Positions 1-64,000 of a stretch of DNA of 64,000 bases are shown here, piece after piece. The position numbers were made by a program, and so were the translations under genes. Below the pieces are notes generated by a model, which was not told the origin of the DNA, searched no databases, and saw only the letters and a program-made list of their open reading frames with translations. Source of the DNA: a virus; IMG/VR virus record IMGVR_UViG_3300025413_000017, positions 1 to 64,000 of that record. One strand, 5' to 3'. Within the stretch, counting starts at the first letter, position 1; each line of letters opens with the position of its first letter.

Positions 1-16
1 AAAAACTCTTTTATCA

Positions 17-436
17 TTATTCTCCTGGCCAAAAGTAAGGCAAGTCATCTGGGACTCCTATAAAGTGTTGTGAATAGTGGTCTGGTAATTTACGAAGTAG
101 GTTACTTTGGTGAGAAAGGTGAAATTTATAGTCACCAATCCAACCAGGCCTAGTTGTGTTTGTCTTAACAGAATCAACCAAATCAATAGTCTTTTGCAAG
201 CATGTATCTTTGTAGCCACGACTAACCCACTCATTGCAAATTGCTTTTTGGTATTCTAGTAATGTAGTTTCATGACCTCTCCACATGTTTACTGCTGGAT
301 GACTTTGCCAACCGTAATTCGGATTAAGAATTGCGTTCATAATTTGCATTGTCTCTACACGTTGTTTACCAAGTCGTTGACGGTCCAATGATTTTGCTGA
401 CTTTTCAAAATCTGCGTATGGTAAAAATGTTTGCAC
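17..436 (-). CDS. MSMEG_6728-family protein
   Basis: A 139-residue protein whose opening (MQTFLPYADFEKSAKSLDR) and following RLGKQRVET, HPAVNMW and NEWVSRGY segments match the MSMEG_6728 family, a small conserved group found mostly in actinobacteria and their phages; I recall no proven function. The start is GTG at 436-434, placed a few bases after an AGGAGG inside the end of the preceding 32-residue ORF, so the two are probably translationally coupled. It is the last gene of the window in transcription order. Family assignment is by remembered sequence pattern; the role (possibly nucleic-acid related) is unknown. Confidence 0.8.
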   Translation of the reverse strand: MQTFLPYADFEKSAKSLDRQRLGKQRVETMQIMNAILNPNYGWQSHPAVNMWRGHETTLLEYQKAICNEWVSRGYKDTCLQKTIDLVDSVKTNTTRPGWIGDYKFHLSHQSNLLRKLPDHYSQHFIGVPDDLPYFWPGE

Positions 437-535
437 TTACTGTTCCTCCTCAGGGAATTTCTTTTCCCATTCTTCAAGATTATATGTCATCTCTTTTGCA
501 CTTTCAAGAAGTTCTTCACTAGGCCTATCAGACAT
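437..535 (-). CDS. 32-residue acidic peptide ORF
   Basis: A tiny ORF beginning MSDRPSEELLESAKEM and ending KKFPEEEQ. Its ATG overlaps the TAA of the gene before it (TAATG at 537-533), and its end carries the AGGAGG used by the GTG-started gene after it. It is strongly acidic and probably helical. I do not recognise it. The exact start/stop coupling on both sides favours real translation; otherwise it could be just a translated linker. Confidence 0.5.
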   Translation of the reverse strand: MSDRPSEELLESAKEMTYNLEEWEKKFPEEEQ

Positions 536-918
536 TACTTACCCTTCTTAGCTTGTTCTCTTTCGGTTTCACCGTCTCTAACTTCATAGTAACCCCTACG
601 AATACCAACAAAATAAAAAGGGTTCTCCTTAATAGTTTTGATTGCAGTCTCATAACTACAATCTAGACTTGAAGCAATTTCTTTTGTACTTAATTGCTTA
701 GAAAGGTTGTTTTGAACCCATTCTTTAAGTTCTTTAGTTTTATCTTGCTTTTCTTTCTTAGCCCAGTTTGGGACTTCACCGGTTAATTCTTCAATCAATG
801 ACTTACCAACCATATGGGATGTGAGTGTCTCAACTACATTAAGATTGTCTCTAAGTGCCTTAGCAATAACAAACTGTGCTCTTAATACTTCTTGGTTGTC
901 TACTTCTTTAGGTTCCAA
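535..918 (-). CDS. Hypothetical protein with possible helix-turn-helix
   Basis: A 127-residue protein that I cannot assign to a named family. Residues about 76-100 (STKEIASSLDCSYETAIKTI) look like a helix-turn-helix, followed by a short strand-rich segment (FYFVGIRRGYYEV) that could form a wing; the tail is charged (EREQAKKGK). The first residues overlap the end of the P-loop gene 900-1505 by 19 bases, indicating the same operon. A DNA-binding regulatory role is inference from the HTH-like pattern only. Confidence 0.65.
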   Translation of the reverse strand: MEPKEVDNQEVLRAQFVIAKALRDNLNVVETLTSHMVGKSLIEELTGEVPNWAKKEKQDKTKELKEWVQNNLSKQLSTKEIASSLDCSYETAIKTIKENPFYFVGIRRGYYEVRDGETEREQAKKGK

Positions 919-1505
919 CTCTCGGCTTCCTTCTTAAAATAGTCTTCCCAAAGTTCAAGTTGAGTAGGCATTTTTTTAATCTTACGATTCTTGTTATAAG
1001 GAGACATGACTACTTCTATCATGTTACCAACTTCAATTTGATACTTCTTATCACCAGGTCTAGTGCCGTCTTCTTCAACTGGTCGGTGGTCAACTGGTAT
1101 GTAATAAACCTTGTCCCAATAGTTGTTTAGTTCCCAATCCATTTCCATTTGACATACTCTTAGAGTGTGGGCACTATCACGGTCCATCATATCTTTTCTA
1201 GCTTTATAAAGTTGATAAGCAGTTTCATCCATTGCCCAACGTTCACTGATTACAATGTCTGCTTTTAATGAACCCTTAGCAAGCATCTGACGGCGGCGTT
1301 CATAAATACAAGCAACTTGGAATGAATTACTTTCTGGAGAAAGTGATAACTTACCATCCCCTTGACCCCAACCTAAAACACTTCTAGTTACACTTCCTAG
1401 TGGTGCAATTGCTAGTCCTGGATAAGTTTCATTTATAACTTTTCTTAAAATCTTGGCAGCAGTTGTCTTACCTGTACCATGACTACCAGTGAATGTAATT
1501 TTCAT
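900..1505 (-). CDS. P-loop NTPase, nucleotide-kinase/NadR-like
   Basis: A 201-residue protein with a Walker A motif GSHGTGKTT at residues 7-15 directly after the first beta strand (MKITFTG). A second conserved-looking block, DIVISERWAMDETAY at about 84-98, resembles the acceptor-binding Glu-Arg region of deoxynucleoside and nucleoside-monophosphate kinases and of the AAA_28/NadR-like group. A small phosphotransferase acting on nucleosides, nucleotides or a cofactor precursor is likely; the substrate cannot be told. The ATG is preceded by AAGGAAAAC, and a TATAAT lies about 17 bases upstream of the ATG with no good -35. Confidence 0.75.
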   Translation of the reverse strand: MKITFTGSHGTGKTTAAKILRKVINETYPGLAIAPLGSVTRSVLGWGQGDGKLSLSPESNSFQVACIYERRRQMLAKGSLKADIVISERWAMDETAYQLYKARKDMMDRDSAHTLRVCQMEMDWELNNYWDKVYYIPVDHRPVEEDGTRPGDKKYQIEVGNMIEVVMSPYNKNRKIKKMPTQLELWEDYFKKEAESWNLKK

Positions 1506-1522
1506 GTTTTCCTTTTTAGATA

Positions 1523-1903
1523 TTATAGAATGGTTGGAGGTGGTTGTTTAATACCACCTATTGTACCTTTTCTATATCTACTTCTGTGTTTCTTAATAGG
1601 TTCTTTAAATGCATCAATCCTAAGAATAATTAACTTCATTTGCCTTGAAGTCATTTTATTCTGTCTTCTTAATGAGTGGGCAATCTTTTGCAAATCATCT
1701 AAACTAAATCTTCTGTCCCCACCTTTGGTCCTTGTTATTACAATTGGTGTACCATCAGCATTTTGCCAATATCCAAGCCTTTCCTTCATCAAGAAAGATT
1801 GTGTAGTTAGGTCAAAGAAAGCGGCTGCCATACCTGCAGTAAAGACAGGGTCATCATCTCTTCTAATGTGTCTAGTATAACCGCTACTTGATTGGTCGGA
1901 CAT
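1523..1903 (-). CDS. MerR-like helix-turn-helix protein
   Basis: A 126-residue protein. Residues about 22-75 have the winged-helix layout of MerR DNA-binding domains: an alpha-rich AAFFDLTTQSFLMKERLGYW, then a wing with GGDRRFSLDDLQKIA, the usual position of the R-[RY]-[YF]-xxxDLxxI signature. The C-terminal half is basic (KKHRSRYRKG) and lacks an obvious effector domain, so it resembles the short MerR-like or excisionase-like DNA-binding proteins of phages. Its ATG lies inside the end of gene 1884-2564 (20-base overlap). A transcription-regulating or DNA-bending role is inferred. Confidence 0.75.
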   Translation of the reverse strand: MSDQSSSGYTRHIRRDDDPVFTAGMAAAFFDLTTQSFLMKERLGYWQNADGTPIVITRTKGGDRRFSLDDLQKIAHSLRRQNKMTSRQMKLIILRIDAFKEPIKKHRSRYRKGTIGGIKQPPPTIL

Positions 1904-2564
1904 AGAGTGCTGTACGACTCTTTCCTGGTAGTGTTGACATTAGTATTTGTTCCATGCCTATGTTACCAACCTTAAGTTCTTTTTCCAATGCCTCTTCGTT
2001 TAGTTCCCAATATGCATTGGTTTCTTCTGCCCTTTTACCACCTGGATAAATTGTGTACTTTACAGTTTCAATGTAGTTAGTAATACTCTTGAACTGGTCC
2101 TCATCTAGGTTCTCTTTGAGTAGGTCAATGTCAACATTCAACTTACCACCAGATACTTCTTTAGAAAGTTTAACATTAAACTCTGGTGAGACAAGGTAAC
2201 CGCTTTCTGCGTTTGAATCCTTGCCTTCAAATTCTAACTGTAGATTAATTGTACTAGTTACATAACTTTTAAGTGCAGTTTCACGACCTTCAGTAATATC
2301 CTTTACTGCACGAACTGCAAGTAGTTCATTTGTAAGACTGTTAATCTCTTCAACTGAAAGTACATGCACATCTGACAAATCAGTTGTACCTAATACATCT
2401 AGACAACTATTAAATGAATCAAGTGCATCTGAACTTACCGCAACTGAATTTTCACGTTGAACTTCAGCACGACTTTTTGTCTTTGCAACCTCTTCTGTAA
2501 ATTGAGGTTCACTTACCTCAACTAAATTTTTCCTACTTAGGCGTTCTGCCAAACTTTTTTCCAT
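1884..2564 (-). CDS. Hypothetical protein, 226 residues
   Basis: I do not recognise this protein. The first 60 residues are charged and probably helical or disordered. A predicted helix around 72-105 contains SVEEINSLTNELLAVRAVKDI. The C-terminal half mixes strands with acidic helices (DIDLLKENLDEDQF) and ends in a basic segment. It is preceded by AAAGGAG and a sigma70-like promoter (TTGATT, 17 nt, TATATT), so it may start its own transcript covering the downstream MerR-like and P-loop genes. Confidence 0.65.
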   Translation of the reverse strand: MEKSLAERLSRKNLVEVSEPQFTEEVAKTKSRAEVQRENSVAVSSDALDSFNSCLDVLGTTDLSDVHVLSVEEINSLTNELLAVRAVKDITEGRETALKSYVTSTINLQLEFEGKDSNAESGYLVSPEFNVKLSKEVSGGKLNVDIDLLKENLDEDQFKSITNYIETVKYTIYPGGKRAEETNAYWELNEEALEKELKVGNIGMEQILMSTLPGKSRTALYVRPIK

Positions 2565-2594
2565 ACTATCTCCTTTAAATACTAACTACTTATA

Positions 2595-2623
2595 AATATA
2601 GTAAAGGTCGAAAAAGAAATCAA
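2595..2623 (-). promoter_or_regulatory. Sigma70-like promoter
   Basis: Minus-strand -35 TTGATT (2623-2618), exact 17-nt spacer, -10 TATATT (2600-2595). It overlaps the stop codon of the proteasome-like gene and faces gene 1884-2564. Confidence 0.6.
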
Positions 2624-3192
2624 CCCTTTTTTACTTCTAGGCTTTTACTAGTAACATAGTAAATGTCACCACCTACACCCATTGCTGTTTTGGTAGCATT
2701 TTTAGCTGCCTTGATAACATCATTCTTTGTCCATGGGCCTTCATCACCCAAACTACCAAATGCTTCTCCACCGCCTGAACCCATTGCCCATCTTCCACTA
2801 ACTGGTATTGTTATAGAAAAATCTTCATCAATTGCAACTAAGTTATCTTCCCAAGCCATAATAATACCTGCACCAAAAGATTCAACTTTTCTAGAACTTT
2901 CTAGTGCACCATGGGAATCTAATGCTTCTCTTAATGCTGGGATTATCTCTTTAATAACAAATTTTTCTATATCATCTCTGTGATAATCACGAAATTCAGG
3001 CCAATCGGTCCAATGTTGGATTACTTGCATAGCACGAATACTACCACAACCACCAAAAACATACTTACGGTCTTTTTCAACCCATAATTTACCGGGACCT
3101 TCATCGCTTTTGTTATAGTCCCAAGAGATTTGTGAGTCGGCAGAAATTACTACACCGTCTAGTCTAGTTATGGCGGCTGCTAATACAGTCAT
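2620..3192 (-). CDS. Proteasome/HslV-like Ntn-hydrolase
   Basis: A 190-residue protein resembling the catalytic subunits of HslV and the 20S proteasome. After the initiator Met comes Thr2, followed by strand-rich LAAAITRLDGVVISADSQ. Removal of Met would expose Thr as N-terminal nucleophile, with Asp19 and Lys35 close to the family's Asp17 and Lys33. Residues 138-142 GSGGG and 174-181 GGDIYYVT match HslV's GSGG and GDICIYTN segments. The length suits HslV. No unfoldase (HslU, ClpX, Mpa) is encoded in the window, so any ring would need a host or distant partner. ATG overlaps the TGA of the 49-residue ORF before it. Confidence 0.85.
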   Translation of the reverse strand: MTVLAAAITRLDGVVISADSQISWDYNKSDEGPGKLWVEKDRKYVFGGCGSIRAMQVIQHWTDWPEFRDYHRDDIEKFVIKEIIPALREALDSHGALESSRKVESFGAGIIMAWEDNLVAIDEDFSITIPVSGRWAMGSGGGEAFGSLGDEGPWTKNDVIKAAKNATKTAMGVGGDIYYVTSKSLEVKKG

Positions 3193-3338
3193 GACTTAGT
3201 TTGCCAATCTGGTTCTGCTTTGTGAGGACCATGAGGACTTGTGTGAACCCACTGGTCATCATCTCCAATACGGTCCCAATCTGTTGCACTAGAACTATAT
3301 TTAACAATTTCTTGTCCACAGTGTTTACATTCTGTCAT
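3189..3338 (-). CDS. 49-residue protein with CxxC motif
   Basis: A small ORF starting MTECKHCGQEIV and rich in His and Trp (VHTSPHGPHK). Cys4 and Cys7, with several His residues downstream, could bind a metal like half a zinc ribbon. The TGA overlaps the ATG of the proteasome-like gene (ATGA), and its own ATG overlaps the TGA of the 24-residue ORF before it, so it sits in a chain of coupled tiny genes. I do not recognise a family. Confidence 0.6.
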   Translation of the reverse strand: MTECKHCGQEIVKYSSSATDWDRIGDDDQWVHTSPHGPHKAEPDWQTKS

Positions 3339-3409
3339 AGTCTACCACTCCAAAGAGACCAAAAAGCTACTCCTGCAAGAATAGCACAAAAGATTATATT
3401 TTCTAACAT
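3335..3409 (-). CDS. 24-residue hydrophobic peptide
   Basis: Encodes MLENIIFCAILAGVAFWSLW followed by SGRL. Almost the whole peptide could span a membrane once. Its ATG overlaps the TAA of the 32-residue ORF (TAATG) and its TGA overlaps the next ATG (ATGA). Coupling on both sides and a clean hydrophobic profile favour a real micro-protein, but no homologue is known to me. Confidence 0.45.
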   Translation of the reverse strand: MLENIIFCAILAGVAFWSLWSGRL

Positions 3410-3507
3410 TAGTTCCACCCACCACCAATACCAACCAATACAAAAAGAAAAAATGCTAATGCACCAAGAAAAAGTCCATGTACTAAGATATTAATGAATA
3501 ATCCCAT
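3409..3507 (-). CDS. 32-residue membrane peptide
   Basis: Encodes a peptide that begins MGLFINILVHGLFLGALAFF and ends GIGGGWN: one predicted transmembrane helix over residues 2-27. The ATG overlaps the TAA of gene 3507-3809 and the TAA overlaps the ATG of the 24-residue peptide. It may act with that peptide as a two-part membrane micro-protein; this is inference. Confidence 0.5.
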   Translation of the reverse strand: MGLFINILVHGLFLGALAFFLFVLVGIGGGWN

Positions 3508-3809
3508 TAGTAATACTCATCCTCATCTGTAACAACTTCTTCTGTTACTTCTTCTTCTCCTTCAACAGTTTCAGTTTCTTCAACATCTTCAATTGCTGGT
3601 TCTGATTGTTCTGTTAGAAGACTATCAACAACACTTTTAAACTGTGGACCAACAACATTGTCCCAGAGTTCATTAAAGTAATGTTGAGTATTTTCATTCA
3701 TTGCTTCAAAAGTAAGTTCAGCACCTACTTCTGGTTTAATCCAATCCCATTCACCCTTGGCATTCTTTACTTGAAGTGAAGCACCAATGTTTACTGATAA
3801 TTTTAACAT
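3507..3809 (-). CDS. Hypothetical protein with acidic tail
   Basis: A 100-residue protein of unknown family. Residues 1-65 look folded (MLKLSVNIGASLQVKNAKG, then a helix with HYFNELWDNVV). Residues 68-100 are almost all Glu, Asp, Val and Thr, a disordered acidic tail ending DEDEYY. Acidic tails of this kind occur in DNA mimics, assembly chaperones and single-strand binding proteins, but none can be chosen. A strong AAGGAGG lies before the ATG, and a well-formed promoter lies directly upstream. Confidence 0.65.
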   Translation of the reverse strand: MLKLSVNIGASLQVKNAKGEWDWIKPEVGAELTFEAMNENTQHYFNELWDNVVGPQFKSVVDSLLTEQSEPAIEDVEETETVEGEEEVTEEVVTDEDEYY

Positions 3810-3827
3810 CTTATCCTCCTTACTATA

Positions 3828-3856
3828 ATTATAGATACTATTTCATTTTATTTCAA
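3828..3856 (-). promoter_or_regulatory. Sigma70-like promoter between tRNA-Tyr and gene 3507-3809
   Basis: Minus-strand -35 TTGAAA (3856-3851), 17-nt spacer, -10 TATAAT (3833-3828). It begins right after the 3' end of tRNA-Tyr and leads to an AAGGAGG and ATG at 3809. It would drive the chain of tiny ORFs and the proteasome-like gene. Confidence 0.7.
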
Positions 3857-3857
3857 G

Positions 3858-3938
3858 TGGATGGAGAGGGATTCGAACCCCCGAACAATAAAGAACTGGT
3901 TTACAGCCAGCCGCGTTTGGCCACTTCGCTACCCATCC
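3858..3938 (-). tRNA. tRNA-Tyr (GTA)
   Basis: The minus strand folds as a class II tRNA of 81 nt. Acceptor GGATGGG pairs with TCCATCC (one G-U), discriminator A; anticodon stem CTGG/CCAG region with loop containing GTA; a long variable arm; T-arm GGGGG-TTCGAAT-CCCTC. A CCA tail is not encoded. Tyr is consistent with the long variable arm in bacteria. Confidence 0.9.
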
Positions 3939-3940
3939 GG

Positions 3941-4031
3941 TGGAGGAAGAAGAGGGATTCGAACCCTCGGTGGGCTATAAACCCACGGTTGTTTAGTAGA
4001 CAACTGCCTTAAACCACTCGGCCATTCTTCC
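3941..4031 (-). tRNA. tRNA-Ser with anticodon ACT
   Basis: A class II tRNA on the minus strand: acceptor GGAAGAA pairs with TTCTTCC, D-arm of the Ser/Leu type (GGCCGAGTGGTTTAAGGC), anticodon stem GTTGT/ACAAC with loop CTACTAA, long variable arm GTGGG/CCCAC, T-arm GAGGG-TTCGAAT-CCCTC. CCA is encoded (3943-3941). The loop gives anticodon ACT, reading the serine codon AGU, where the usual tRNA has GCT. The discriminator is T, not the common G. Both oddities are visible directly. Confidence 0.85.
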
Positions 4032-4035
4032 AGTA

Positions 4036-4090
4036 GGTCAATAGCACTCCTAGTATAAAGGAGGTGAAAACTAAGCAGATACTATTGACC
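4036..4090 (-). ncRNA. 55-nt hairpin RNA in a tRNA-sized slot, with anti-SD sequence
   Basis: Between tRNA-Arg and tRNA-Ser, and separated from them by only 2 and 4 nt, lies a perfect 9-bp inverted repeat (GGTCAATAG 4036-4044, CTATTGACC 4082-4090). Inside is a second stem CTCCT/AGGAG. The minus-strand RNA contains TCACCTCCTTT (4067-4057), identical over 11 nt to the 3' end of bacterial 16S rRNA. It does not fold as a tRNA. Processing of the flanking tRNAs would release it as a small closed-stem RNA. The function is unknown. Confidence 0.5.
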
Positions 4091-4092
4091 AG

Positions 4093-4166
4093 CGCCCCCG
4101 GTAGGACTTGAACCTACAACCTGCGGGTTAGAACTCCGATGCTCTGTCCAGTTGAGCTACAAGGGC
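4093..4166 (-). tRNA. tRNA-Arg (TCT)
   Basis: A 74-nt minus-strand tRNA: acceptor GCCCTTG pairs with CGGGGGC using two G-U pairs, discriminator G, D-stem GCTC/GAGC, loop GTTCTAA giving anticodon TCT, T-arm GTAGG-TTCAAGT-CCTAC. No CCA is encoded. The anticodon stem is weak, with mismatches at its first and last positions, so decay or compensation by modification is possible. It reads AGA, a codon favoured in AT-rich genes. Confidence 0.85.
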
Positions 4167-4176
4167 TGTTTTATTC

Positions 4177-4205
4177 AGTATAGTTAAATCAGTATTTAGA
4201 ATCAA
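4177..4205 (-). promoter_or_regulatory. Promoter of the tRNA cluster
   Basis: Minus-strand -35 TTGATT (4205-4200), 17-nt spacer, -10 TATACT (4182-4177), ending about 10 bases before the 5' end of tRNA-Arg. It overlaps the stop of gene 4202-4441. Confidence 0.7.
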
Positions 4206-4441
4206 CCACTACCAGGGCCATATGGATCTGTAGAAATTCCATTTGCCCTAAGTATTTGAATTGCCCTATCATAATAAGAACTATTCATAGCACCAATTTG
4301 AGGTGCTGCCTTTCTAATTAATGCGTAAATCCATTGTTGATTATCAGCTGGATTTTCAAAAGCAGCCAAATAGTTAGGACCAGCAGGAATGTTAGATCTT
4401 TCAAGTAGAAAACTGGCAGCCCATCTAAGTTCTTTATTCAT
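4202..4441 (-). CDS. Hypothetical protein, 79 residues
   Basis: A small, probably helical protein (MNKELRWAASFLLERSNI, then QQWIYALIRKAAPQIGAM and YYDRAIQILRANGI) with a Gly/Pro-rich end. I do not recognise it. Its start follows the stop of the GT17-like gene by one base (TAATATG), so it belongs to that operon, and its 3' end contains the -35 of the tRNA promoter. Confidence 0.6.
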   Translation of the reverse strand: MNKELRWAASFLLERSNIPAGPNYLAAFENPADNQQWIYALIRKAAPQIGAMNSSYYDRAIQILRANGISTDPYGPGSG

Positions 4442-4442
4442 A

Positions 4443-5213
4443 TTAATCTTTTCTAATTAAATGGGATAGTTTATCTTGATTATCAAGAATATACTTAGGG
4501 TAAGAGTTATCCAATTCTACTGTTTTGAGTGTAAAACCACGTCCAAAAACATCTTCATTGTTGACCATACGTTTTGCAATTTGCTGAATAGTTTCTTCAT
4601 TGTCATACTCCTCATGGGCATAACTTCTAATCTTTTTTTCAATTTGCTTTTCACCACCAAGAAAACTCCAATGCCAACCAGCATCAGGTAGTGTCATGCA
4701 AAGGTGTTGGGAATGCCTCATGGTTTCAGCATCCATCAAACGATACTTTTCCATACTACAAATTCTAGTTCCTGCCCAGGGTTCACTCATGTTTCTAACA
4801 TTGAGATAGTATTGGTGCATCTTTTGTTCTAGTGCATACATAGCGGCTGGATTAAAATTGTCCCTTACCCATTCAATTGCTTGTGGGTCTGGTATTTCAT
4901 CTAGGTCACTAGTCATAACAATAGAATCTTCGTTAATACCATATGCCCTAAGGTCAATTTGAGTTCCTCTTTGGAACCTGTCTCTTTCCCAGGTGTTCAT
5001 TCCAGATGAGAACTCAACTACATAAGTGAATACCTTTGGATGGTCATAAGTTTTAGAAAGTAATTCTTTAGGGTCACCTTGAAAGGTGTGAGTTGCTTCT
5101 TTAATAATAAAGAAGTCAACCACATCTTCTAGGATTTTTACTCTAAGGTCTAATAGTTCTAATTCGTTATTAAAAAGAACAATGTCAACTACTTGTCTTT
5201 TTACTTCTTCCAT
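4443..5213 (-). CDS. Glycosyltransferase family 17-like protein
   Basis: A 256-residue protein with the pattern of family 17 glycosyltransferases (beta-1,4-N-acetylglucosaminyltransferase-like): VDIVLFNNELELLDLRVKIL at residues 9-28, then VVDFFIIKEATHTFQG, WERDRFQR, and the acidic metal-binding stretch MTSDLDEIPDP at about 99-109. These blocks are typical of the family. It probably transfers a sugar in the cytoplasm, to phage DNA, a virion protein or a host polymer. It overlaps the GT4-like gene by 13 bases and is one of three glycosyltransferases within 3 kb. Confidence 0.85.
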   Translation of the reverse strand: MEEVKRQVVDIVLFNNELELLDLRVKILEDVVDFFIIKEATHTFQGDPKELLSKTYDHPKVFTYVVEFSSGMNTWERDRFQRGTQIDLRAYGINEDSIVMTSDLDEIPDPQAIEWVRDNFNPAAMYALEQKMHQYYLNVRNMSEPWAGTRICSMEKYRLMDAETMRHSQHLCMTLPDAGWHWSFLGGEKQIEKKIRSYAHEEYDNEETIQQIAKRMVNNEDVFGRGFTLKTVELDNSYPKYILDNQDKLSHLIRKD

Positions 5214-6493
5214 TCTACTGTTCCACCCTTAAGAAGGTTAGCACTCTTAGACTTGTTAACTGCCTTGTTAAAGACATTTGTCCAGTCTTTCATAACATGC
5301 TTCCAAGTTAGTTCCTGGGCAAACTCATAAGCTGCTTCAACCTTCTTTTCTACAATTCCGTTCTTATTTTCCATAATTTCGATAATTGCATCAGCAGCAT
5401 CTTCTACATTCATAAGTGGACGAATACGGTCGTTGTCATTTTCCTTAATAATCCAATGTGAAGGACTATCACCAGAACCTGCAACCCAACCACGCTTACC
5501 ATTGTCGGTAATTTCTGGAATGCTAGTATTGTTTGGAACAACAATTGGTGTCTTAGTTGCCATTGCTTCTGTAATACTCAACCCCCAACCTTCACCCATA
5601 CAGGTAGTTAGGTAGCAATCTGCAGAGTTGTAAAGTTGGTTAACAACTTCAATTGGGAATCCTGCATGTGCAGAGAATTGCCCTGGGTTAGGAAGAATCC
5701 AATCTTTTTGAAGTTCAAGGCCAAAGTTCTTAGATTGCTCAATAATACTTCCACCAAAGTCTGTTTCTTGCATGTGCATGTACAAGAATGGTTCCTTGTA
5801 TCCACGGTCTCTAAGTTCTTTTAAAATCATGAAGGAACGACTAACATCTTTACGACCTTGATTACGATTAAGGTTCATAATAATAAAACGGTCCTTATTG
5901 TCACCAAAGAAAGCAGAACGAATTTGCTTCTTATCCTGTTCAGGAAGTGGGAAAAAGTTAGTTGTGTTTGTACCGTGATAGATAACGTCATGCTTTTCAG
6001 CCGCTGTTCCACTCCACTTAATACTTTCATTCTTTGCATATTGTGTATAGGCAACTGGGAAGTCAAATGAGTTAACACATTGTGTAACCCACTCTTCTTT
6101 TGGACCACAATCAAACGGGTAATAGTAAACTGTACTAAAACTCTTTGGCTTGTTACGTTGCACTTCAAGAATCTGAGGTGTAATTGGCAACATAATAAAG
6201 GTGTCCTGAACAATGAATACTACGTCATAGTCACCTTGCTGGAGTCGGTCAAGAAAAACTTGTCTTCCATGAAGGTCAGCGTAAGGACCTTGCTGTCTTA
6301 GTGCACTGATAGCAGGCCATACTTGTCCGGGCCATTGGGTTTGGTCAAAAGGTCCTCCGTCATAGTTAATAGCAACAACATCAATGTCATACTTTCCTGT
6401 TGCTTCTAGTTCTCTCATAATGTTACCCATTACGGTAGCGAACCCAGTAGCACAGCAGTAATCACCGTACGCCAATACTTTTGTTTTTGCCAT
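5201..6493 (-). CDS. GT-B glycosyltransferase (family 1/4-like)
   Basis: A 430-residue GT-B protein. The N-terminal Rossmann-like half starts with KVLAYGDYCCATGFATVMG, and the C-terminal half carries the signature EGWGLSITEAMATKTPIVVP at about 302-321, where the two Glu residues spaced as E-x7-E bind the nucleotide-sugar. FIIMNLNRNQGRKDVSRSF near 203-221 is the usual start of the second domain. It probably builds a glycan together with the neighbouring GT2 and GT17 proteins. It abuts the small membrane protein before it and overlaps the GT17 gene after it. Confidence 0.9.
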   Translation of the reverse strand: MAKTKVLAYGDYCCATGFATVMGNIMRELEATGKYDIDVVAINYDGGPFDQTQWPGQVWPAISALRQQGPYADLHGRQVFLDRLQQGDYDVVFIVQDTFIMLPITPQILEVQRNKPKSFSTVYYYPFDCGPKEEWVTQCVNSFDFPVAYTQYAKNESIKWSGTAAEKHDVIYHGTNTTNFFPLPEQDKKQIRSAFFGDNKDRFIIMNLNRNQGRKDVSRSFMILKELRDRGYKEPFLYMHMQETDFGGSIIEQSKNFGLELQKDWILPNPGQFSAHAGFPIEVVNQLYNSADCYLTTCMGEGWGLSITEAMATKTPIVVPNNTSIPEITDNGKRGWVAGSGDSPSHWIIKENDNDRIRPLMNVEDAADAIIEIMENKNGIVEKKVEAAYEFAQELTWKHVMKDWTNVFNKAVNKSKSANLLKGGTVEWKK

Positions 6494-6696
6494 TAGTTGT
6501 CTTCCTTTGCCTTAGATAGTTTGTTGATAATAATTGAAAGAATTGTTATTCCGTAAACTCCAAAGAAGGATTCAACCCCTACTTTAAAGTTCCAAAAATA
6601 ACTAGCTAACAATGGTGCAAAGCATACAACAGCAATAATTGCTATTAGTAGAATTAAACCTATTAGGTTAATAAAAAATGAAACTAGTGTCTTCAT
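6493..6696 (-). CDS. Small membrane protein between glycosyltransferases
   Basis: A 67-residue protein with two predicted transmembrane segments: LVSFFINLIGLILLIAIIAV with following hydrophobic residues, and a second around FGVYGITILSIIINKL. I start it at the ATG 6696 (MKTLVSF), which overlaps the TAA of the GT2 gene as TAATG; the longer reading would need a TTG. Its place inside the glycosyltransferase cluster suggests a membrane anchor or lipid-linked sugar role, which is inference. Confidence 0.65.
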   Translation of the reverse strand: MKTLVSFFINLIGLILLIAIIAVVCFAPLLASYFWNFKVGVESFFGVYGITILSIIINKLSKAKEDN

Positions 6697-7400
6697 TACT
6701 TGATCCAATCCTTTGGAGTTAGGGTACTATCATTATACGGGGTTTTATACCTCTCTATCAAGTTTCGGTTTTGGCTACCCCACTTTTTAAGGTAATACTC
6801 TCCACTCTTAATAGAATTGATTGGCTTAGTCAACTTCTTAGTTGTCTGATTGCCTAGGTGAATGTAAGGGATTTCATACTTTTTAATATTAAATCCAAGT
6901 AAAGTGATACGATAATGCATATCATTATCTTCCCACCAGCAAGGGTCAAAGTTTTCATCAAACCAACCACACTTTTCCCAGAAATCTGCTCTTACCATTA
7001 CCATTGAGAAAAGTTCTTTTTCTACATACTTATACTCTGTATCTTCATCTGAGAATACAATCTCAAATGGTTCATCAAAAGTATCTCCTACATGTAAAGG
7101 AGCTGTTAAGACAATATTGTCTGATTCCTTACTCATTGCACTTACCCAGGCATCAATTGACCATGGTGCAAAAAGGGTATCATCATTAGCAATAATAATA
7201 TAATCACAACCATCCATGATGGCTTGCTTCATACCATTGTTCCAGGCCTGAGACAAAGGTAGTTGATACCTATACTGAGGTTGGATGTAAACCTTTAATT
7301 CATTCTCTTTAGTTTTTGCACTATAGATAAGGTCAACTGCTTGGTCAAAATTATTTAGGATAGGAATAACCAATCCAACTTTAAAAGGTGAATTCCCCAT
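6696..7400 (-). CDS. GT-A glycosyltransferase (family 2-like)
   Basis: A 234-residue protein with a GT-A nucleotide-sugar fold: VGLVIPILNNFDQAVDLIYS at residues 9-28, the SQAWNNGMKQAI block, then YIIIANDDTLFAPW at about 68-81 supplying the metal-binding Asp pair. WWEDNDMHYRI near 165-175 matches the ED catalytic-base region of family 2 enzymes. It is the first of the three glycosyltransferases in transcription order and overlaps the end of the WhiB gene by 20 bases. The acceptor is unknown. Confidence 0.9.
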   Translation of the reverse strand: MGNSPFKVGLVIPILNNFDQAVDLIYSAKTKENELKVYIQPQYRYQLPLSQAWNNGMKQAIMDGCDYIIIANDDTLFAPWSIDAWVSAMSKESDNIVLTAPLHVGDTFDEPFEIVFSDEDTEYKYVEKELFSMVMVRADFWEKCGWFDENFDPCWWEDNDMHYRITLLGFNIKKYEIPYIHLGNQTTKKLTKPINSIKSGEYYLKKWGSQNRNLIERYKTPYNDSTLTPKDWIK

Positions 7401-7872
7401 TTTCCGCCGCTTTCTTAATTTTCAAATCATTAATGTAATCTCTGTTTGCTTTTTTACAAGGTTCACAAGGAACTTCTTTTCTTCCTAAGTGACCTTTATA
7501 AGCACTGTATGTACCACATACTCTGGCCTTTCGACCACGCCCTTGAATCTTAGTTCTGTTTTCTTCTTTTTCTCTTTTTGCTTCACTAACACTATACCAA
7601 AAAACTGTTTCAGGTTTGATAAGTATTATGTCTCTGTTCATCCTAATGGCAACTCTATCTTTTTCAGTTGTACCACCCCAATAACCATGGGCTTCATACT
7701 TAAGGGCATGTTCTAGGCAGGCATCCTTTACAGGACAAATTGCACATCTCTCTTTAATAACTTTAGAGACAACCGAACCTCTACCAGGATAAAACATATC
7801 TGTTGGTAGGTCTTTACAAATAGCATCACTTTGCCAACTGTAATCAATAACTTCTTGGTTTTCTCTTCTCAT
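7381..7872 (-). CDS. WhiB-family regulator with extra C-terminal Cys/His motif
   Basis: A 163-residue protein. Residues 14-80 form a WhiB domain: four Cys (19, 43, 46, 52; C-x23-C-x2-C-x5-C) for an iron-sulfur cluster and the beta-turn GYWGG (63-67). WhiB proteins are restricted to actinobacteria and their phages and act through the host sigma factor. The C-terminal part adds a C-x8-H-x7-C-x2-C set (Cys119, His128, Cys136, Cys139) like the small zinc motifs common in actinophage proteins. No Shine-Dalgarno precedes the ATG; a TATAAT lies only 3 nt upstream. A GC-rich hairpin sits upstream. It could reprogram host transcription. Confidence 0.9.
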   Translation of the reverse strand: MRRENQEVIDYSWQSDAICKDLPTDMFYPGRGSVVSKVIKERCAICPVKDACLEHALKYEAHGYWGGTTEKDRVAIRMNRDIILIKPETVFWYSVSEAKREKEENRTKIQGRGRKARVCGTYSAYKGHLGRKEVPCEPCKKANRDYINDLKIKKAAENGEFTF

Positions 7873-7906
7873 ATAATTATAGAAGGGATATTGGTGAGAA
7901 GGAGTC

Positions 7907-7944
7907 CCCGGGAGGAGGAATCAATTTCAACTGCGACTCCCGGG
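7907..7944 (-). other. GC-rich hairpin upstream of the WhiB gene
   Basis: The 122-nt gap before the WhiB gene holds a perfect 8-bp inverted repeat CCCGGGAG / CTCCCGGG around a 22-nt loop, far more GC-rich than its surroundings. No T run follows on the minus strand, so it is not a standard intrinsic terminator; an attenuator, processing site or U-less actinobacterial terminator is possible. A 12-codon reading frame (MGLFTGSPGSRS) begins before the hairpin and runs into it but lacks a well-spaced ribosome site. Confidence 0.5.
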
Positions 7945-7994
7945 CGACCCTGTAAATAGACCCATTTTCTGAGTCTGCAACTCCTTACCTAATA

Positions 7995-8210
7995 TCAGGA
8001 CTCCTTTACATTATCCTTTCCAAAATTCTCTGCTCTCTTAATTAAAGAAACCATATACTCTACAAACTCTTCTATGTCAGAAAGGTTTTCTTTCTTATCA
8101 CTGTGGTCAACCATAATTGTCTTACCAATCATAGTAGAGTGTATCTTCCCGGACAAGATGTAGTCCATCAGTTCTCTTTGCATCTTGTCATACTTCTTTA
8201 TTTTTTTCAT
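7995..8210 (-). CDS. Hypothetical protein, 71 residues
   Basis: A small charged protein (MKKIKKYDKMQRELMDYIL at the start, a helix DIEEFVEYMVSLIKRAENF near the end) that I do not recognise. It lies 18 bases after the Rpf-like gene, preceded by GAAAG, and is likely on the same transcript. It has no signal peptide or membrane segment. Confidence 0.55.
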   Translation of the reverse strand: MKKIKKYDKMQRELMDYILSGKIHSTMIGKTIMVDHSDKKENLSDIEEFVEYMVSLIKRAENFGKDNVKES

Positions 8211-8228
8211 ACTTATCTTTCTTTCTCC

Positions 8229-8606
8229 CTACCAGCCGTGTCCGCAACCATATTGGTCGGGAACATAGCCACTCGAATTTATTTTTTTTGCTATATATAT
8301 TTGTTCTTCTATAGAAGCATCAGCTGCATTATTAGCAAACTGACCACCACCATAAGAAGTCCAATTGTGATTAGTAATTCCTAGACCTCCAGAGTATAGG
8401 GGACCTCTGAGAGTCCAGTTATAACCGGTTTCACATACTGCTACCTTCTCCCACTTTAATACTATTTCTCTAGGGACAAGTCCTACATTTACTACAGGTG
8501 TTTCAATTTTTGTTGTCGTTGTTACTGTATTGTTGGTGTCCGCAGAAGCATTATTTACTATAAATAATGATATTGCTAAAACTCCAAGTGCAATTAAACG
8601 TGTCAA
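8229..8606 (-). CDS. Secreted Rpf-like (transglycosylase) protein
   Basis: A 125-residue protein with an N-terminal signal peptide (hydrophobic residues 3-18, likely cleavage after NASA). Residues 48-125 match the resuscitation-promoting-factor lysozyme-like domain: KWEKVAVCETGYNW with catalytic-position Glu59, GGLGI, WTSYGGGQFANNA, then EEQIYIAKKI and a C-terminal Cys-containing end. Rpf domains cleave peptidoglycan and are typical of actinobacteria. It starts with TTG preceded by TTGGAG. It may weaken the wall for lysis or act on neighbouring dormant cells. It has its own promoter. Confidence 0.85.
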   Translation of the reverse strand: MTRLIALGVLAISLFIVNNASADTNNTVTTTTKIETPVVNVGLVPREIVLKWEKVAVCETGYNWTLRGPLYSGGLGITNHNWTSYGGGQFANNAADASIEEQIYIAKKINSSGYVPDQYGCGHGW

Positions 8607-8674
8607 AATTACTCCAATGTTAGATTAATAAGAACATTTAGTTACTATAATTTCTCCTCTCGTTTGATTAATGA

Positions 8675-8703
8675 AGTATATAACAAGCTACTCTTGATTT
8701 CAA
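8675..8703 (-). promoter_or_regulatory. Sigma70-like promoter of the Rpf-like gene
   Basis: Minus-strand -35 TTGAAA (8703-8698), 17-nt spacer, -10 TATACT (8680-8675), leaving a 5' leader of about 60 nt before the TTG start. It overlaps the stop of the helicase gene. Confidence 0.65.
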
Positions 8704-10556
8704 GAATTAAATAACAAACCTTTTGGTGTCATTTCAATGGTGTCATCCATATCTACATTCTCATCTACTACACCTCGAATGGCTTCTGCTTCAGATCTTC
8801 TTCTAAGAATTTTGCCATCCACCCGCTCCTCAATAGTTCCCACTGCGACTGGACGGTAGATCCAGGTATTACTAATGCCCTTTGAACGGGAATCTGCACG
8901 ATTGATACGGTCTTTCCGTTGTTTGTATTCTGCATAAGTCCTGGGAATTTCGATGTTCCAAAGATATGGTGCATATAGATTTAGTCCTTCCTGACCAACA
9001 TCACTTGTAAGTAACACTGCAGGACCTTTAGTTGAATTAAAAGTTTGAATGTTACGGGTTGTCTCTTCTGACTTCATACCTACACCCCAAATTGGTAGGA
9101 TAGGAACTCCAGAAAATTTTTTCTTTAAAGCTTCAAGGTATGGGAATAGTGTCCCATGTGTCCAGAAAGTAAACAATACTACTTTTTCATTTGCTTCAAA
9201 AATTGTCTCAAGGTTACTTTCAATCAATTGATACTTAGCACTGTTTTCAATAGAAATCAAATCATCAAATTGTTCAACTATTTCTTTAGCAAACTTACTT
9301 TCACTATTCCTAAGGCCTTCGGTTGTGTTACAAATCATTCTTAAAGTATCAATATAGGCCCAACTTGAAACAGGGTTATCTGGATTGTAACGTGCCCTTG
9401 CCTCTTCTTCTGCCCAATCATAAACAATACGATCTTGGTCAGAAAGTTGGTAAACTATTCTCTTCGGCATACTTTCTGGAAACTGCTTAGCAATGTGGGG
9501 GTCACTTTTCATTGCAATGTGAGTCCAGTTTTCATGTTTCTTACCAAGGAGTGGTAATTTGGTACGGTCCCACTCTCTAACATAAAGTTCACGAACATAA
9601 CCACGTTCAAATACCTCTAGTTCTTTAGCATAAACTCTTTTAAATTCATCTCTTGTAAGGTCACTAACCCCAGGGATACCAGGACTAATAGTTGTAAAAA
9701 TATTTCTAATATTTAAAGGACTAGTTGTGTAAGGAGTTGCTGTTAGTGCAAGACATTTGGTTCCTTCATTCTTACTAAGAAGTGTCTCAAAACCTTCACT
9801 GAGCAAACTAGTTCCTGTATTGATTTTTTGTGCTTCATCAATTACAACTAGAACTCTCTTGCCTTCAATTTTTTCAAGAATTTGTTGAAGGTCAGTACGG
9901 GAATAATCCGCAACTTTTCCTCTTACTCCTGCTTTTTTAACCATACTAGGACCACGAACTTTTTCGTAGTTAAGAACTAATACTTGACTATTGTCTTCTT
10001 TGTAAAACTTGTGTCTTTTGCTTCTTTCAAGCTCACCAACTTTTGCAACTGAACAAGTAGTCATACGTTTAAACTCTTGCTCCCAGTCATGTTGTTTAAT
10101 TTTTTTACAAAAAACCAGTACAATATCTACTAAATCTTCTTGAAACAACTTTTGACTTATTAAACAACTGAGAAGTGTTTTACCAGCACCTGTATCCCAT
10201 TGGATTAAGATTCTGTTACAATCATCATTTTTTACTTGATTCCAGACCATGTTAAGGCCTATATTTTGAAAAGGAAATAATTTATTACTTAATAAGAAAG
10301 GTGATGATACATCAAAGTTATTAGTAATTGAATTATAAAGCTTATTATATAAAGTTTCAGCCTCATCATCTTGAAACTTAAAAACATAACCATCAGATTC
10401 AAGTTGATTATGAAATTCAACTAGTCTGTCTCTATTTCTTAGTGTACCATAAGGGTCAATATAGTTTTTATCTAGAGGTGTGAGAGATGAGTATCTTAAT
10501 ACTCCATTGAGTAACTCACTCTTCTGTATGAATACAGTATTCTGTGACATGGTCAT
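8700..10556 (-). CDS. SNF2/superfamily 2 helicase-like ATPase
   Basis: A 618-residue two-domain ATPase. Domain 1 has Walker A WDTGAGKTLL (about 119-128), the DEAH-like VVIDEAQKI (about 237) and motif III LALTATP (about 270). Domain 2 has KVVLFTFWTHGT, SDVGQEGLNLYAP (motif V) and YKQRKDRINRADS (motif VI, about 560), close to SNF2-family enzymes. It probably remodels or unwinds DNA, like T4 UvsW in role, during recombination or replication control. It sits apart from any replication genes, between structural and accessory genes. The start may be either of two Met codons; a promoter lies unusually close. Confidence 0.9.
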   Translation of the reverse strand: MTMSQNTVFIQKSELLNGVLRYSSLTPLDKNYIDPYGTLRNRDRLVEFHNQLESDGYVFKFQDDEAETLYNKLYNSITNNFDVSSPFLLSNKLFPFQNIGLNMVWNQVKNDDCNRILIQWDTGAGKTLLSCLISQKLFQEDLVDIVLVFCKKIKQHDWEQEFKRMTTCSVAKVGELERSKRHKFYKEDNSQVLVLNYEKVRGPSMVKKAGVRGKVADYSRTDLQQILEKIEGKRVLVVIDEAQKINTGTSLLSEGFETLLSKNEGTKCLALTATPYTTSPLNIRNIFTTISPGIPGVSDLTRDEFKRVYAKELEVFERGYVRELYVREWDRTKLPLLGKKHENWTHIAMKSDPHIAKQFPESMPKRIVYQLSDQDRIVYDWAEEEARARYNPDNPVSSWAYIDTLRMICNTTEGLRNSESKFAKEIVEQFDDLISIENSAKYQLIESNLETIFEANEKVVLFTFWTHGTLFPYLEALKKKFSGVPILPIWGVGMKSEETTRNIQTFNSTKGPAVLLTSDVGQEGLNLYAPYLWNIEIPRTYAEYKQRKDRINRADSRSKGISNTWIYRPVAVGTIEERVDGKILRRRSEAEAIRGVVDENVDMDDTIEMTPKGLLFNS

Positions 10557-10557
10557 A

Positions 10558-10586
10558 ATTTTAATAGATAAACTCTATAAAATCAA
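10558..10586 (-). promoter_or_regulatory. Promoter implying a near-leaderless helicase mRNA
   Basis: Minus-strand -35 TTGATT (10586-10581), 17-nt spacer, -10 TAAAAT (10563-10558). Seven nt after the -10 is the second in-frame ATG (10550). No Shine-Dalgarno is seen, so transcription could begin at or near that ATG. Confidence 0.5.
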
Positions 10587-10589
10587 GAG

Positions 10590-13562
10590 TTAATCTAGAT
10601 AATATGGGTAACTTATGTTCATCAGAACACCAATATCGTATTGAGAAGGGTGTAGTTCTGACCTTAATTGGAATAGTGGTCTTTGAGCAGGTGTTCTCTT
10701 CCAACTTAGTTCATTTGTCTTTGGATCTCCTACATAATTAATTTGAGTTGTACTGTAGTAAGGACTTTGAGTATAATTAGGGACTAATGTTAAAGAAGAA
10801 ATTTGTGCGTTATCTTGAAGAATAGTTCCTCTAAGTTGTATCTGGTTGCTAGGAGCCCTTAGATTAATAGTGGCATCAGGGTCATTAATTCCTGTGGTAA
10901 TCCAATTCCAGTTATTCCCTGTACCATCTGAGCAATACTCCCATGTTACTGGATTATAGAAGATTCCAAACATTGCAAGGTCATAAGACTCTCCTTGGCC
11001 ATTTGTTTGAGTTAGTCTTGTACTAAAGTTGTTTGAATTGTAGTAACCTGAAACAAGTGTAAAGGGAACTTCAATGTCAACCCAAGTGCGTGGTGGTATA
11101 TTTGAAAATTGCTTGTGGGCAAGCTCAACACCATTTGAATAAAGTGTACATTTGTAAGTTCCAAAACTAGTATTAGGAAGGTATATTCTTGAAACTGCAG
11201 AAATTCTCATACCACTAGTTACCAAAGGCCGTGTCCATGAAGATGGTGTGAATCCACTTGAACCAAGGAAGTATCCTGCTTGACTTAAACCAACAGTTCC
11301 AGAAACTGCTATTGAAAAACTTACACTACTTGTATTAAGTGGTTGAGTAGTTGTAAATGTCAAGAATTGGTTTGCACCACTTATGTTTGTAGTGTAACCA
11401 CTTGTTGTTACCCCACCAGCACCACTATACGTAACATTAGTAGTAACAGAACCTGAACCACTTGCAGTAATTATAAATGTATATCCTCTAAGTTGAATAG
11501 CACCCAAGGATGGAGTAACACTATAAGCATCAGAACCAAAATCTGTATTACCATAATCAGGTTGACCCCAAGAAACATTTGTTGATACCGGCAAACCAAT
11601 ACTAGTAACACCTGAAATAGATGCATTTGTAACAACACTATTTGCACTTAAGGGACCGGACCATCCTGTTCCACTTATAACAAATGCTTCTGCTGTAGTT
11701 AAAAGGTTTTGGCCTCCACCAACAACTGCCGATTGAACATAAGTTTGAACAGGGTTACCACTAGGTACAAAACTCCATACACCATAGTTTGTACTACCTT
11801 GTATGTTAGAAACAGTTGATATACCACTAGTAGTAATACCTAAGTTTGCAAGATTTGAACCTAGTAGTACTGTTTGGGCATTTGTCAAATAAGGAACCCA
11901 GTCACTACTTAAAGCAGCAAACTTAAAGCTTGGATAATTACTAAAAGTTTTTAAGTTTTTTGTTATTAGTTGTGTACCAGCAAGGCCTGTGTAACCCATA
12001 CCACTAACAACCGAGTAGGTTACACCACTTATAGTAGTATTTATAATTGAAGGAGTTCTAAAAGTAGCTGTACTTGAACCACTTACAATTGTTGTTGTGT
12101 TATTTGTTAAATAATCTGTAAAGTCAGGGTAATCCATTTGAACTGTTTGGTCAGTACCATAAAGACTCAATGACTTAATACCTGTAAAATAAGCTTCATG
12201 CCAAGTTTGATTTACTGGAACTTGTTTGTAAATATGTTGTGTTACATAAGGGAATCTACGACTAATAAATGCAACATCAGTAACTGGGTTATATGTTGAG
12301 CCAAGGCCGGCAACACTTTCGACAGTCTTATAACTTACTGTGGGGTCAGTAATAGTTGTATTAGAGTTAACAAAATTTGAAGAAGAGTTATTCCCAATTG
12401 CATTTAAACTATTTAAAGTACTTGCACTTGCACCATAGAAGGAGTTTGAAGAAATATTTGTATTATAATTAGTAGTTGGTGTGACTGCTGAACTAAATAC
12501 ATAATTTTGATTAGCAATATCTGGGATTGCTCTTTCTGAGTTTGTATAAAAATTGTCAACCCAGTCAGGGAAAACACTAATAACTTTTTGGATAGAATCT
12601 AACTTTAAGTCATAAGGTTCTGGTGTAAGTTGAGTGAATTCAAACTTTAAATAACGAGCAGAAATTGTAGGCAATTGATAAATACCTTTTTTAAGCCTAA
12701 AGTCTCTTTGAACAGGATACCAGTAACTATTATCAAAAGAATAGTAAAGATTAAAAATTGTCCCTGTGTATAATGGGTCTATATACATTTTATTTATAGA
12801 CTGTAAAGAACCCATATCAATTACAAAATATACAACTGAATCTCCTACAGGTTGTGGGGAACACTTCCAATAAGTAGTAGAGTCATTATCATTAATATTA
12901 TTGATACTGTAAACAGTAGGGTTGTAATTTTCTACAAAACCAAGTATACTTTGCGTTGTAATACCAGAAACAACCGTGTTATTAACTGTTATATCCTGTA
13001 AAGTTTGAACATTTAGTTTAAATAAAAAGTTACTTACACCAAGTTGGTATTGTGTATTTGTAGGCCTTTTAGTAAGTACAAGTTGAAGTGAAGAGTTTGA
13101 AGATGTAAGAAGGTAAGTTTGACCTAAGGGCACAACTATGTATTGCCAGTAATCTGTGTTATACTCAGTTATAGCACCAGTTGATAGTTGGGTTGTTCCG
13201 CTTGGTGTTATAAGATTTAGTGTCCAATTAACAGGAACTTGAAGTAAACTAAAACTAACTGTATTACAGTAAGTGTCTCTGTTAAATTGAAAAGCTAAAT
13301 TGTAAGTAGTATTTACTTGGTCATCAACTATTCCTGAATACCATTCATTAACATTTGGAGTCTGGGGGAATGAATATGCACCAATATTACTAGTTTGGTT
13401 AGTTAGTGGGTCTTGATAAGTATCTGTAGTTTGAGTAATTGTGTCAATAACTCCGGTGACTGCATAAACACCGTCAACTATCAATCCGTCCACTGTCATT
13501 GGTGGATTACTACCATTTAAGTAAGTTTTTAAAGGATTTAATTTTTTAGGGTGTAGTGTCAT
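10590..13562 (-). CDS. Large baseplate/tail protein with discoidin-like domain
   Basis: A 990-residue Ser/Thr/Asn-rich structural protein. Residues about 215-320 resemble an F5/8 type C (discoidin) carbohydrate-binding domain: DNDSTTYWKCSP, then VYFVIDMGSLQSINKMYID, YYSFDNSYWYPV and ARYLKFEF. The rest is beta-rich. It is the last gene of the baseplate block; its ATG overlaps the end of the preceding baseplate gene by one base. The role may be a baseplate periphery or receptor-binding protein; this is inference from position and the discoidin-like segment. Confidence 0.7.
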   Translation of the reverse strand: MTLHPKKLNPLKTYLNGSNPPMTVDGLIVDGVYAVTGVIDTITQTTDTYQDPLTNQTSNIGAYSFPQTPNVNEWYSGIVDDQVNTTYNLAFQFNRDTYCNTVSFSLLQVPVNWTLNLITPSGTTQLSTGAITEYNTDYWQYIVVPLGQTYLLTSSNSSLQLVLTKRPTNTQYQLGVSNFLFKLNVQTLQDITVNNTVVSGITTQSILGFVENYNPTVYSINNINDNDSTTYWKCSPQPVGDSVVYFVIDMGSLQSINKMYIDPLYTGTIFNLYYSFDNSYWYPVQRDFRLKKGIYQLPTISARYLKFEFTQLTPEPYDLKLDSIQKVISVFPDWVDNFYTNSERAIPDIANQNYVFSSAVTPTTNYNTNISSNSFYGASASTLNSLNAIGNNSSSNFVNSNTTITDPTVSYKTVESVAGLGSTYNPVTDVAFISRRFPYVTQHIYKQVPVNQTWHEAYFTGIKSLSLYGTDQTVQMDYPDFTDYLTNNTTTIVSGSSTATFRTPSIINTTISGVTYSVVSGMGYTGLAGTQLITKNLKTFSNYPSFKFAALSSDWVPYLTNAQTVLLGSNLANLGITTSGISTVSNIQGSTNYGVWSFVPSGNPVQTYVQSAVVGGGQNLLTTAEAFVISGTGWSGPLSANSVVTNASISGVTSIGLPVSTNVSWGQPDYGNTDFGSDAYSVTPSLGAIQLRGYTFIITASGSGSVTTNVTYSGAGGVTTSGYTTNISGANQFLTFTTTQPLNTSSVSFSIAVSGTVGLSQAGYFLGSSGFTPSSWTRPLVTSGMRISAVSRIYLPNTSFGTYKCTLYSNGVELAHKQFSNIPPRTWVDIEVPFTLVSGYYNSNNFSTRLTQTNGQGESYDLAMFGIFYNPVTWEYCSDGTGNNWNWITTGINDPDATINLRAPSNQIQLRGTILQDNAQISSLTLVPNYTQSPYYSTTQINYVGDPKTNELSWKRTPAQRPLFQLRSELHPSQYDIGVLMNISYPYYLD

Positions 13563-14551
13563 TATTGAGCTCCAAAAACTGTGCTTGTAACGGGCAAGGT
13601 TGGTGCACCAAGAGGGTATTGTGTAGTATACGAATTCAAAGTTTGACCACTTGCTGTAACTGGTGTTATGGTAACAGTTGATACATTTGTAGTAACATCA
13701 ATTGAAACTTCTTGAGAAGTTGTAAAAGCAAAATTAGGTGCGGTTATAGGTTTACCATTTTCTAACCAATATCTTGTATAAACAGAAGGACTTTGATTAT
13801 TAATTGCATAAGAAGGGGTATTAATATTATTAGCAGTAACTACTCTAGTAAATGTAAATAGTTCTGAATTATCAGAAATTGGTGTGTAGGGTACAGGAGA
13901 AAAATTATTTATATTTCCAGATACTTGAGTTATAACTGTACCAATTGGTGATACTTTTTTTAATGAATTAAGTATTGCTGTTCTTTGAACGTTACTTACA
14001 GTCAACCCACTAGGAGCATTATAAACAAGTATTGTTTCTTGAGAACCAAAACCATTACTCCAACCATTTGCACTAACTACACCGCTTGCTGTAGTCCAGT
14101 TTTCAATTACAAGTGCCTGAACTTGTGCTGTTGCTTCAGCGGTTGCCTGAATACCTTGAACAGTCCCACCTTTTAATAAGGCAGTCATTAAAGCAATCAA
14201 TCTTTCACGATAGTTTGAGTCTTTAATAAAGACATCATTCCATTGTTTTGGTGTAAGTTGGTCAGTAAATGGGTTTACAGGAGTATTGTAAAATTCAGTA
14301 GTAAGTCTAGGAGCATTAAGTAATTCACCAATTGTATTTTCTAGATCTGAAAATTGAACATATTGTTGAGTTAATCTTGCAGCTATTTGAGATGCTGAAA
14401 GTTGACCTGTACCTGCATTTCCTAATAGGGAACTCATTAATATTGTTAATAAGTCTCCTGGGTTAAAGTCATAAACATTGTCTGGGAAATTTCTAGTTTT
14501 CCAAGAAAGTGTTTGACTTATATTTAAGGGTAGTGAATTACCTGTAGCCAT
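13562..14551 (-). CDS. Baseplate wedge-associated protein
   Basis: A 329-residue protein directly after the baseplate-J gene, with a one-base overlap. The first 150 residues are mostly helical (GDLLTILMSSLLG, SQIAARLTQQYVQFSDLENTI, RERLIALMTALLKGG) and the remainder is beta-rich. In contractile-tail phages the gene after the J-type wedge protein usually encodes another wedge or tail-protein-I-like component, so I assign it to the baseplate by position. No catalytic motif is seen. Confidence 0.6.
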   Translation of the reverse strand: MATGNSLPLNISQTLSWKTRNFPDNVYDFNPGDLLTILMSSLLGNAGTGQLSASQIAARLTQQYVQFSDLENTIGELLNAPRLTTEFYNTPVNPFTDQLTPKQWNDVFIKDSNYRERLIALMTALLKGGTVQGIQATAEATAQVQALVIENWTTASGVVSANGWSNGFGSQETILVYNAPSGLTVSNVQRTAILNSLKKVSPIGTVITQVSGNINNFSPVPYTPISDNSELFTFTRVVTANNINTPSYAINNQSPSVYTRYWLENGKPITAPNFAFTTSQEVSIDVTTNVSTVTITPVTASGQTLNSYTTQYPLGAPTLPVTSTVFGAQ

Positions 14552-17103
14552 TAGAAGTTATTAACTCCAAATACTGTATAGTTTATTTGCCAAACAGTAG
14601 GTAGTTGATTATTTGCTAATAGTATATCTTTAAAATATGGTCCACTAGAAATAGTGTTGTCTATATTATAAATTGAAATACCATAATTAATTGGGTTGTC
14701 TGCTTGAGTTGAAATTCTAATTGCTTGTACTCCAGTTGAATTTGCGGCTGCACTTAGTAAAGAAGCAATACTAACTGAAGAACCAAAGGTTACAGAATTT
14801 AAATAATTTGTAACTGCATTTTGAATAGATGTGTTAGCAACAATTGGGTTTGTATTAGGAGTATAGACAACTGAGAAATTTATTGCTAGTGGCAAGAACT
14901 TTGCTATATGAGTTAGTGTGTTTGAACCAACAACTCTACTTTGTTGAGAAAGATTGTCAACACTTACAACATCTGCATAGTAACTGTGTGAAATAGTTCC
15001 TACCTGGTAATTAACAGAACTAGGATAATTGGTTAAATAACTTCCTGTAGGGTCAACTGCTTTTAGGGCAACACCACCTATGTCTAATATACTTCCTGCA
15101 GTTTTTGTATTGTCATAGACAGGGTATGAAACAGAAACCCAACTAGTATTATTAGAAGCGATGTTACTTGTAAGGTTATTTGCAAGAACAATTTGGTTAG
15201 GGTTACCAGGAATCAAAGAAGTAATATAGTTTCCTGTTCCAATTCCAGAAATTGTATTGTTCCCGTAAGTACCACTAATTACCAAACCTACTTGCAATCC
15301 GGAGATTGAAGTAGAAGTATAAAGAACATTTGTACCTGAGAGGCCAGATGCTACTAAAGTTGTGCCATTTGTAGTTACAGGGTCAATTGCAATTGGGAAA
15401 CTTATACTTCCAAAAGTAATATAACTTGGAACATTCCCTGAAACAACTTGGTTAGGAAAGTTGGCAATTGGATCTTGGGTAAAATTAATATAATAGTCAC
15501 CAACGGTAGGCATAGAACCATTTGCTTGAACAAAATTATTTGCTTGGTAAGAACCACCAAGACCACTTGTAGTAATTGTATTACTAGTTACCATTACAAC
15601 TTGTTCTGTTGCGGTTTGGGTATTTGTACTATTAATAAAAATATCAACAAAATTAGAGTTTAGTATTTGACCACCTGAAATAATTGTTCTACTACTAATT
15701 GGTGTGTAAGTAGATTGAAGTTGAACAGTCGCCCCGGTATAAGTTGCAGGAGAGTTATTTGGTCCTGGTATGAAAGTTACTCTAGGAGCACAAGTTCCAC
15801 TAATATTTTGGTAATAAGTGTAATCAACATTTCTTGTAAATATAGTTTGATTAGGTGAATTTAAGTTAGTACCAACAACTTCATAACCTGCCGGATAACT
15901 AAATTGTGAATCTGGAATCTTACTATAGATAGTATTAACAGCGGTAGTATTTGAACCACTAGTAACTATAATATTCCAAGGAATGTTTTGGTTAAAAGTT
16001 ACAGTAACACCACTTGATACAACAGCGTTGGTACCAGTTACTGTAATACCAATTGTATTTTGATAATTCAAAGAAATGCTATTTAGTAGACCACTAATAG
16101 CAGTTGCAACGTTTGCAAAAGTACTTGTACCATTTAAAGTAGTTGGTGCAGTACCAGAATAGACATAAGCAATGTTTAAGTAACCACTTGCAGTAGGTGC
16201 TGTTCCTGAAAGGTTATAGTTCGTTCCGTCATAAGTAACAGTTCCTGTATAAATACTAGCAGGAGTGGTACTTGAAATTGGTATAGAAACATTTGGTTCT
16301 AGTGTTCCCAAGTAACCTGAAGCAACCAAACTTCCAGATATTGCTATAAGTTGTGCTTGGGTTTGCAACCCAATATTAAAAGCTGCTGAACCACTAATTA
16401 CTGTACCAATTTGAAGATTTTCAGAATAATTTTGTTGAGCATTAACTATATTAGTTTGAGTGACAGAAGGATTTTGTTGAGCAATAGATTGAAACTTAGA
16501 AATTGTCCCTGCAAAGTTAGAGAAAGCAGTGTTTAAGAATCTTTGTTGAAGTTGACTATCAGTTTCAGTATCACTACCACCTGAAAGTGGGTAAGTATTA
16601 GTTACTGTGGTTACACCTACCAAAGGACTTGTAATTTTAGTTATGGTATTTGGGTCTAGGTTATTGAAAGAACCAGGAAGTGTTGAAATAATTGGAACAT
16701 TAACACTTGTTTGACCACTTGCTACAGTTGCAGGGCTAGTTGTTGTAAAAGCAACATTGGTAAAGTATTGATTAAGGTTTGCTGAAACTTGGGTGCCTAG
16801 CGGGACATCATAGTTTTGTACTGCAGGACTTGTTGTGCTAAAAACAGCAGTACCAATGGAACGAGTACCAAGTTGTCTAGTAATACCAAAAATGTTTACA
16901 AAGGCGTCAAGTTCTGAACCAAAATAACTTGTAACATCCAAACCATAAGTAAGCAGAGTTGAGTTATTGGTAGCATTTGCTATTTCTTGTGCTACTGACT
17001 CCATAATCTTATAAGTAGCACTACCTACAGTTGTGTCCCAAGTTGGGTCAGAAACTGAAAGTGAGGTTAATAGTCTAGTTAATATAGTATTTGTATCAGC
17101 CAT
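14551..17103 (-). CDS. Baseplate J/gp47-like wedge protein
   Basis: An 850-residue protein. Residues 1-200 follow the baseplate J/gp47 pattern: an N-terminal helix in DTTVGSATYKIMESVAQEI, then DAFVNIFGI, VPLGTQVSA, a strand run with PIISTLPGSFNNL, and the typical GGSDTETDSQLQQRF at about 175-190. The long C-terminal part is beta-rich, making it larger than P2 gpJ and nearer in size to T4 gp6. It forms the wedge ring around the hub. The start overlaps the gp25-like gene by 8 bases, the common gene order. Confidence 0.85.
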   Translation of the reverse strand: MADTNTILTRLLTSLSVSDPTWDTTVGSATYKIMESVAQEIANATNNSTLLTYGLDVTSYFGSELDAFVNIFGITRQLGTRSIGTAVFSTTSPAVQNYDVPLGTQVSANLNQYFTNVAFTTTSPATVASGQTSVNVPIISTLPGSFNNLDPNTITKITSPLVGVTTVTNTYPLSGGSDTETDSQLQQRFLNTAFSNFAGTISKFQSIAQQNPSVTQTNIVNAQQNYSENLQIGTVISGSAAFNIGLQTQAQLIAISGSLVASGYLGTLEPNVSIPISSTTPASIYTGTVTYDGTNYNLSGTAPTASGYLNIAYVYSGTAPTTLNGTSTFANVATAISGLLNSISLNYQNTIGITVTGTNAVVSSGVTVTFNQNIPWNIIVTSGSNTTAVNTIYSKIPDSQFSYPAGYEVVGTNLNSPNQTIFTRNVDYTYYQNISGTCAPRVTFIPGPNNSPATYTGATVQLQSTYTPISSRTIISGGQILNSNFVDIFINSTNTQTATEQVVMVTSNTITTSGLGGSYQANNFVQANGSMPTVGDYYINFTQDPIANFPNQVVSGNVPSYITFGSISFPIAIDPVTTNGTTLVASGLSGTNVLYTSTSISGLQVGLVISGTYGNNTISGIGTGNYITSLIPGNPNQIVLANNLTSNIASNNTSWVSVSYPVYDNTKTAGSILDIGGVALKAVDPTGSYLTNYPSSVNYQVGTISHSYYADVVSVDNLSQQSRVVGSNTLTHIAKFLPLAINFSVVYTPNTNPIVANTSIQNAVTNYLNSVTFGSSVSIASLLSAAANSTGVQAIRISTQADNPINYGISIYNIDNTISSGPYFKDILLANNQLPTVWQINYTVFGVNNF

Positions 17104-17551
17104 TGTTAACCTGTATTCCGTTTGGTGTGATTAATAGATTTAGTGCAAATTGTTGGCCATTTAAAGTAGAAATAGCAACAGTAGCATTTATAAAACCAGT
17201 TCCTTGTAGAACAGTTATGTCTCCAACACTTTGAATAATTTCAGACTTGTTATAGTAACTTAATTGAGAACTTTGTTGAAGGTTTTGAAGATTTTGAAGT
17301 TGCTGGGCAGAATAAAGTGAAATTATTCTTTGAATTTCTGCTTGAACTTGAGATAAGGTACTAGAAGTGATTGGCCCACCAATCATTGAATAAAGTGTAC
17401 TACCAAAGTTTGGTGTAGTATAGCCAATACCGTATTGTTCTTCTAACCAGAGTGCTAAGTCTTGGACTAATTTGTTAGAGCCTACAACAAATTGAAGTCT
17501 TCCACCACTATCTAGTACAAGATCCCCATTGGAAACTTGCATGCTTTTCAT
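17096..17551 (-). CDS. GPW/gp25-like baseplate protein
   Basis: A 151-residue protein with the layout of T4 gp25 / P2 gpW family proteins: QVSNGDLVLDSGGRLQFVVG, then LVQDLALWLEEQYGIGY, TPNFGSTLYSMIGGP, and a helix with QAEIQRIISLY. gp25 nucleates sheath contraction by joining the wedges to the first sheath ring. It is directly upstream, in transcription, of the baseplate-J gene as in most contractile systems. A Gln-rich stretch (LQNLQNLQQSSQ) is unusual. Confidence 0.85.
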   Translation of the reverse strand: MKSMQVSNGDLVLDSGGRLQFVVGSNKLVQDLALWLEEQYGIGYTTPNFGSTLYSMIGGPITSSTLSQVQAEIQRIISLYSAQQLQNLQNLQQSSQLSYYNKSEIIQSVGDITVLQGTGFINATVAISTLNGQQFALNLLITPNGIQVNNG

Positions 17552-17582
17552 ATTACTTCCTTAAGTTTAGATGTTGAGTACA

Positions 17583-19010
17583 TTAAGTCTTGATAATCTT
17601 GTAAACTACAGCATATGGCTGCATATTATTGTGACCTGAAACACTAGTAATTGCGGTGTTGTTACTGGTGTTAAGTCCGGTTTGAGCAGGAACTGTAAAA
17701 TTAAGACCAGGAATAGCTACACTACCACCAACAGTCATTGCAGGAATAGAAAGTGCAGGTATAGAAGCACTATTGACAGTGAGTGAAGGTACAGTAAAAC
17801 TTGCACCAGATAGACTGTGGGTGTGACCAGAGTCACTAGCAGAAGTAGTAGCACTAGAAGTAATACCTGTTGTTGCAGATTGAGTTGGGTTAGCAGTACC
17901 AAAGTGATTACTAGGGGTTCCGCTACCATAAAGGTTTCCACCACCACCAGTATTGTATACCATAAAAGCATAAGATCCAGCACTATGTGTGTGACCAGGA
18001 TCTGATATACTTACACTTGTACTAGCACTAATATTAGCAGTACCACTTCCTGTACTTCCTGAACCAATAGTACCAGCAGCCGCTACAGTAGTAGTTGAAC
18101 CTGTGGTACCAGTTCCTGTACTATAAGTACTACCTGGGATACTAAGACTTACACTAGAACTTGTACCTGTACTAGTTGTTCCTGTAGAACTTGGGACTGT
18201 AAAGGTATGAGTGTGGACATTGAGAGGAGTTTCTCCACTTTGGAGTGTGTGCATAAACTCTCCGCCAAGTGCAGCAAGAGGATATGCTGTTCCACTAACT
18301 CCAATTGTAACTTTACCTCTTAAGTCTGGAACATTAAAACTTGCACCAGAACCACCCCAAGTATAGGCAATTGCGGAAAATAGAGTAGCGTAAATTGTTG
18401 TACTATAACTTGCACCATCACAAATTAAATAACCTGTAGGTACATTTGCTGAAGGACCTGCAAAATCAATAACTGTTCCGGCAGGAATACCTGCACCTGC
18501 ACTTGGTGTTTGCCAAACAGGCGTTGGGACTGTACCACTTAAAGTTAATACTTGACCACTAATACCAACAGGATATTGAGCAGTCCAGGTAGGTGTTGTA
18601 CCACTTAAAGCAAGTATGTAACCACTAATTGTTGGACCAGGTAATCCACTAACTGAAACTGAAGATGACCAGATAGCACCGCTTATACTAGTTGAAGTGA
18701 GAATTTGTCCAGTAGAAGTTGGTACACCACTAATAGTAACACCGTTAATTGTACTAACACTAATTTGGCCTACATAACGACTTAATCTATATGCAGTAGT
18801 TGTATTTTCAATAAACCAAGTTTGACCTTGTTTAATCATGTCTGAAGTTACACCGGCAGGCAAAACATCCAATGCAATTTGATATTGAAAACCTCTATTG
18901 TCTTGCCCTGTAGTCCAAAGAAGACTATTAAGTGGGTTTATATAAGGGTCATTTAATATAGTTACTCGTCTATTTGTTGTAACAACTGTAGAATTAGCAT
19001 TAAGTACCAT
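17583..19010 (-). CDS. Tail fibre with collar domain
   Basis: A 475-residue fibre protein. A phage tail-collar domain begins near residue 172 (GIPAGTVIDFAG, PTGYLICDGASY, FNVPDLRGKVTIG), as in short tail fibres such as T4 gp12. The C-terminal 250 residues carry His-x-His motifs (VHTHTF, GHTHSAG, GHTHSLS) that in gp12-like fibres bind metal along the fibre axis, separated by Ser/Thr/Gly repeats, and end with HNNMQPYAVVYKIIK, the usual collar-fibre terminus. It probably fixes the baseplate to the cell surface. Confidence 0.85.
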   Translation of the reverse strand: MVLNANSTVVTTNRRVTILNDPYINPLNSLLWTTGQDNRGFQYQIALDVLPAGVTSDMIKQGQTWFIENTTTAYRLSRYVGQISVSTINGVTISGVPTSTGQILTSTSISGAIWSSSVSVSGLPGPTISGYILALSGTTPTWTAQYPVGISGQVLTLSGTVPTPVWQTPSAGAGIPAGTVIDFAGPSANVPTGYLICDGASYSTTIYATLFSAIAYTWGGSGASFNVPDLRGKVTIGVSGTAYPLAALGGEFMHTLQSGETPLNVHTHTFTVPSSTGTTSTGTSSSVSLSIPGSTYSTGTGTTGSTTTVAAAGTIGSGSTGSGTANISASTSVSISDPGHTHSAGSYAFMVYNTGGGGNLYGSGTPSNHFGTANPTQSATTGITSSATTSASDSGHTHSLSGASFTVPSLTVNSASIPALSIPAMTVGGSVAIPGLNFTVPAQTGLNTSNNTAITSVSGHNNMQPYAVVYKIIKT

Positions 19011-19012
19011 AA

Positions 19013-22000
19013 TTAACCTACTTGTGGTGGGAAACCATAATGAAGTAATGAAGGTTTACTTGTTAATGTTTTCCTATAAACTGGACAAGTAACATTTGCA
19101 ATTGTATAAAAACCACTTGCTCTATCACCTTGATGTTGAACACTTTGAACGTAGACTTCAATACCATGGTCTTCAAGCCTAATCCTCATACCAGGATAAA
19201 GTTCAGGCATAAATGAAAGTCTAATTGTTGAAGAATATTGATTTGCCCAACTTTGCATAAACAATTGCCAGGCATACATAAATTCTGTGACATGACTACG
19301 AATCATTGGTTGTTCTTGAACAAGAGGCCTCATACCGTATCTAGCAAGAAAATTATTTGCAAAATTTCTTCCTAATTGTTTGTAAAGAGCATCTAGTGCG
19401 GTAGTTGTTGCATTGGGACTATCTGCAGTTGCAAAACCAAATAATATTGCCATAATTTCTGGTATTTGAACAGAAATAATACCGTTACTTTGCATCCAAT
19501 CAACTAAACCAACACTTGTTCCTAAGTTTACTTGGTCACCACTAACTGCAATGTGAGTTACTAATTTAGTGTCATCATGGTAAATAGTAAAATCAATAAT
19601 TTCTATATCATGGACACTTAGTGAGGGTGCTTGACCGTAAAGACCAAAATAATCTGGGAACCATGCTAAGAAGTCACCATTAGGAGCACTTTGAAATTGC
19701 CTCAAACTACTTTGCACCATTGTTGCAACACTTTGAAGTACAGGTTGGTCTGTAACAAATGCTCTTGGTGTACCAATAAGTGCTAATGTATTTTGGTCAA
19801 TCTGTGGTGGTTGAAAAGTTATATTAAAGTTTGTTCCAGTATTGGTAGCTGTTGTAGGAAGATTACCATTTGTTGGGTTGTTTACAGTTCCTGTAGATGC
19901 AGGGCCACCTTTCCATGTACCATAAGGTGTTGGAACCCAAATACCAGGATTTGTGTATGCCCTAGGATTAGTGCTTCCTACACCCCAAGTTCCTGCTGCT
20001 TTGTGTTGATAGTGACCACCATCCCAAGGGCATGCTTGAACTGCAGTTTTAAAAATGTTAATTGCACTACCTAAATCTTTTGGTGCACCAGGTGTATTAG
20101 CACTAGGCAATGGTATGTCTGGTATTAATTTTTTGTTACTATCATATTTTTTGGTAGGAGTGTATGTACCATTAGAATATCTAGGCCTACTATCAAATAC
20201 TGCACCAATTGCCCAATAAATTGAGGTATTCATTTTATAACCCCACCATTGAGCTGCAGCATCAAGTGATTGAAAAGCAGCACCTGGTGTACCACCTCTA
20301 CCTACAGCAGAGCCTAAACTAGTATCTGTATCACCAAGAGGATTGTAATAACAAGCCCAGTTATCAGCATTTTCTAGTGTAATCCAAAGATTAATGAGAG
20401 CGGCATTATTATCAGTGTTTGGGAAGCCACCATATAGTAAACATAAGTGAGCCCAAGAAGTACTATTGTCATATCTCCAAGGGGATATTGGAGCTTTGTT
20501 CCAAGGAGGAGGACCACCTGAGTTGTTTGCACTACTTGGTGTGTTCTTTGTAACTACAGTATTAGTATCACCTGTAGAACTTGTAGTTGTTGTTGAAAGT
20601 TGCCCACCTTGGTTAACTGTTTGACTAGTTGTAGTACCACCTTGAGCAAGTGTATCGCCTAATGAATAACCGTAACTTTGAAGTTGACTAACAAGGGTTG
20701 TAGTATCCTGAGGACCTTCATGAACTTTTGTAGGGTCTGCCCATGCTAGGGTTACCCTGATATTATTTGACAAATAAAAATCACCAGTAGTAGAAGTACC
20801 AGTAGAAGTTTTATGCTTCCCAACATTTTGGGTAACCGGTGTCCCTGCTAGGTATTCCCATGCGGCTCTACTAAGAACAATATTGTTTGCTGTGTTACCT
20901 GCAATACTTGCTTTAACTACAACTTGTTTAGCATTTGCAATACTAGTAACAAGTATAGGTCTACCATTATCCCAACCAGAACCTTGACCACCAAGCCAAT
21001 TTGCCGCTTCAGCTGCATTACCAATATTACTAGTAAAATAAGGCCAAGAAATTACACACCAATAATCTGGATCTTGCCTATCAGCAGAAACAGGTTGAGG
21101 CTTATTACTACCATTTGAATAATAATCCCAAACATCTTTAACTGATACAGTTTGAGCAATAATACCAGTTGGTCCGTTAGGGATTGTGTATCCTAATGCA
21201 CCACCTTGAGCACCATTAAGTAGTGTACCCGGTGCCATAACAGCATTTGTTGATACACCGTTAGGAATTGTAACTGCTTGAATTTGGGTAGGATCTAAAC
21301 CACTATAAGTAATATTTGTTTTATTAATACCGGTACCAATTAAGTTATTACCACTAATAATTCCGGCACCATCAAGTGCTTGCATCAATGTTTGAGCACC
21401 GTCTTGAGATACATAAGGGGTGTTTGTATTAATTAAAAAATTGTATGTTTGAGCAGCATTTGCTATCCAACCTGAAGGTATAGATGCAACATGAATGTTA
21501 GGCAATGGGATTCCTACAACATTAGAAAGTACATTAACAATACCTTGAGCTGCACCACCATCACCCCATTTTGAAGCATCAGATGTTGAGGCCATAAGCA
21601 TACCAGGCATTAATGACTGGAAGGAAAGGTTATTAACATCCCAAAAACTGTTTTGAATTTTATAAATAGTGCATTGTGCCTCAAAAGTTACCGGTTGAGG
21701 GACTAAAGTAATTATAGGAGCATTAGTTATATAACCTGTAAAATATTGTAGATAAGTATCTCTTTTTAGATATATAACTACTTGGTCCATTGTTTCTATA
21801 GGGAGTGATGTTTGACCACTTGCTATAGACTCAGGAGGAAGTGTGTACTTCCACCCTTTATTTACTAAAGTAAAATTTGCATTACTTGTAGAATTTGTTT
21901 GTCTAGTAATTGAAAAGTTGGTTATATCTTCTGAAACATCTATAATTTCAAAATTACCGTCTTTGTCTTTCTTTGAAGAACTCTTTACAAAAATTTTTAT

Positions 22001-22045
22001 ATCTGGTGAATAAAAATAAGTTCCTGTAGTTTTTGAAGCCGTCAT
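19013..22045 (-). CDS. Baseplate hub protein with probable lytic insertion
   Basis: A 1010-residue protein. The N-terminal 150 residues (EDITNFSITRQTNSTSNANF, then VVIYLKRDTYLQYFTGYIT) resemble the first domain of gpD/gp27-like hub proteins. The C-terminal 230 residues (PELYPGMRIRLEDHGIEVYV) complete the hub fold. Between them is a 600-residue insert containing ENADNWACYYNPLGD and SLDAAAQWWGYKM, which recall lysozyme/transglycosylase folds, plus a linker rich in Thr/Ser. A hub-linked muralytic activity at the tail tip is likely but the active site is uncertain. Confidence 0.7.
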   Translation of the reverse strand: MTASKTTGTYFYSPDIKIFVKSSSKKDKDGNFEIIDVSEDITNFSITRQTNSTSNANFTLVNKGWKYTLPPESIASGQTSLPIETMDQVVIYLKRDTYLQYFTGYITNAPIITLVPQPVTFEAQCTIYKIQNSFWDVNNLSFQSLMPGMLMASTSDASKWGDGGAAQGIVNVLSNVVGIPLPNIHVASIPSGWIANAAQTYNFLINTNTPYVSQDGAQTLMQALDGAGIISGNNLIGTGINKTNITYSGLDPTQIQAVTIPNGVSTNAVMAPGTLLNGAQGGALGYTIPNGPTGIIAQTVSVKDVWDYYSNGSNKPQPVSADRQDPDYWCVISWPYFTSNIGNAAEAANWLGGQGSGWDNGRPILVTSIANAKQVVVKASIAGNTANNIVLSRAAWEYLAGTPVTQNVGKHKTSTGTSTTGDFYLSNNIRVTLAWADPTKVHEGPQDTTTLVSQLQSYGYSLGDTLAQGGTTTSQTVNQGGQLSTTTTSSTGDTNTVVTKNTPSSANNSGGPPPWNKAPISPWRYDNSTSWAHLCLLYGGFPNTDNNAALINLWITLENADNWACYYNPLGDTDTSLGSAVGRGGTPGAAFQSLDAAAQWWGYKMNTSIYWAIGAVFDSRPRYSNGTYTPTKKYDSNKKLIPDIPLPSANTPGAPKDLGSAINIFKTAVQACPWDGGHYQHKAAGTWGVGSTNPRAYTNPGIWVPTPYGTWKGGPASTGTVNNPTNGNLPTTATNTGTNFNITFQPPQIDQNTLALIGTPRAFVTDQPVLQSVATMVQSSLRQFQSAPNGDFLAWFPDYFGLYGQAPSLSVHDIEIIDFTIYHDDTKLVTHIAVSGDQVNLGTSVGLVDWMQSNGIISVQIPEIMAILFGFATADSPNATTTALDALYKQLGRNFANNFLARYGMRPLVQEQPMIRSHVTEFMYAWQLFMQSWANQYSSTIRLSFMPELYPGMRIRLEDHGIEVYVQSVQHQGDRASGFYTIANVTCPVYRKTLTSKPSLLHYGFPPQVG

Positions 22046-22884
22046 CCTGGAATCCCATCTATATTGATTCCATTACCCATGGTTATATTTACCCTGGTCC
22101 AATTTTGACCTTGTTGAAGGACAGTATTAGCGGTTGGTCTAAGTTGTGACAAGTTACCTTTAACTACAATACTTGAAGGAATATCATTATTACCATTTTG
22201 AGGAGTTAATACATTCATTACATATTGAACAGAATAAACTGCTTTAAAACGGTCATATTCTTTAGCAACTTGTAAAATCCATCCTTGATATTGTAATGGT
22301 TGTAATTGCAAATTGCTTTGAACAGGATTACTTGCTTTATAATCTGGACCTGTTGCAGTATTTGTAAGTTGGGTATAATCAATAATCCTTGAAAGATTAT
22401 TATTAACCAAACTATTTGCTTTAGCAGTTGAATAAGTAGAACCTGGTCTAGAAGTTATGTCAAGGTTGGTAGTATTTGCAGCTGCATCAACAGGGTAGTA
22501 ATTATTGAAATAAGTAAAATTCATAGGTGGAGGACTAACAGAAGTTGTTGCGCTCAACTTTTGATGTGCCCTTAAATCATTATGGAATTGTTGCATTGCT
22601 TGAAAACCGTTGTAATCATATTTACCAGCGGTTGTATTTCCAGTTACTTGTAATGGCCAGTCAATACCAAAACTAATCATCATTTCAGATCTACGAATTG
22701 GAACCCAAACAATTGATTGGTGTGTCTGAGCACTAGCAAATTGAGTTTGTGCAGATGTAGAAAAGTTAGTAATCCATAAATCATAAGTAGTTGTAATTAA
22801 ATTTCCTTTAATATCAGAACCTGTTGAAAGGACAATATTAGAATTACCACCTCTATTTAAATAATTATTAGCTGCATTTGTCAT
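22042..22884 (-). CDS. Tail/baseplate protein, 280 residues
   Basis: I start this at the ATG 22884 (MTNAANNYLNRGG), which overlaps the TGA of the 58-residue ORF; the longer reading needs TTG. The protein has VWVPIRRSEMMISFGIDWPL near 65-84 and YQGWILQVAKEYDRFKAVYS near 205-224, and is otherwise Asn/Thr-rich. I do not recognise the family. Lying between tape measure and hub, it is probably a baseplate or tail-tip component. Confidence 0.6.
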   Translation of the reverse strand: MTNAANNYLNRGGNSNIVLSTGSDIKGNLITTTYDLWITNFSTSAQTQFASAQTHQSIVWVPIRRSEMMISFGIDWPLQVTGNTTAGKYDYNGFQAMQQFHNDLRAHQKLSATTSVSPPPMNFTYFNNYYPVDAAANTTNLDITSRPGSTYSTAKANSLVNNNLSRIIDYTQLTNTATGPDYKASNPVQSNLQLQPLQYQGWILQVAKEYDRFKAVYSVQYVMNVLTPQNGNNDIPSSIVVKGNLSQLRPTANTVLQQGQNWTRVNITMGNGINIDGIPG

Positions 22885-23057
22885 TGTTGATTTCCCAACC
22901 AATCATTAAAAGAAGAAGCAGGGTTTGGGTTTTGACTTTGAAGAATGATACCCTTACTATTACTCCATGCAAAACCGTTCCAAGTAATAATTTCTTCATC
23001 TGGATAGTAAATTGGTTTTGAAACTAAGCAATCACTGATAGGTTTTGAATCTGCCAT
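22881..23057 (-). CDS. 58-residue tail-region protein
   Basis: A short ORF (MADSKPISDCLVSKPIYYP at the start, ITWNGFAWSNSK in the middle, SSFNDWLGNQQ at the end) that fills a 150-base gap between two larger tail genes. The TGA overlaps the next ATG (ATGA), and its ATG follows the previous stop by one base. The coupling supports a real gene. I do not recognise it; a minor baseplate component is plausible by position. Confidence 0.6.
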   Translation of the reverse strand: MADSKPISDCLVSKPIYYPDEEIITWNGFAWSNSKGIILQSQNPNPASSFNDWLGNQQ

Positions 23058-23058
23058 A

Positions 23059-23682
23059 TTATACGTTGTAACTTGACCCTACATTAGGGGTATTTATAAT
23101 TGTTTTTGCATCACTGGAAGTTGCGGCAAAAGAGTTAGCAAGTTGTGCAACACTCAGTTGGTTTACTGAATCAAGTCCTTGATAAACTAAGTTTAGTTGG
23201 CCTGTTATAGTATTACCAACACCTGCAGAATAATTAAAAATATTGCCTACTTCTTTTAAAGTTTTTGTTATCAATTGGTCGGTAACATTATTGTCTTCTA
23301 TTTGAAAAGCAATTTGATAAGGATGAGTTACAGTTGTATAATCAATTCCCAAGTTAATTGTTTCAATATAGACACTTTGAGTAATAGTTCCATTTTCAGC
23401 AAAACTTGCAGGAATTACAAGTGTGGCGGCTGCTTTTGATTGAATTTGATTAGTTTGCATTTGCTTTAATTGAGAAAACAAATACATTAATTTAGGCCTA
23501 CTGCCTGCATCTCCAGAAAAGTTCATTTGTTGAGTTGCAACAGAAAGTATTTGAACTACACGACCACCGTAAGTATCAATTATTTGTTTGTTCAAAATAT
23601 AGTTCCACATAACATTATTAGGATTATATGGAAGTGCTATTGTTTGAGTATTTCCTAAAGTAAGGGTAGCAACACTTGTCAT
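23059..23682 (-). CDS. Tail protein after the tape measure
   Basis: A 207-residue protein started at the ATG 23682, which overlaps the tape-measure TAA (TAATG); a longer reading adds four residues from inside that gene. It has ALPYNPNNVMWNYILNKQII, GGRVVQILSVATQQMNFSG and TVTHPYQIAFQIED, suggesting a beta-rich tail-tip adaptor like the protein linking tape measure and hub in other contractile tails (a P2 gpU or gp53-like role). The family is not certain. Confidence 0.65.
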   Translation of the reverse strand: MTSVATLTLGNTQTIALPYNPNNVMWNYILNKQIIDTYGGRVVQILSVATQQMNFSGDAGSRPKLMYLFSQLKQMQTNQIQSKAAATLVIPASFAENGTITQSVYIETINLGIDYTTVTHPYQIAFQIEDNNVTDQLITKTLKEVGNIFNYSAGVGNTITGQLNLVYQGLDSVNQLSVAQLANSFAATSSDAKTIINTPNVGSSYNV

Positions 23683-26153
23683 TATGGCATCCAACCGGTA
23701 TTTTGTCTAGTATTGACATCTAATCCCATGCCTGCAAGCATTTTAAGTTGTGCATTGGTAAGTTTTTGTGGATTATTAATTAACTCAAACAAAGCGGCTG
23801 CCCTTGGACCAAGTTCAATTTGCATTTGATTTTGAGTTAATGTACCATTATTAATCCCTTGAAGTGCTGTAACACCAAAAAGATCTCCTACAGACTTAGA
23901 AGAACCATATTGCTTTTGACCAAGTGGGCCCCATTGGATGGTACGAAGTTTATCTTTACCTGAAAGCATATCTTGGAATATTTGCTGTTGTTGCTTTGCA
24001 CTATCGTATTGTATAGAACCAAGAGTTTCCCAATTGCCACCAACATTTACTTCTGCTGTAAGACCAGTTTTTGAAAGATTAGCAGATGCTCCAAGTTTTC
24101 CAGCTATTGCACTAATTGAATTAGTAATACCTGTTTCACCTGTTTTACCGCCTGTTAATTGATTATACAATTTTGTAATACTTTGAGCACTTGCACCAGA
24201 TATACTCTCTCCACTACCACCATTTGTCATTGCTTTAGTTATCCAATCTCTTGCAGCTTGCGGTGTCCATTGAGCACCCTTACCATCAGGACCCATTGGC
24301 ATAAGTGATGAAAGAATTACATAAATTTGATATAGGTTATTATCAATTGCAGCTTGAAGGCCTGGCATTCCAGGATAAATTCCAAGACTGTTCTTAATAA
24401 CATTTAAAACTGCAGTATTGGTTGCACCAGCAAGTGCTGCTGCACCACTTTGTGTACCCATTTGAGAAAATGCTTGTGTAAATGACATACCAGCGGCTTG
24501 TGCTGTAAGTGCAAGGCCTGGCATGGTTTCAAGCATCATACCTGTACCACCAATATCTTGTTGTCTAAGATAAGTATTTGCTTGTGAATTTCCTACATTA
24601 GCAAGAGAAATACCAGCAGCAAGGTCTGTTGCCATAGCACCTTGAAAACCAAGACCACCAAGTAGATTTGTAGAATAAATAAAATTAGCTCTTAATTGAG
24701 AAAAACTAGCACCTGTGGTAGCACTAGTATTAGCTAGTCCATTTAATGCAGTAGTTAATTGTTGAACAGTAGCACCGGCAGCAATTACTGAAGAGTTAAA
24801 CATTTGCAAACTCTCTTGTGGGCTCATACCATATTGTTGATATGCACCACTAGCAAACCCTGTGTATTGGCCAAGTAACCCTGCATTTGGACCTGTACCA
24901 CCATTAAATAAACCGTTTACATCTCCTTGAAAACCAGCAGAAAGTCCAGTCATTTGAATTTCTTTAGCAGCACCATAACTTAGACGTGGATTAAATAGTG
25001 TATTAAAAAAATCGTTGGTTTCCATACCAACCATTTTACCAGCATTATTTTCACCAGTTAAACTACCAAGAACTTGACCTTGTCGGTCATAGGCAGCATA
25101 AGCATTGTAAGCTTGCATACCTAAATAACCAGCAGCTGCAACTGGTGCAAGAGCAGTTGCTGCACTACCAAGTGCTCCTAGCAAACCTGCACTACCAGCT
25201 ACTCCAAGACCACCTGCAGCTTCAGCAGCTATAGCAGCCCCTCCAATTTCTGGCATAACACTAGCAGCAACACTTTCAGGAAGCATGGCTGCTTGTTCGG
25301 CAGTCATTGGACCAATACCTTGTTCCATCATAGCTTGTGTAAAAGCACCAGAACCTGGACCACCAAACTCAGAACCTGGGGTACCAAAAATACGTGGGTG
25401 CCTACTTACCATACCACCTAATCCTTCAGTTACCCTACCACCTGAAAGTCTATCAATGTATCTACCAAGAGCAGCTACTTTACCACCAGGCATCCAATAA
25501 TTAATACCCAGCATTTTTTTAGCCATTGACTCACCATATGAAGTTTGCATTTCTTCATGGCTTAAAATACCTTTTGTACTTACTGGAGCATTGGCTCTAC
25601 CACTACCTCTTCTACCTTTTCCACCACCAGTATTACCCATCATAGTGGCAGTTACCAAGTTGTCTAGTAAACTACCCCCTCCCGACATACCAAAATCGGC
25701 AGCAGTTGCTTCAGGTGCACCAGGCATACCATAGCCAACATTTGCACCACCACCATCAACTACACTAGCAGGTGTTGTACTTGAAACACCTGGAGTATAC
25801 CCTTCACCACCACCACTTAGACCAGAAATTGCTCTGTTAATTTCATGGGCATTTTGTGCCATGTCTCTGAAGTTAACATTTGATGAGGCTGAAAGTTCTT
25901 TAAGTTGCCTAGCGGCTTCTAGGATTCTTTCTTGTGTTTCTGCAAGTTGCCCTGCAGTTTCAAGCATTTCTCCCTGGGCAGTATTATAGTCTTGAAGTTG
26001 TTTAGTTGCGGCTTCAATACTTGAACCCCAGTCTTTTAATTGACTAGCAAGTGCAGCGGCATCTTGGGTAGAACGGTCAATATTATTAAGATTGAGTTCA
26101 ATATTGGCTGTAATATCTGATGAGCCGTACCCACCCATAATATTGTCTGCCAT
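23682..26153 (-). CDS. Tape measure protein
   Basis: An 823-residue protein after the tail chaperones, the standard tape-measure position. Residues 15-110 are heptad-like helices (AAALASQLKDWGSSIEAATK, LETAGQLAETQERILEAARQL). Residues around 285-350 form an Ala/Gly hydrophobic stretch (AAIAAEAAGGLGVAGSAGLL) typical of the membrane-active part, and Gly/Ala/Gln-rich helices follow. At about 1.5 angstroms per residue it would set a tail near 120 nm; this estimate is inference. No peptidase or lytic domain is visible. Confidence 0.85.
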   Translation of the reverse strand: MADNIMGGYGSSDITANIELNLNNIDRSTQDAAALASQLKDWGSSIEAATKQLQDYNTAQGEMLETAGQLAETQERILEAARQLKELSASSNVNFRDMAQNAHEINRAISGLSGGGEGYTPGVSSTTPASVVDGGGANVGYGMPGAPEATAADFGMSGGGSLLDNLVTATMMGNTGGGKGRRGSGRANAPVSTKGILSHEEMQTSYGESMAKKMLGINYWMPGGKVAALGRYIDRLSGGRVTEGLGGMVSRHPRIFGTPGSEFGGPGSGAFTQAMMEQGIGPMTAEQAAMLPESVAASVMPEIGGAAIAAEAAGGLGVAGSAGLLGALGSAATALAPVAAAGYLGMQAYNAYAAYDRQGQVLGSLTGENNAGKMVGMETNDFFNTLFNPRLSYGAAKEIQMTGLSAGFQGDVNGLFNGGTGPNAGLLGQYTGFASGAYQQYGMSPQESLQMFNSSVIAAGATVQQLTTALNGLANTSATTGASFSQLRANFIYSTNLLGGLGFQGAMATDLAAGISLANVGNSQANTYLRQQDIGGTGMMLETMPGLALTAQAAGMSFTQAFSQMGTQSGAAALAGATNTAVLNVIKNSLGIYPGMPGLQAAIDNNLYQIYVILSSLMPMGPDGKGAQWTPQAARDWITKAMTNGGSGESISGASAQSITKLYNQLTGGKTGETGITNSISAIAGKLGASANLSKTGLTAEVNVGGNWETLGSIQYDSAKQQQQIFQDMLSGKDKLRTIQWGPLGQKQYGSSKSVGDLFGVTALQGINNGTLTQNQMQIELGPRAAALFELINNPQKLTNAQLKMLAGMGLDVNTRQNTGWMP

Positions 26154-26160
26154 TTTTATC

Positions 26161-26538
26161 CTATTCTTCTTCTCCTAGTTGGGAGACATCTATACCGTGG
26201 AATTGTTGTAGGAGTTCCAAGTCTCTTTCAAAGTCTTCATCTTTTTCAAGATCTTTGTGAGCATTAGAAATTGCGGAAAGAACTTCTTGTGCCTCTTCAA
26301 CTGTTTCTGGAGTTTTCCAGACAATTTCTGAGTAACCAAGATTCTCTTCAAGTTGGTCTTCTTTCGCCCTCTTATATTCTTTGTAAGCTTCTGGGCGGTG
26401 AATTAAGAGTTGTTGTTCAAACTTTGACTCTTCAAGTTCTTGGTTTTTTCTCTTCTTTAAGATAAGAGAAATTAATAGTAGTTTTTCTTGTACTTCACTT
26501 AAGACTTCTTTGTTAAAGAACCCTCTTTCAAGGGCCAT
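26161..26538 (-). CDS. Tail assembly chaperone, T part, made by -1 frameshift
   Basis: A 125-residue highly charged, helical reading frame (ERGFFNKEVLSEVQEKLLLI, then KRAKEDQLEENL). The frame is open upstream across the end of gene 26565-27068 and is -1 relative to it. The ATG at 26538 has no ribosome site. The product is therefore most likely the C-terminal part of a frameshift fusion, as in lambda gpGT. With the CCCAAAA slip the fusion would be 302 residues (164 plus 138). Such fusions chaperone the tape measure. Confidence 0.8.
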   Translation of the reverse strand: MALERGFFNKEVLSEVQEKLLLISLILKKRKNQELEESKFEQQLLIHRPEAYKEYKRAKEDQLEENLGYSEIVWKTPETVEEAQEVLSAISNAHKDLEKDEDFERDLELLQQFHGIDVSQLGEEE

Positions 26539-26564
26539 CTCAATGTGATACTGAAGATACTGAT

Positions 26565-27068
26565 CTACTTCCCACCTTTTGGGGTATCACTGATCTCTTC
26601 TTCATCTTTAAAGATAGGGGTGACTGTAGAATCCTTAGGAAGAATTCCAATCTCTTGAAGTACCTTAAATACCTGACCTTCTAGTTCGTCAATTTCTGCG
26701 AACAGAACATCAATTACTCCGTCATACCAACTGTTGATGACGTACTCAAACTTCTGTCTAAAGGTGTTAGTTCCCTTTACAGAAGGAATTAACTCCCTAC
26801 CATCTACACTCTCAAGACCTGCGGCAACAACTGCTGCTCGGTAAGCTCTACCGTATCCTACTGTGTCTTGATAATCCTTGGTTGCTAGTGTAATTTCTAG
26901 CTTTTCATTTACCGTTAGAGTTCTTACTACAAAAGTGTGAAATGGGATTTTCTTAATTTCTTTGTGCAAGTACCCTAGGTACAGAAGTCCTTCAAAAGGT
27001 TCTTTCCACTCTTCTGGAAAAACTTCTGCACCTAAAGGGTTTACGCTGCTTTGTTCGTTTCGTTTCAT
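26565..27068 (-). CDS. Tail assembly chaperone, G part
   Basis: A 167-residue acidic protein (VNPLGAEVFPEEWKEPFEGL at the start, VNEKLEITLATKDYQ in the middle) between tail structural genes and tape measure, the position of gpG-type chaperones. It ends DTPKGGK just after a CCCAAAA heptamer, allowing some ribosomes to shift -1 into the next frame. It has a good AAGGAG before its ATG and a TATAAT-type -10 upstream. Confidence 0.8.
   Translation of the reverse strand: MKRNEQSSVNPLGAEVFPEEWKEPFEGLLYLGYLHKEIKKIPFHTFVVRTLTVNEKLEITLATKDYQDTVGYGRAYRAAVVAAGLESVDGRELIPSVKGTNTFRQKFEYVINSWYDGVIDVLFAEIDELEGQVFKVLQEIGILPKDSTVTPIFKDEEEISDTPKGGK
26577..26583 (-). other. Slippery heptamer for -1 frameshift
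   Basis: On the minus strand the G-part frame reads C CCA AAA GGT, giving the canonical X XXY YYZ heptamer CCCAAAA. After a -1 slip the frame continues AGG TGG GAA GTA without a stop into the T part. The zero frame ends 9 bases later at TAG. Confidence 0.8.
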
Positions 27069-27104
27069 CTCTACTCCTTGGTCAAGGGTAACTACCTACC
27101 AATA

Positions 27105-27133
27105 ATTATAGATGATTAATTAGTTCTTATTAA
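27105..27133 (-). promoter_or_regulatory. Possible promoter before the tail chaperone
   Basis: Minus-strand -10 TATAAT (27110-27105) with a weak -35 TTAATA (27133-27128) at 17 nt. The -10 sits in the same TCTATAATTAT context as at 3833 and 7881. Confidence 0.4.
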
Positions 27134-28043
27134 GGAAACGGTTGTAAGGCTTCTTGACCTTAGATACTGAACGGATGTCTGCACTAATGAAACCAGTTCC
27201 ACTAAGTGAAGCAAGTGCTGTACCAAATACGTTGTTTGAAAGTGCACTACCTGAAACGGTAACACCATTAACAACAGTTGCACCACTAGCTTGTGAGTTA
27301 GCAACACCAGTACCACCAACGGCAAGTGTAGCACCAGCAGCAAAGTTACCACTAGCTGAAACGTATGGGCAGAAACCTTCTGATTGGATCCAACCGTAGT
27401 TACCACTAGGAATAGTAACAAGAGCAACACCAGCAAAGCGGCCGGCCTTTGTACCTACAACTGTTGGGTTAACGTTAGTGTCATCACTAGAAGCTACGTA
27501 CTGTGTACCTTGTCCATCAACAAATACTTGGTAGGTAGGACGGCCGTTGGTAGCAAAGCGAGATACTTCGTCTTGCCATACAGTTACTTGACCACTTGTA
27601 ATAGTAGCGTTAGCATTGTAAACATATAGGTAACGCTCACCGGCAGGACCAGTAAGTGCTTGGTTAGAAGCATTACCAGTATAGTTTGGACTAACACCAA
27701 CGTTGGTACCTTGTGTTCCACCTGCATCATAACCCTGACTTGCAAAACCAGCAAGAGTGTAAGTGGTTGGTGTGGTGCTTACGGTTGTAAGTACAGTACT
27801 AAGGCTCAACTGTGCGTTAACACCTGTTGAAGACTGAGCAAGTACATATGAACCACTTGCAGTTGTAGCGTCATTATTAACGGTTACAACTTGAATAACA
27901 TTTTGACGGGCACCTAGCGAAAGCTTGTCGAAGGTTTCCCAGTCGATTACATATTGGATTCCTGGAAGCATCTTACGGTGGTCCGGAAGGATAGCTTGTT
28001 GTACTCCAGGCTGCAATTGAATTACTACTGAACGGGCAGGCAT
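27120..28043 (-). CDS. Virion structural protein, 307 residues
   Basis: A protein starting MPARSVVIQLQPGVQQAILP, with HRKMLPGIQYVIDWETFDKL and a Gly/Ala/Ser-rich C-terminal half (GYGWIQ-like SGNYGWIQSEGFCPYVSASG, then AAGATLAVGGTG). That last block resembles the barrel of DUF2190-type capsid or tube decoration proteins, where a similar segment precedes AAGA. It lies between the tube and chaperone genes, so a second tube-associated or decorating protein is likely. The ribosome site is AGAAAGGAA. Confidence 0.6.
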   Translation of the reverse strand: MPARSVVIQLQPGVQQAILPDHRKMLPGIQYVIDWETFDKLSLGARQNVIQVVTVNNDATTASGSYVLAQSSTGVNAQLSLSTVLTTVSTTPTTYTLAGFASQGYDAGGTQGTNVGVSPNYTGNASNQALTGPAGERYLYVYNANATITSGQVTVWQDEVSRFATNGRPTYQVFVDGQGTQYVASSDDTNVNPTVVGTKAGRFAGVALVTIPSGNYGWIQSEGFCPYVSASGNFAAGATLAVGGTGVANSQASGATVVNGVTVSGSALSNNVFGTALASLSGTGFISADIRSVSKVKKPYNRFLNKN

Positions 28044-28064
28044 TTTAATATTCCTTTCTAAGAA

Positions 28065-28601
28065 TTAGAGAACCTGTTGACCTGGGTAGGTCAAAGCTGA
28101 AGAGTTGTTTACATTTTGGGATTCTTGACGACGGAGATACATCATCTGAACGCTCTTCGGGAATGTCATAGATCCGATATTTACAACTTCGTCTACCATA
28201 ACATTAACTACCACAATACCCATGTAAGTAATCGTTCTGTGATTACCGTTTGGGTTTGTGATTACTTTTGTCACAGTCCAGTCGTTGCCTAATGCACTTC
28301 CTGTTAACTGTGCCCTGAAAACATCCAACAAGTCACTGGCATTTTGAAAACCAGCTCCAGGTAGATATGCCCAGACTTCTGCATCCCATTGTTCACGGAA
28401 TGTAATATCAAGATTACCGGCTTCTAGTGCTGCCGGAAAAGCAATTTCAATTGGATAAGCACTGTCCATTGGTTGAATAGATTGTGCTTGAGCGACAGGG
28501 CGTGGTGCTGTCTCTCTAATAACATCTACATATAGTAGAGGTTGTCCATTAAAGTTGATGGAGGTATAACCACCACCTACGCGAAACTTTGAGGTTGCCA
28601 T
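28065..28601 (-). CDS. Tail tube protein
   Basis: A 178-residue protein directly after the sheath gene, the usual place of the tube. It contains FRVGGGYTSINFNGQPLLYV, IEIAFPAALEAGNLDITFREQWD and TYMGIVVVNVMVDEVVNIGS, alternating strands with few helices, consistent with a tube beta-barrel. The length fits the 140-200 residues normal for myovirus tubes. Assignment rests on position, size and strand pattern. Confidence 0.75.
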   Translation of the reverse strand: MATSKFRVGGGYTSINFNGQPLLYVDVIRETAPRPVAQAQSIQPMDSAYPIEIAFPAALEAGNLDITFREQWDAEVWAYLPGAGFQNASDLLDVFRAQLTGSALGNDWTVTKVITNPNGNHRTITYMGIVVVNVMVDEVVNIGSMTFPKSVQMMYLRRQESQNVNNSSALTYPGQQVL

Positions 28602-28615
28602 AAGTTACTTTCTTT

Positions 28616-30127
28616 CTAGCCTACGTATGTACTACCAACGTTACTTACAGAAGTAATAGACCCTGTTTGAACATTGACAGATAGGTTAACATTAACGTAG
28701 TTCAGTGGAATTGTTGGTGAGTATTGGAAACTAACAACTACATTTGTAGGATTAGCTGGGTTTGTAGCATAAGTCAGGTTTTGGTAACTCTGAATAAGAT
28801 TAGTATTAACTGCTCTCATCAAAGTTGCCAAGACTGTACTTTGCAAACTTGCTAGTGTATTGTTTGTTAGTGGACTACCAATAAGTGTTGAGTTATTGAG
28901 AGTTTGAGCAATGTTATTACTCAGTCTGTCACCAATTGCTTGAATTGAAAGTTCTTGGGTCAACCAGTTTGTAGTATTTAGTGTCAAACCATGACGTACA
29001 TAAAGTGTACCATTTGCACGTTGTCTAACAACTGTACCACCAAAACTCTGAATTGTAGTACTGTCACTTGCAGAAATTTGGTTAGGAATACTTTGAATTG
29101 CATTTACATTCTTGTGAGTAATTGGAACATAAACATCTGCCTGACCTGTGAATAGACCAGCAAGTGCAGCTGCCAAGTAAATACCATCAACAGTTACATA
29201 ACTAGTACTGATACCAGTAACTGAGTTAAGTCCTGGGTTAACATTAACTTGTTGTGGAACTGCTAAAGTCATTCTTGAACCAGAACCATTAGAACCAATA
29301 GCAGTTGCAATCTTTGAAACTGTGTTGATTAGGTTTGTACCACTAACTGTGGAATCCATACCAACAAATGCTCTTTGATAAACACCGTTGGTTGCTTGAG
29401 CGGTCAAGAAATTGTTAAGTCCACCAAACAATGTTCCAGCACCACTACCACCTGGGTTGTAAGTTGTGTCATACTTAAGTGGAACAATAACGTTAATTCC
29501 AGGAACTTTTACAAGTCCTTGAACTGCGTTTAGGAAGTCTTGCTCAGTACCAGTATTACCGCTAGCACTAATAATGTTTTGACAACTTACAACTTGAGCA
29601 CCATTCTGGAAGGCAAGCCAAGAAGCAAAAGATGCAGGGCTGTTTACAGTTACTGTACCATTATTGTTATAACTGAAAGCAGGACCAAAAGTATTTTGAA
29701 CACTATTAAAGTTATAGAAAGTATAGGTTTGACCTGGAACTGCTGTTGTGTAGTTATAGTTAGTTGCAATCCAACCATTTGCACCAACACCAGCAATTCC
29801 TGATCCACCTGTAATTGTAGTAAGTGTAGTAGTATTATTAACAGTAGTTAATGCATAGTCAGTACCAAGTGTTAATGTTGCTCCGGTTGTATTGTTAGTT
29901 ACTACAACACTAGAAGTTACTACACCGCTTTGAGTTAATGCAAAACTCATAGGGGCTGAAGTTCCGGAAGTTACAAGAAAACGGTCGGTCTGAGGAGCAA
30001 CTGGGTTATTGCCACTAGCATTTGCAAGGAAGCAAATGTTAAGTGATTGGGGGTTGGCTGTAGTAAGTGACGGGTTGGTAACCTGACTTACATAAACCCC
30101 TGGGTTCTGATAGTTGTTAACGGCCAT
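28616..30127 (-). CDS. Tail sheath protein
   Basis: A 503-residue protein beginning MAVNNYQNPGVYVSQVTNPS, the common sheath opening (Y-x-x-PGVYV). The C-terminal part carries the sheath subtilisin-like-fold core end: VRQRANGTLYVRHGLTLN, then ELSIQAIGDRLSNNIAQTL and a last strand (VSFQYSPTIPLNYVNVNL) used to interlock neighbouring subunits. It forms the contractile outer tail. It has AAGGAG before its ATG and a 52-base gap upstream that may hold a weak promoter. Confidence 0.9.
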   Translation of the reverse strand: MAVNNYQNPGVYVSQVTNPSLTTANPQSLNICFLANASGNNPVAPQTDRFLVTSGTSAPMSFALTQSGVVTSSVVVTNNTTGATLTLGTDYALTTVNNTTTLTTITGGSGIAGVGANGWIATNYNYTTAVPGQTYTFYNFNSVQNTFGPAFSYNNNGTVTVNSPASFASWLAFQNGAQVVSCQNIISASGNTGTEQDFLNAVQGLVKVPGINVIVPLKYDTTYNPGGSGAGTLFGGLNNFLTAQATNGVYQRAFVGMDSTVSGTNLINTVSKIATAIGSNGSGSRMTLAVPQQVNVNPGLNSVTGISTSYVTVDGIYLAAALAGLFTGQADVYVPITHKNVNAIQSIPNQISASDSTTIQSFGGTVVRQRANGTLYVRHGLTLNTTNWLTQELSIQAIGDRLSNNIAQTLNNSTLIGSPLTNNTLASLQSTVLATLMRAVNTNLIQSYQNLTYATNPANPTNVVVSFQYSPTIPLNYVNVNLSVNVQTGSITSVSNVGSTYVG

Positions 30128-30179
30128 AGAGAATTCTCCTTACAGGTACTAAGTATGACATCTTTTTATTTTTACAATG

Positions 30180-30833
30180 TTAAGCTTCAAATTGATAAGA
30201 AAGTGTTCCACTTAATACTACGGTTTGTAGGGTAGGTGTTAGAACATCAAACTTGCTTTCATAGAAGTCACCTACACATTGGATTCTTACAGAGGATTCA
30301 TAACTAAATTCTTCAGGACTCCAGGGTGTTCCAGGAGAAACTGTGTCTCCTAGTGTCTGAACTGTTCCTTGAAGAATTGTCATCCCTACAAGATTATTGT
30401 TTGCTAAACTTTGATAAAATGCATTACTTCCTGGGTTTCCAGGGTTCATTAAGACCAAATTATACAAAGTATCCCATAATTGGTCTCTTTCTTCAGAAGT
30501 TAAAGCAAGAACTTGAAGGTCAATTGACCCTTCAAAGTAACCTGTTCTATCCATAAGTGCGGCTTGAGCACCATAGATATACTGGCCACTTGGTAAAGTG
30601 TAAGTGTCTGGGTAAAGACCACTCCACTGAGTCTTAGAAGGCCTGAACTGGACAAAGATTGCAGGCCAGTGAGCCATCTCTTTTGGATACTCAATTGTTA
30701 CTGAGTTTGGTGTTAGGTCTAAAGTTGAAGAACTTGGTATACCAACTTGACGACCTGATGGGGCAGGATTTATTGCATTAAATCCGGCAACAAGTGCTTC
30801 TACTATTGCAATTTTTACACCTGTAATAAGCAT
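30180..30833 (-). CDS. Tail terminator/completion-like protein
   Basis: I start this at ATG 30833 (MLITGVKIAIVEALVAG), which overlaps the TAA of the gp10-like gene as TAATG; the longer frame only adds residues out of a neighbouring gene. The 217-residue protein contains PSSSTLDLTPNSVTIEYPKE, IYGAQAALMDRTGYFEGSID and TSEERDQLWDTLYNLV. Position between the HK97-gp10-like gene and the sheath is the usual place for the tail terminator. No named family is recognised. Confidence 0.6.
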   Translation of the reverse strand: MLITGVKIAIVEALVAGFNAINPAPSGRQVGIPSSSTLDLTPNSVTIEYPKEMAHWPAIFVQFRPSKTQWSGLYPDTYTLPSGQYIYGAQAALMDRTGYFEGSIDLQVLALTSEERDQLWDTLYNLVLMNPGNPGSNAFYQSLANNNLVGMTILQGTVQTLGDTVSPGTPWSPEEFSYESSVRIQCVGDFYESKFDVLTPTLQTVVLSGTLSYQFEA

Positions 30834-31321
30834 TAGCGTAACTCTTTTATAGTCTCTATAAGAAAACGGACTTCGCTCTCTTCTAACATTGAAATAGCTC
30901 CTGCACCTGATGAAGCTCTTGCCCATTCATTAAATGCTTGTTTAAGAGCATTATCAATGAAGTGGCTACCTTTAAGTCCTGGGTACCTCCAACTAATTTT
31001 GGTACTAATAATTCTTCCCTTTTCATCACGAGAAACTATTTTAGTTTTACCAATATTACTAGCAGTAGCAGTCCTAAAAATTATTTGGCCAGAAGGTAAC
31101 CTAATTGGAATTACCTTACCTGAAAGTTCCCACATTACTCTTGGTTTTGCACCAAAATTTTGAACCACCATGTAGTCAGGAGCTTTTATACCAACCATTC
31201 CTTCTGCATTTATTGCTTGAAGTCTAGATGCTCCTGAACCTGTATCCTTAGGCGCATTGTCATAGGCAATCTCCAATGCTCTTCTTGAAATTTGGTAAGT
31301 GACTCTTTCAGGTAATTTCAT
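30833..31321 (-). CDS. HK97 gp10-like neck/tail completion protein
   Basis: A 162-residue protein with the pattern of the HK97 gp10-like family: LEIAYDNAPKDTGSGASRLQ near the start, PDYMVVQNFGAKPRVM in the middle and YPGLKGSHFIDNALKQAFNE near the end. This family sits at the head-tail joint or tail completion step. It overlaps the zinc-ribbon connector gene by 4 bases and couples to the next gene by TAATG. Confidence 0.8.
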   Translation of the reverse strand: MKLPERVTYQISRRALEIAYDNAPKDTGSGASRLQAINAEGMVGIKAPDYMVVQNFGAKPRVMWELSGKVIPIRLPSGQIIFRTATASNIGKTKIVSRDEKGRIISTKISWRYPGLKGSHFIDNALKQAFNEWARASSGAGAISMLEESEVRFLIETIKELR

Positions 31322-32088
31322 ATAACTGGTACCGAATAGTAAGGACTGTCAGGTGGTAATGCTTCTAGTGTACAAGTTTGATTTACAATTTTATTTGTAT
31401 TCTGAAAAGGTTGTGTAGTACCAACTCTATAAGGGTATTGAGAACTTGGACCAGGACCTGTACGAATAGTAACTGGATTAACATTATTTACTTGAAATCT
31501 CTGTGAAGTAAAAGTTGGGACATTACCGTTCCAATTTTCAACTCTAACAACCAAATCACCTTGGCGAATTTGTGGATACCATGAGAATTGAACAGATGGA
31601 TTCTGTTGCCAGAATTGACCAACTTGCATACTTCTACGAATATCAGGTGTATCAGATGCTAACATGTAAAGGTGATAGGCAATAGGTTGAAAACCACCTG
31701 TAAATGTAGTACCATAACAATCAGGGCAATAACTGTTACCACTTTGTCTGTAAACAGCACTTGCTCTTGCTTTAACATTGGCATTAGGTTGTGTTGGGTT
31801 TGGAGTTACTTGGCATGTCTGGCAGTAAGTAACTAATCCAGCGGCTGCATCTTCTGCACGCCAAAGTAATCTAACAATGCACTCTTCGCCAAACCATTGC
31901 AAAGTTTCATCATGAAATCTTTGTTGGTCAATTTCTGCCCAAAGGTCTCTTTGCTTTACTACTAGTAAAGGACTTTCTTGTTGGTAAGGAAGTTGACCAA
32001 AAGGTTCAGGTGCAGGTTGTACCGGCAAAGGTTGTGGGTCAATACCAAGTCCCCAAGTATTTGGAATGTCATTAGGGACATTAGACAT
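31318..32088 (-). CDS. Connector-region protein with zinc ribbon
   Basis: A 256-residue protein. A Pro/Gln-rich start is followed by ERECIV-like GEECIVRLLWRAEDAAAG, then two Cys pairs, YCQTCQ and SYCPDCYG, at about 108-142, which form a four-Cys zinc ribbon. The rest is beta-rich (DLVVRVENWNGNVPTFTSQR). By position it belongs to the neck/connector module. I know of similar Cys-containing proteins in large phages but no named family. One-base overlap with the gene before it. Confidence 0.6.
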   Translation of the reverse strand: MSNVPNDIPNTWGLGIDPQPLPVQPAPEPFGQLPYQQESPLLVVKQRDLWAEIDQQRFHDETLQWFGEECIVRLLWRAEDAAAGLVTYCQTCQVTPNPTQPNANVKARASAVYRQSGNSYCPDCYGTTFTGGFQPIAYHLYMLASDTPDIRRSMQVGQFWQQNPSVQFSWYPQIRQGDLVVRVENWNGNVPTFTSQRFQVNNVNPVTIRTGPGPSSQYPYRVGTTQPFQNTNKIVNQTCTLEALPPDSPYYSVPVI

Positions 32089-32954
32089 TAAATACCACCA
32101 GCGTTAACTGAGGCATACATGTAGTGAGGACGTGCTGGATTGGTAAACATACGTGGAATAAGTCCACCAGCAACCAAAAGACTTCTCTTAGAACCAACCA
32201 TGTATTGACGCTTCATTTGGCGAAGTTGCTTATCTGCAATTTCTTTTTCAAATTCATAAAGTTGCCACCAACGTTGATAGTAGTCACGGCGATTCATCCA
32301 AGCCGCTGTCATACCTTCAGGTGTTGGTTGTTCAATGTAGTTACGAGCAATGTGCTTTAAGAAGTTTGCATATGTTTGAGTTGCAAGAACACCCATGTAA
32401 GTTGAAGGCCATGGTGCCATTGCATTATTCCCAACTTCATAAGCTGGTGTAAAAATTGGTTGGAATTCAAAGTTGCAATAGTCAAGTGCTTCTGTACTCA
32501 TGATGTATGCTACTTCTTCAAACAAGTTAAAACCACTTTGTTGAAGTTCTTGCAAGTAAGGCCCACCTTGAGTTGAGTCAAAACTCTTGTCAATTCTGTG
32601 AGCAATGCCTATGGCTATTTGTCTTTGGTCGTAAGTTAAATTTTGGAAATAAGGCATTTGGTCAGTTATCACCAAATTATCTTGATATTGTCTTCCACTA
32701 CCACTAACAGTGTAATACCAATTTACTTGGTAATTTCCTTGAATACTAGATTCTGAACTTGTAAGTGTATACTGATATTGACCAACACTTTCACGGGTGG
32801 CAAGTGTACCGCTAGGAATAACAGTTGTATTATTGTCTGTATTTACCATTGTAAGTGTGACAATATCGTTATCAGGGTCAATAAGTACACCGTTAGAATA
32901 AATCATAATTCCAACTGGTTCAATTGCATATTGAGGTACGGGTCTTGGTCTCAT
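32088..32954 (-). CDS. Head-tail connector-region protein
   Basis: A 288-residue protein with two parts. Residues 1-100 are an Ig-like beta domain (VGIMIYSNGVLIDPDNDIVT, VGQYQYTLTSS, YQVNWYYTVSGSGRQYQDNL). Residues 110-260 are helical and aromatic (QRQIAIGIAHRIDKSFD, YYQRWWQLYEFEKEIADKQL). In related phages such a gene sits in the neck region next to gp10-like and terminator genes. A connector or adaptor role is inferred from position. Confidence 0.6.
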   Translation of the reverse strand: MRPRPVPQYAIEPVGIMIYSNGVLIDPDNDIVTLTMVNTDNNTTVIPSGTLATRESVGQYQYTLTSSESSIQGNYQVNWYYTVSGSGRQYQDNLVITDQMPYFQNLTYDQRQIAIGIAHRIDKSFDSTQGGPYLQELQQSGFNLFEEVAYIMSTEALDYCNFEFQPIFTPAYEVGNNAMAPWPSTYMGVLATQTYANFLKHIARNYIEQPTPEGMTAAWMNRRDYYQRWWQLYEFEKEIADKQLRQMKRQYMVGSKRSLLVAGGLIPRMFTNPARPHYMYASVNAGGI

Positions 32955-32963
32955 ATTTTATCC

Positions 32964-34829
32964 TTAAAAAGTAATTGTCCCACTGCTACCACCGGTACTA
33001 CCAGAACCCCATATATAAATAACATTTCCTGAAGCATCTGTTCCAGCAAATTCTACACCAGTAGTACTTGGAGTTCCTGGGTAATTACTTGATGACCACC
33101 AGAATGCTACCATACCACCACTGCCTTGTTGTTCCCAAGCACCTCCACCACCATAAGAACCACCATTATTGCCATTACCATTACCGTTAGCGGCTGTACC
33201 GTGACCTTCACCACCATAACCAATTGGCAAATAAGTTCCTCCACCTGCAAAAGAAATGTAAATACTTCCCCAGTATGCCCCACCATTACCACCAATACTA
33301 TTCCCCGTAGTAGTACCTGTACCAGCTGCACCATTGCCAGCAGCACCAGCACCTCCACCGCCTCGATAACTAGCTCCTGCTCCACCACTATAACCATTAC
33401 CGCTGCTACCACCAGAGCCTTTATTACCAGTGCCTGGTGATCCAGAAGCTCCACCATTACCACCACCTGCAGTGGAAACTATACCGCCAGTAACTACTGT
33501 TGCAGAGCCTGCATTACCGCCATTTTGTCCGCCAATATAAGTTCCACCAGCACCCGTACTAATAGAGATGGCATTTCCAAGAGTAACAGAAGTTGAACCA
33601 GTTACAACTTGACCTGCTCCACCACCTGTATACCAACCACCACCACCTCCACCACCCACTACAATATAGTTAACAGTAAGTGTTGTAGCTGCTGGAGTTA
33701 CATTATTACTTGTAGCATTTGCAGAACCTGTACCATTAGTAGTAGTAACAGTAAAGGTATAAGAAGTCCCTGGAACAAAACTTCCAGTTACACTTGCACT
33801 TGTTGAAGTACTTGTAGTACTGTAACTCAATGATATAGAAGGTGTACTAGATATACTAATACTATTAATTGGACCTCCACCTGTAGGTAGACTCCAACTT
33901 AAAGCAACAGTAGTAGAGTTTGTTACAGTGGCAGTAAGTCCTGTAACTGCATTTGGAGCAACACCTGTAACAGAATATGTAACAGTAGTTTGCCCTGTGT
34001 TACCAAGTGAATCTTTGGCATAAAAAGTAACTGTAAATGTACCACCTGCACCAGCAGTTGCAACAGTTCCTGTAATAGAACCACTACTTCCATAACTTGG
34101 GTAAGATGCTCCAAAACTAGTTCCTGTAGGCAAATTACCAGCATAGGAATAAGTGTAAGGACCAGTTCCACCAGTTGCACTAATGGTTCCCATACTGGCA
34201 CCATCAGTTTTAACAATAGTTCCTGAACCATCACTGTCACTTACAGTTAATGTTACAGTAATTGAGAAAGTAACCGAACTAGATGTAACTTGGTTACTGT
34301 CTGCATCAACTACTTTAAAGGTTACAGTGCTTGTTCCACCTGTAGTTGGGGTTCCTGTTATTGCACCTGTACTAGTATTTAAAGTAAGTCCATTAGGTAA
34401 ACTACCAGAATTAACTGAATACACATAACTTCCTGCACCACCTGTTGCTGTAATAGAACTACTATATGGAGTTCCTATAGAACCTGAAGTATTAAGACTT
34501 GCGGTAGAAAGTGCAAGTGCTGTTGTAACTGTAAATGTAACAGAACCTTGTTTAGTAAAACTTGTACTGATATCTGTTACAGTAAAAGTAACTGTATAAC
34601 TACCAGTTGCTGCTGTTATATTACCAGAAAGGTAACCTGTACTTGCATTAAGTGTTAATCCTGTGGGGAGTGCTGTAGAACTAAAACTATAAACTGTACT
34701 ACCACCTGTAGCACTTACATAACCAAAATTTATAGTTTTCCCAGTGTAAAGTCTTGTAGTTACATTACTGGTAATTATTGCTAAGGGACCAGTAAGTCGC
34801 CAAGAAGATGCAATTACCCCAGGAATCAT
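32964..34829 (-). CDS. Ig-like, FN3-like and polyglycine fibre/adhesin
   Basis: A 621-residue protein; I start at ATG 34829 (MIPGVIASS), just after the previous stop, not at the longer start inside that gene. Residues about 20-290 hold three putative Ig-like repeats of the He_PIG type (SLPNGLTLNTSTGAITGTPT and two variants). Residues about 290-380 look like fibronectin type III (PNAVTGLTATVTNSTTVALSW). From about 385 the protein is extremely Gly-rich (VVGGGGGGGWYTGGGAGQVV), like polyglycine-II adhesin tips. Probable receptor-binding fibre. Confidence 0.75.
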   Translation of the reverse strand: MIPGVIASSWRLTGPLAIITSNVTTRLYTGKTINFGYVSATGGSTVYSFSSTALPTGLTLNASTGYLSGNITAATGSYTVTFTVTDISTSFTKQGSVTFTVTTALALSTASLNTSGSIGTPYSSSITATGGAGSYVYSVNSGSLPNGLTLNTSTGAITGTPTTGGTSTVTFKVVDADSNQVTSSSVTFSITVTLTVSDSDGSGTIVKTDGASMGTISATGGTGPYTYSYAGNLPTGTSFGASYPSYGSSGSITGTVATAGAGGTFTVTFYAKDSLGNTGQTTVTYSVTGVAPNAVTGLTATVTNSTTVALSWSLPTGGGPINSISISSTPSISLSYSTTSTSTSASVTGSFVPGTSYTFTVTTTNGTGSANATSNNVTPAATTLTVNYIVVGGGGGGGWYTGGGAGQVVTGSTSVTLGNAISISTGAGGTYIGGQNGGNAGSATVVTGGIVSTAGGGNGGASGSPGTGNKGSGGSSGNGYSGGAGASYRGGGGAGAAGNGAAGTGTTTGNSIGGNGGAYWGSIYISFAGGGTYLPIGYGGEGHGTAANGNGNGNNGGSYGGGGAWEQQGSGGMVAFWWSSSNYPGTPSTTGVEFAGTDASGNVIYIWGSGSTGGSSGTITF

Positions 34830-34831
34830 GA

Positions 34832-35947
34832 CTAGGCAACATCTCCGGTTACCAACCAAGTGTTGGTTCCTAAATAAATTGCTGTAGCAACTGAATATTG
34901 AGCTCTCATTGCAGGACTTGATGCAGTTGCACCTGTAGAAATTAATGTTCCTGAACTAGTGAAAAGAACTGCCCCGGTATTTTGACGAAGTATACTTGTT
35001 TGTTGACCAGTAGCAAAAATACCTGTTGGTAATGTAACAGTTGCAGTTGCAGTATTTTGCATTTGAATAATGTTTGCGGCATCAGTCAATTGAACTGTGT
35101 AAGTTGTCCCTGTAACTGTAGTTAATCCATAAGTAACATTGGCAACTGAAAGTGCAATGTTAGGACCATTAAGTGTTCCAGAAACTGTACTTGCAGGAAT
35201 TACTACCCCACCACTAAGTATACCTGTAATTTGAGAACCTGAAATAGTTCCTGTTATTGCATTACCAGAAATTGTAGCTTGGTTAAGTGCACCAGTTACA
35301 CCACTTGCAGAAAGTGGTCCAAATACTTGACTACCGGGAACTTGAAAACTAGTAGTTGCGTTTCCTGAAAGGGTTGTTGCAGGTACTTGAACACCATAAG
35401 TAGTTCCTAGTACCCCACTAACTTGAGCTGCTGGAATGTTACTGGTAATTTGTTTACCACTTATGGTAACTCCAGGGCCAGTAAGGAAACCTGAAAGCAT
35501 AGTACCAGGGGTGTACATACTCCATACTGCAGTTGTAGTTGATGGACTTGCTGTACCACTTGATACTAACATGTACATATCACCCATAGGAGTAGGCATG
35601 TCACCATTTGCAACCATATTGGTTAGACCAAAGTCTTGTGGTGTTGCACCGTGAGCATATACTGTACCATTTGCCCAACTACCACCATTAGCAGTACCTT
35701 CTTGAGCACGGGCACAAGTTGCTGTACTACCACCAGTGTAACTAAAAACATAAACAATTTCACTTGCGGCTGTACTACCATAGGTGGCAGGGTTAATTGT
35801 TAGTGGTAAGTAATTTGTACCACTAGTAATTATGCTTGGTCCTAGTGCCCCAGTTGTTGAAAAGGTAATAACATTACCAGCACTAATACCACTAATGGTT
35901 CCTGTTATAAAATTATAACGAAGTCTTTGTCCGTAAGGGCCAGCCAT
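34832..35947 (-). CDS. Tail fibre protein
   Basis: A 371-residue fibre. The N-terminal 130 residues carry a phage-fibre anchor pattern: strands, then ATCARAQEGTANGG and VYAHGATPQDF, equivalent to the RAQxGT-xAxxH motif of many tail fibres. The middle is a Gly/Ser/Thr repeat with ISGNAITGTISGSQITGILSG, a likely triple beta-helix. The C-terminal part (VTYGLTTVTGTTYTVQLTDA, then TATVTLPTG) resembles the terminal domain of phage fibres. Lies next to the endolysin and Ig-like fibre. Confidence 0.75.
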   Translation of the reverse strand: MAGPYGQRLRYNFITGTISGISAGNVITFSTTGALGPSIITSGTNYLPLTINPATYGSTAASEIVYVFSYTGGSTATCARAQEGTANGGSWANGTVYAHGATPQDFGLTNMVANGDMPTPMGDMYMLVSSGTASPSTTTAVWSMYTPGTMLSGFLTGPGVTISGKQITSNIPAAQVSGVLGTTYGVQVPATTLSGNATTSFQVPGSQVFGPLSASGVTGALNQATISGNAITGTISGSQITGILSGGVVIPASTVSGTLNGPNIALSVANVTYGLTTVTGTTYTVQLTDAANIIQMQNTATATVTLPTGIFATGQQTSILRQNTGAVLFTSSGTLISTGATASSPAMRAQYSVATAIYLGTNTWLVTGDVA

Positions 35948-35953
35948 TTAGTC

Positions 35954-36445
35954 CTACTTTGTTTGTGGAGTGTGTGAAGAATGTGCGTTAATAGCACTAG
36001 TGTTAAAACGAAGATAAGTTTGAGGCTTACGGCCATCTTGGTTAACGTGAACATAAGATGGGTCACCTTGTTGTCCCATTGAAATAGTCAATGGATTGGT
36101 TGCATTAGGACCTGTTACATCTACAATTAGAGCAGTGTGTTCACCGGTCCCAGGACCATAAACAATAACATCTCCAGGAAGAACATCCTTAAGTGCAATC
36201 TTTTTACCATGAGAAAGTAGTGTTCCTGTGTATCCTGTGTGGTTGTAACTTTGACCATTTGGATCTGGTGCACCGGCCCAGTTATAGCAAAGAGTTACAA
36301 AAGCAGAACAATCAGAATTTACTGGTAATGCACCAGGCCTTCCAATATTGGTCATGCGTAAAGGACCTTCAGTGTAATTAAATTTTGCGTGGTTTGCAGC
36401 TGACCACTTGGCCCAATCTACAATTGTTTGTCTTACATCAGTCAT
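35954..36445 (-). CDS. NlpC/P60-type endopeptidase (endolysin candidate)
   Basis: A 163-residue protein that fits an NlpC/P60 cysteine peptidase: NSDCSAFVTLCY gives catalytic Cys46, LPGDVIVYGPGTGEHTALIV gives catalytic His103, and a polar residue near 125 (SMGQQGDPS) would complete the triad. These enzymes cut peptide links in peptidoglycan. There is no signal peptide, so it could act as an endolysin released by a holin or as a virion-bound enzyme. It sits inside the fibre region, not beside an obvious holin. Confidence 0.85.
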   Translation of the reverse strand: MTDVRQTIVDWAKWSAANHAKFNYTEGPLRMTNIGRPGALPVNSDCSAFVTLCYNWAGAPDPNGQSYNHTGYTGTLLSHGKKIALKDVLPGDVIVYGPGTGEHTALIVDVTGPNATNPLTISMGQQGDPSYVHVNQDGRKPQTYLRFNTSAINAHSSHTPQTK

Positions 36446-36490
36446 AATATCTCCTATGTTCCTTAAATGAGTTTTTAGTTCTAGTACATT

Positions 36491-39400
36491 TTACTTGGGT
36501 TCAGGAATAGTATCAAAACCCAGTTCATCATTGGTTTCTGAATAATCTACTGGGCCTTCATCATAGATAACAGGTCCGTCTCCAGGTACAGATTCACCAT
36601 TATTAGGTGTGGTCCATTGGTCACTAATATTAAGTTGTTGATTAGATGCTCTAGAAATAACCGGAATGTTAATCTTAGTTGTAATTCCTTGCTTCCTAGA
36701 AATATTACTTATTACTGGAATGTTAAGCTTAGTAATAATATTTTGAGCCATGCGGTAAATGGCTTCTACTTGAATACCTAAGTGTTTTCCAAGATATTTT
36801 CTAGAAGTAATTGAACCTACAGAAGTTGCTTTAGCTTTTCTAATATAGTTAACACTACGATTAGTACCAATAGAGTAAGAAGTAGTAACTTTAACATTTC
36901 TACGGTATTGGTGAGTTCTAGTAACAGTTGCACCAACAACTTGATTAGCGGTTGCCTTTCGGTTGTAATGTCTAATTCTCATAAAGTAAGAAGTGTTAGT
37001 TAGTAGAGCTTTAACATATCTTACACGATGTTTAGTATTAGTATTTATAGAAGTTCTAACTTGAGTTGCTCTAATGTTACGACTTCTAACATACTGAACT
37101 TTAGAACTATTAACTTGTACTGCAGAAAATACTCTACGAACTTTAACTACACTAAACCTAGAAACATTAGTTTGTAATACCCTAACTTTTTTACTGCGAG
37201 TAGTTGTAATTCTAGGTATAGAAATATTTGTTGCTCTAATAACTTTAAGTTGATTTCTTCTTAAGAAAGAAGAATTAACATTAAGTACCTTTATATTTTT
37301 AAGTTGAACTTTATATATTCTTGGAATATTAAGTTGAGTAACTCTAATATTTCTAATTCTTACAGTAATAGATCTACTTGAATTAACTAAAGTGGCTTGA
37401 GCTTTACGTACTCTGTTTGCAATTCTAAGCAATGAGGCTGTGTTTATTCTAGTAACTGATACTTTTCTAAAAAACTGAGAACTTTTTAAAACTTTAGCAG
37501 AATATAAAATTACAGCCTTACCGGTATCTTTTTGAAAGTTTCTGAAATCACCAAAATAGAAAACTTCTACAGCGGTTGGGAATCTAAGAAGTGCTTTACG
37601 TCTATAATTTTTAGTTATATTAATTGATGTTGCAGGAGAAACTGCTTTACCCCTAGTAATATATCTAGGTGGTGCTATATTAATTAATGTTGCTCTAACA
37701 GTTTTAACTCTTGTTGTAGAAACTTTAGCAATATTATTTAATGAAGCATAAATATTCTTTGTTCTAACTGTACGAAGCTTAGAACTACTTAAAGTAGTAG
37801 AATATATCATCTTATTTCTAGAATAACGAGGTTTAGCAATATTGAATAAAGTAACTGTTATATTTCTGAAATCTGTTCTTTGTTTAAATACACTAGCAGT
37901 ATTAATTAAGGTAACTTTAACTGCACGAATTGGATTGTGTACTTTAATAAAGTAAGAACTTCTTATTTGTGTTACTGAAATTCTTTTAACTGGGTTGAAT
38001 ACTTTAATAGCATAAGAAGTATTAGTTTTTGAAACACGAATTAATTTACTTATACTTTTAAGAGACTTAGCTGCATTAGTAGAAACAGCTTTTATATTTC
38101 TTCCTCTAATATAGTGTATTACACCAACACCAACTTGAGTTGCATTGTAGTTTCTACTTCTGAAAGTAGTTCTTATAAGACTAGCACTATTAAATTGAGT
38201 GACAGAAGCAAACTTACCTTTAAAAACTAACTTAACAGCCCTACTTATATTAACTTGAACTGCATTTATAAGCCTAACTCTAACAATTGGTGGTCTTAAA
38301 GCAAAAGCAGTATTTGTAAGTAAAGCTTGAACTTTTTTAATTCTTAAGTATTGTAAACTTTGAGCACTAACTTGTACAACTGAAATTAATTTTGGTAGTT
38401 TGATAAATGAAGCTTTTACATAAATAGTTCCAGTAAAGGATGCAACTGCTGTTCTATTTAAAGTTCTTTGTGATGGGAATAGTGTTTCACCACCAAATAA
38501 TGCTTGGGAGATTTGGCGACCGGTATACTTAACTACTCTATTAATATTTTCAATAAAGTAAGAAGTGTTAACTCTAACTATAGTTACATTTTTACTTATT
38601 GCTTTAGAAGTTCTAGCTGCACCAATAACAGAGGCAATAGCAGACTTAGGAAGTGAAATTGGTGGTTGTGGAGAAGGAAGGTATGCTGAGCCACGGTTAA
38701 AAGCATTGGTGATATATACACCAAGATTAAAGTTAGCTCTAGTAACCCCATCTAGTGCAATACTTGCTGAAGTTTGAAGGACTTTAATAAATGCAGTTCT
38801 AGTCTTTTGTACACTAGCTGCACCAACATTTACAGCATTTATTAACTTATAAAGTGTATAAATAATAGGAACTATATAGTAAGCAGTTCCACCTTTAAAG
38901 GCAGCAGAAATTTGGTTACCAAGAGTCCAGTTACGTCCAATACCTTCAAGTGCAATACTTCCAGAAGTTTGTTGTGAAAAGATAAAAAATGATTTTAATC
39001 TTCTTATACCGGCCGCTCCAATTTGGGAAGCATAAACTGTTCTGTTAAGTCCGGTTTGTATTGTAGGGTAGTAGTATTCCAATCCACCTTTAAATGAATT
39101 AGATATTTGTTCTCCAACTAATTGAAAGTTACCAATATATCTCTGAATACCTTCTAGGGCACTACTTGCATACCCTTGTATTGCTGTAATTACTTTACTT
39201 GTAGTTTTTTGTACGGGAGCAGCTACACTAATATTTGAAGCACTGACCGAACGTTGTTGGATTCTAACTGGGAAGAGTAAATTACTGCCTCTATTAAAAA
39301 GGTTGGTAATATAAACATAGGTATTGCCAAGGGTAGGTGGGAGTAATCTAAAAACTTTACTTGGTGCAGAAGTTGTAACAAAAACATTTGCTACAAGATT

Positions 39401-39622
39401 ACGAATAGTTTGGGTAGGGTAAAGTATACCATTTTGATATACTCTTTGAGAGGCTGGGAATATACCTTTAATTAAATAACCGTAATAACGGTAAACACCA
39501 TAGGCATAATTACTACTTACTTGAGTAATTTTTATATTGATAGTAAGAGCTCTTTTACTACCGCTATCTAATACTATACCATCTTTAAGTACGGCTTTTG
39601 AGTCTCCGTATATGCTTTGCAT
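36491..39622 (-). CDS. Giant basic repeat protein
   Basis: A 1043-residue protein that I do not recognise. The N-terminal 350 residues contain several blocks with SIALEGIGR-like, SNSFKGGLEYY-like and SAAFKGGTAYY-like elements in rough 80-residue spacing. Residues about 350-970 are an imperfect repeat of about 18-20 residues with alternating hydrophobic and Lys/Arg positions around an N-T-[AS] core (VSKTNTSYAIK, VTLINTASVFK, VTRINTASLLR). The whole is strongly basic, but the last 50 residues are acidic (SVPGDGPVIYDEGPVDYSET). A long beta-solenoid fibre or a polyanion-binding surface protein is possible. Confidence 0.65.
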   Translation of the reverse strand: MQSIYGDSKAVLKDGIVLDSGSKRALTINIKITQVSSNYAYGVYRYYGYLIKGIFPASQRVYQNGILYPTQTIRNLVANVFVTTSAPSKVFRLLPPTLGNTYVYITNLFNRGSNLLFPVRIQQRSVSASNISVAAPVQKTTSKVITAIQGYASSALEGIQRYIGNFQLVGEQISNSFKGGLEYYYPTIQTGLNRTVYASQIGAAGIRRLKSFFIFSQQTSGSIALEGIGRNWTLGNQISAAFKGGTAYYIVPIIYTLYKLINAVNVGAASVQKTRTAFIKVLQTSASIALDGVTRANFNLGVYITNAFNRGSAYLPSPQPPISLPKSAIASVIGAARTSKAISKNVTIVRVNTSYFIENINRVVKYTGRQISQALFGGETLFPSQRTLNRTAVASFTGTIYVKASFIKLPKLISVVQVSAQSLQYLRIKKVQALLTNTAFALRPPIVRVRLINAVQVNISRAVKLVFKGKFASVTQFNSASLIRTTFRSRNYNATQVGVGVIHYIRGRNIKAVSTNAAKSLKSISKLIRVSKTNTSYAIKVFNPVKRISVTQIRSSYFIKVHNPIRAVKVTLINTASVFKQRTDFRNITVTLFNIAKPRYSRNKMIYSTTLSSSKLRTVRTKNIYASLNNIAKVSTTRVKTVRATLINIAPPRYITRGKAVSPATSINITKNYRRKALLRFPTAVEVFYFGDFRNFQKDTGKAVILYSAKVLKSSQFFRKVSVTRINTASLLRIANRVRKAQATLVNSSRSITVRIRNIRVTQLNIPRIYKVQLKNIKVLNVNSSFLRRNQLKVIRATNISIPRITTTRSKKVRVLQTNVSRFSVVKVRRVFSAVQVNSSKVQYVRSRNIRATQVRTSINTNTKHRVRYVKALLTNTSYFMRIRHYNRKATANQVVGATVTRTHQYRRNVKVTTSYSIGTNRSVNYIRKAKATSVGSITSRKYLGKHLGIQVEAIYRMAQNIITKLNIPVISNISRKQGITTKINIPVISRASNQQLNISDQWTTPNNGESVPGDGPVIYDEGPVDYSETNDELGFDTIPEPK
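36660..38600 (-). repeat. Imperfect 18-20-residue coding repeats
   Basis: Protein-level tandem repeats within the basic protein 36491-39622; bounds are approximate. Units follow V-[TS]-x-x-N-[TI]-[AS] with Lys/Arg before the next hydrophobic pair. The DNA copies are diverged, so recent slippage is unlikely. Confidence 0.6.
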
Positions 39623-40689
39623 TATGATAACCTTGTTATAGTAACAGAACCGTTAACTAGAGTACCTCTATAAGTTCCATTATAAGAATTAAGGTTAATA
39701 ATAGTAGAACCATTAAAAGTACTAGTACCGGCCCAAGTACCTGTACTAGTACTTACATTAGTAGCAGAAGAAATAATATAAGAACCGCCACCGCCTCCAT
39801 TGTCGGGGCTTTGATTTTGATTACTTCCACCACCCCCAGTATAACCACCACCAGCTCCACCTCCACCAGTATTACCGTGAGTTCCACCACCACAACCAAA
39901 ACCACCATAAGCACTGGTTGCTGTATTTCCACCAGTTGCACCATTTACAAAACCACTACCAGCTCCACTATATCCGTATCCTGCTGCATTAGCTGCTGCA
40001 GTACCTGAACCATAAAATCCACCACCTCCACCACCCCAACCATTATTAGAGCCAGTACCACCGTAACCTGTACCACCGTTACCTCCCCCAATACCAGAAT
40101 TATCTGCTGAATTAGATGCAGTAAAATTCATTTGTCCCTGAGCTCCTGCAATACTATAGGCACCATTACCATCAAGACCGCCACCTCCACCGCCAGCAAT
40201 GATGAGAGGCGATGAAGTATAATTAGTTCCACTAGTTACAAAAGTCCCACCACCACCGCCACCACTTGTTGAAGATTGCCCATATTGTCCTACCAATATA
40301 GTAACAATTCCACTTTGTACTAATTGAACTGTAGCTTGAATTATTGCACCAGCACCAACAACTAAATTAGTACTAGCACCTGGAGCACCAAATGCTTTAA
40401 TTTGATATAATCCAGTTGCAGGGACTGTCCATAACTGATAACCATTTTGAGTCATATTAAAAAAAGCAGTATTGCTTGCCCAACTTGTACTTGCATTAGA
40501 AGTTAAACCACTAAGTGCTTGAGAAAGATTAGGTCCATTTTGACCTGTAGCTGTTCCTGCAGTAAAAGTAAGTGTAGTATTAATATTAAATGGATATAAT
40601 GGAGGTATACTGTTTGTATTAAGATTATTACCATCAGCAAAACCAAAATCTCTAGCAGAGTCTTCTCCAAAAGTTTGAAGTAGAGGCAT
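39622..40689 (-). CDS. Glycine-rich fibre-tip protein, type B1
   Basis: A 355-residue protein. The N-terminal 115 residues (MPLLQTFGEDSARDFGFADG, LYPFNINTTLTFTAGTATGQ, LWTVPATGLYQIKAFGAPGA) match proteins 40689-41693 and 47214-48152 and the end of 49083-52610. The C-terminal 230 residues are Gly-rich (GGGGGTFVTSG, IAGGGGGGLDGNGAYS), ending SGSVTITRLS-like. The Gly-rich architecture resembles polyglycine-II sandwiches of gp38-type adhesins at fibre tips. It is the closest relative of its neighbour 40689-41693, indicating tandem duplication. Confidence 0.75.
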   Translation of the reverse strand: MPLLQTFGEDSARDFGFADGNNLNTNSIPPLYPFNINTTLTFTAGTATGQNGPNLSQALSGLTSNASTSWASNTAFFNMTQNGYQLWTVPATGLYQIKAFGAPGASTNLVVGAGAIIQATVQLVQSGIVTILVGQYGQSSTSGGGGGGTFVTSGTNYTSSPLIIAGGGGGGLDGNGAYSIAGAQGQMNFTASNSADNSGIGGGNGGTGYGGTGSNNGWGGGGGGFYGSGTAAANAAGYGYSGAGSGFVNGATGGNTATSAYGGFGCGGGTHGNTGGGGAGGGYTGGGGSNQNQSPDNGGGGGSYIISSATNVSTSTGTWAGTSTFNGSTIINLNSYNGTYRGTLVNGSVTITRLS

Positions 40690-41693
40690 TATGCTATCCT
40701 TGTAATAGTTGCATAACCATTTGGTTGATTATAAACACCTAAATCTGTTATAGTAGCAATTCCGTAACTTCCACCTGCACCACCACTTCCAATACCCTGT
40801 GTACCATTATAAGAACCACCACCGCCACCACCTGAAAAACCACCTCCACCGCCACCACCAGCTGCAGCTGAATTACCATTTGCTGCTCCACCACCACAAC
40901 CAAAACCGCCTACACCACCACCAGTTCCACCTGAGTTACCACCTGTATAAGTTGATGTAGGGGTACCAAACCCTCCACCACCAGCAGACTGAGAGTCCCC
41001 TGTAAGTGTTGCATTTCCACCCTGTCCTTGACCACCATTTTGAACACCGGTACCAAATGAACCGTTAGTGCCTCCAACACCTGCAGATTGACCTGTACCA
41101 TTCCCACCACTAGTACCAATTAATCCATCATTACCAGGAGTTACAGTCCATTGATTAGAACCTCCGGCTCCACCAGCAATAAAAAGAGGAACATTTGTAT
41201 TTTTATAATATACAAAAGTCCCGCCACCTCCACCCAGGTTCCAACCACCGCTACCTACTCCACCTGCTTGACCAATAACAATTCTAATAATATCACCAGA
41301 AATTAAATTATAAGTCCCTGTTAGAGTTCTTCCATACCCTCTATAAACATTTCCTGACCCTGACATCCTACTACCCGTACCTTGCCCACCAGCCCCACCA
41401 GCTAATTGAAATTGATATGTACCAGTGATTGGTACAGTCCATTCTTGGACTCCATTTATAACCATATTAAAAAAAGCAGTATTACTAGACCAACTTGTAC
41501 TTTGATTAGAGCTTAAACCTGCAATTGCTTGAGATAAATTAGGCCCAGACTTTCCAGTTATTCCCCCTGAAGTAAAAGTTATATAAGAACTTATTGGGAA
41601 TGTATAAAGTGAAGGTAATGCAATACCTATATTACCATCAGCAAAACCAAAATCTCTAGCAGAATCCTCTCCAAAGGTCTGAAGCATTGGCAT
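40689..41693 (-). CDS. Glycine-rich fibre-tip protein, type B1
   Basis: A 334-residue paralogue of 39622-40689: MPMLQTFGEDSARDFGFADG at the start, ITFTSGGITGKSGPNLSQAI, QEWTVPITGTYQFQLAGGAG, then Gly-rich motifs (GGGGGTFVYYK, IAGGAGGSNQW, GGGGGGGFSGGGGGG) and NGYATITRIA at the end. Type A fibre 41696-43237 immediately precedes it, so the pair probably forms shaft and tip. The tip regions of the two B1 neighbours differ most in the Gly-rich loops, as expected for receptor-binding variation. Confidence 0.75.
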   Translation of the reverse strand: MPMLQTFGEDSARDFGFADGNIGIALPSLYTFPISSYITFTSGGITGKSGPNLSQAIAGLSSNQSTSWSSNTAFFNMVINGVQEWTVPITGTYQFQLAGGAGGQGTGSRMSGSGNVYRGYGRTLTGTYNLISGDIIRIVIGQAGGVGSGGWNLGGGGGTFVYYKNTNVPLFIAGGAGGSNQWTVTPGNDGLIGTSGGNGTGQSAGVGGTNGSFGTGVQNGGQGQGGNATLTGDSQSAGGGGFGTPTSTYTGGNSGGTGGGVGGFGCGGGAANGNSAAAGGGGGGGFSGGGGGGSYNGTQGIGSGGAGGSYGIATITDLGVYNQPNGYATITRIA

Positions 41694-41695
41694 GG

Positions 41696-43237
41696 TTAGA
41701 ACTTTGTTTGACTTGCGAGTACCGTATAGGTTGGAGTGGCTGCTGTTTTAATAACAGTAAATGTATAGGCATCAATACCATTAACATTACCTGAAGCTGG
41801 GCAAGTGCCACCTTGCCAATATGTAGCAAAATTAGATGAATTACCATCAATTTGAATTGCAGTATTAGCACCACTAACTGTCATGTAAGCCGGACTACCT
41901 TGAGTTGTTAAAGCAGTAAAAGTGATACTTTGACCAACACCCAATGTACTACTAATTGTACCAGAGGTTGTTAGGTTAAAAGTAAAATTATTTGTTGCAT
42001 TAACAGTGTAATAGTTAATGGTACCAGTAGTACCAGAGAAAGTAACTGTTCCATTCAATGCGGGTGAAGAAACAATGTTTACAGTTTCTTTAGCACTAGT
42101 AAAAGTTGGGTTAATAAAAGTGGTATTATTACTTGTTACACCATTTGCAGTACCACTGTTAAGTACAACATTATTTAGGGTTGCATAACCAAAAGTTTGA
42201 CCACTAGCAAGTGCTGTAGGAGTTAAGAATTGTACCCATGGACAAGGACTTACACCAATAGTTGCACTTGGGTTCATTTGACATTGCCAGGTTGTACCAT
42301 AATAGATATTTCCTTGACCCACTTGAATAAGACTAGCTACTAGTTTTGAAGTTGTGTCAACATCATTGTCTCTAACAAGTACAGGTGAAACAGCACCGGC
42401 ACTACTTGTATTTACATATACACCATTGTATGCAGAATTAGTTTGTCCTGTAAGTAGTATTCTATCTCCTGGTTGAATGACATAACCATCAACTGAGAAA
42501 GTAGAACCATAACCAGATGAAACTGTAAAAGTATCAACACTTAGTGGGTAGTCATTTGTGGTATTACCATTAGGTGTATAGAGACCTGAAATATTAGTAA
42601 CTGCTACTGCTTGTACTGTTTGGTGAATATTATAATTGACCCATTCTGGGCCACCATTAGCAATATTACCATAACTCATAAGTAGTGCACCAGCAGCACC
42701 GGTTGCACCACCACCATTGTTTGATGTATCTGACCATGCACCAGTTGCACTTCCAAAAGGAACTGCTCCTGGAGTCAAACCACTAATAAGTCCTGGTTGA
42801 ACTGCTTGTGGTTTAATACCACTACCAGTTGAAAAGAATGCCTGGCCACTTGAAGTTGCAACTTGGCCTAGTGTTTGACTAACAACATTATTTGCTTCGA
42901 AAAGGTCAACACCTGTCATTACAAAAGCAGTAATTGAACCACTAACGTGTGCTACAGCACTTGTGTTATCTTGAGCTCTAGTAATACCACTAATTACAAC
43001 TGGGCTAGCAATTCCTAAACTCCAGTTATAAGCTCCACTAGGAACAAATATTTTTTCTTCAAGTGCTGTACCGTAATCAAGTGCTAAAAAGAACCCACCA
43101 TTAACACCAAGTGGATACCAACCACTAGAAGTATTTACAATTGCTATTTGAGTACCGGTAATACTAACAGCCGCTGCTAATGCAGCAGTTGGGGCACCAC
43201 CAGTATAACTGTTGAGAGAGTAGGGCGCTCTTGCCAT
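41696..43237 (-). CDS. Tail fibre with type A anchor module
   Basis: A 513-residue fibre. Residues 1-140 are the A module shared with five genes here: MARAPYSLNSYTGGAPTAAL, GGFFLALDYGTALEEKIFVP, ISGITRAQDNTSAVAHVSG and GVDLFEANNVVSQTLGQVAT. The middle resembles a short trimeric-fibre insert (YPLSVDTFTVSSGYGSTFSV, RILLTGQTNSAYNGVYVN). The end, GIDAYTFTVIKTAATPTYTV then LASQTKF, matches A proteins 48154 and, more loosely, 53888. The following B1 genes may supply its tip. Confidence 0.75.
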   Translation of the reverse strand: MARAPYSLNSYTGGAPTAALAAAVSITGTQIAIVNTSSGWYPLGVNGGFFLALDYGTALEEKIFVPSGAYNWSLGIASPVVISGITRAQDNTSAVAHVSGSITAFVMTGVDLFEANNVVSQTLGQVATSSGQAFFSTGSGIKPQAVQPGLISGLTPGAVPFGSATGAWSDTSNNGGGATGAAGALLMSYGNIANGGPEWVNYNIHQTVQAVAVTNISGLYTPNGNTTNDYPLSVDTFTVSSGYGSTFSVDGYVIQPGDRILLTGQTNSAYNGVYVNTSSAGAVSPVLVRDNDVDTTSKLVASLIQVGQGNIYYGTTWQCQMNPSATIGVSPCPWVQFLTPTALASGQTFGYATLNNVVLNSGTANGVTSNNTTFINPTFTSAKETVNIVSSPALNGTVTFSGTTGTINYYTVNATNNFTFNLTTSGTISSTLGVGQSITFTALTTQGSPAYMTVSGANTAIQIDGNSSNFATYWQGGTCPASGNVNGIDAYTFTVIKTAATPTYTVLASQTKF

Positions 43238-43248
43238 TTATGTTTTCC

Positions 43249-46200
43249 TTAGGCCTGTGCTTCATTCCAAGAAATACGTCCAAGTAGTGAAACTGGGAAA
43301 CCATTTGCATTTGTAGCAATTAGTGTTAGTGTGTCAGGACCGTCTGGGTAAATACCAGTTGCTGGAGTTAAACTACCTCCACCAAGGATTGAATTACCTA
43401 GATCTCGAACCTTAGAAACATCAACTTCTTGTGTAGTGTCTACGAAGAATCCACCAGTAACTTCACCACCAAAAATACCAACTCCAGAAACTACTGTTGA
43501 ATAGTCAGCAATTTGACTCAATGATGAGTTAGGTACTGCTTGCCCACCAACAGCATTGGTCCAGATTGGGATAGAACCACCATTAAGTAGGTATGGAGTT
43601 GAATTAAGGTAAGCACGAATTAGTACGTTACCGGCACCTACGTTTTGAGGGTTACCAGATGCTGTTACAGCTACGTCTAGTGTTTGAAGTTGCAACTGAA
43701 CACGGTTTACAAGTTCACGAGCACCAATTTGTGAGTTAATCAAACCTTGGTCAACACTTGGTGCAATTCTAATTGCTAATAGTGCTTTTGTTTGACCACT
43801 TAATAGTGTTGTTGGGTTTAACTGTCCATAGGTAAACAAGAGTGAAGGGTCAATTGTAAATCCACCATCCATAATAACAGCAGTACCCCAGTGAGAAACA
43901 TAAGGTGAGTGTGATGGATAAGCAAGTTCTACAATAGTTGGGTTAACTGCACTCCATGCAAAGTTTTGTGCTGTATTACCCATTGGAGGCAATACAAGAG
44001 TTGGGTTATTAATATAGGCAGCATTACTAAATGAAATACTTGAGTTATAGTTAAACCCAGTTACAAATGTATTGTCTGGGAAACCACTACTTACAGCAAC
44101 TCTTTGACCAATTTGAACACCAGCTGTACTTGCAACCTGAGCTGTGGTTGAACCAGAACTCATTGTAGTTGCAATACTTGTGTTACCTGCCTGTCCACGG
44201 GTTAGGCCTTGGAAACCACCACTTGTAACTGAAGTATAGTTAACATACTCATAAGTAGTGTTATTACGAATACAAAGTGTACCCTGTGGTGGGAACAAAC
44301 CACTACCAACAGTATTAAGGGTACTTGTAGTAATAATTTGTGTATCTGTAGCCTGAATACCTGAACCAGAAGCAAGATAAACTGTAGGAACAACACTAAC
44401 ATTTTCATAACGGCCAGGTAAGTTACCGGAACGCATATATGCTGTAGTGTTAATGTTGTTGTTAGCTAATTTGTGGGCATAGACAATACGACCATCGGTG
44501 GTTCTTACACCCCAACGAACAGTACCAGCACCATACCATGCATAGTCAATAAACCACATTTGCATTTTACCAGCATCAATGTTATAACCACTAGGACCTG
44601 TACCATCAAGGCGGTCAACATTAAATGCACCTTGAGGGATTCTAGTTTCAACAGTTGAAGTCATTGTCATGTAGGTATTTGTTACACCACGGTAAGGAGG
44701 TGAAATGTTAATACTTGTATCACTGTTAATATCAGTTACACGATAACTAATACCACGAATAACTACATACTGACCAACAATTAATTGTTCTGAAAATGTG
44801 GTTGGCCAGTTAGAGTCTGTTTGAGTTACAGTTGAACTACCGTTAGTGGCACTTACACGTCCACCGACTTGCTTGATTGAACTTCTTAGAACAGCGTATA
44901 GTGATTGTCCATCAAATTCCCAGAATGGACCGTCTTGTTGATTAAACAAACCAATTCTAGTTGATGCACCGTACCAACTGTTAACCTGTACTGAGTAAGG
45001 CCCAATTGAGTCAACAGCAGGTGTGCTGAATGGAATACCACTAGCAATGTAAGTAAACTGTGTTGGGTTAAGTACATTGTTTACGCTATAAGTACCATTG
45101 TAACCAGAAGTAACTACACCGGTAATAAGAACTGTTACACCTGGAGTAAGGTTGTGTGGTTCACGAGTTTGTACAACTACTGTTCTGTTATTTGCAACAC
45201 CACCAGAAACTGAAAGGTAGTCAACTGTGTAAGCAGTCTTCATAATAGTACCGGTTGCCATTGAAAGGGCTTTACCTGACTGGTAGTGAAAGTTTCTTCT
45301 AGTTTGTCTAGTTGCAGACTGTTGATTACTTAATGAATTGTTTCCAAAAAGAACTCCACCATCAAAAGGTCTTTGTTCAAACAAAGACTGGTTACGAGGG
45401 AAGATTACTGCTGTTGAAGAGTTAAGAGAACTTGGTATACCTGCCTTTGCAGCGTAAGTAAATACTGTAGGTGAGTAAATACCAGTTACATAGAAATTAC
45501 CATTTGGTGGGTTAACACCGGTAATACCAGAAACTGCAATCTCATTACCAAGACTCAAACCGTGAGGTGTTGAGGTAGTAACTGTCATAATATAATTATT
45601 AGGACTTATAGTAAATGAGTTACTCAACTGGGCACCAGTGTAATAACTTTGGTTCCAAATATCTGTTTTGTTAGGGTCAAAAATATTGGTAATACTTGAT
45701 CCACCGGTATTAATACTCTTTGCAGAGTAAGTGTAACTAGATGCTGTTGGAATACTTTCAATTACATAGTTACCATTTGCATACTGAAGGAGTGCATCTT
45801 GAACTTGGATTGGGTTACCAACTGAAAGTCCGTGAGCACCAGAGAAAGAAACTGTAACCTGGTTAGAACCCTGAGGCATAGTAATACTTGAAACAGTAGT
45901 ATAAGTAGCAGGTGGATAGTTGTTGTAACTTGCTGGGTGCCAGTTAGTAAGACCAATCTGTTCCCACTTTGAAACCTGGTTACCATACTCAAAGTCGGTG
46001 TCAATCATTGACTGTGGTGTACTTACACGAAGTTTTTGAACACCGTCAAGCATTGATTCTTCTGGGTAAAACTTTTCATTGTATTCATCAATAACAATAG
46101 AAAGCTTGTCAGTTGCAAGCATTGTAGTAGTATTGTAGTTAAGTACAATAGTTGTGCTACCTGTTGCACCAGCCACACTTGAAGTATAACTTGTAATGTT

Positions 46201-46353
46201 ACGACTTGGGTCCGAGAAGTTAAAAATTACCTGGTCACGGGTGACATTGGTAATAAGAACAAGTTTTTCCTGAGGAAGATACTGAGGGATGGTGATTGTT
46301 CTTGTTGCTGGGTTAAATACGTAATATGGATTGTCTATAACCTTACGTGCCAT
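43249..46353 (-). CDS. Large fibre/baseplate structural protein
   Basis: A 1034-residue protein starting MARKVIDNPYYVFNPATRTI. Several segments have the pattern SGAHGLSVGNPIQV, STPHGLSLGNEIAVSG and REPHNLTPGVTVLITG, each followed by YNGTYSVNNV-type text: a repeated 60-80-residue beta unit seen in large phage fibres and baseplate proteins. GLTRGQAGNTS near 725 echoes the fibre-anchor motif. It interrupts the A/B fibre array and may be the structural platform for those fibres. Exact role unknown. Confidence 0.65.
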   Translation of the reverse strand: MARKVIDNPYYVFNPATRTITIPQYLPQEKLVLITNVTRDQVIFNFSDPSRNITSYTSSVAGATGSTTIVLNYNTTTMLATDKLSIVIDEYNEKFYPEESMLDGVQKLRVSTPQSMIDTDFEYGNQVSKWEQIGLTNWHPASYNNYPPATYTTVSSITMPQGSNQVTVSFSGAHGLSVGNPIQVQDALLQYANGNYVIESIPTASSYTYSAKSINTGGSSITNIFDPNKTDIWNQSYYTGAQLSNSFTISPNNYIMTVTTSTPHGLSLGNEIAVSGITGVNPPNGNFYVTGIYSPTVFTYAAKAGIPSSLNSSTAVIFPRNQSLFEQRPFDGGVLFGNNSLSNQQSATRQTRRNFHYQSGKALSMATGTIMKTAYTVDYLSVSGGVANNRTVVVQTREPHNLTPGVTVLITGVVTSGYNGTYSVNNVLNPTQFTYIASGIPFSTPAVDSIGPYSVQVNSWYGASTRIGLFNQQDGPFWEFDGQSLYAVLRSSIKQVGGRVSATNGSSTVTQTDSNWPTTFSEQLIVGQYVVIRGISYRVTDINSDTSINISPPYRGVTNTYMTMTSTVETRIPQGAFNVDRLDGTGPSGYNIDAGKMQMWFIDYAWYGAGTVRWGVRTTDGRIVYAHKLANNNINTTAYMRSGNLPGRYENVSVVPTVYLASGSGIQATDTQIITTSTLNTVGSGLFPPQGTLCIRNNTTYEYVNYTSVTSGGFQGLTRGQAGNTSIATTMSSGSTTAQVASTAGVQIGQRVAVSSGFPDNTFVTGFNYNSSISFSNAAYINNPTLVLPPMGNTAQNFAWSAVNPTIVELAYPSHSPYVSHWGTAVIMDGGFTIDPSLLFTYGQLNPTTLLSGQTKALLAIRIAPSVDQGLINSQIGARELVNRVQLQLQTLDVAVTASGNPQNVGAGNVLIRAYLNSTPYLLNGGSIPIWTNAVGGQAVPNSSLSQIADYSTVVSGVGIFGGEVTGGFFVDTTQEVDVSKVRDLGNSILGGGSLTPATGIYPDGPDTLTLIATNANGFPVSLLGRISWNEAQA

Positions 46354-46364
46354 TGTTTATACTC

Positions 46365-47162
46365 CTAATATCCTAACATTACATCCGTTGGTTGAAACGG
46401 ATAAATTGTTTGACTGTTGTTAAGTGGTGGTGCAGGCATATAATTGCCTTGAAAAGATTGGTTAACTGGTGTTTGTGCGGTCGTTGTTGTAGGTACTTCT
46501 TGAAAAAATATGTTTCCGTTATAATCTACCTGGAATCCAGCCTGTGGTACATACGATAACCATACCCATTCTGGTTGATTCCATTTTTGTGGGACACCGC
46601 TTAAGTATAGTTCAAGTGAAAGCGGATTTGTGAAACTTATTGGAACACCTTGATAAGTAGCTTTAAAGTTTGTATTTGCACCATCAAAAAGAACTGATAT
46701 ATCATCTAGGGGAACTATATCTTGAAATACAAAGTTAGCAAAACCAATGCCTGTACCATTTAGTGCAAGTGCTTGACCACTAGTTGCGGTAGTTACTTGA
46801 CCAAGTGTTTGTGCTACTAAGTTATTTGCTTCTTGTAAATCTACAGCAGTTAATGTTGGGGCAACTGTTGCACCCAAAATGTGTTGCTGAGCTGTGGTAC
46901 CATCAACTCCACGGCTTACACCACTTACAGTAACAGTACCACTAGAATAATTATAGTTACCGGCTGGAACATATACTTTTTCTTCGTATATATTTCCAAA
47001 GTCAAGAACTAGGTAATAACCACCACCTGAACCTAGAGTTGCCCAAGAAATTCCAACATTATTTAGTGTAAAAGTTGTATCACTATTAAGTATGTTATTG
47101 CCAAGTGTGGCAAGCGTTGCTCCACCAACATAAGTATTTTGTGAATAGGCAGTACGTGGCAT
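46365..47162 (-). CDS. Short tail fibre with type A module
   Basis: A 265-residue protein with the A module: MPRTAYSQNTYVGGATLATL, GGGYYLVLDFGNIYEEKVYV, SGVSRGVDGTTAQQHILGA, AVDLQEANNLVAQTLGQVTT. After it comes FQDIVPLDDISVLFDGANTN and a short end without B-type or lectin domains. The distal part IPLDDISVLFDG-like text resembles the small domains of adaptor or hub-attached fibres. It may be an attachment platform instead of a receptor binder. It is not followed by a B gene in the direction of transcription. Confidence 0.7.
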   Translation of the reverse strand: MPRTAYSQNTYVGGATLATLGNNILNSDTTFTLNNVGISWATLGSGGGYYLVLDFGNIYEEKVYVPAGNYNYSSGTVTVSGVSRGVDGTTAQQHILGATVAPTLTAVDLQEANNLVAQTLGQVTTATSGQALALNGTGIGFANFVFQDIVPLDDISVLFDGANTNFKATYQGVPISFTNPLSLELYLSGVPQKWNQPEWVWLSYVPQAGFQVDYNGNIFFQEVPTTTTAQTPVNQSFQGNYMPAPPLNNSQTIYPFQPTDVMLGY

Positions 47163-47213
47163 AAGATATCTTAATTACTAAGGTTTTTTAAAAGGAGTTT
47201 TACAAGGTGCATA

Positions 47214-48152
47214 TTAAGAAAGTCTAGTTATAGTACAGTAACCATTTTGGCCAGCGCCATTTGATCCAAGTGTATTTGTTTGATTAGTTCCAGTATTATA
47301 AGAACTACCACCAACACCATTCCAAGACCACTGGGTTGAGTTTCCACCTGTCCATCCGCCTCCACCACCAGCACCGTTGGTTTGACCACCACCACCTCCA
47401 CCACCAAAGCCACCATATGCTGAGTAACTTGGGTCAGTTAATCCTTGTTGAAATCCTTGACCATACCAGTTTCCTTGACCATTACCATAAAACCCACCTC
47501 CACCACCTGGATTACCATTGGTACCAGTATTACGTCCACCATAACCATCTGAGTAGCCACCATAACCATTAGCATTTGTTAAAGTAGTTTGAGAAGAAGA
47601 AGCATTAATGCTTCCACCACTAGCTGAGTTACCTCCTGCACCACCAGCAATAATTAAAGGGATAGCAGTAGTAGCAACAGAACCTGAAGCAACAAAAGTT
47701 CCTCCACCTCCACCAGCATCATAACCGTTATTTGCACCACTTTGACCTATTGTTATTGTTAACTTGGAACCTTGGGTAAGTGCAAAAGTTCCTGTTATAT
47801 TGGCAGGTTGACCACCAGCAGGACCATAATAAATAGAAGAACCACCAGTAGCTCCATAACACTGTATCTGGTAAGTACCAGTTATAGGCACAGACCAAAC
47901 TTGATAACCAGTGTAAGTACCAGTATTAAAAAATGATGTATTGATATTCCAAGAAAGGGAGGCATTAGAGGTCATTCCAGCTATCATTTGTGATAATGAA
48001 GGTCCGGTAGGGCCTGTCTGACCGCCTGTATTAAATGTTACATAAGTACCAACATTAAAAGTATATAAAGGTGGTATAGTTGGTGGAGTACCAAATGTAC
48101 CTGCACCATCTCCACGACTGGCTGCATTTGAAAAACTATCAAATAATGGCAT
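47214..48152 (-). CDS. Glycine-rich fibre-tip protein, type B1
   Basis: A 312-residue B1 protein: MPLFDSFSNAASRGDGAGTF, LYTFNVGTYVTFNTGGQTGP, YQVWSVPITGTYQIQCYGAT, then DAGGGGGTFVASG, IIAGGAGGNSASGG and other Gly-rich motifs, ending NGYCTITRLS. It follows the A fibre 48154-49035 by one base, again giving an A-then-B pair. The start differs more from the other B1 proteins than they do from each other. Confidence 0.75.
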   Translation of the reverse strand: MPLFDSFSNAASRGDGAGTFGTPPTIPPLYTFNVGTYVTFNTGGQTGPTGPSLSQMIAGMTSNASLSWNINTSFFNTGTYTGYQVWSVPITGTYQIQCYGATGGSSIYYGPAGGQPANITGTFALTQGSKLTITIGQSGANNGYDAGGGGGTFVASGSVATTAIPLIIAGGAGGNSASGGSINASSSQTTLTNANGYGGYSDGYGGRNTGTNGNPGGGGGFYGNGQGNWYGQGFQQGLTDPSYSAYGGFGGGGGGGQTNGAGGGGGWTGGNSTQWSWNGVGGSSYNTGTNQTNTLGSNGAGQNGYCTITRLS

Positions 48153-48153
48153 T

Positions 48154-49035
48154 TTAGTATCTAGTCTGGCTTGCTAGTGTTATATAGGTTGGAGTTGCAG
48201 AAGTTTTAATAATATTAAAAGTATAAGCGTCAATACCATTACCAAATCCAGAAACTGGAGCTGTACCACCATACCAGTACATATTAATTGGTCCACCACT
48301 ATATACCTGTACTACACCATCGATTTGAAAACCTGAAGAAACCAAGTAATAACCCGTAGCACCGTTTGTTACTAAAAGACTTGCTGTAATACTCTGCCCA
48401 ACTGCCAAAAGACTATTAAGTGTACCACTAGCAGTTAAATTTATAGAGAATTGAGAAGTTGTAGCTCCATTATATAGATATGTACTTCCTGAACTAACGT
48501 TTAAAGTCATCAATCCACCAACAGCGTTACTACTTACATATGTTGTTTCCATTGTTCCGTTAAGGACAGGATTAGTAAGGAGAGATTTTGGAGTAGAAAG
48601 AAGGTTAGGAGTAAAGGAAACACCAGAACCAGTTGAAGTCAAGATTTGACCACTAGTTGCAGTTGTTAAGTTACCAAGTACACTATTTACCAACTGGTTG
48701 GCTTCTGAAGTTTCAATTGCAGTAAGGACTGGTACAACACTAAGTCCTGCAACTTGAAGGTAAGATGTAGTGTTGTCATAACCACGAGTAATTCCACTAA
48801 GGGTTACCCCACCACTTGTCCAAGGGTAGTTACCACTAGGAACAAAGATCTTTTCTTCATTTACTCCACCATAGTTAATAGCAAGGTTAAATCCACCGGC
48901 ACCACCCAAGCCACTCCAGGTGGTATTTGTTCCTGTTATAGTAATTACTGTACCAGTTGCTGTAACACTATAAAAGAGGGTAGCCGGTATGGCTCCTCCT
49001 GTATATGAGTTTACGCTATAGGGTATTCTTGGCAT
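48154..49035 (-). CDS. Tail fibre with type A module
   Basis: A 293-residue protein with a complete A module: MPRIPYSVNSYTGGAIPATL, GGFNLAINYGGVNEEKIFVP, SGGVTLSGITRGYDNTTSYL, IETSEANQLVNSVLGNLTTA. Its second half (GSGVSFTPNLLSTPKSLLTN, then YLYNGATTSQFSINLTASG) is the same beta unit as in 49083 and 53888. It ends GIDAYTFNIIKTSATPTYIT then LASQTRY, the A-type C-terminus. The B1 gene 47214-48152 follows after one base. Confidence 0.75.
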   Translation of the reverse strand: MPRIPYSVNSYTGGAIPATLFYSVTATGTVITITGTNTTWSGLGGAGGFNLAINYGGVNEEKIFVPSGNYPWTSGGVTLSGITRGYDNTTSYLQVAGLSVVPVLTAIETSEANQLVNSVLGNLTTATSGQILTSTGSGVSFTPNLLSTPKSLLTNPVLNGTMETTYVSSNAVGGLMTLNVSSGSTYLYNGATTSQFSINLTASGTLNSLLAVGQSITASLLVTNGATGYYLVSSGFQIDGVVQVYSGGPINMYWYGGTAPVSGFGNGIDAYTFNIIKTSATPTYITLASQTRY

Positions 49036-49082
49036 TTTATGTCCTTACATATCTTAATATGTTCTAGAGTGTTTTTTACAAG

Positions 49083-52000
49083 TTATGAAAGTCTAACAAT
49101 TGTTACTGAACCATTACGTGCATTACCGGTTAGTGCAGAATTGTTATCAGTACCATTAGTGTTTACTTGGTTAGCTCCAGAGTTATATGAACCACCACCA
49201 CCGCCACCACCCCATGAAGCCCAAGTACCATAACCACCACCACCATAGCCACCGCCACCACCTACAGCAAGTCCACCACCACCACCACCACCAAAACCAC
49301 CGTAACAATTATATGTACCCCAGCTTAGGTTTTCTTGAGAACCTATTCCACCGTTAGTAAATGATGTTGCTGCAGCACCACTACTATTGGTACCATTACC
49401 AGTATATCCTGCAGCATTTCCTTGTTGACCATTACCACCTACACCGTTTGGTCCAGTAGCTCCAACCCCACCGTTACCTTGCCCACCATTACTACCAAAT
49501 GTGTAAGTTGTCCCTCCACGACCATAGTTATAGGAAGGGTTACCAGTAAAAATCCAAGCACCTCCACCTCCACCTGCTACAATTAAAGCAGTTGCAGTAC
49601 TGGCAGTTGCACCTAATGCAACAAAAGTTCCTCCACCTGAACCAGCTTGCTGACCACCTTGTGAAAAGCCAATATTACTAGGTGCTGTTTGACCCACCAG
49701 TATAGTGAGTTGCTGACCCTGGGTGAGGGAGAAGTCACCCTGCATTACTGCACCACTACCACCATAATAACCATAACTAGTGCAGTTACCACCGGCAGCA
49801 CCACTTGCAGTTATTCGATAAGTTCCAGTTGCTGGTACTGTCCAAAGTTGATAACCATTGTAACTGCCTTGATTGAAGAATTGTGTATTACTTGACCAAC
49901 TAGTTGATTGATTAGATGAAAGTCCTGTAATGGCTTGTGCAAGGGATGGACCATTTTGCCCAGATACACCTGCACTTGTAAAGGAAAGACTTGTACCAAC
50001 TGGGAAGTTGTAAAGACCTGTTGAATATAAAACACCACTTGCTGCAACTTTACTACTTAATACAGTATAAGGCCTTCCAGCTTGATAAAGGTTTTGAATT
50101 TGAGCTGCGGAAAGGGCACTTCTAAATATTGCAACTTGATTTACATAGCCAGTATATTGAAAACCACCATTGGTACTAGCACCAATTACTAGACTACCAC
50201 TAGCAACCATGTTAGGTGCCATACTAGTAGATGTTCCATTTGCTACACCGTCTACATAAAGTTGGTAAGTTGTGTTTCCTGCACTAACAGCAGTGGCCTG
50301 AAGTGTGGCCATGTGCCAAGTTCCATCATTTACTTTTGTAGAACTAACTGGGCCACCCACAAATGCATTATCAACTTCAAGGTTACCAGTTGCATTGGTA
50401 AACATAAAAATACCATTATTAATAGCAGAGGCATTACTACCAATAACTACAAAGTCACCACGAGTACTTTGAGTAGTATTAAACCAGGCATTAATAGTGA
50501 AACTTTGATTATTTCCCCAGTTGGGAGTATAATTAGTGCTAACAATATTTTGACCGGCAGGATTAAAGTAAGCTGAATAATCGCTTGGTATTACAGGGTT
50601 AAACCCTTGTTGCACTTGAATAACATTACCACTGTAGTTACCAATGTAACCGTTAACAGAAGAATCGGTGGCTACACGAGTTGAGTTTGGGTCATTAAGT
50701 TTAAACCAGACATCTGGATTGTAACCTGAAAGAACTGTATCAAAGTTTAAATTATTTCTTAATACAGTAAATGTGTAAATATCAATACTATTAGCAACAC
50801 CACTTGATATAGGAGCTATACCACTAATTGTATTAAAATAGTAATTTTGACCAGAAGTTATTGTATAACCATCAACACTAATACCACTATAGTTACCACT
50901 TTGTAATAGTGCATAACCTGTACTTCCTTGAGTTGCAAGTAGGTTAGTTGTTATAGATTGGCCAGAATTCATTACAGTTGCAAGGGTATTGTTTGTAGTA
51001 ATATTAACTGTAAAGTTACCACTTGCTGGTACTGTGTAGAATGAAGTATTACCTGAGCTTGTATTAATAGTTAAACCACCATTAATACCAGTATTTAGAA
51101 TATTTATTGTTTCAAGTGGTGACTTAAGAATTGCATTATTTAATTTAGTACCTGGGGTAAATTGAGGAGTATAAACAATACCCGAACCTGTACTAGCCAA
51201 AGCTTGACCACTATAGGTGGCTGCAGGAAAGATTGCTTGGTTGACTAGTGCATTTGCTTCACGAAGTTCTACAGCAGTTAATACTGGAGTAACACTTGAA
51301 CCACTTGGGTGGACTTGAGCTGTAGTATTATCAATACCACGAGTTACTCCACTAACTGTAATTGAACCAGAACCAGTAAGATATGGAGAAATTGTATATA
51401 GACTTACAACATTAAGGTTACCAGCAGTATTGGTATTTGCAATATAAGCAAAGTTGCCACTAGGAGTAATTGCTAGTCCACCTGGTGCATTTAAATTGTA
51501 TTGGGTACCACTTATAGTATAAATAAGGTTATTGGTTGCTGTATCAAATACACTGATACTGTTACCACCAAGACTAGTAACAAAAAGATAATTACCACTT
51601 GTAGTAGTCTGCATTGACATAATGGTTTGAGTACCATTATTACCGGTGTTAAGAGTACCACCACTAATAATTGCAGTTACCGTATCAGTATTAGAGTTGA
51701 TTACACTAACTGAATTACCATTATAGTTCCAAACATAAACATAAGGAACTCCACTAACAGTTGTAGTAACTGAGGATAGAGGCGTATTAAACCCTGTGGT
51801 TAGACCACTAATAGTAGTAACATAAGTATTTGTATTTAGGTTAACAACAGTGATTTTATTTGCAGCTTGGTTACTAACATACATCTTACCATTAATAGCA
51901 GACATATTTCCAATATTACTAAAGTTGAAACTAGTACCACTCCATACAGTTGCAAGAGTATTGGTTGCAGTATTAATTACACTCACTGCATTATTAACAG

Positions 52001-52610
52001 GCCCTGCAACATAAAGAAAGTTACCACTACTAGTTGTTGTAGTAGTAATGTATTGAGAATTACCATTTAGTCCATAAGTTGCACCACTTAAAGTAGTAAT
52101 ATAGGCATTGGTAGTTGTGTTATAGACTAATACAAAACCAGAAGCATAACCACCAAAGTAAGTTTGGTTATTAGTAGAAAAAGCAGCTCCTTGAAGACCA
52201 AGAAGACTGGTATTATTACCGCTCAAAATTGTAGTTAGAGTATTTGTAGCTGTACTGAACACTCCGATATTACCAGAAATTTGCTGTGGCAAGAAAATTT
52301 TATCACCACTAGGAGTAATATAAGTATCTGCAATTACATTAGCACCACTACTAAAACCAGAAATGGTTGCATAAGGTGTATTAGTACCAGCAAATGCTCC
52401 AGAAATTACAGGTACATAAATCTTTTCTTCTGTGGTTTGACCATACTGAAGTGAAAGATTAAATCCATTACCAGAACCAAGAGTTGTCCATGTTGAACCA
52501 GTACCTGTTATAGTAATTGTAGTATCAGCGGCACCAATACCACTACCAGCAATAAAGCCTGGTGTTGCTCCACCTGTGTACGAGTTTAGTGAGTAAGGTA
52601 ATCTTGGCAT
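49083..52610 (-). CDS. Giant A-propeller-LamG-B fusion fibre
   Basis: A 1175-residue fibre with five parts. Residues 1-66: first half of the A module, ending EEKIYVPV. Residues about 67-412: six or so YVTN-type beta-propeller repeats (VFSTATNTLTTILSG, VINTATNTLATVWSG, VVNLNTNTYVTTISG). Residues about 413-500: rest of the A module (SITVSGVTRGIDNTTAQVHP). Residues about 650-855: LamG/concanavalin-like domain (WFKLNDPNSTRVATDSSVNG). Residues about 870-1175: complete B1 glycine-rich tip, ending NGSVTIVRLS. Other genes here encode A and B separately. Confidence 0.8.
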   Translation of the reverse strand: MPRLPYSLNSYTGGATPGFIAGSGIGAADTTITITGTGSTWTTLGSGNGFNLSLQYGQTTEEKIYVPVISGAFAGTNTPYATISGFSSGANVIADTYITPSGDKIFLPQQISGNIGVFSTATNTLTTILSGNNTSLLGLQGAAFSTNNQTYFGGYASGFVLVYNTTTNAYITTLSGATYGLNGNSQYITTTTTSSGNFLYVAGPVNNAVSVINTATNTLATVWSGTSFNFSNIGNMSAINGKMYVSNQAANKITVVNLNTNTYVTTISGLTTGFNTPLSSVTTTVSGVPYVYVWNYNGNSVSVINSNTDTVTAIISGGTLNTGNNGTQTIMSMQTTTSGNYLFVTSLGGNSISVFDTATNNLIYTISGTQYNLNAPGGLAITPSGNFAYIANTNTAGNLNVVSLYTISPYLTGSGSITVSGVTRGIDNTTAQVHPSGSSVTPVLTAVELREANALVNQAIFPAATYSGQALASTGSGIVYTPQFTPGTKLNNAILKSPLETINILNTGINGGLTINTSSGNTSFYTVPASGNFTVNITTNNTLATVMNSGQSITTNLLATQGSTGYALLQSGNYSGISVDGYTITSGQNYYFNTISGIAPISSGVANSIDIYTFTVLRNNLNFDTVLSGYNPDVWFKLNDPNSTRVATDSSVNGYIGNYSGNVIQVQQGFNPVIPSDYSAYFNPAGQNIVSTNYTPNWGNNQSFTINAWFNTTQSTRGDFVVIGSNASAINNGIFMFTNATGNLEVDNAFVGGPVSSTKVNDGTWHMATLQATAVSAGNTTYQLYVDGVANGTSTSMAPNMVASGSLVIGASTNGGFQYTGYVNQVAIFRSALSAAQIQNLYQAGRPYTVLSSKVAASGVLYSTGLYNFPVGTSLSFTSAGVSGQNGPSLAQAITGLSSNQSTSWSSNTQFFNQGSYNGYQLWTVPATGTYRITASGAAGGNCTSYGYYGGSGAVMQGDFSLTQGQQLTILVGQTAPSNIGFSQGGQQAGSGGGTFVALGATASTATALIVAGGGGGAWIFTGNPSYNYGRGGTTYTFGSNGGQGNGGVGATGPNGVGGNGQQGNAAGYTGNGTNSSGAAATSFTNGGIGSQENLSWGTYNCYGGFGGGGGGGLAVGGGGGYGGGGYGTWASWGGGGGGGSYNSGANQVNTNGTDNNSALTGNARNGSVTIVRLS

Positions 52611-52648
52611 AATTTATTTGTCGTTACTTGAATGTCTTATAGTATATT

Positions 52649-53035
52649 TTACAGGGTTAATTGTAAATTTGAAGTTATCCAACTTTTAGAAGTTTCTTCC
52701 CATTCATAGATTTTCCCATCAGTTGGATAAGAAATAGGAGAATTCCATTGACCTGTCTTTGCATCTAATTTATCCCAGCTAGGGTATGGTTGGGGTGGTG
52801 AAAATATATCTAAATCTGGGTGATAGATGTATCCAATACCAGCATAATTTGCTCTCAATGGTTTACCTCCCAGATTGTGTTTTCCTAATCTAGTATTGTA
52901 ACTTGTTTGAATCCAGGTTCCTCCAAAATCACATTCATTAGCTAAATAATTTTGACCATCATTTTGATAAATATCATCAACAACAATTATTCTTAAAACT
53001 ATATTGTTTTTATCTATTTCTGCAAAGTGTGCCAT
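52649..53035 (-). CDS. Small fibre-region protein of a marine/freshwater phage family
   Basis: A 128-residue protein, started at ATG 53035 (MAHFAEIDKNNIVLRIIVVD), which follows the previous stop by one base. The text FGGTWIQTSYN, NYAGIGYIYHPDLDIFSPP, YPSWDKLDAKTGQW and GKIYEWEETSKSW matches a hypothetical family I know from cyanophages and other aquatic phages, usually encoded beside tail fibres. Function unproven; a fibre chaperone or small virion protein is plausible. Its presence supports an aquatic origin. Confidence 0.75.
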   Translation of the reverse strand: MAHFAEIDKNNIVLRIIVVDDIYQNDGQNYLANECDFGGTWIQTSYNTRLGKHNLGGKPLRANYAGIGYIYHPDLDIFSPPQPYPSWDKLDAKTGQWNSPISYPTDGKIYEWEETSKSWITSNLQLTL

Positions 53036-53036
53036 A

Positions 53037-53885
53037 TTATGCAATATAAGTCAAGATTATTATACCTGACCCTCCGGATTTAGGATTGTTATCAAAAGTA
53101 CCACAACCACCTCCACCACCCCCGGTTTGAGGTGTTCCAGCAACTGATACATTTATATTTGTTCCACCAGCACCACCCCCACCTATACCACCTGCAGCTT
53201 GAGGTGTAGAACTACCTCCACCCCCACCACCTCCGGCTAAAATAAAAGTTCCTGAGGCAGTTACAAATGTACCACCCGAACCGCCTGCACTACCTGGGTT
53301 TTGTTGACCAGATATGTCTGTACCAGGTGCCGCATAACCACCACCACCAGATGCCCCGTACTGTCCACCGGATGTAGCATTTCCTCCCCTATTACCTTGG
53401 CCTACTGTCCCATTACCACCAACTTGACGATTAGCTCCACCACCAGATCCACCACCGGTTACACCTTGGGCTAATCCTTGACCACCACCACCTCCACCAA
53501 CTGCAGTAGTTACAGAACCAAAAGTTGTAGGATTACCTACAGAACCAGCTGTCACAGCACTTGAATCTGCAGAACCAATTCCAGCAGCACCACCTGCACC
53601 AACACTATAAGAAATTCCTGTACCAGTTACACCTGTCAATATACCACTAACAACACCTCCGGCACCTCCACCCCCACCACCAGTGGCATTACTCCATCCA
53701 CCTCCTCCACCTCCACCACCTGCTACAAGTATATAACTTATTCCTTGAGCAGTAAGTGTTGGGGGAGAATTAAAAACACCAGTACCAGAAAGTATTATTT
53801 GATATAACTTAGTAGGTATAACAGGTACACCTCCAACTCCATAAGCTTGAGCACTAGCTGTTCCAATAGTTTCAAGGAAAGGCAT
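53037..53885 (-). CDS. Glycine-rich fibre-tip protein, type B2
   Basis: A 282-residue protein. The short start (MPFLETIGTASAQAYGVGGV) resembles the B1 start, but the rest is different: ISYILVAGGGGGGGGWSNAT, then GGGGGAGGVV, FGSVTTAVGGGGGG, IAGGGGGGG and an end GSGIIILTYIA. The same Gly-rich plan forms the end of 32964-34829. It follows A fibre 53888-55522 by two bases and is the probable tip of that fibre. Confidence 0.75.
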   Translation of the reverse strand: MPFLETIGTASAQAYGVGGVPVIPTKLYQIILSGTGVFNSPPTLTAQGISYILVAGGGGGGGGWSNATGGGGGGAGGVVSGILTGVTGTGISYSVGAGGAAGIGSADSSAVTAGSVGNPTTFGSVTTAVGGGGGGQGLAQGVTGGGSGGGANRQVGGNGTVGQGNRGGNATSGGQYGASGGGGYAAPGTDISGQQNPGSAGGSGGTFVTASGTFILAGGGGGGGSSTPQAAGGIGGGGAGGTNINVSVAGTPQTGGGGGGCGTFDNNPKSGGSGIIILTYIA

Positions 53886-53887
53886 AG

Positions 53888-55522
53888 TTAGAAAGTTGTC
53901 TTACTCGCTAATACTGTATATGGAACTCCAGCTTGGTATAATGATAATACTTGAGCAGCTGAAAGTGTAGAGGTAAATAATATAACTTCAGAAATTGTTC
54001 CAGGAAAAATTCTTTGAAAACTTGGAGAAACTGCATCTGATCCAATACTCAATATTCCAGTGGGAGCTAAAGCAACAGTTCCAGTATCTGTATATACTTG
54101 AAAACCATCTAGATAAAAACGAGGGTAACCTGAAGAATCTAGGGTCATTACTACAAAATGCCAACCCGGGGTTACTACAACGCCTGTTGGTATCCAACGA
54201 GTTAATTCAAATAATCCTTGTAGAGTATTACCTAAAGCATCAGCGTTTGGAGCACTATTAGAACCAATACCAAAACCATAACCAGTACTAGTAGCTGCAT
54301 TATGTAGCATTAGTATTATACCACTAGAAGTAGCTGCTGGCATATTGAACCATGCACCCATTGATACGTTAGTAGTTGCAGTAACTCCTGTGTTAGAAGT
54401 AATATAACCAGAACTTGCATTAACATTAAATCCACTAACTGTAGTTAAATAGGGGAAAGGACCTGACTGTCCAAAGTTAATTGTTCCTGTAACAGTACCA
54501 GTATATCCATTACCTGAGCTATCTGCAGCAGTGGTTGAACCAGCAGGTTCTCCCAACTTATACCAAGCTCTAGGAGATAATGCAGCTACTTGAGTTTCAT
54601 AAGAAGACCCATATGGAGAATAAAGTGCAGTAACAGAATAAATATCAATACCATTGGCATTACCACTACCAGGAGCTGTACCACCTTGCCAATAAACTTG
54701 CCCTGAACTTATTACAACATTATCAATAGAAATAGGACTACTACCAAGAAGTCCACTTGTTGTTGCATAAGCTGGAGAACCTTGCTTGGTTAATATAGTA
54801 GTAGTAATTGCTGTACCAGTAGTTAAAGTAGGGCCAAGGTTACCACTTGAAGTAATATTTAAATTAAATGTTCCAGTTGCTGCAGAACTATAATACCAAA
54901 CACTGCCTGAGCTAGTTGAAATTGTAGTTGTTCCATTTACTCCTGCATTAACAACATTAATCTTTTCATACCCTGCTTGTAAAATTGGATTGACAAGTGT
55001 AGAATTTGTATTTAAAGTTCCACTTGTTGTACCACCACGAATACTACCATTGGATATAATAGGATAAGAAATAACAGTTCCAGAAGAAACTGTAGCATTC
55101 CCATAAGATATTCCTGTACCATTAGATACTAATGCTTGACCACTGGAGGTAGTAACGTTGAGTAAAGTTTGACTTACTAGTAGATTGGCTTCCGTTAAAT
55201 CTACTGCTGTTAAGATAGGAACAGCACTTACACCAGCAAGTTGCAATTGTGCAGTTGTTCCATCAATACCTCTACTTACTCCACTAATAGTTACTGAGCC
55301 AGAAGCCCAGTTATAAGACCCGGCAGGACAATATATCTTTTCTTCAGTGGTTTGGCCATAATTGAGGGCAAGGTTAAAACCCCCAGATGTACCAAGGTTA
55401 TTCCAGGCACTTGTAGTACCGGTAATTGTAATTGTAGTTACACCAGATGCTACACCAGTAAAAAGAGTCCCGGCTGGGGCTCCTCCTACATAGGTGTTCT
55501 GGCTATATGATGTCCGTGGCAT
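53888..55522 (-). CDS. Tail fibre with type A module and LamG domain
   Basis: A 544-residue fibre. Residues 1-135 form the A module (MPRTSYSQNTYVGGAPAGTL, GGFNLALNYGQTTEEKIYCP, SGVSRGIDGTTAQLQLAGV, AVDLTEANLLVSQTLLNVTT). The middle repeats the beta unit of the other A fibres. Residues about 320-535 are a LamG/concanavalin-like carbohydrate-binding domain (WYKLGEPAGSTTAADSSGNG, MGAWFNMPAATSSG, WHFVVMTLDSSGYPRFYLDG), ending LYQAGVPYTVLASKTTF. It is the first gene of the fibre array and is followed by B2 tip gene 53037-53885. Confidence 0.8.
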   Translation of the reverse strand: MPRTSYSQNTYVGGAPAGTLFTGVASGVTTITITGTTSAWNNLGTSGGFNLALNYGQTTEEKIYCPAGSYNWASGSVTISGVSRGIDGTTAQLQLAGVSAVPILTAVDLTEANLLVSQTLLNVTTSSGQALVSNGTGISYGNATVSSGTVISYPIISNGSIRGGTTSGTLNTNSTLVNPILQAGYEKINVVNAGVNGTTTISTSSGSVWYYSSAATGTFNLNITSSGNLGPTLTTGTAITTTILTKQGSPAYATTSGLLGSSPISIDNVVISSGQVYWQGGTAPGSGNANGIDIYSVTALYSPYGSSYETQVAALSPRAWYKLGEPAGSTTAADSSGNGYTGTVTGTINFGQSGPFPYLTTVSGFNVNASSGYITSNTGVTATTNVSMGAWFNMPAATSSGIILMLHNAATSTGYGFGIGSNSAPNADALGNTLQGLFELTRWIPTGVVVTPGWHFVVMTLDSSGYPRFYLDGFQVYTDTGTVALAPTGILSIGSDAVSPSFQRIFPGTISEVILFTSTLSAAQVLSLYQAGVPYTVLASKTTF

Positions 55523-55556
55523 GATTATCCTTCAGGCTAGCTAGTAGCCAAGTAAA

Positions 55557-56102
55557 TCAAGCAGGGTACGGAGCAGACTGCCAGGTAGGTGTGATTGAAA
55601 GTGAGTCACCAGAAGCAAGAGTAACTGTTCCAAGGTCTGCAAATGGTGCATACCAAAGTACAACTGCAGGGATTGGTGAAGCTGCTGGGTTACTTGCTGA
55701 ACCAACACCACTCATGGTTGCAATGAAGATACCGTTGATGTTAGCCCAAGTTCCACTCTGGCAGGTAAAGGTCTGTGCTGAACCGTAAGTACTCTGTTGA
55801 ACGTTAATAGTGTTAGCACCGATAACTGTAGTACCGGCAGTTGGAGCACCCCAAGTACCAGAAGCAAGGAAGGCACGTGAGTAACCAATACCTGAAACAG
55901 CAGCCAACTCGGTTACAGGGTATGTACCTGAGTTAAGTGTAATGTTAGTATTAGCAGTACCATACCCTTGAACAGTACCCCATGAGGTAGTGAAAAGACC
56001 AAGGTAAGTACCTGAAGTTACAGCCTGTGAACCTCTAGGGACAATATTAAGAAGGAAGTTAAGTCCTTCTTGTGGGAATACGTAGTTTGATGAGGAAGCC
56101 AT
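55557..56102 (-). CDS. Virion protein, 181 residues
   Basis: A beta-rich protein (MASSSNYVFPQEGLNFLLNI, TYLGLFTTSWGTVQGYGTAN, GYSRAFLASGTWGAPTAG, IPAVVLWYAPFADLG). Similar small proteins are widespread in large phages as baseplate or head-associated structural parts; the text LGLFTTSW and RAFLASGTW is typical of that set. I cannot name the role. It lies between capsid-proximal genes and the fibre array, preceded by AAGGTT only. Confidence 0.55.
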   Translation of the reverse strand: MASSSNYVFPQEGLNFLLNIVPRGSQAVTSGTYLGLFTTSWGTVQGYGTANTNITLNSGTYPVTELAAVSGIGYSRAFLASGTWGAPTAGTTVIGANTINVQQSTYGSAQTFTCQSGTWANINGIFIATMSGVGSASNPAASPIPAVVLWYAPFADLGTVTLASGDSLSITPTWQSAPYPA

Positions 56103-56116
56103 CTTTTAACCTTTCT

Positions 56117-56716
56117 TTACTGAAATTGTATATCTATAGTGAATTGAATAGTGTCACCGGCACTCAAACTAAGTCCAACAAAGTTAGTCTTAGCAATCAT
56201 TCCACTACCTTGAGTAATCCAAGTAGTCGCTGGAATGCTGGTTAATGCTGTTGAACCATTTTGCCCTCTAAGTACATAAAGAGTTTGATAGTTGTCTCCA
56301 CTAACTACTGTCATTACTTCTGATGCAACTTGAATATTAAAAGGATATTGAGTTGGCCAGTTGTAGTAGTTACTTGGATAAATAAAACTTTGGGAGTTTG
56401 AATTAACCTGTTGTGTTAGTTGCCCTTGGATAGGAGCTGTAAAACCAGTAAAGAGTCCAAGGTTAGTTAGAGTTTGTGTTGCTGAACTTGAAAAAAGTCC
56501 TACCCATTGGTAGGTATCTCCACTAGTGGTTGTAGTAACTTGACTAACATTACCACCAGTTCGAGCTTGTACTTCTTCAAATAAAGCTACATCAGTAGCA
56601 CTTGCTGTACCACTTGCAACTCCGACTCCAAGCCAGGGAGCATTTGCTCCGGCAGTTCCAGAAACTAAAGCTCGTACGATTGAACTTCTCGTACTTGCTG
56701 TTATTGTTCCTGCCAT
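56117..56716 (-). CDS. Virion structural protein, 199 residues
   Basis: A Thr/Ser/Gly-rich, beta-rich protein (MAGTITASTRSSIVRALVSG, VGVASGTASATDVALFEEVQ, TYQWVGLFSSSATQTLTNLG, LSLSAGDTIQFTIDIQFQ). The segment TNLGLFTG with NLQIP-like strands resembles phage tail-fibre base proteins. The end SAGDTIQFTIDIQF is a common C-terminal strand of phage structural proteins. Role not determined. Its first codons overlap the end of the 46-residue ORF 56701-56841. Confidence 0.6.
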   Translation of the reverse strand: MAGTITASTRSSIVRALVSGTAGANAPWLGVGVASGTASATDVALFEEVQARTGGNVSQVTTTTSGDTYQWVGLFSSSATQTLTNLGLFTGFTAPIQGQLTQQVNSNSQSFIYPSNYYNWPTQYPFNIQVASEVMTVVSGDNYQTLYVLRGQNGSTALTSIPATTWITQGSGMIAKTNFVGLSLSAGDTIQFTIDIQFQ

Positions 56717-56841
56717 TCTGGTTCCTTAGACTCATCAGCTGATGTCAAGAGAAGTTCCCCCATATCTTCCCTTGACCCATCTGCTTTAATTTTTGTAACT
56801 CTCACCGTTAGCTTAGTACTAACTGGATTAATTCCATCCAT
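56701..56841 (-). CDS. 46-residue protein in the head module
   Basis: A short ORF (MDGINPVSTKLTVRVTKIKA, ending SADESKEPEWQEQ) filling the gap between genes 56848-57558 and 56117-56716. Its TAA lies 14 bases inside the next gene, a typical coupled overlap, and the composition is unlike random sequence. I do not recognise it. A small adaptor or assembly factor is possible. Confidence 0.55.
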   Translation of the reverse strand: MDGINPVSTKLTVRVTKIKADGSREDMGELLLTSADESKEPEWQEQ

Positions 56842-56847
56842 ATTAAA

Positions 56848-57558
56848 TTAGCACTGCTGTTGCTTAGTGTTCTTTTGCTTAGTCTGGTTAAGGTTGCTTT
56901 GGTAAACATTAAAGTAACCAGTCAACTGTTGAGTCTCAAGTCCACCATCAGGACCGTTACCGGTACGAATCTGGCGAACTTGTTGTTGAACAATTGTAGT
57001 GGTGTCTTGAACTACTGCACCGTTACCAATAACTTGATAAGCGTGTACTGTTGCGTCATCAATCCAAGTTGGAACAGCGTTAGGTGTTCCGTAGTAGTTA
57101 GGATAAGCAGTTGTTCCACTTGCAGTTGTAATGTTAATGTTAGTTGCAGTAGCAGTTGAACCACTTGTACTAAGTACAGGAAGAGCAGCACCAGTTGCAC
57201 TAGAGAATACAATTTGTGTAGTTGTCTGTCCAAGAAGTTGAGCAGTGTTACTACTAGATCCAGCAGCAATTACTGAAAAGGCAATTGTACTAGGAATAAC
57301 AGCTTGAAGACCACTAACAAGTGCACCAACAGTTGAGTTACCTGTAAGTCCTGCAGTATTGAAAGTTGTTCCACCAACACTACCTGAAATGGTAAATGCA
57401 GTAGTAAGGTCAGTTACTACAAGCTTGTAAAGTCCACTAGGTGTAGTTGCAGCATTAATAATCTGCAATGGGTTTGGCATGTAAGATGTAGCAGCAGAAT
57501 TTTGACGAATCGTCTGCTTCGTTAGCTGCTCAGATGTTACGTTTGGTGTTGTAGCCAT
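56848..57558 (-). CDS. Virion structural protein, 236 residues
   Basis: A beta-rich Thr/Ser protein (YMPNPLQIINAATTPSGLYK, AFTISGSVGGTTFNTAGLTG) with a C-terminal helical part (IVQQQVRQIRTGNGPDGGL, then FNVYQSNLNQTKQKNTKQQQ). The sequence IRTGNGPDGGLETQQLTGY is conspicuous. Its start overlaps the stop of the 91-residue gene by one base. In head modules such proteins are often capsid or neck structural parts; function unknown. Confidence 0.6.
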   Translation of the reverse strand: MATTPNVTSEQLTKQTIRQNSAATSYMPNPLQIINAATTPSGLYKLVVTDLTTAFTISGSVGGTTFNTAGLTGNSTVGALVSGLQAVIPSTIAFSVIAAGSSSNTAQLLGQTTTQIVFSSATGAALPVLSTSGSTATATNINITTASGTTAYPNYYGTPNAVPTWIDDATVHAYQVIGNGAVVQDTTTIVQQQVRQIRTGNGPDGGLETQQLTGYFNVYQSNLNQTKQKNTKQQQC

Positions 57559-57833
57559 TATAGTCCGCTTCCTTCTCTACGTGAGTTGTATTGTCCGCTT
57601 TGGAAAACAAAGCCATTGTTATTTGTACCCATGTATCCATTACCAGAAACTGTAGGTGTAGCGTATCCGTTACTTACAGCACCTGGGAAGGTTTGGGGTA
57701 GGAATGGGTAGTACCAGCCTAGACTTGTTTGTGTCTGTGTATTAAGTGCTCCTGAAGGAACAATAATAGTTAGTGGTTCTGTTGAAACGGAAGAATCCAG
57801 TCCCAACTGTGGGGTCGACTTTTCTTCGCTCAT
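57558..57833 (-). CDS. Hypothetical head-module protein, 91 residues
   Basis: A small protein with little predicted helix (MSEEKSTPQLGLDSSVSTEP, then SLGWYYPFLPQTFPGAVSNG) and a Gly/Asn-rich end (NGYMGTNNNGFVFQSGQYNS). I do not recognise it. It may be a virion linker or small capsid-associated protein. AAGGAGC precedes the ATG; a hairpin with a plus-strand T run lies just upstream. Confidence 0.55.
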   Translation of the reverse strand: MSEEKSTPQLGLDSSVSTEPLTIIVPSGALNTQTQTSLGWYYPFLPQTFPGAVSNGYATPTVSGNGYMGTNNNGFVFQSGQYNSRREGSGL

Positions 57834-57848
57834 TTAAGCTCCTTATAG

Positions 57849-57877
57849 ACGGGAACTGAACTCCCGTTTTTTATTTT
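57849..57877 (+). terminator. Intrinsic terminator facing the plus strand
   Basis: A perfect stem ACGGGA (57849-57854) / TCCCGT (57862-57867) with a 7-nt loop is followed on the plus strand by TTTTTT and more T's. On the minus strand, where the genes are, the same hairpin has no T tail. It lies between the stop of 57871-58425 and the ribosome site of 57558-57833. Blocking antisense transcripts or stabilising a processed mRNA end are possible roles. Confidence 0.55.
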
Positions 57878-58425
57878 AGATTTGTGGGTCTGTTAGACTC
57901 GCCCCAAATTTGTTGAGGTGTCATAGATGGTCCCTTTGGCTCTGCCTCATCTGGTAGGTCAATCTTGTACATACCATTATTTTCTGAAGCATTATCGCCA
58001 AGACTTTCCATCAGGTGACTGAGGTGGTCATCTTGTTCATTGGACTCTTCGGCCAATTCATTGATTCTAGTTATTGCTTCTTCATCATTCAAGAAACGGA
58101 TACGACCTCTTTGTACAGCTCTTAGAACAAAAGGGTCACGTCTCAACTCTTCAGTAATGGTTTGAACACTTCCGTGAATACCATGTGCCAATAGTTTAAA
58201 CGAGCCCTTAGGACTTGAAAAATTAGTAGCCGAAGGCATCAAATTTTCAATCCAAGAACCAGTGTTAATGCTCTCCAATCCCTTGGTAGAGAATGAAGGT
58301 GTAACACGAGCAGCAGATAGATCCACTGGATCTGCCTTGTGCTCTACATAAATGCCATCGTCAAATGGGACATTTACAGGGGTACTATTTCCGTTATCTC
58401 CGGAACGTGATACAGTTTTAGCCAT
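57871..58425 (-). CDS. Head-module protein, 184 residues
   Basis: A mixed protein: a disordered start (MAKTVSRSGDNGNSTPVNVP), a middle with FKLLAHGIHGSVQTITEELR and VLRAVQRGRIRFLNDEEAIT, and an acidic helical part (INELAEESNEQDDHLSHLME), ending TPQQIWGESNRPTNLK. I do not recognise the family. In several actinophages a protein of this size follows the capsid gene and is a virion component. The stop is directly followed by the hairpin at 57849-57867. Confidence 0.6.
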   Translation of the reverse strand: MAKTVSRSGDNGNSTPVNVPFDDGIYVEHKADPVDLSAARVTPSFSTKGLESINTGSWIENLMPSATNFSSPKGSFKLLAHGIHGSVQTITEELRRDPFVLRAVQRGRIRFLNDEEAITRINELAEESNEQDDHLSHLMESLGDNASENNGMYKIDLPDEAEPKGPSMTPQQIWGESNRPTNLK

Positions 58426-58505
58426 TTTACTTCTCCTTGTTTCAAGGCAATTTACATATTTTGTAAACTGCTAACAGATCTAGGAAATCAGAATCTGCGA
58501 GGGGT

Positions 58506-58548
58506 GGGTAGGAGCCAGAAGGCGGTGGAGGGCATCTGACCCCTACCC
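58506..58548 (-). terminator. Hairpin after the major capsid gene
   Basis: The 140-base gap downstream of the capsid gene holds a 7-bp inverted repeat GGGTAGG / CCTACCC, partly extended by flanking complementarity (CAG/CTG), with a 29-nt loop. There is no T run on the minus strand. A second small hairpin (TTTAC/GTAAA) lies at about 58447-58471. A terminator, pause or RNA-processing site limiting expression beyond the capsid gene is likely. Confidence 0.45.
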
Positions 58549-58566
58549 GATTTGTTGCTAAGACAA

Positions 58567-59565
58567 TTAAGCCTTAACGATCTTACCAAGTCCGCGTGGG
58601 TTGAGAACAATCTCTGATACGAGCTCGTCCATGACCCATCCCTTGTGGAACTTCTCAGGTGTGTGGTTCTCTTCAACATCGAGTGAGTACATAACTGGGA
58701 ATACACCGAGGAACTCTGGTGATGGAGTCATGTAAACTGTTCCTTGTGGAACTTCAATTGAACGTTGAACTTGGAAGCCACCGAATTGAACGATACGCTC
58801 ACCGGCAACTACACGGTCCTTGAAGGCCCAACCAGTTTGGTTAATGTCCCACTTGTAAAGGTCACGGTAGTCAATTGGGTTGAACAATAGACGTGAAGCC
58901 TCAAGTTGGTGAACTTCAATCAATGCTACGAGGTCGTACATTGAGTCAGGAGTAATGTATCCTGAAAGTTCATTAACGATGTGGTTAGGTGAAACTGTGT
59001 GGTTAGGGTCAACAGCGTAGTTGTTGATAGCAGCTTCAAGAACAGTGATAAGACGTGCGTCTTCCTGCATCATGATTGCTTGCTTACTCATGTCCTGAGC
59101 ATATTCTACGATGTTAACACGAAGGTACCAAAGGTCTTCCTTCTTAATCTGAGGGAAGGTTGCAATACGGAACAAACGTACTGGAACTTTCTTACCTTCG
59201 AATGAAGTTACACGAACTTCTCCTTCGTTTCCAGAAAGAACGTAAGCCTGACCATATTCGTCAAGGACATCGTACATAACTGGTACACCAGGTGTTAGTG
59301 GATCTTCAAGAAGTACGTTACGGGTCATACCCTGGTAACGAAGCTTAAGCTGGATTGGACCAATCATTCCCTGACCAAGACGAACCATGTAGTTGTCCTT
59401 GTCAGCAAGAATTGAAGCCAAACGGCGTTGCTTTTCCTGGTTTGTAGCTGCAGTACGTCCTGTAGCGGTCTTTAGACGGTCCTTTGCCTCGAGAATCTCG
59501 GCAACATAGTCGTCAGAGCGCTTGGCAGTGCGTGGAGCCAAGTGTTCGGTGCTGTATGAACTCAT
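58567..59565 (-). CDS. Major capsid protein
   Basis: A 332-residue protein, started at ATG 59565 (MSSYSTEHLAPRT) because it has AAAGGAAC at the right distance; the longer reading needs TTG and lies in the previous gene. It has an N-terminal helical arm (AEILEAKDRLKTATGRTA), then an HK97-like body: an E-loop-like strand pair, a spine helix YLRVNIVEYAQDMSKQAIMM, VLEAAINNYAVDP, a P-domain with SMYDLVALIEVHQLEASRLL, and FPVMYSLDVEENHTPEKFHK near the end. Position after protease and scaffold agrees. Codon use and GC look higher than in the fibre genes, as for a highly expressed gene. Confidence 0.85.
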   Translation of the reverse strand: MSSYSTEHLAPRTAKRSDDYVAEILEAKDRLKTATGRTAATNQEKQRRLASILADKDNYMVRLGQGMIGPIQLKLRYQGMTRNVLLEDPLTPGVPVMYDVLDEYGQAYVLSGNEGEVRVTSFEGKKVPVRLFRIATFPQIKKEDLWYLRVNIVEYAQDMSKQAIMMQEDARLITVLEAAINNYAVDPNHTVSPNHIVNELSGYITPDSMYDLVALIEVHQLEASRLLFNPIDYRDLYKWDINQTGWAFKDRVVAGERIVQFGGFQVQRSIEVPQGTVYMTPSPEFLGVFPVMYSLDVEENHTPEKFHKGWVMDELVSEIVLNPRGLGKIVKA

Positions 59566-59581
59566 TTTAAAAGTTCCTTTC

Positions 59582-60106
59582 TTAGTTAACGCCAACAGGC
59601 ACTAGGCGGATAACAATTTGGGTTGGCCCAAGAACGTCAATAAGTTCAGCAACTGGAGTGGCGTTAGCGTTAGGAGCAGCTGAAGTCAGCATTCCCTTAG
59701 CAGAACCTGTACCTGCGTACAAGAATGTACGGGCACCAGTTGTTGATACTGAGTATGATTGAGTAGTGTCAAAAGCAGGAGCCGTAATGGTGAAGAAAGC
59801 ATTCTCACCACCGAGCCATACGGCCCAGGCGTTAACTCCAACTTGAGTCACATCATCAATGTTTGGGTTGCGGTCCAAGCAACTTAGACCAAATGGCTTT
59901 GGACTAGTTGATGCACCTGTAGCCGTGTTTCCATCGAATAGAGCAACAGTGTCGGGGCCGGTTCTGTAGACGACCATACCCGAGTAAATGTTACCCGTCT
60001 CCGAAGGATCCAGGAAAGTGTTGTATGGAGTAGCTTCGTACTTCTCATACAACGGACTGCACGTACGGTGCACTCCTACGTTGGCAACAGAGTTTAGCTG
60101 TAGCAT
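59582..60106 (-). CDS. Capsid decoration-like protein
   Basis: A 174-residue protein directly before the capsid gene. It reads as a small beta-barrel: GNIYSGMVVYRTGPDTVALF, PFGLSCLDRNPNIDD, NAWAVWLGGENAFFTITAPA, ARTFLYAGTGSAKGML. This text is like head decoration or gpD-type stabilising proteins in other phages, where a VWxGG-x-N/GD segment occurs in the barrel. It would coat or tighten the expanded capsid. The TAA lies 16 bases before the capsid ATG. Confidence 0.65.
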   Translation of the reverse strand: MLQLNSVANVGVHRTCSPLYEKYEATPYNTFLDPSETGNIYSGMVVYRTGPDTVALFDGNTATGASTSPKPFGLSCLDRNPNIDDVTQVGVNAWAVWLGGENAFFTITAPAFDTTQSYSVSTTGARTFLYAGTGSAKGMLTSAAPNANATPVAELIDVLGPTQIVIRLVPVGVN

Positions 60107-60126
60107 ATTTCTTTCTCCTTATGGGA

Positions 60127-61512
60127 TTATTTTAGTGTCATTAGCCAATCGTCAGCCTGTACGGACTGGCGAGTGACAGTTGAGGCAGTCGTCATACGAC
60201 CCATCTCGGGCAGGCGGTTTGCACCACTAGCCACTTTTTGGCTCCGGGGCTGACGGGCCCCAGACTCTTCGAGCATGTCGAGGCTAGCTTTAAAACCAGC
60301 AAGCTTTGCATCTGACATTTGCTCAAACTTTGCAACGTGCTTCATACGGTCATCTTCTGTGACCATACCAAGACGCTCAAGACGCTCTACAACCTGTAGT
60401 GCATCGAAAATCTTTTCACGACTTGCTTGAACCGAAGCAACAGTGCCTGCATATGGGGCAAGTGCTGGGTTAGTTCCATCGTAAGGGAATGGGTTACGGT
60501 CATCGTCCGCTTGTGGAGTCTTACCGGTTTCTGAACCATCATTGTAGTAGTTTACGTAACCAGCATCTTCGCCGTTTACTTCTTCTGGAACTTCAACGTT
60601 GGTAGTGTGGTCAGGAGTAACTGCATCTTGGTAGGTGAAGTGACTTCCTGAATCATCAAGGTTACGAACATCTGTGATTTGGAGTGTCTCTTGGTTACCG
60701 TTAGTGGCTTCCTTTGGCTTCTTCTTACCGTCACAGTTCTCAGTCTTGCAACCAGGACCAGAGCACCATTCAGTGCGCTCAGCAAGCTTAGCAGCCTTCT
60801 TCTCGGACTTCTTCTTCTTTTTCTTGTCCTTCTTTTCCTTCATTTTTTCTACAAAATCGTCTTCATCTTTGTCATCCTCATCCTTGTCGTCTGAGTCTTC
60901 GTCCTTAGAAGCAAACTTATTGATTTCTTCAAGGTAACCCTCAAGGGCCTGAAGTTCTTCGTAAGCCTGCTTGTAATCAGCAGTTACGATAAGGTTGTCT
61001 TCGATTTCATTTACTAGACCAGCAACTGTACCTACTGAGTAAACTACATCTTGGTCATTAGAGGCAACACGAGCAAAATCAATTGCTGAAGTTGAGGCTG
61101 TGAAAAGGTTTGTGAAGTCGAAGTCAGATTGACTGTCAATAGCGTCACGAATTTCACGGCTTGCCTTGTAAACATTGTAGAGTGTGTCGTCTAGAGTATC
61201 TTCAGTTGAAGCATACATTTCACGACCTTCTGGGTAAACAGCACTTGAACCAGGACCACCAACAATTTCACCATTTTCGGCTGCATCAAGGTCTTGAACG
61301 TTAAGTACACGCTCTGCTGGGGTATTAGCTACCCAATCGGCCATTTCTTCTGCAGGTGCAGGTGCTTGACTACTTAGACCAAATGGACCATCAAGGTACA
61401 AGTTAGTAGTCTGGTCATATGGCATTTGGCGTGGAGTAGTTGAGCCTGGAAGACCTCTCTCCTGCCAAGCATTTTCTGCTTCTTTAACAAGTTCATCGTC
61501 AAATCGACTCAT
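60127..61512 (-). CDS. Scaffold/prohead core-like protein with Cys cluster
   Basis: A 461-residue protein in the scaffold position between protease and capsid genes. Residues 1-190 are acidic and helical; about 195-245 is an extreme charge run (Asp/Glu-rich DEDSDDKDEDDKDEDD followed by Lys-rich KKDKKKKKKSEKKAAK); next come three Cys (CSGPGCKTENC, about 250-261) that may bind zinc. The C-terminal 100 residues are helical and basic (SREKIFDALQVVERLERLGM). Scaffold proteins commonly bind capsid through a basic C-terminal helix. Overlaps the gene before it by 4 bases. Confidence 0.65.
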   Translation of the reverse strand: MSRFDDELVKEAENAWQERGLPGSTTPRQMPYDQTTNLYLDGPFGLSSQAPAPAEEMADWVANTPAERVLNVQDLDAAENGEIVGGPGSSAVYPEGREMYASTEDTLDDTLYNVYKASREIRDAIDSQSDFDFTNLFTASTSAIDFARVASNDQDVVYSVGTVAGLVNEIEDNLIVTADYKQAYEELQALEGYLEEINKFASKDEDSDDKDEDDKDEDDFVEKMKEKKDKKKKKKSEKKAAKLAERTEWCSGPGCKTENCDGKKKPKEATNGNQETLQITDVRNLDDSGSHFTYQDAVTPDHTTNVEVPEEVNGEDAGYVNYYNDGSETGKTPQADDDRNPFPYDGTNPALAPYAGTVASVQASREKIFDALQVVERLERLGMVTEDDRMKHVAKFEQMSDAKLAGFKASLDMLEESGARQPRSQKVASGANRLPEMGRMTTASTVTRQSVQADDWLMTLK

Positions 61513-62150
61513 TGTTTCTCCTCGTTGGTTTCTTCAGGCTTTTGGCCTTTTTGATTTTGAAAGAATTCATCCTGGGCTACTGCCTGGAGTGCATCCTTAC
61601 CTCTAGTAACCTTATCTGAAGAAGCAACCTGGTCATCATCTAGCATGTTTCCAATACTAGCTTTCTTGGTCTTCTTCTTAAGTTTACTTTTTTGTTTCTT
61701 TATTTTTTCTTTTACTGAGTGTTCAGCGGAAGGAATAAATCTGTTCTTTTTATTTTTAATAAGATCTGGATGTACACCTGTAAAAGAAGGACTTCTGTGA
61801 TTAAGTTCATCAGGAGGTGTTTCATGTCCACACTGCGGATTTTCGCACTGTATATTGAATCCCCTACGACCACACTTCGGGCACTTCTTTTCTTTTCCTG
61901 CTGGTGGAGCCGTAAAGTAATCAGTAAAGGCTAGGCTTTTAAAAGCTGCCTTTTGTTGAATCCCTTGCGACTCTTGCCACTCTTTGATTGCTTCCATGAC
62001 TTCTGGACTTACAAAAGCACAGTCTTCACAGATACCACCTCGGTAATTAGTCCCCTGGCATTGAGGGCAGTCACCTAGCACAGTAATGTTAATTCTTATA
62101 ACTTCCAAAGCCTCTTTAATGAGGTTTTCAGAAACTTTCATAATTGGCAT
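61509..62150 (-). CDS. Zinc-ribbon head-morphogenesis protein
   Basis: A 213-residue protein, started at ATG 62150 (MPIMKVSENLIKEALEV) which overlaps the protease stop (TAATG). Two zinc ribbons are visible: CPQCQGTNYRGGICEDC at about 28-44 and CPKCGRRGFNIQCENPQCGH at about 89-108. The remaining half is basic, with KEKIKKQKSKLKKKTKKAS. It lies between prohead protease and scaffold. A core, packaging or nucleic-acid-binding role is possible. It overlaps the scaffold gene by 4 bases (ATGA). Confidence 0.65.
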   Translation of the reverse strand: MPIMKVSENLIKEALEVIRINITVLGDCPQCQGTNYRGGICEDCAFVSPEVMEAIKEWQESQGIQQKAAFKSLAFTDYFTAPPAGKEKKCPKCGRRGFNIQCENPQCGHETPPDELNHRSPSFTGVHPDLIKNKKNRFIPSAEHSVKEKIKKQKSKLKKKTKKASIGNMLDDDQVASSDKVTRGKDALQAVAQDEFFQNQKGQKPEETNEEKQ

Positions 62151-62827
62151 TATTGTACGTACTTCTTTTGTAGCAGCCAAGCAGATTCATCGGCTGGGTC
62201 AAATACATAACTCAACTCGAAAAAGTTTGGCTTGTGGCAGTTTTCCCAAACAAGGCTTTCCACACGCTTGCCTTGCTTGTAAACAACTACCTTGCGACCT
62301 TTTAATGCAGGAATGTGAGTACAGTATTCTGCAGGCTTACTTGCATACCTTCCACAGGCACTACAAGTTGTACCGGCCACATCTGCACCCATACTTACAG
62401 CATTTAATCTATCTTCCATAATGGCCTTTGCCAACTTTGGAAAACTTTGAGCATCTACTTCCATAAGGCAATAGACACTAGCATCAACAATTCCACTCGC
62501 CAATTTTGTTTCACGATAAATAGCATCCTTGATTACTCCACGAGCTCTCTTTGGATCTTGATTATTGTGTTCAACAAAAACTGGGCGACCAATAAAGGTC
62601 TTGTAACCTTGCTTAATCTCATCTACTGGCCAACCATCATAGTTAGCATTTACACGAGAACTAATAGCACGAGCTACAGTATAGACAAAACCCTTTTTTT
62701 CTGAAAACTTAAAGTCATCAAAAGTTACTGGGTGAAGGTCAATACTTTCACGCTTACCCAAAGCAGATGTGGATGTACCACCCATCAACGTGACTGTAGG
62801 AGCGCCGAATTTAATCATGATATGCAT
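62150..62827 (-). CDS. Prohead protease
   Basis: A 225-residue protein of the gp21/S77-like prohead protease group: GRPVFVEHNNQDPKRARGVI places the catalytic His at 87, and MEDRLNAVSMGADV places the catalytic Ser at 145. A Cys-rich segment follows (CSACGRYASKPAEYCTHI; Cys155, Cys158, Cys169, His171), a zinc-knuckle-like insert known in proteases of several large phages. It cuts scaffold and capsid arms during maturation. The start could be Met1 or Met4 (MIKFGAP). Confidence 0.85.
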   Translation of the reverse strand: MHIMIKFGAPTVTLMGGTSTSALGKRESIDLHPVTFDDFKFSEKKGFVYTVARAISSRVNANYDGWPVDEIKQGYKTFIGRPVFVEHNNQDPKRARGVIKDAIYRETKLASGIVDASVYCLMEVDAQSFPKLAKAIMEDRLNAVSMGADVAGTTCSACGRYASKPAEYCTHIPALKGRKVVVYKQGKRVESLVWENCHKPNFFELSYVFDPADESAWLLQKKYVQ

Positions 62828-62876
62828 TACCTTGCATAATTAAACAACCCCTTTACATTGTCCCAAACTAGGGATT

Positions 62877-63281
62877 TTATTGATGTTCATTTCTTCTAGA
62901 AAGCAACTCTTTTAATTCACTTAACATTATTTTGTGTTCTTCACTTACACTTAAGTGATAGGCTGCAAGTTCAGCAGCAATTCGGTCTGCTCTTTTGGCG
63001 GCGATGAGAAGGATTGCTCCCTGTAAACCAGCGAGGGTTGAGAGCATAAGGTTAAGAAGGATAAACGGGTAAACATCGAAAGGGTGATGTGAGTATCCGT
63101 TGTAAAGCATCCATGTAATCATTAAAACTACAAATGCAAAGACAAAAGGCCACGAACCCATGCCATGACGCATAGCGTCTGCAGCTTTTTCCCCTAATGT
63201 TCTATCATTTCCAGACCTAACATGTGGGTGATAATCCCAGTGACTTACTTTTTTAATCGTCCGCATCAAGTAAACCTTCAT
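62877..63281 (-). CDS. DUF1003 membrane protein
   Basis: A 134-residue protein with the DUF1003 pattern: a soluble start, GSWPFVFAFVVLMITWML (first membrane helix, about 42-59), PFDVYPFILLNLMLSTLAGL (second helix) then QGAILLIAAKRADRIAAELA, and a helical C-terminus. DUF1003 proteins are found across bacteria; function unclear. The start could be the Met at 63266 (MRTIKKVSHW). It overlaps gene 63253-63594. A role in lysis or membrane remodelling is speculation. Confidence 0.85.
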   Translation of the reverse strand: MKVYLMRTIKKVSHWDYHPHVRSGNDRTLGEKAADAMRHGMGSWPFVFAFVVLMITWMLYNGYSHHPFDVYPFILLNLMLSTLAGLQGAILLIAAKRADRIAAELAAYHLSVSEEHKIMLSELKELLSRRNEHQ

Positions 63282-63594
63282 GATAACCTAGATGACGGTT
63301 TAAATCACGACCAATACTGTCTACCTTGTGTTCTACACGGTCCCACTGGTCTTTAGAGCTAGAACCACCATTGTTTCGGTGTTGAGAAAGTAGTTGTTCA
63401 AACTTGTCATCCATGTCTGCTTTAGTAGCAGCAAGTTCTTTTTCAATTCGACTTAATTCTTTTGAATTGTGATGAGTGAAGTATTTTTGAACTACTTTAG
63501 CTAGTGCTGCTAAAGCACCAACGGTGAAAAATGCATTAGCAATATAGCCAAACCAAACATTTGAAGAGTTAAAAAAATTGGAAGCAAAAAACAT
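63253..63594 (-). CDS. Small membrane protein, holin-like
   Basis: A 113-residue protein with one predicted transmembrane helix (about 14-32, FGYIANAFFTVGALAALAKV), then a coiled coil (ELSRIEKELAATKADMDDKF) and a second helix (WDRVEHKVDSIGRDLNRHLG). This N-in or N-out single-span plan with a cytoplasmic coiled coil occurs in some holins and Rz-type helpers. With DUF1003 next to it, a lysis pair is possible, but the lysin candidates lie far away. Function not proven. Confidence 0.6.
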   Translation of the reverse strand: MFFASNFFNSSNVWFGYIANAFFTVGALAALAKVVQKYFTHHNSKELSRIEKELAATKADMDDKFEQLLSQHRNNGGSSSKDQWDRVEHKVDSIGRDLNRHLGYHEGLLDADD

Positions 63595-63596
63595 CT

Positions 63597-63776
63597 TTAC
63601 TCTTTAGTATAAATACTATTACTAAGATCTAGGTCATCAAAGTTGCGGGCAAGGGTACCCTCACCTTCTTCAATGATTGAAATCTTTTCAAGATTACTAA
63701 CTATACTAAGAAATGCCAAAGTAGGTTTTGCAGTCTTAGGAAGTATGGTTGGTTGTTTGTCTAGGAAACGGCTCAT
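63597..63776 (-). CDS. 59-residue protein
   Basis: A short ORF (MSRFLDKQPTILPKTAKPTL, then FLSIVSNLEKISIIEEGEGT, ending LSNSIYTKE). The ATG overlaps the TGA of the ORF before it (ATGA), and its stop comes 2 bases before the next ATG. The segment ISIIEEGEGTLARNFDDLDL looks like part of a small folded protein. I do not recognise it. The coupling supports it as a real gene. Confidence 0.6.
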   Translation of the reverse strand: MSRFLDKQPTILPKTAKPTLAFLSIVSNLEKISIIEEGEGTLARNFDDLDLSNSIYTKE

Positions 63777-64000
63777 TCAGGGTTCTCCTCATTTGAAAAC
63801 TTATCTAGTCCTGCCCCATCAATCTTAGGGTAGTCCATTCCACCATCACTGCTTGCATGGGCATCAGTATCTGAAGTTGGAACCATAGCATCTGTTCCTT
63901 CTATGACTGAAGCCAAGTGTTCTTTAAATTCATCTTCGTTAAATTTTTGATAACTATCGTCAACAATGATTTGCATACCCTTAGCAAGTTTCATACGCTT
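63773..64000 (-). CDS. Partial protein at the window edge
   Basis: At least 73 residues, reading from the window edge (MKLAKGMQIIVDDSYQKFNE, acidic, ending DKFSNEENPE). The frame stays open through the last six bases, so the true start may lie outside the window. Given that the next genes are protease and scaffold, this could be the acidic C-terminal end of a portal or another head protein, but nothing in the visible sequence proves it. Confidence 0.5.
   Translation of the reverse strand, partial: KRMKLAKGMQIIVDDSYQKFNEDEFKEHLASVIEGTDAMVPTSDTDAHASSDGGMDYPKIDGAGLDKFSNEENPE

Follow-up and report, generated by a model that had tools for sequence, protein, structure and literature searches.

The question raised by this locus is whether a single large protein, encoded on the minus strand at positions 49083-52610 of the window (the whole 64,000-nucleotide stretch of viral DNA analysed), reveals that two separately encoded proteins, here termed A and B, assemble with each other. 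An earlier note on this DNA had described the protein as combining the A module, the beta unit, a LamG domain and a full B1 tip, and had concluded from the fusion that separate A and B proteins bind. The window does hold three pairs of separate, adjacent A and B genes, as that note had claimed, with gaps of 1 nt (48154/47214), 2 nt (41696/40689) and 2 nt (53888/53037).

The open reading frame is uninterrupted and encodes an A-B fusion of 1175 residues. An assembly artefact is ruled out as its source, because the same reading frame (100% identity over residues 1-1175) recurs in a second contig, IMGVR_UViG_3300025467_000009 (locus L001), a separate record of 132,935 bp; the window's own record has 74,653 bp. 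All four parts of the described layout are present (Table 1), but the head with which separate B proteins begin is absent, and two details had been overlooked. The first is a propeller that splits the A module into residues 1-68 and a part from 410 onward; its seven repeats, chosen by eye, lie at 102-413, the Pfam propeller match is sub-threshold (E 0.0065), and Foldseek with the poor model of the fusion returns the YVTN propeller 1l0q (E 3.8e-8). The second is the placement of LamG within the last beta-unit hairpin, between the final two strands, as judged by eye from the strands modelled for a related beta unit. After LamG the final strand restarts as PYTVLSSK (847-854), and PYTVLSSKVA aligns with the A-protein ends TYTVLASQTKF and PYTVLASKTTF. 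Homology to B1 begins at residue 866, corresponding to B1 residue 29-31 and lying just past the usual end of A, and the domain is complete from there on, with 46-51% identity to three separate B1 proteins (51% for the tip of 47214). A head remnant inside the fusion was rejected: its best-scoring stretch reaches -0.1, while the maxima of 200 shuffles average -0.5 and go up to 13.6. The PHROG_5906 profile does not list the fusion's beta unit, which is recovered by the iterated HMM. Modelled in full by AlphaFold, the fusion reaches a mean pLDDT of 46.9, and this poor model is usable only in parts of the B1 tip and the propeller.

Table 1. Features of the fused reading frame and of the separate A and B genes in the window
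Feature	Fusion residues	Positions (strand)	Remarks
A module, first half	1-68	52407..52610 (-)	51-59% identity to N-termini of four other A proteins; alignment A2
Propeller inserted in A module, seven-repeat, YVTN-like	about 70-409	51384..52403 (-)	boundaries approximate
A module, second half	410-481	51168..51383 (-)	
Beta unit minus last strand	500-620	50751..51113 (-)	iterated beta-unit HMM, E 5.3e-18
LamG domain	690-839	50094..50543 (-)	PF13385, E 5.7e-15
Last beta-unit strand	847-856	50043..50072 (-)	equivalent of the C-terminus of separate A proteins
B1 tip body without B head	866-1175	49086..50015 (-)	predicted ALK/LTK-type TNF-like and glycine-rich fold
Separate A, C-terminal beta unit (48157-48558)		48154..49035 (-)	PHROG_5906, E 2.2e-13
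Separate B1, divergent head-like start MPLFDSFSNAASRGDG (48105-48152)		47214..48152 (-)	head score 8.5 (all seeds) or 1.2 (near-identical heads excluded)
Separate A, C-terminal beta unit (41699-42094)		41696..43237 (-)	PHROG_5906, E 1.4e-16
Separate B1, head MPMLQTFGEDSARDFG (41646-41693)		40689..41693 (-)	head score 24.7 (all seeds) or 17.9 (near-identical heads excluded)
Second separate B1, in tandem, head MPLLQTFGEDSARDFG (40642-40689)		39622..40689 (-)	head score 26.0, all seeds
Separate A: beta unit (54623-54970), LamG, terminal strand PYTVLASKTTF		53888..55522 (-)	PHROG_5906, E 4.5e-7; LamG, E 4.8e-16
Separate B2, head MPFLETIGTASAQAYG (53838-53885), Gly_rich_2 tip		53037..53885 (-)	head score 25.9, all seeds; PF21722, E 3.1e-16
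A module, no beta unit detected, no head gene after		46365..47162 (-)	no PHROG_5906 match

Taken alone, such a fusion is weak evidence for contact, because B1-like tips are promiscuous and occur on other carriers too. Among the listed loci, the B1 body starts at least 60 residues into a longer protein in 17 of 32 unique B1 domains; a beta unit lies inside only one of these 17 proteins, the fusion 49083, and the other 16 of the 32 domains sit on carriers with neither beta unit nor head. The short-start B1 proteins of the same loci (fewer than 60 residues before the body) number 15 unique sequences: six have a head and an upstream beta unit (L031 and L033 being near-duplicates), one has a head and stands second in tandem behind a beta-unit gene, eight have neither, and a beta unit unaccompanied by a head occurs in none of them. 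B1 with no scored head and no detected beta unit is found in S-CREM1, S-SZBM1 and DSL-LC01, the three records read of four with a B1 match. B1 therefore does not depend on A. These beta-less carriers are what plain mosaicism would lead one to expect: on that view recombination shuffles and fuses fibre domains, and contact between A and B is neither implied by a fusion nor required. Domain shuffling is known to be especially frequent in fibre proteins (PMC10684548, in the part available), and LamG itself occurs in an A protein (53888) as well as in B tips.

Shuffling alone, however, does not predict how closely the head and the beta unit keep company among relatives. The head comprises 16 residues with the consensus MPLLxTxGAASA[RKQ]GFG, and in the listed loci it follows a C-terminal beta unit in 183 of 191 unique units, 170 by score and 13 by reading. 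Scoring covered unique C-terminal units followed by 200 nt or more of sequence and required a head within 300 nt at a score of at least 12, near-identical heads (12 or more of 16 residues) being excluded from training. Below that score fell 21 units, among them the 13 with a head by reading: seven score 11.2-11.4, five are divergent or start-trimmed as judged by eye, and in L212 the head precedes a frameshift. A score of at least 12 was reached by 12 of 2078 other N-termini in the listed loci, 11 of them being unmistakable heads whose loci are cut, interrupted, rearranged or tandem, and one (L137) a divergent head. From the opposite direction, a DNA pattern built from known heads, with no beta-unit information in it, gave 120 matches, 117 of which have a beta unit at most 60 nt upstream. 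Of nine GTDB loci, seven have a unit with an intact C-terminus, and in each of these a head, recognised by reading, comes next. Beta-unit matches occur in 28 phage records, several being copies of one phage, and in all 10 of those read the next gene starts with MP, MSP or a trimmed-head-like sequence; cyanophage heads are recognisable by eye only, Syn30 and S-CAM22 scoring about -7. Among cultured phages with the pair, CRP-3 and CRP-738 show the clearest head, and Syn30 and S-E7 have the divergent form. Exceptions include L070, a locus with a beta unit and no head gene, and L175, where the 148 nt preceding the head contain the end of a different gene and no beta unit. The loci are samples of the matches listed, two of three viral-contig searches representing the 80 loci most similar to the query; they overlap, and deduplication was done at the level of sequences and not of contigs or viruses. 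Visual judgement was used for heads scoring below 12, for HNH-like genes and for cyanophage heads.

The outer ends of both proteins vary: an alignment covering half the shorter sequence is obtained for only 5.3% of pairings among A N-terminal parts and 10.5% among tips, and the tips carried by B include ALK-like, DUF7483, RCC1, FG-GAP and LamG kinds. Fused beta units make up two of 196 unique units in the listed loci, and in both fusions (49083 and L072 632-2114) the beta unit runs directly into a headless tip. Mosaicism predicts neither this twofold omission of the head, nor the association of head and beta unit within the B1 family, nor the pairing itself, and is considered distinctly improbable.

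Because the constant C-terminus of A and N-terminus of B pair near-obligately while their outer ends vary, because the head tracks the beta unit within the B1 family, and because the second beta-unit fusion is headless as well, assembly of A with B appears likely. The reading favoured here, with a probability of about 0.8, is that the beta unit is a socket and the head a plug, and that tips are exchanged through this joint of a two-gene fibre. The conclusion of the earlier note is thus probably right, although it is the pairing in relatives that argues for it. A and B would be the two halves of one tail fibre. The former would consist of a variable N-terminal part and a stalk, ending in the beta unit, and the latter of the head followed by an exchangeable, presumably receptor-binding tip. 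The head would insert directly at the distal end of the beta unit, probably with one trimer seated on another, and any tip bearing a head could therefore be mounted on any fibre bearing a beta unit. In 49083 the tip body continues covalently from where the beta unit ends, and the absent head would therefore be unnecessary. A fusion that keeps the socket and passes without the plug straight into a tip is consistent with the joining of separate proteins. That the joint is a general one, by which cyanobacterial, Roseobacter-group and many uncultured phages swap unrelated tips, the head alone sufficing for mounting, is held at slightly better than even odds.

Structural modelling bears on this contact. 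In an AlphaFold model joining beta unit and head, calculated as one chain and not as a trimer, the unit folds with a pLDDT of 88-97, while the head forms a low-confidence helix (about 50-55) and no docking is seen because it is left unfolded. Co-variation between beta unit and head is weak: the Mantel r of 0.169 compares with a permutation maximum of 0.182 in 500, and the best inter-protein column pair has a z of 4.4 versus 6.6 for the best pairs within the beta unit (in-frame linked constructs, 46 of 63 used). A PDB sequence search with the linked profile gave as its best match a cyclodextrin glucanotransferase (E 0.018). Foldseek with the beta-unit model found nothing in the PDB at E 0.001 and 86 matches among viral models at the same threshold, the best 50 of the 86 being mostly unnamed or fibre-like proteins of uncultured phages.

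The lack of a predicted interface in the linked chain would also suit a B that is an independent adhesin, anchored by its head to the baseplate or capsid, while A may be anchored by its own N-terminal module; the genes would then lie together as an operon only, and the fusion would have swapped anchors. Such an arrangement needs no one-to-one joint, in agreement with the arrangement of heads in tandem after a single A (40689 and 39622, and likewise in L019) and with the B genes of L071, L078 and L090, which are displaced to some 3 kb upstream of A. Nevertheless, it is the N-terminal parts of A that vary, whereas the constant part is the C-terminal unit abutting B; the A of the window without a detected beta unit is also without B; and heads follow the beta unit across tip kinds as well as inside the B1 family. 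An independent adhesin is therefore regarded as unlikely.

The best-known pairs of fibre and adhesin are those of the T-even phages. In the T2/S16 type, the gp38 adhesin caps the gp37 trimer, its N-terminus docking and its glycine-rich part being the proposed receptor binder (PMC6851490 and PMC12892980, in the portions available). By analogy, the N-terminus of the tip protein would here dock on the end of the fibre protein, and the B gene lies directly downstream of the A gene as in the S16-type pair. In contrast to S16 gp38, which docks by a helical attachment domain with three conserved tryptophans, B has its 16-residue head and no tryptophan consensus; among the residues listed per position, a head tryptophan occurs at position 15 only, in 9 of 116 seeds, and by this sequence test B appears to be without an S16-type attachment domain. 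Unlike the S16-type adhesins, the tips need not be glycine-rich, and a compact beta fold is predicted for the beta unit, in contrast to the trimeric beta-helix at the tip of S16 gp37; the S16 gp37-gp38 structure is not among the structural matches listed. T4 gp38, for its part, aids folding of gp37 and is released after assembly (PMC12892980 and PMC6851490, as far as accessible), and B or its head could similarly be an assembly chaperone of A and no virion tip. The B bodies, however, are large and very diverse with adhesin-like folds (glycine-rich, LamG, propellers), and two of them are covalently part of a beta-unit protein, which leaves a chaperone role highly improbable.

In branched tailspike complexes with T4 gp10/gp9-like XD domains (CBA120 TSP4, G7C gp66), beta domains of one fibre protein mediate its assembly with others. 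The first seven VIA rows for the beta unit represent five distinct proteins, all phage spike, connector or tail, with Z values of 7.4 (9ny6), 6.2 (9f4a) and 5.2 (24qj), of 5.5 for TSP4 residues 78-180 (rmsd 3.2, 94 aligned) and of 4.9 for T4 gp9 (rmsd 3.7, 96 aligned), none of these values reaching 8 or being decisive. In TSP4 the match falls within the XD1 region, a spacer in the view of its authors (PMC8825819, available part). Tailspike partners dock via folded domains, whereas the constant partner element here is a short peptide. In myocyanophage Pam3, the tail fibre gp24 has an N-terminal helical docking part and resembles the B1 protein in its TNF-like and glycine-rich domains and in a reported likeness to ALK (PMC9608196, available part); according to the same portion, gp24 docks to the baseplate and has a chaperone, gp25, whereas B follows a fibre protein ending in the beta unit. 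Compared with that helical docking domain, the helix predicted for the B head reaches a pLDDT of only about 50-55. The ALK likeness recurs in the fused B1 tip, which is predicted to have the fold of the ALK ligand-binding region: comparison with human ALK gives a VIA Z of 26.0 (266 aligned, rmsd 3.1, 30% identity) from a model confident in only parts of the B1 region, the HMM match to the ALK/LTK type has an E of 1.4e-15, and PF12810 reaches 18.8 bits, under the Pfam cut-off of 24.5.

PHROG_5906, matched by the beta units at the C-termini of 48154 and 41696 and by that of 53888, which precedes LamG, carries no function, and a role in the joint is proposed here. Across the 5.39 million open-access papers searched in full text, as distinct from subscription literature, no mention of two PHROG names or three head peptides turned up, and none of the titles among the literature matches listed names such a fibre-tip joint. 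If the joint is real, fibre tips otherwise unrelated and unnamed would become recognisable by sequence in metagenomic viruses, and tip exchange that leaves the rest of the fibre undisturbed would be explained; what began as reasoning from a single fusion also becomes testable as binding between two small pieces.

Among the 170 scored heads, the A-B gene offset is 9 nt in 59 and -1, 8 or 10 nt in 62; frame is not kept, and programmed read-through from A into B is therefore unlikely. Within the window, the beta-less A gene 46365 is followed by 43249, which encodes a PHROG_5838 virion structural protein with no head at its start, and this A without B is the single internal contrast that the window offers.

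The fusion of A and B parts in one reading frame is real, as the ORF is uninterrupted over 1175 aa and a protein of 100% identity is also found in a second IMG/VR contig, L001 (L-numbers denote the fetched relative loci). Parts of the fused protein match, in the window's record, four other A modules (A proteins are fibre proteins that typically end in a C-terminal beta unit) and three separate B1 proteins (B proteins, encoded after an A gene, typically begin with a 16-residue head followed by a putatively exchangeable tip). The beta unit ends at about residue 620, with the last strand resuming at 847–854, after LamG; about 10 residues separate the end of the unit from B1. The B1 homology starts at residue 866, aligned to B1 residue 29–31, and thus approximately 28–30 N-terminal residues of the separate B proteins are missing from the fusion. 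The A module of the fusion also holds a YVTN-like seven-repeat propeller (window 51384–52403), which none of the window's four remaining A modules has.

Coordinates of the beta-unit fusions and their parts
Feature	Position	Strand	Remarks
Fusion ORF	49083–52610	(-)	1175 aa
A module of fusion, in two pieces	residues 1–68 and from 410 on		alignment to other A modules
Seven YVTN-like repeats dividing the A module	residues 102–413		picked by eye
LamG in fusion	residues 690–839		between last two beta-unit strands
L072 fusion	632–2114		493 aa; beta unit at residues 105–224, then glycine-rich tip

The second fusion, in L072, likewise contains no head (best score 2.2), and its locus also carries an ordinary pair (3727–4384, then 4394). 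In both beta-unit fusions found (n = 2 only), the tip joins on where the unit ends, and neither has a head. A covalent A-B fusion would make one element of a joint unneeded, and the missing element is the head.

The head consensus, M-P-[LTIV]-[LI]-x-T-x-G-A-A-S-A-[RKQ]-[GA]-[FYW]-G, is derived from the aligned starts of genes 3' of beta units, with 116 unique seeds selected for an MP start. With all seeds, three B proteins of the window score 24.7–26.0, against 8.5 for 47214; when near-identical heads are left out, 40689 retains 17.9 and 47214 only 1.2.

In the forward direction, an iterated beta-unit HMM applied to 326 fetched loci and the window gives 316 matches in 312 frames, from which 196 unique units in stop-terminated frames (E below 1e-4) were counted. 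The C-terminus lies within 15 aa of the unit in 193 of them, the exceptions being the two fusions and 53888, which has an inserted LamG, retains the usual tail and is followed by a headed B gene. For the 191 units with at least 200 nt downstream, a head scoring at least 12 is present within 300 nt in 170 cases. Among the 21 below this threshold, seven next genes read MPRLSKIGAAALAAFGW or near (scores 11.2–11.4), five heads are divergent or start-trimmed by eye (47214, L013, the second gene of L014, L063 and L113), and L212 has a head followed by a frameshift. No head stands directly next to 8 of the 191 units. The first members of tandem beta-unit genes (L014 first gene, L195, L227) belong to arrays whose last member precedes a head or head-like gene, and L070 has no head gene anywhere in its locus. 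In L317 (4323–4932) an HNH-like gene (by eye) lies exactly between the beta-unit and head genes, as it also does in L234, which is not one of these eight; in L071, L078 and L090 the gene order is changed, the head gene lying ~3 kb upstream of the unit's own gene, and a long frame of ~750–770 codons stands between the two. Of 2078 other N-termini, 12 reach the head threshold: eleven of these are clear heads whose loci are cut, interrupted, rearranged or tandem, whereas the twelfth (L137) is a divergent head preceded by an A-module protein. The spacing between A and B genes is −1 to 12 nt in 152/170 scored cases, which would permit coupled translation.

The reverse query, a head DNA pattern made from already known heads without beta-unit information, finds a beta unit within 60 nt upstream in 117 of the 120 matches listed (106/108 among the matches listed, after removal of duplicates by the first 60 aa). 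The exceptions are L163, with just 11 nt of upstream DNA, L175, where the 148 nt upstream are the end of a different gene, and L234, where the HNH-like gene intervenes. In other collections, the beta-unit C-terminus is intact in seven of nine GTDB loci, all seven with a head next (by reading); in the remaining two the unit is cut or not C-terminal. In the ten phage records examined, out of 28 that match (CRP-3, CRP-738, ctXG6705, Syn30, S-E7, P-SSM7, S-CAM22, S-MbCM6, S-SCSM1 and S-BM3), the next gene is MP-starting or head-like in every case, the cyanophage heads being weak (about −7 in Syn30 and S-CAM22).

The outer ends vary. Across 175 pairs, the tips form 47 BLAST-linked clusters; with links spanning half of the shorter sequence, the linked share is 10.5% among tip pairs and 5.3% among A N-part pairs (165 sequences). 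Looser linking places 155/165 A N-parts in a single network, so that A-side diversity is less clear-cut. A Pfam scan of ten tips at E 0.01 gave matches for six (DUF7483, RCC1, FG-GAP, LamG for two tips, and DUF4883 as a doubtful match of 26 residues) and none for four. Since the two constant elements, one closing a protein and the other opening its neighbour, nearly always abut while the outer ends vary, they are best explained as two faces of one putative joint.

The B1 family bears on the plain fusion argument. Outside copies of the window, but with its 47214 and the fusion included, 32 unique B1 domains are found by HMM, and in 15 of them fewer than 60 residues of the frame precede the domain. 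Six of these are headed and directly preceded by a beta unit (L031 and L033 being near-duplicates), one (L019, second of a tandem) is headed with the beta-unit gene further upstream, and eight have neither; among the 15, a beta unit never occurs without a head. The other 17 lie inside longer, headless proteins, of which the fusion alone includes a beta unit and 16 do not. These counts indicate that the head tracks the beta unit and not the tip. B1-like tips on longer carriers lacking both elements occur in L016, L021, L022, L023, L024, L026, L028, L031, L034, L037 and L040. Judged from such matches, B1 is a mobile tip on several carriers, and its being commonly fused to something weakens the argument of the earlier note that the fusion makes binding between separate A and B proteins likely. 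Its conclusion that they assemble is nevertheless likely correct, with the putative contact resting on the better reason of the abutting constant ends.

The predicted folding of the beta unit is supported by a model with a linked head (unit pLDDT 88–97; head ~50–55, with a helix), which does not support docking of the head on the unit. The first seven rows obtained for the unit through VIA are five distinct phage spike, connector or tail proteins, with Z of 7.4 to 4.9, under the safe-match level. The whole-fusion model is poor and unfit for use outside B1. There, the tip (49086–50015; also 47214, 40689 and 39622) has the predicted fold of the human ALK/LTK ligand-binding region, with Z 26.0 against human ALK (266 residues from 869, 30% identity) and an HMM match at E 1.4e-15. 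Among fibre systems, gp37-gp38 (PMC6851490, PMC12892980), XD-linked tailspikes (PMC8825819, PMC11414711) and Pam3 gp24 (PMC9608196) are known parallels to the proposed A-B joint, and the ALK likeness of Pam3 gp24 is already in print in the last of these.

The window also encodes a 1043-aa protein made up, by eye, of many short degenerate repeats (36491–39622; neither Pfam at E 0.1 nor PHROG at E 0.001 gives a match). Two headed B1 genes stand in tandem behind a single A gene in window 39622–41693 and L019, which suggests alternative tips for one fibre. A small PHROG_7759-type protein, possibly an assembly factor, recurs just 3' of fibre tips (window 52649–53044; L072 2127–2540; L195 7894–8382).
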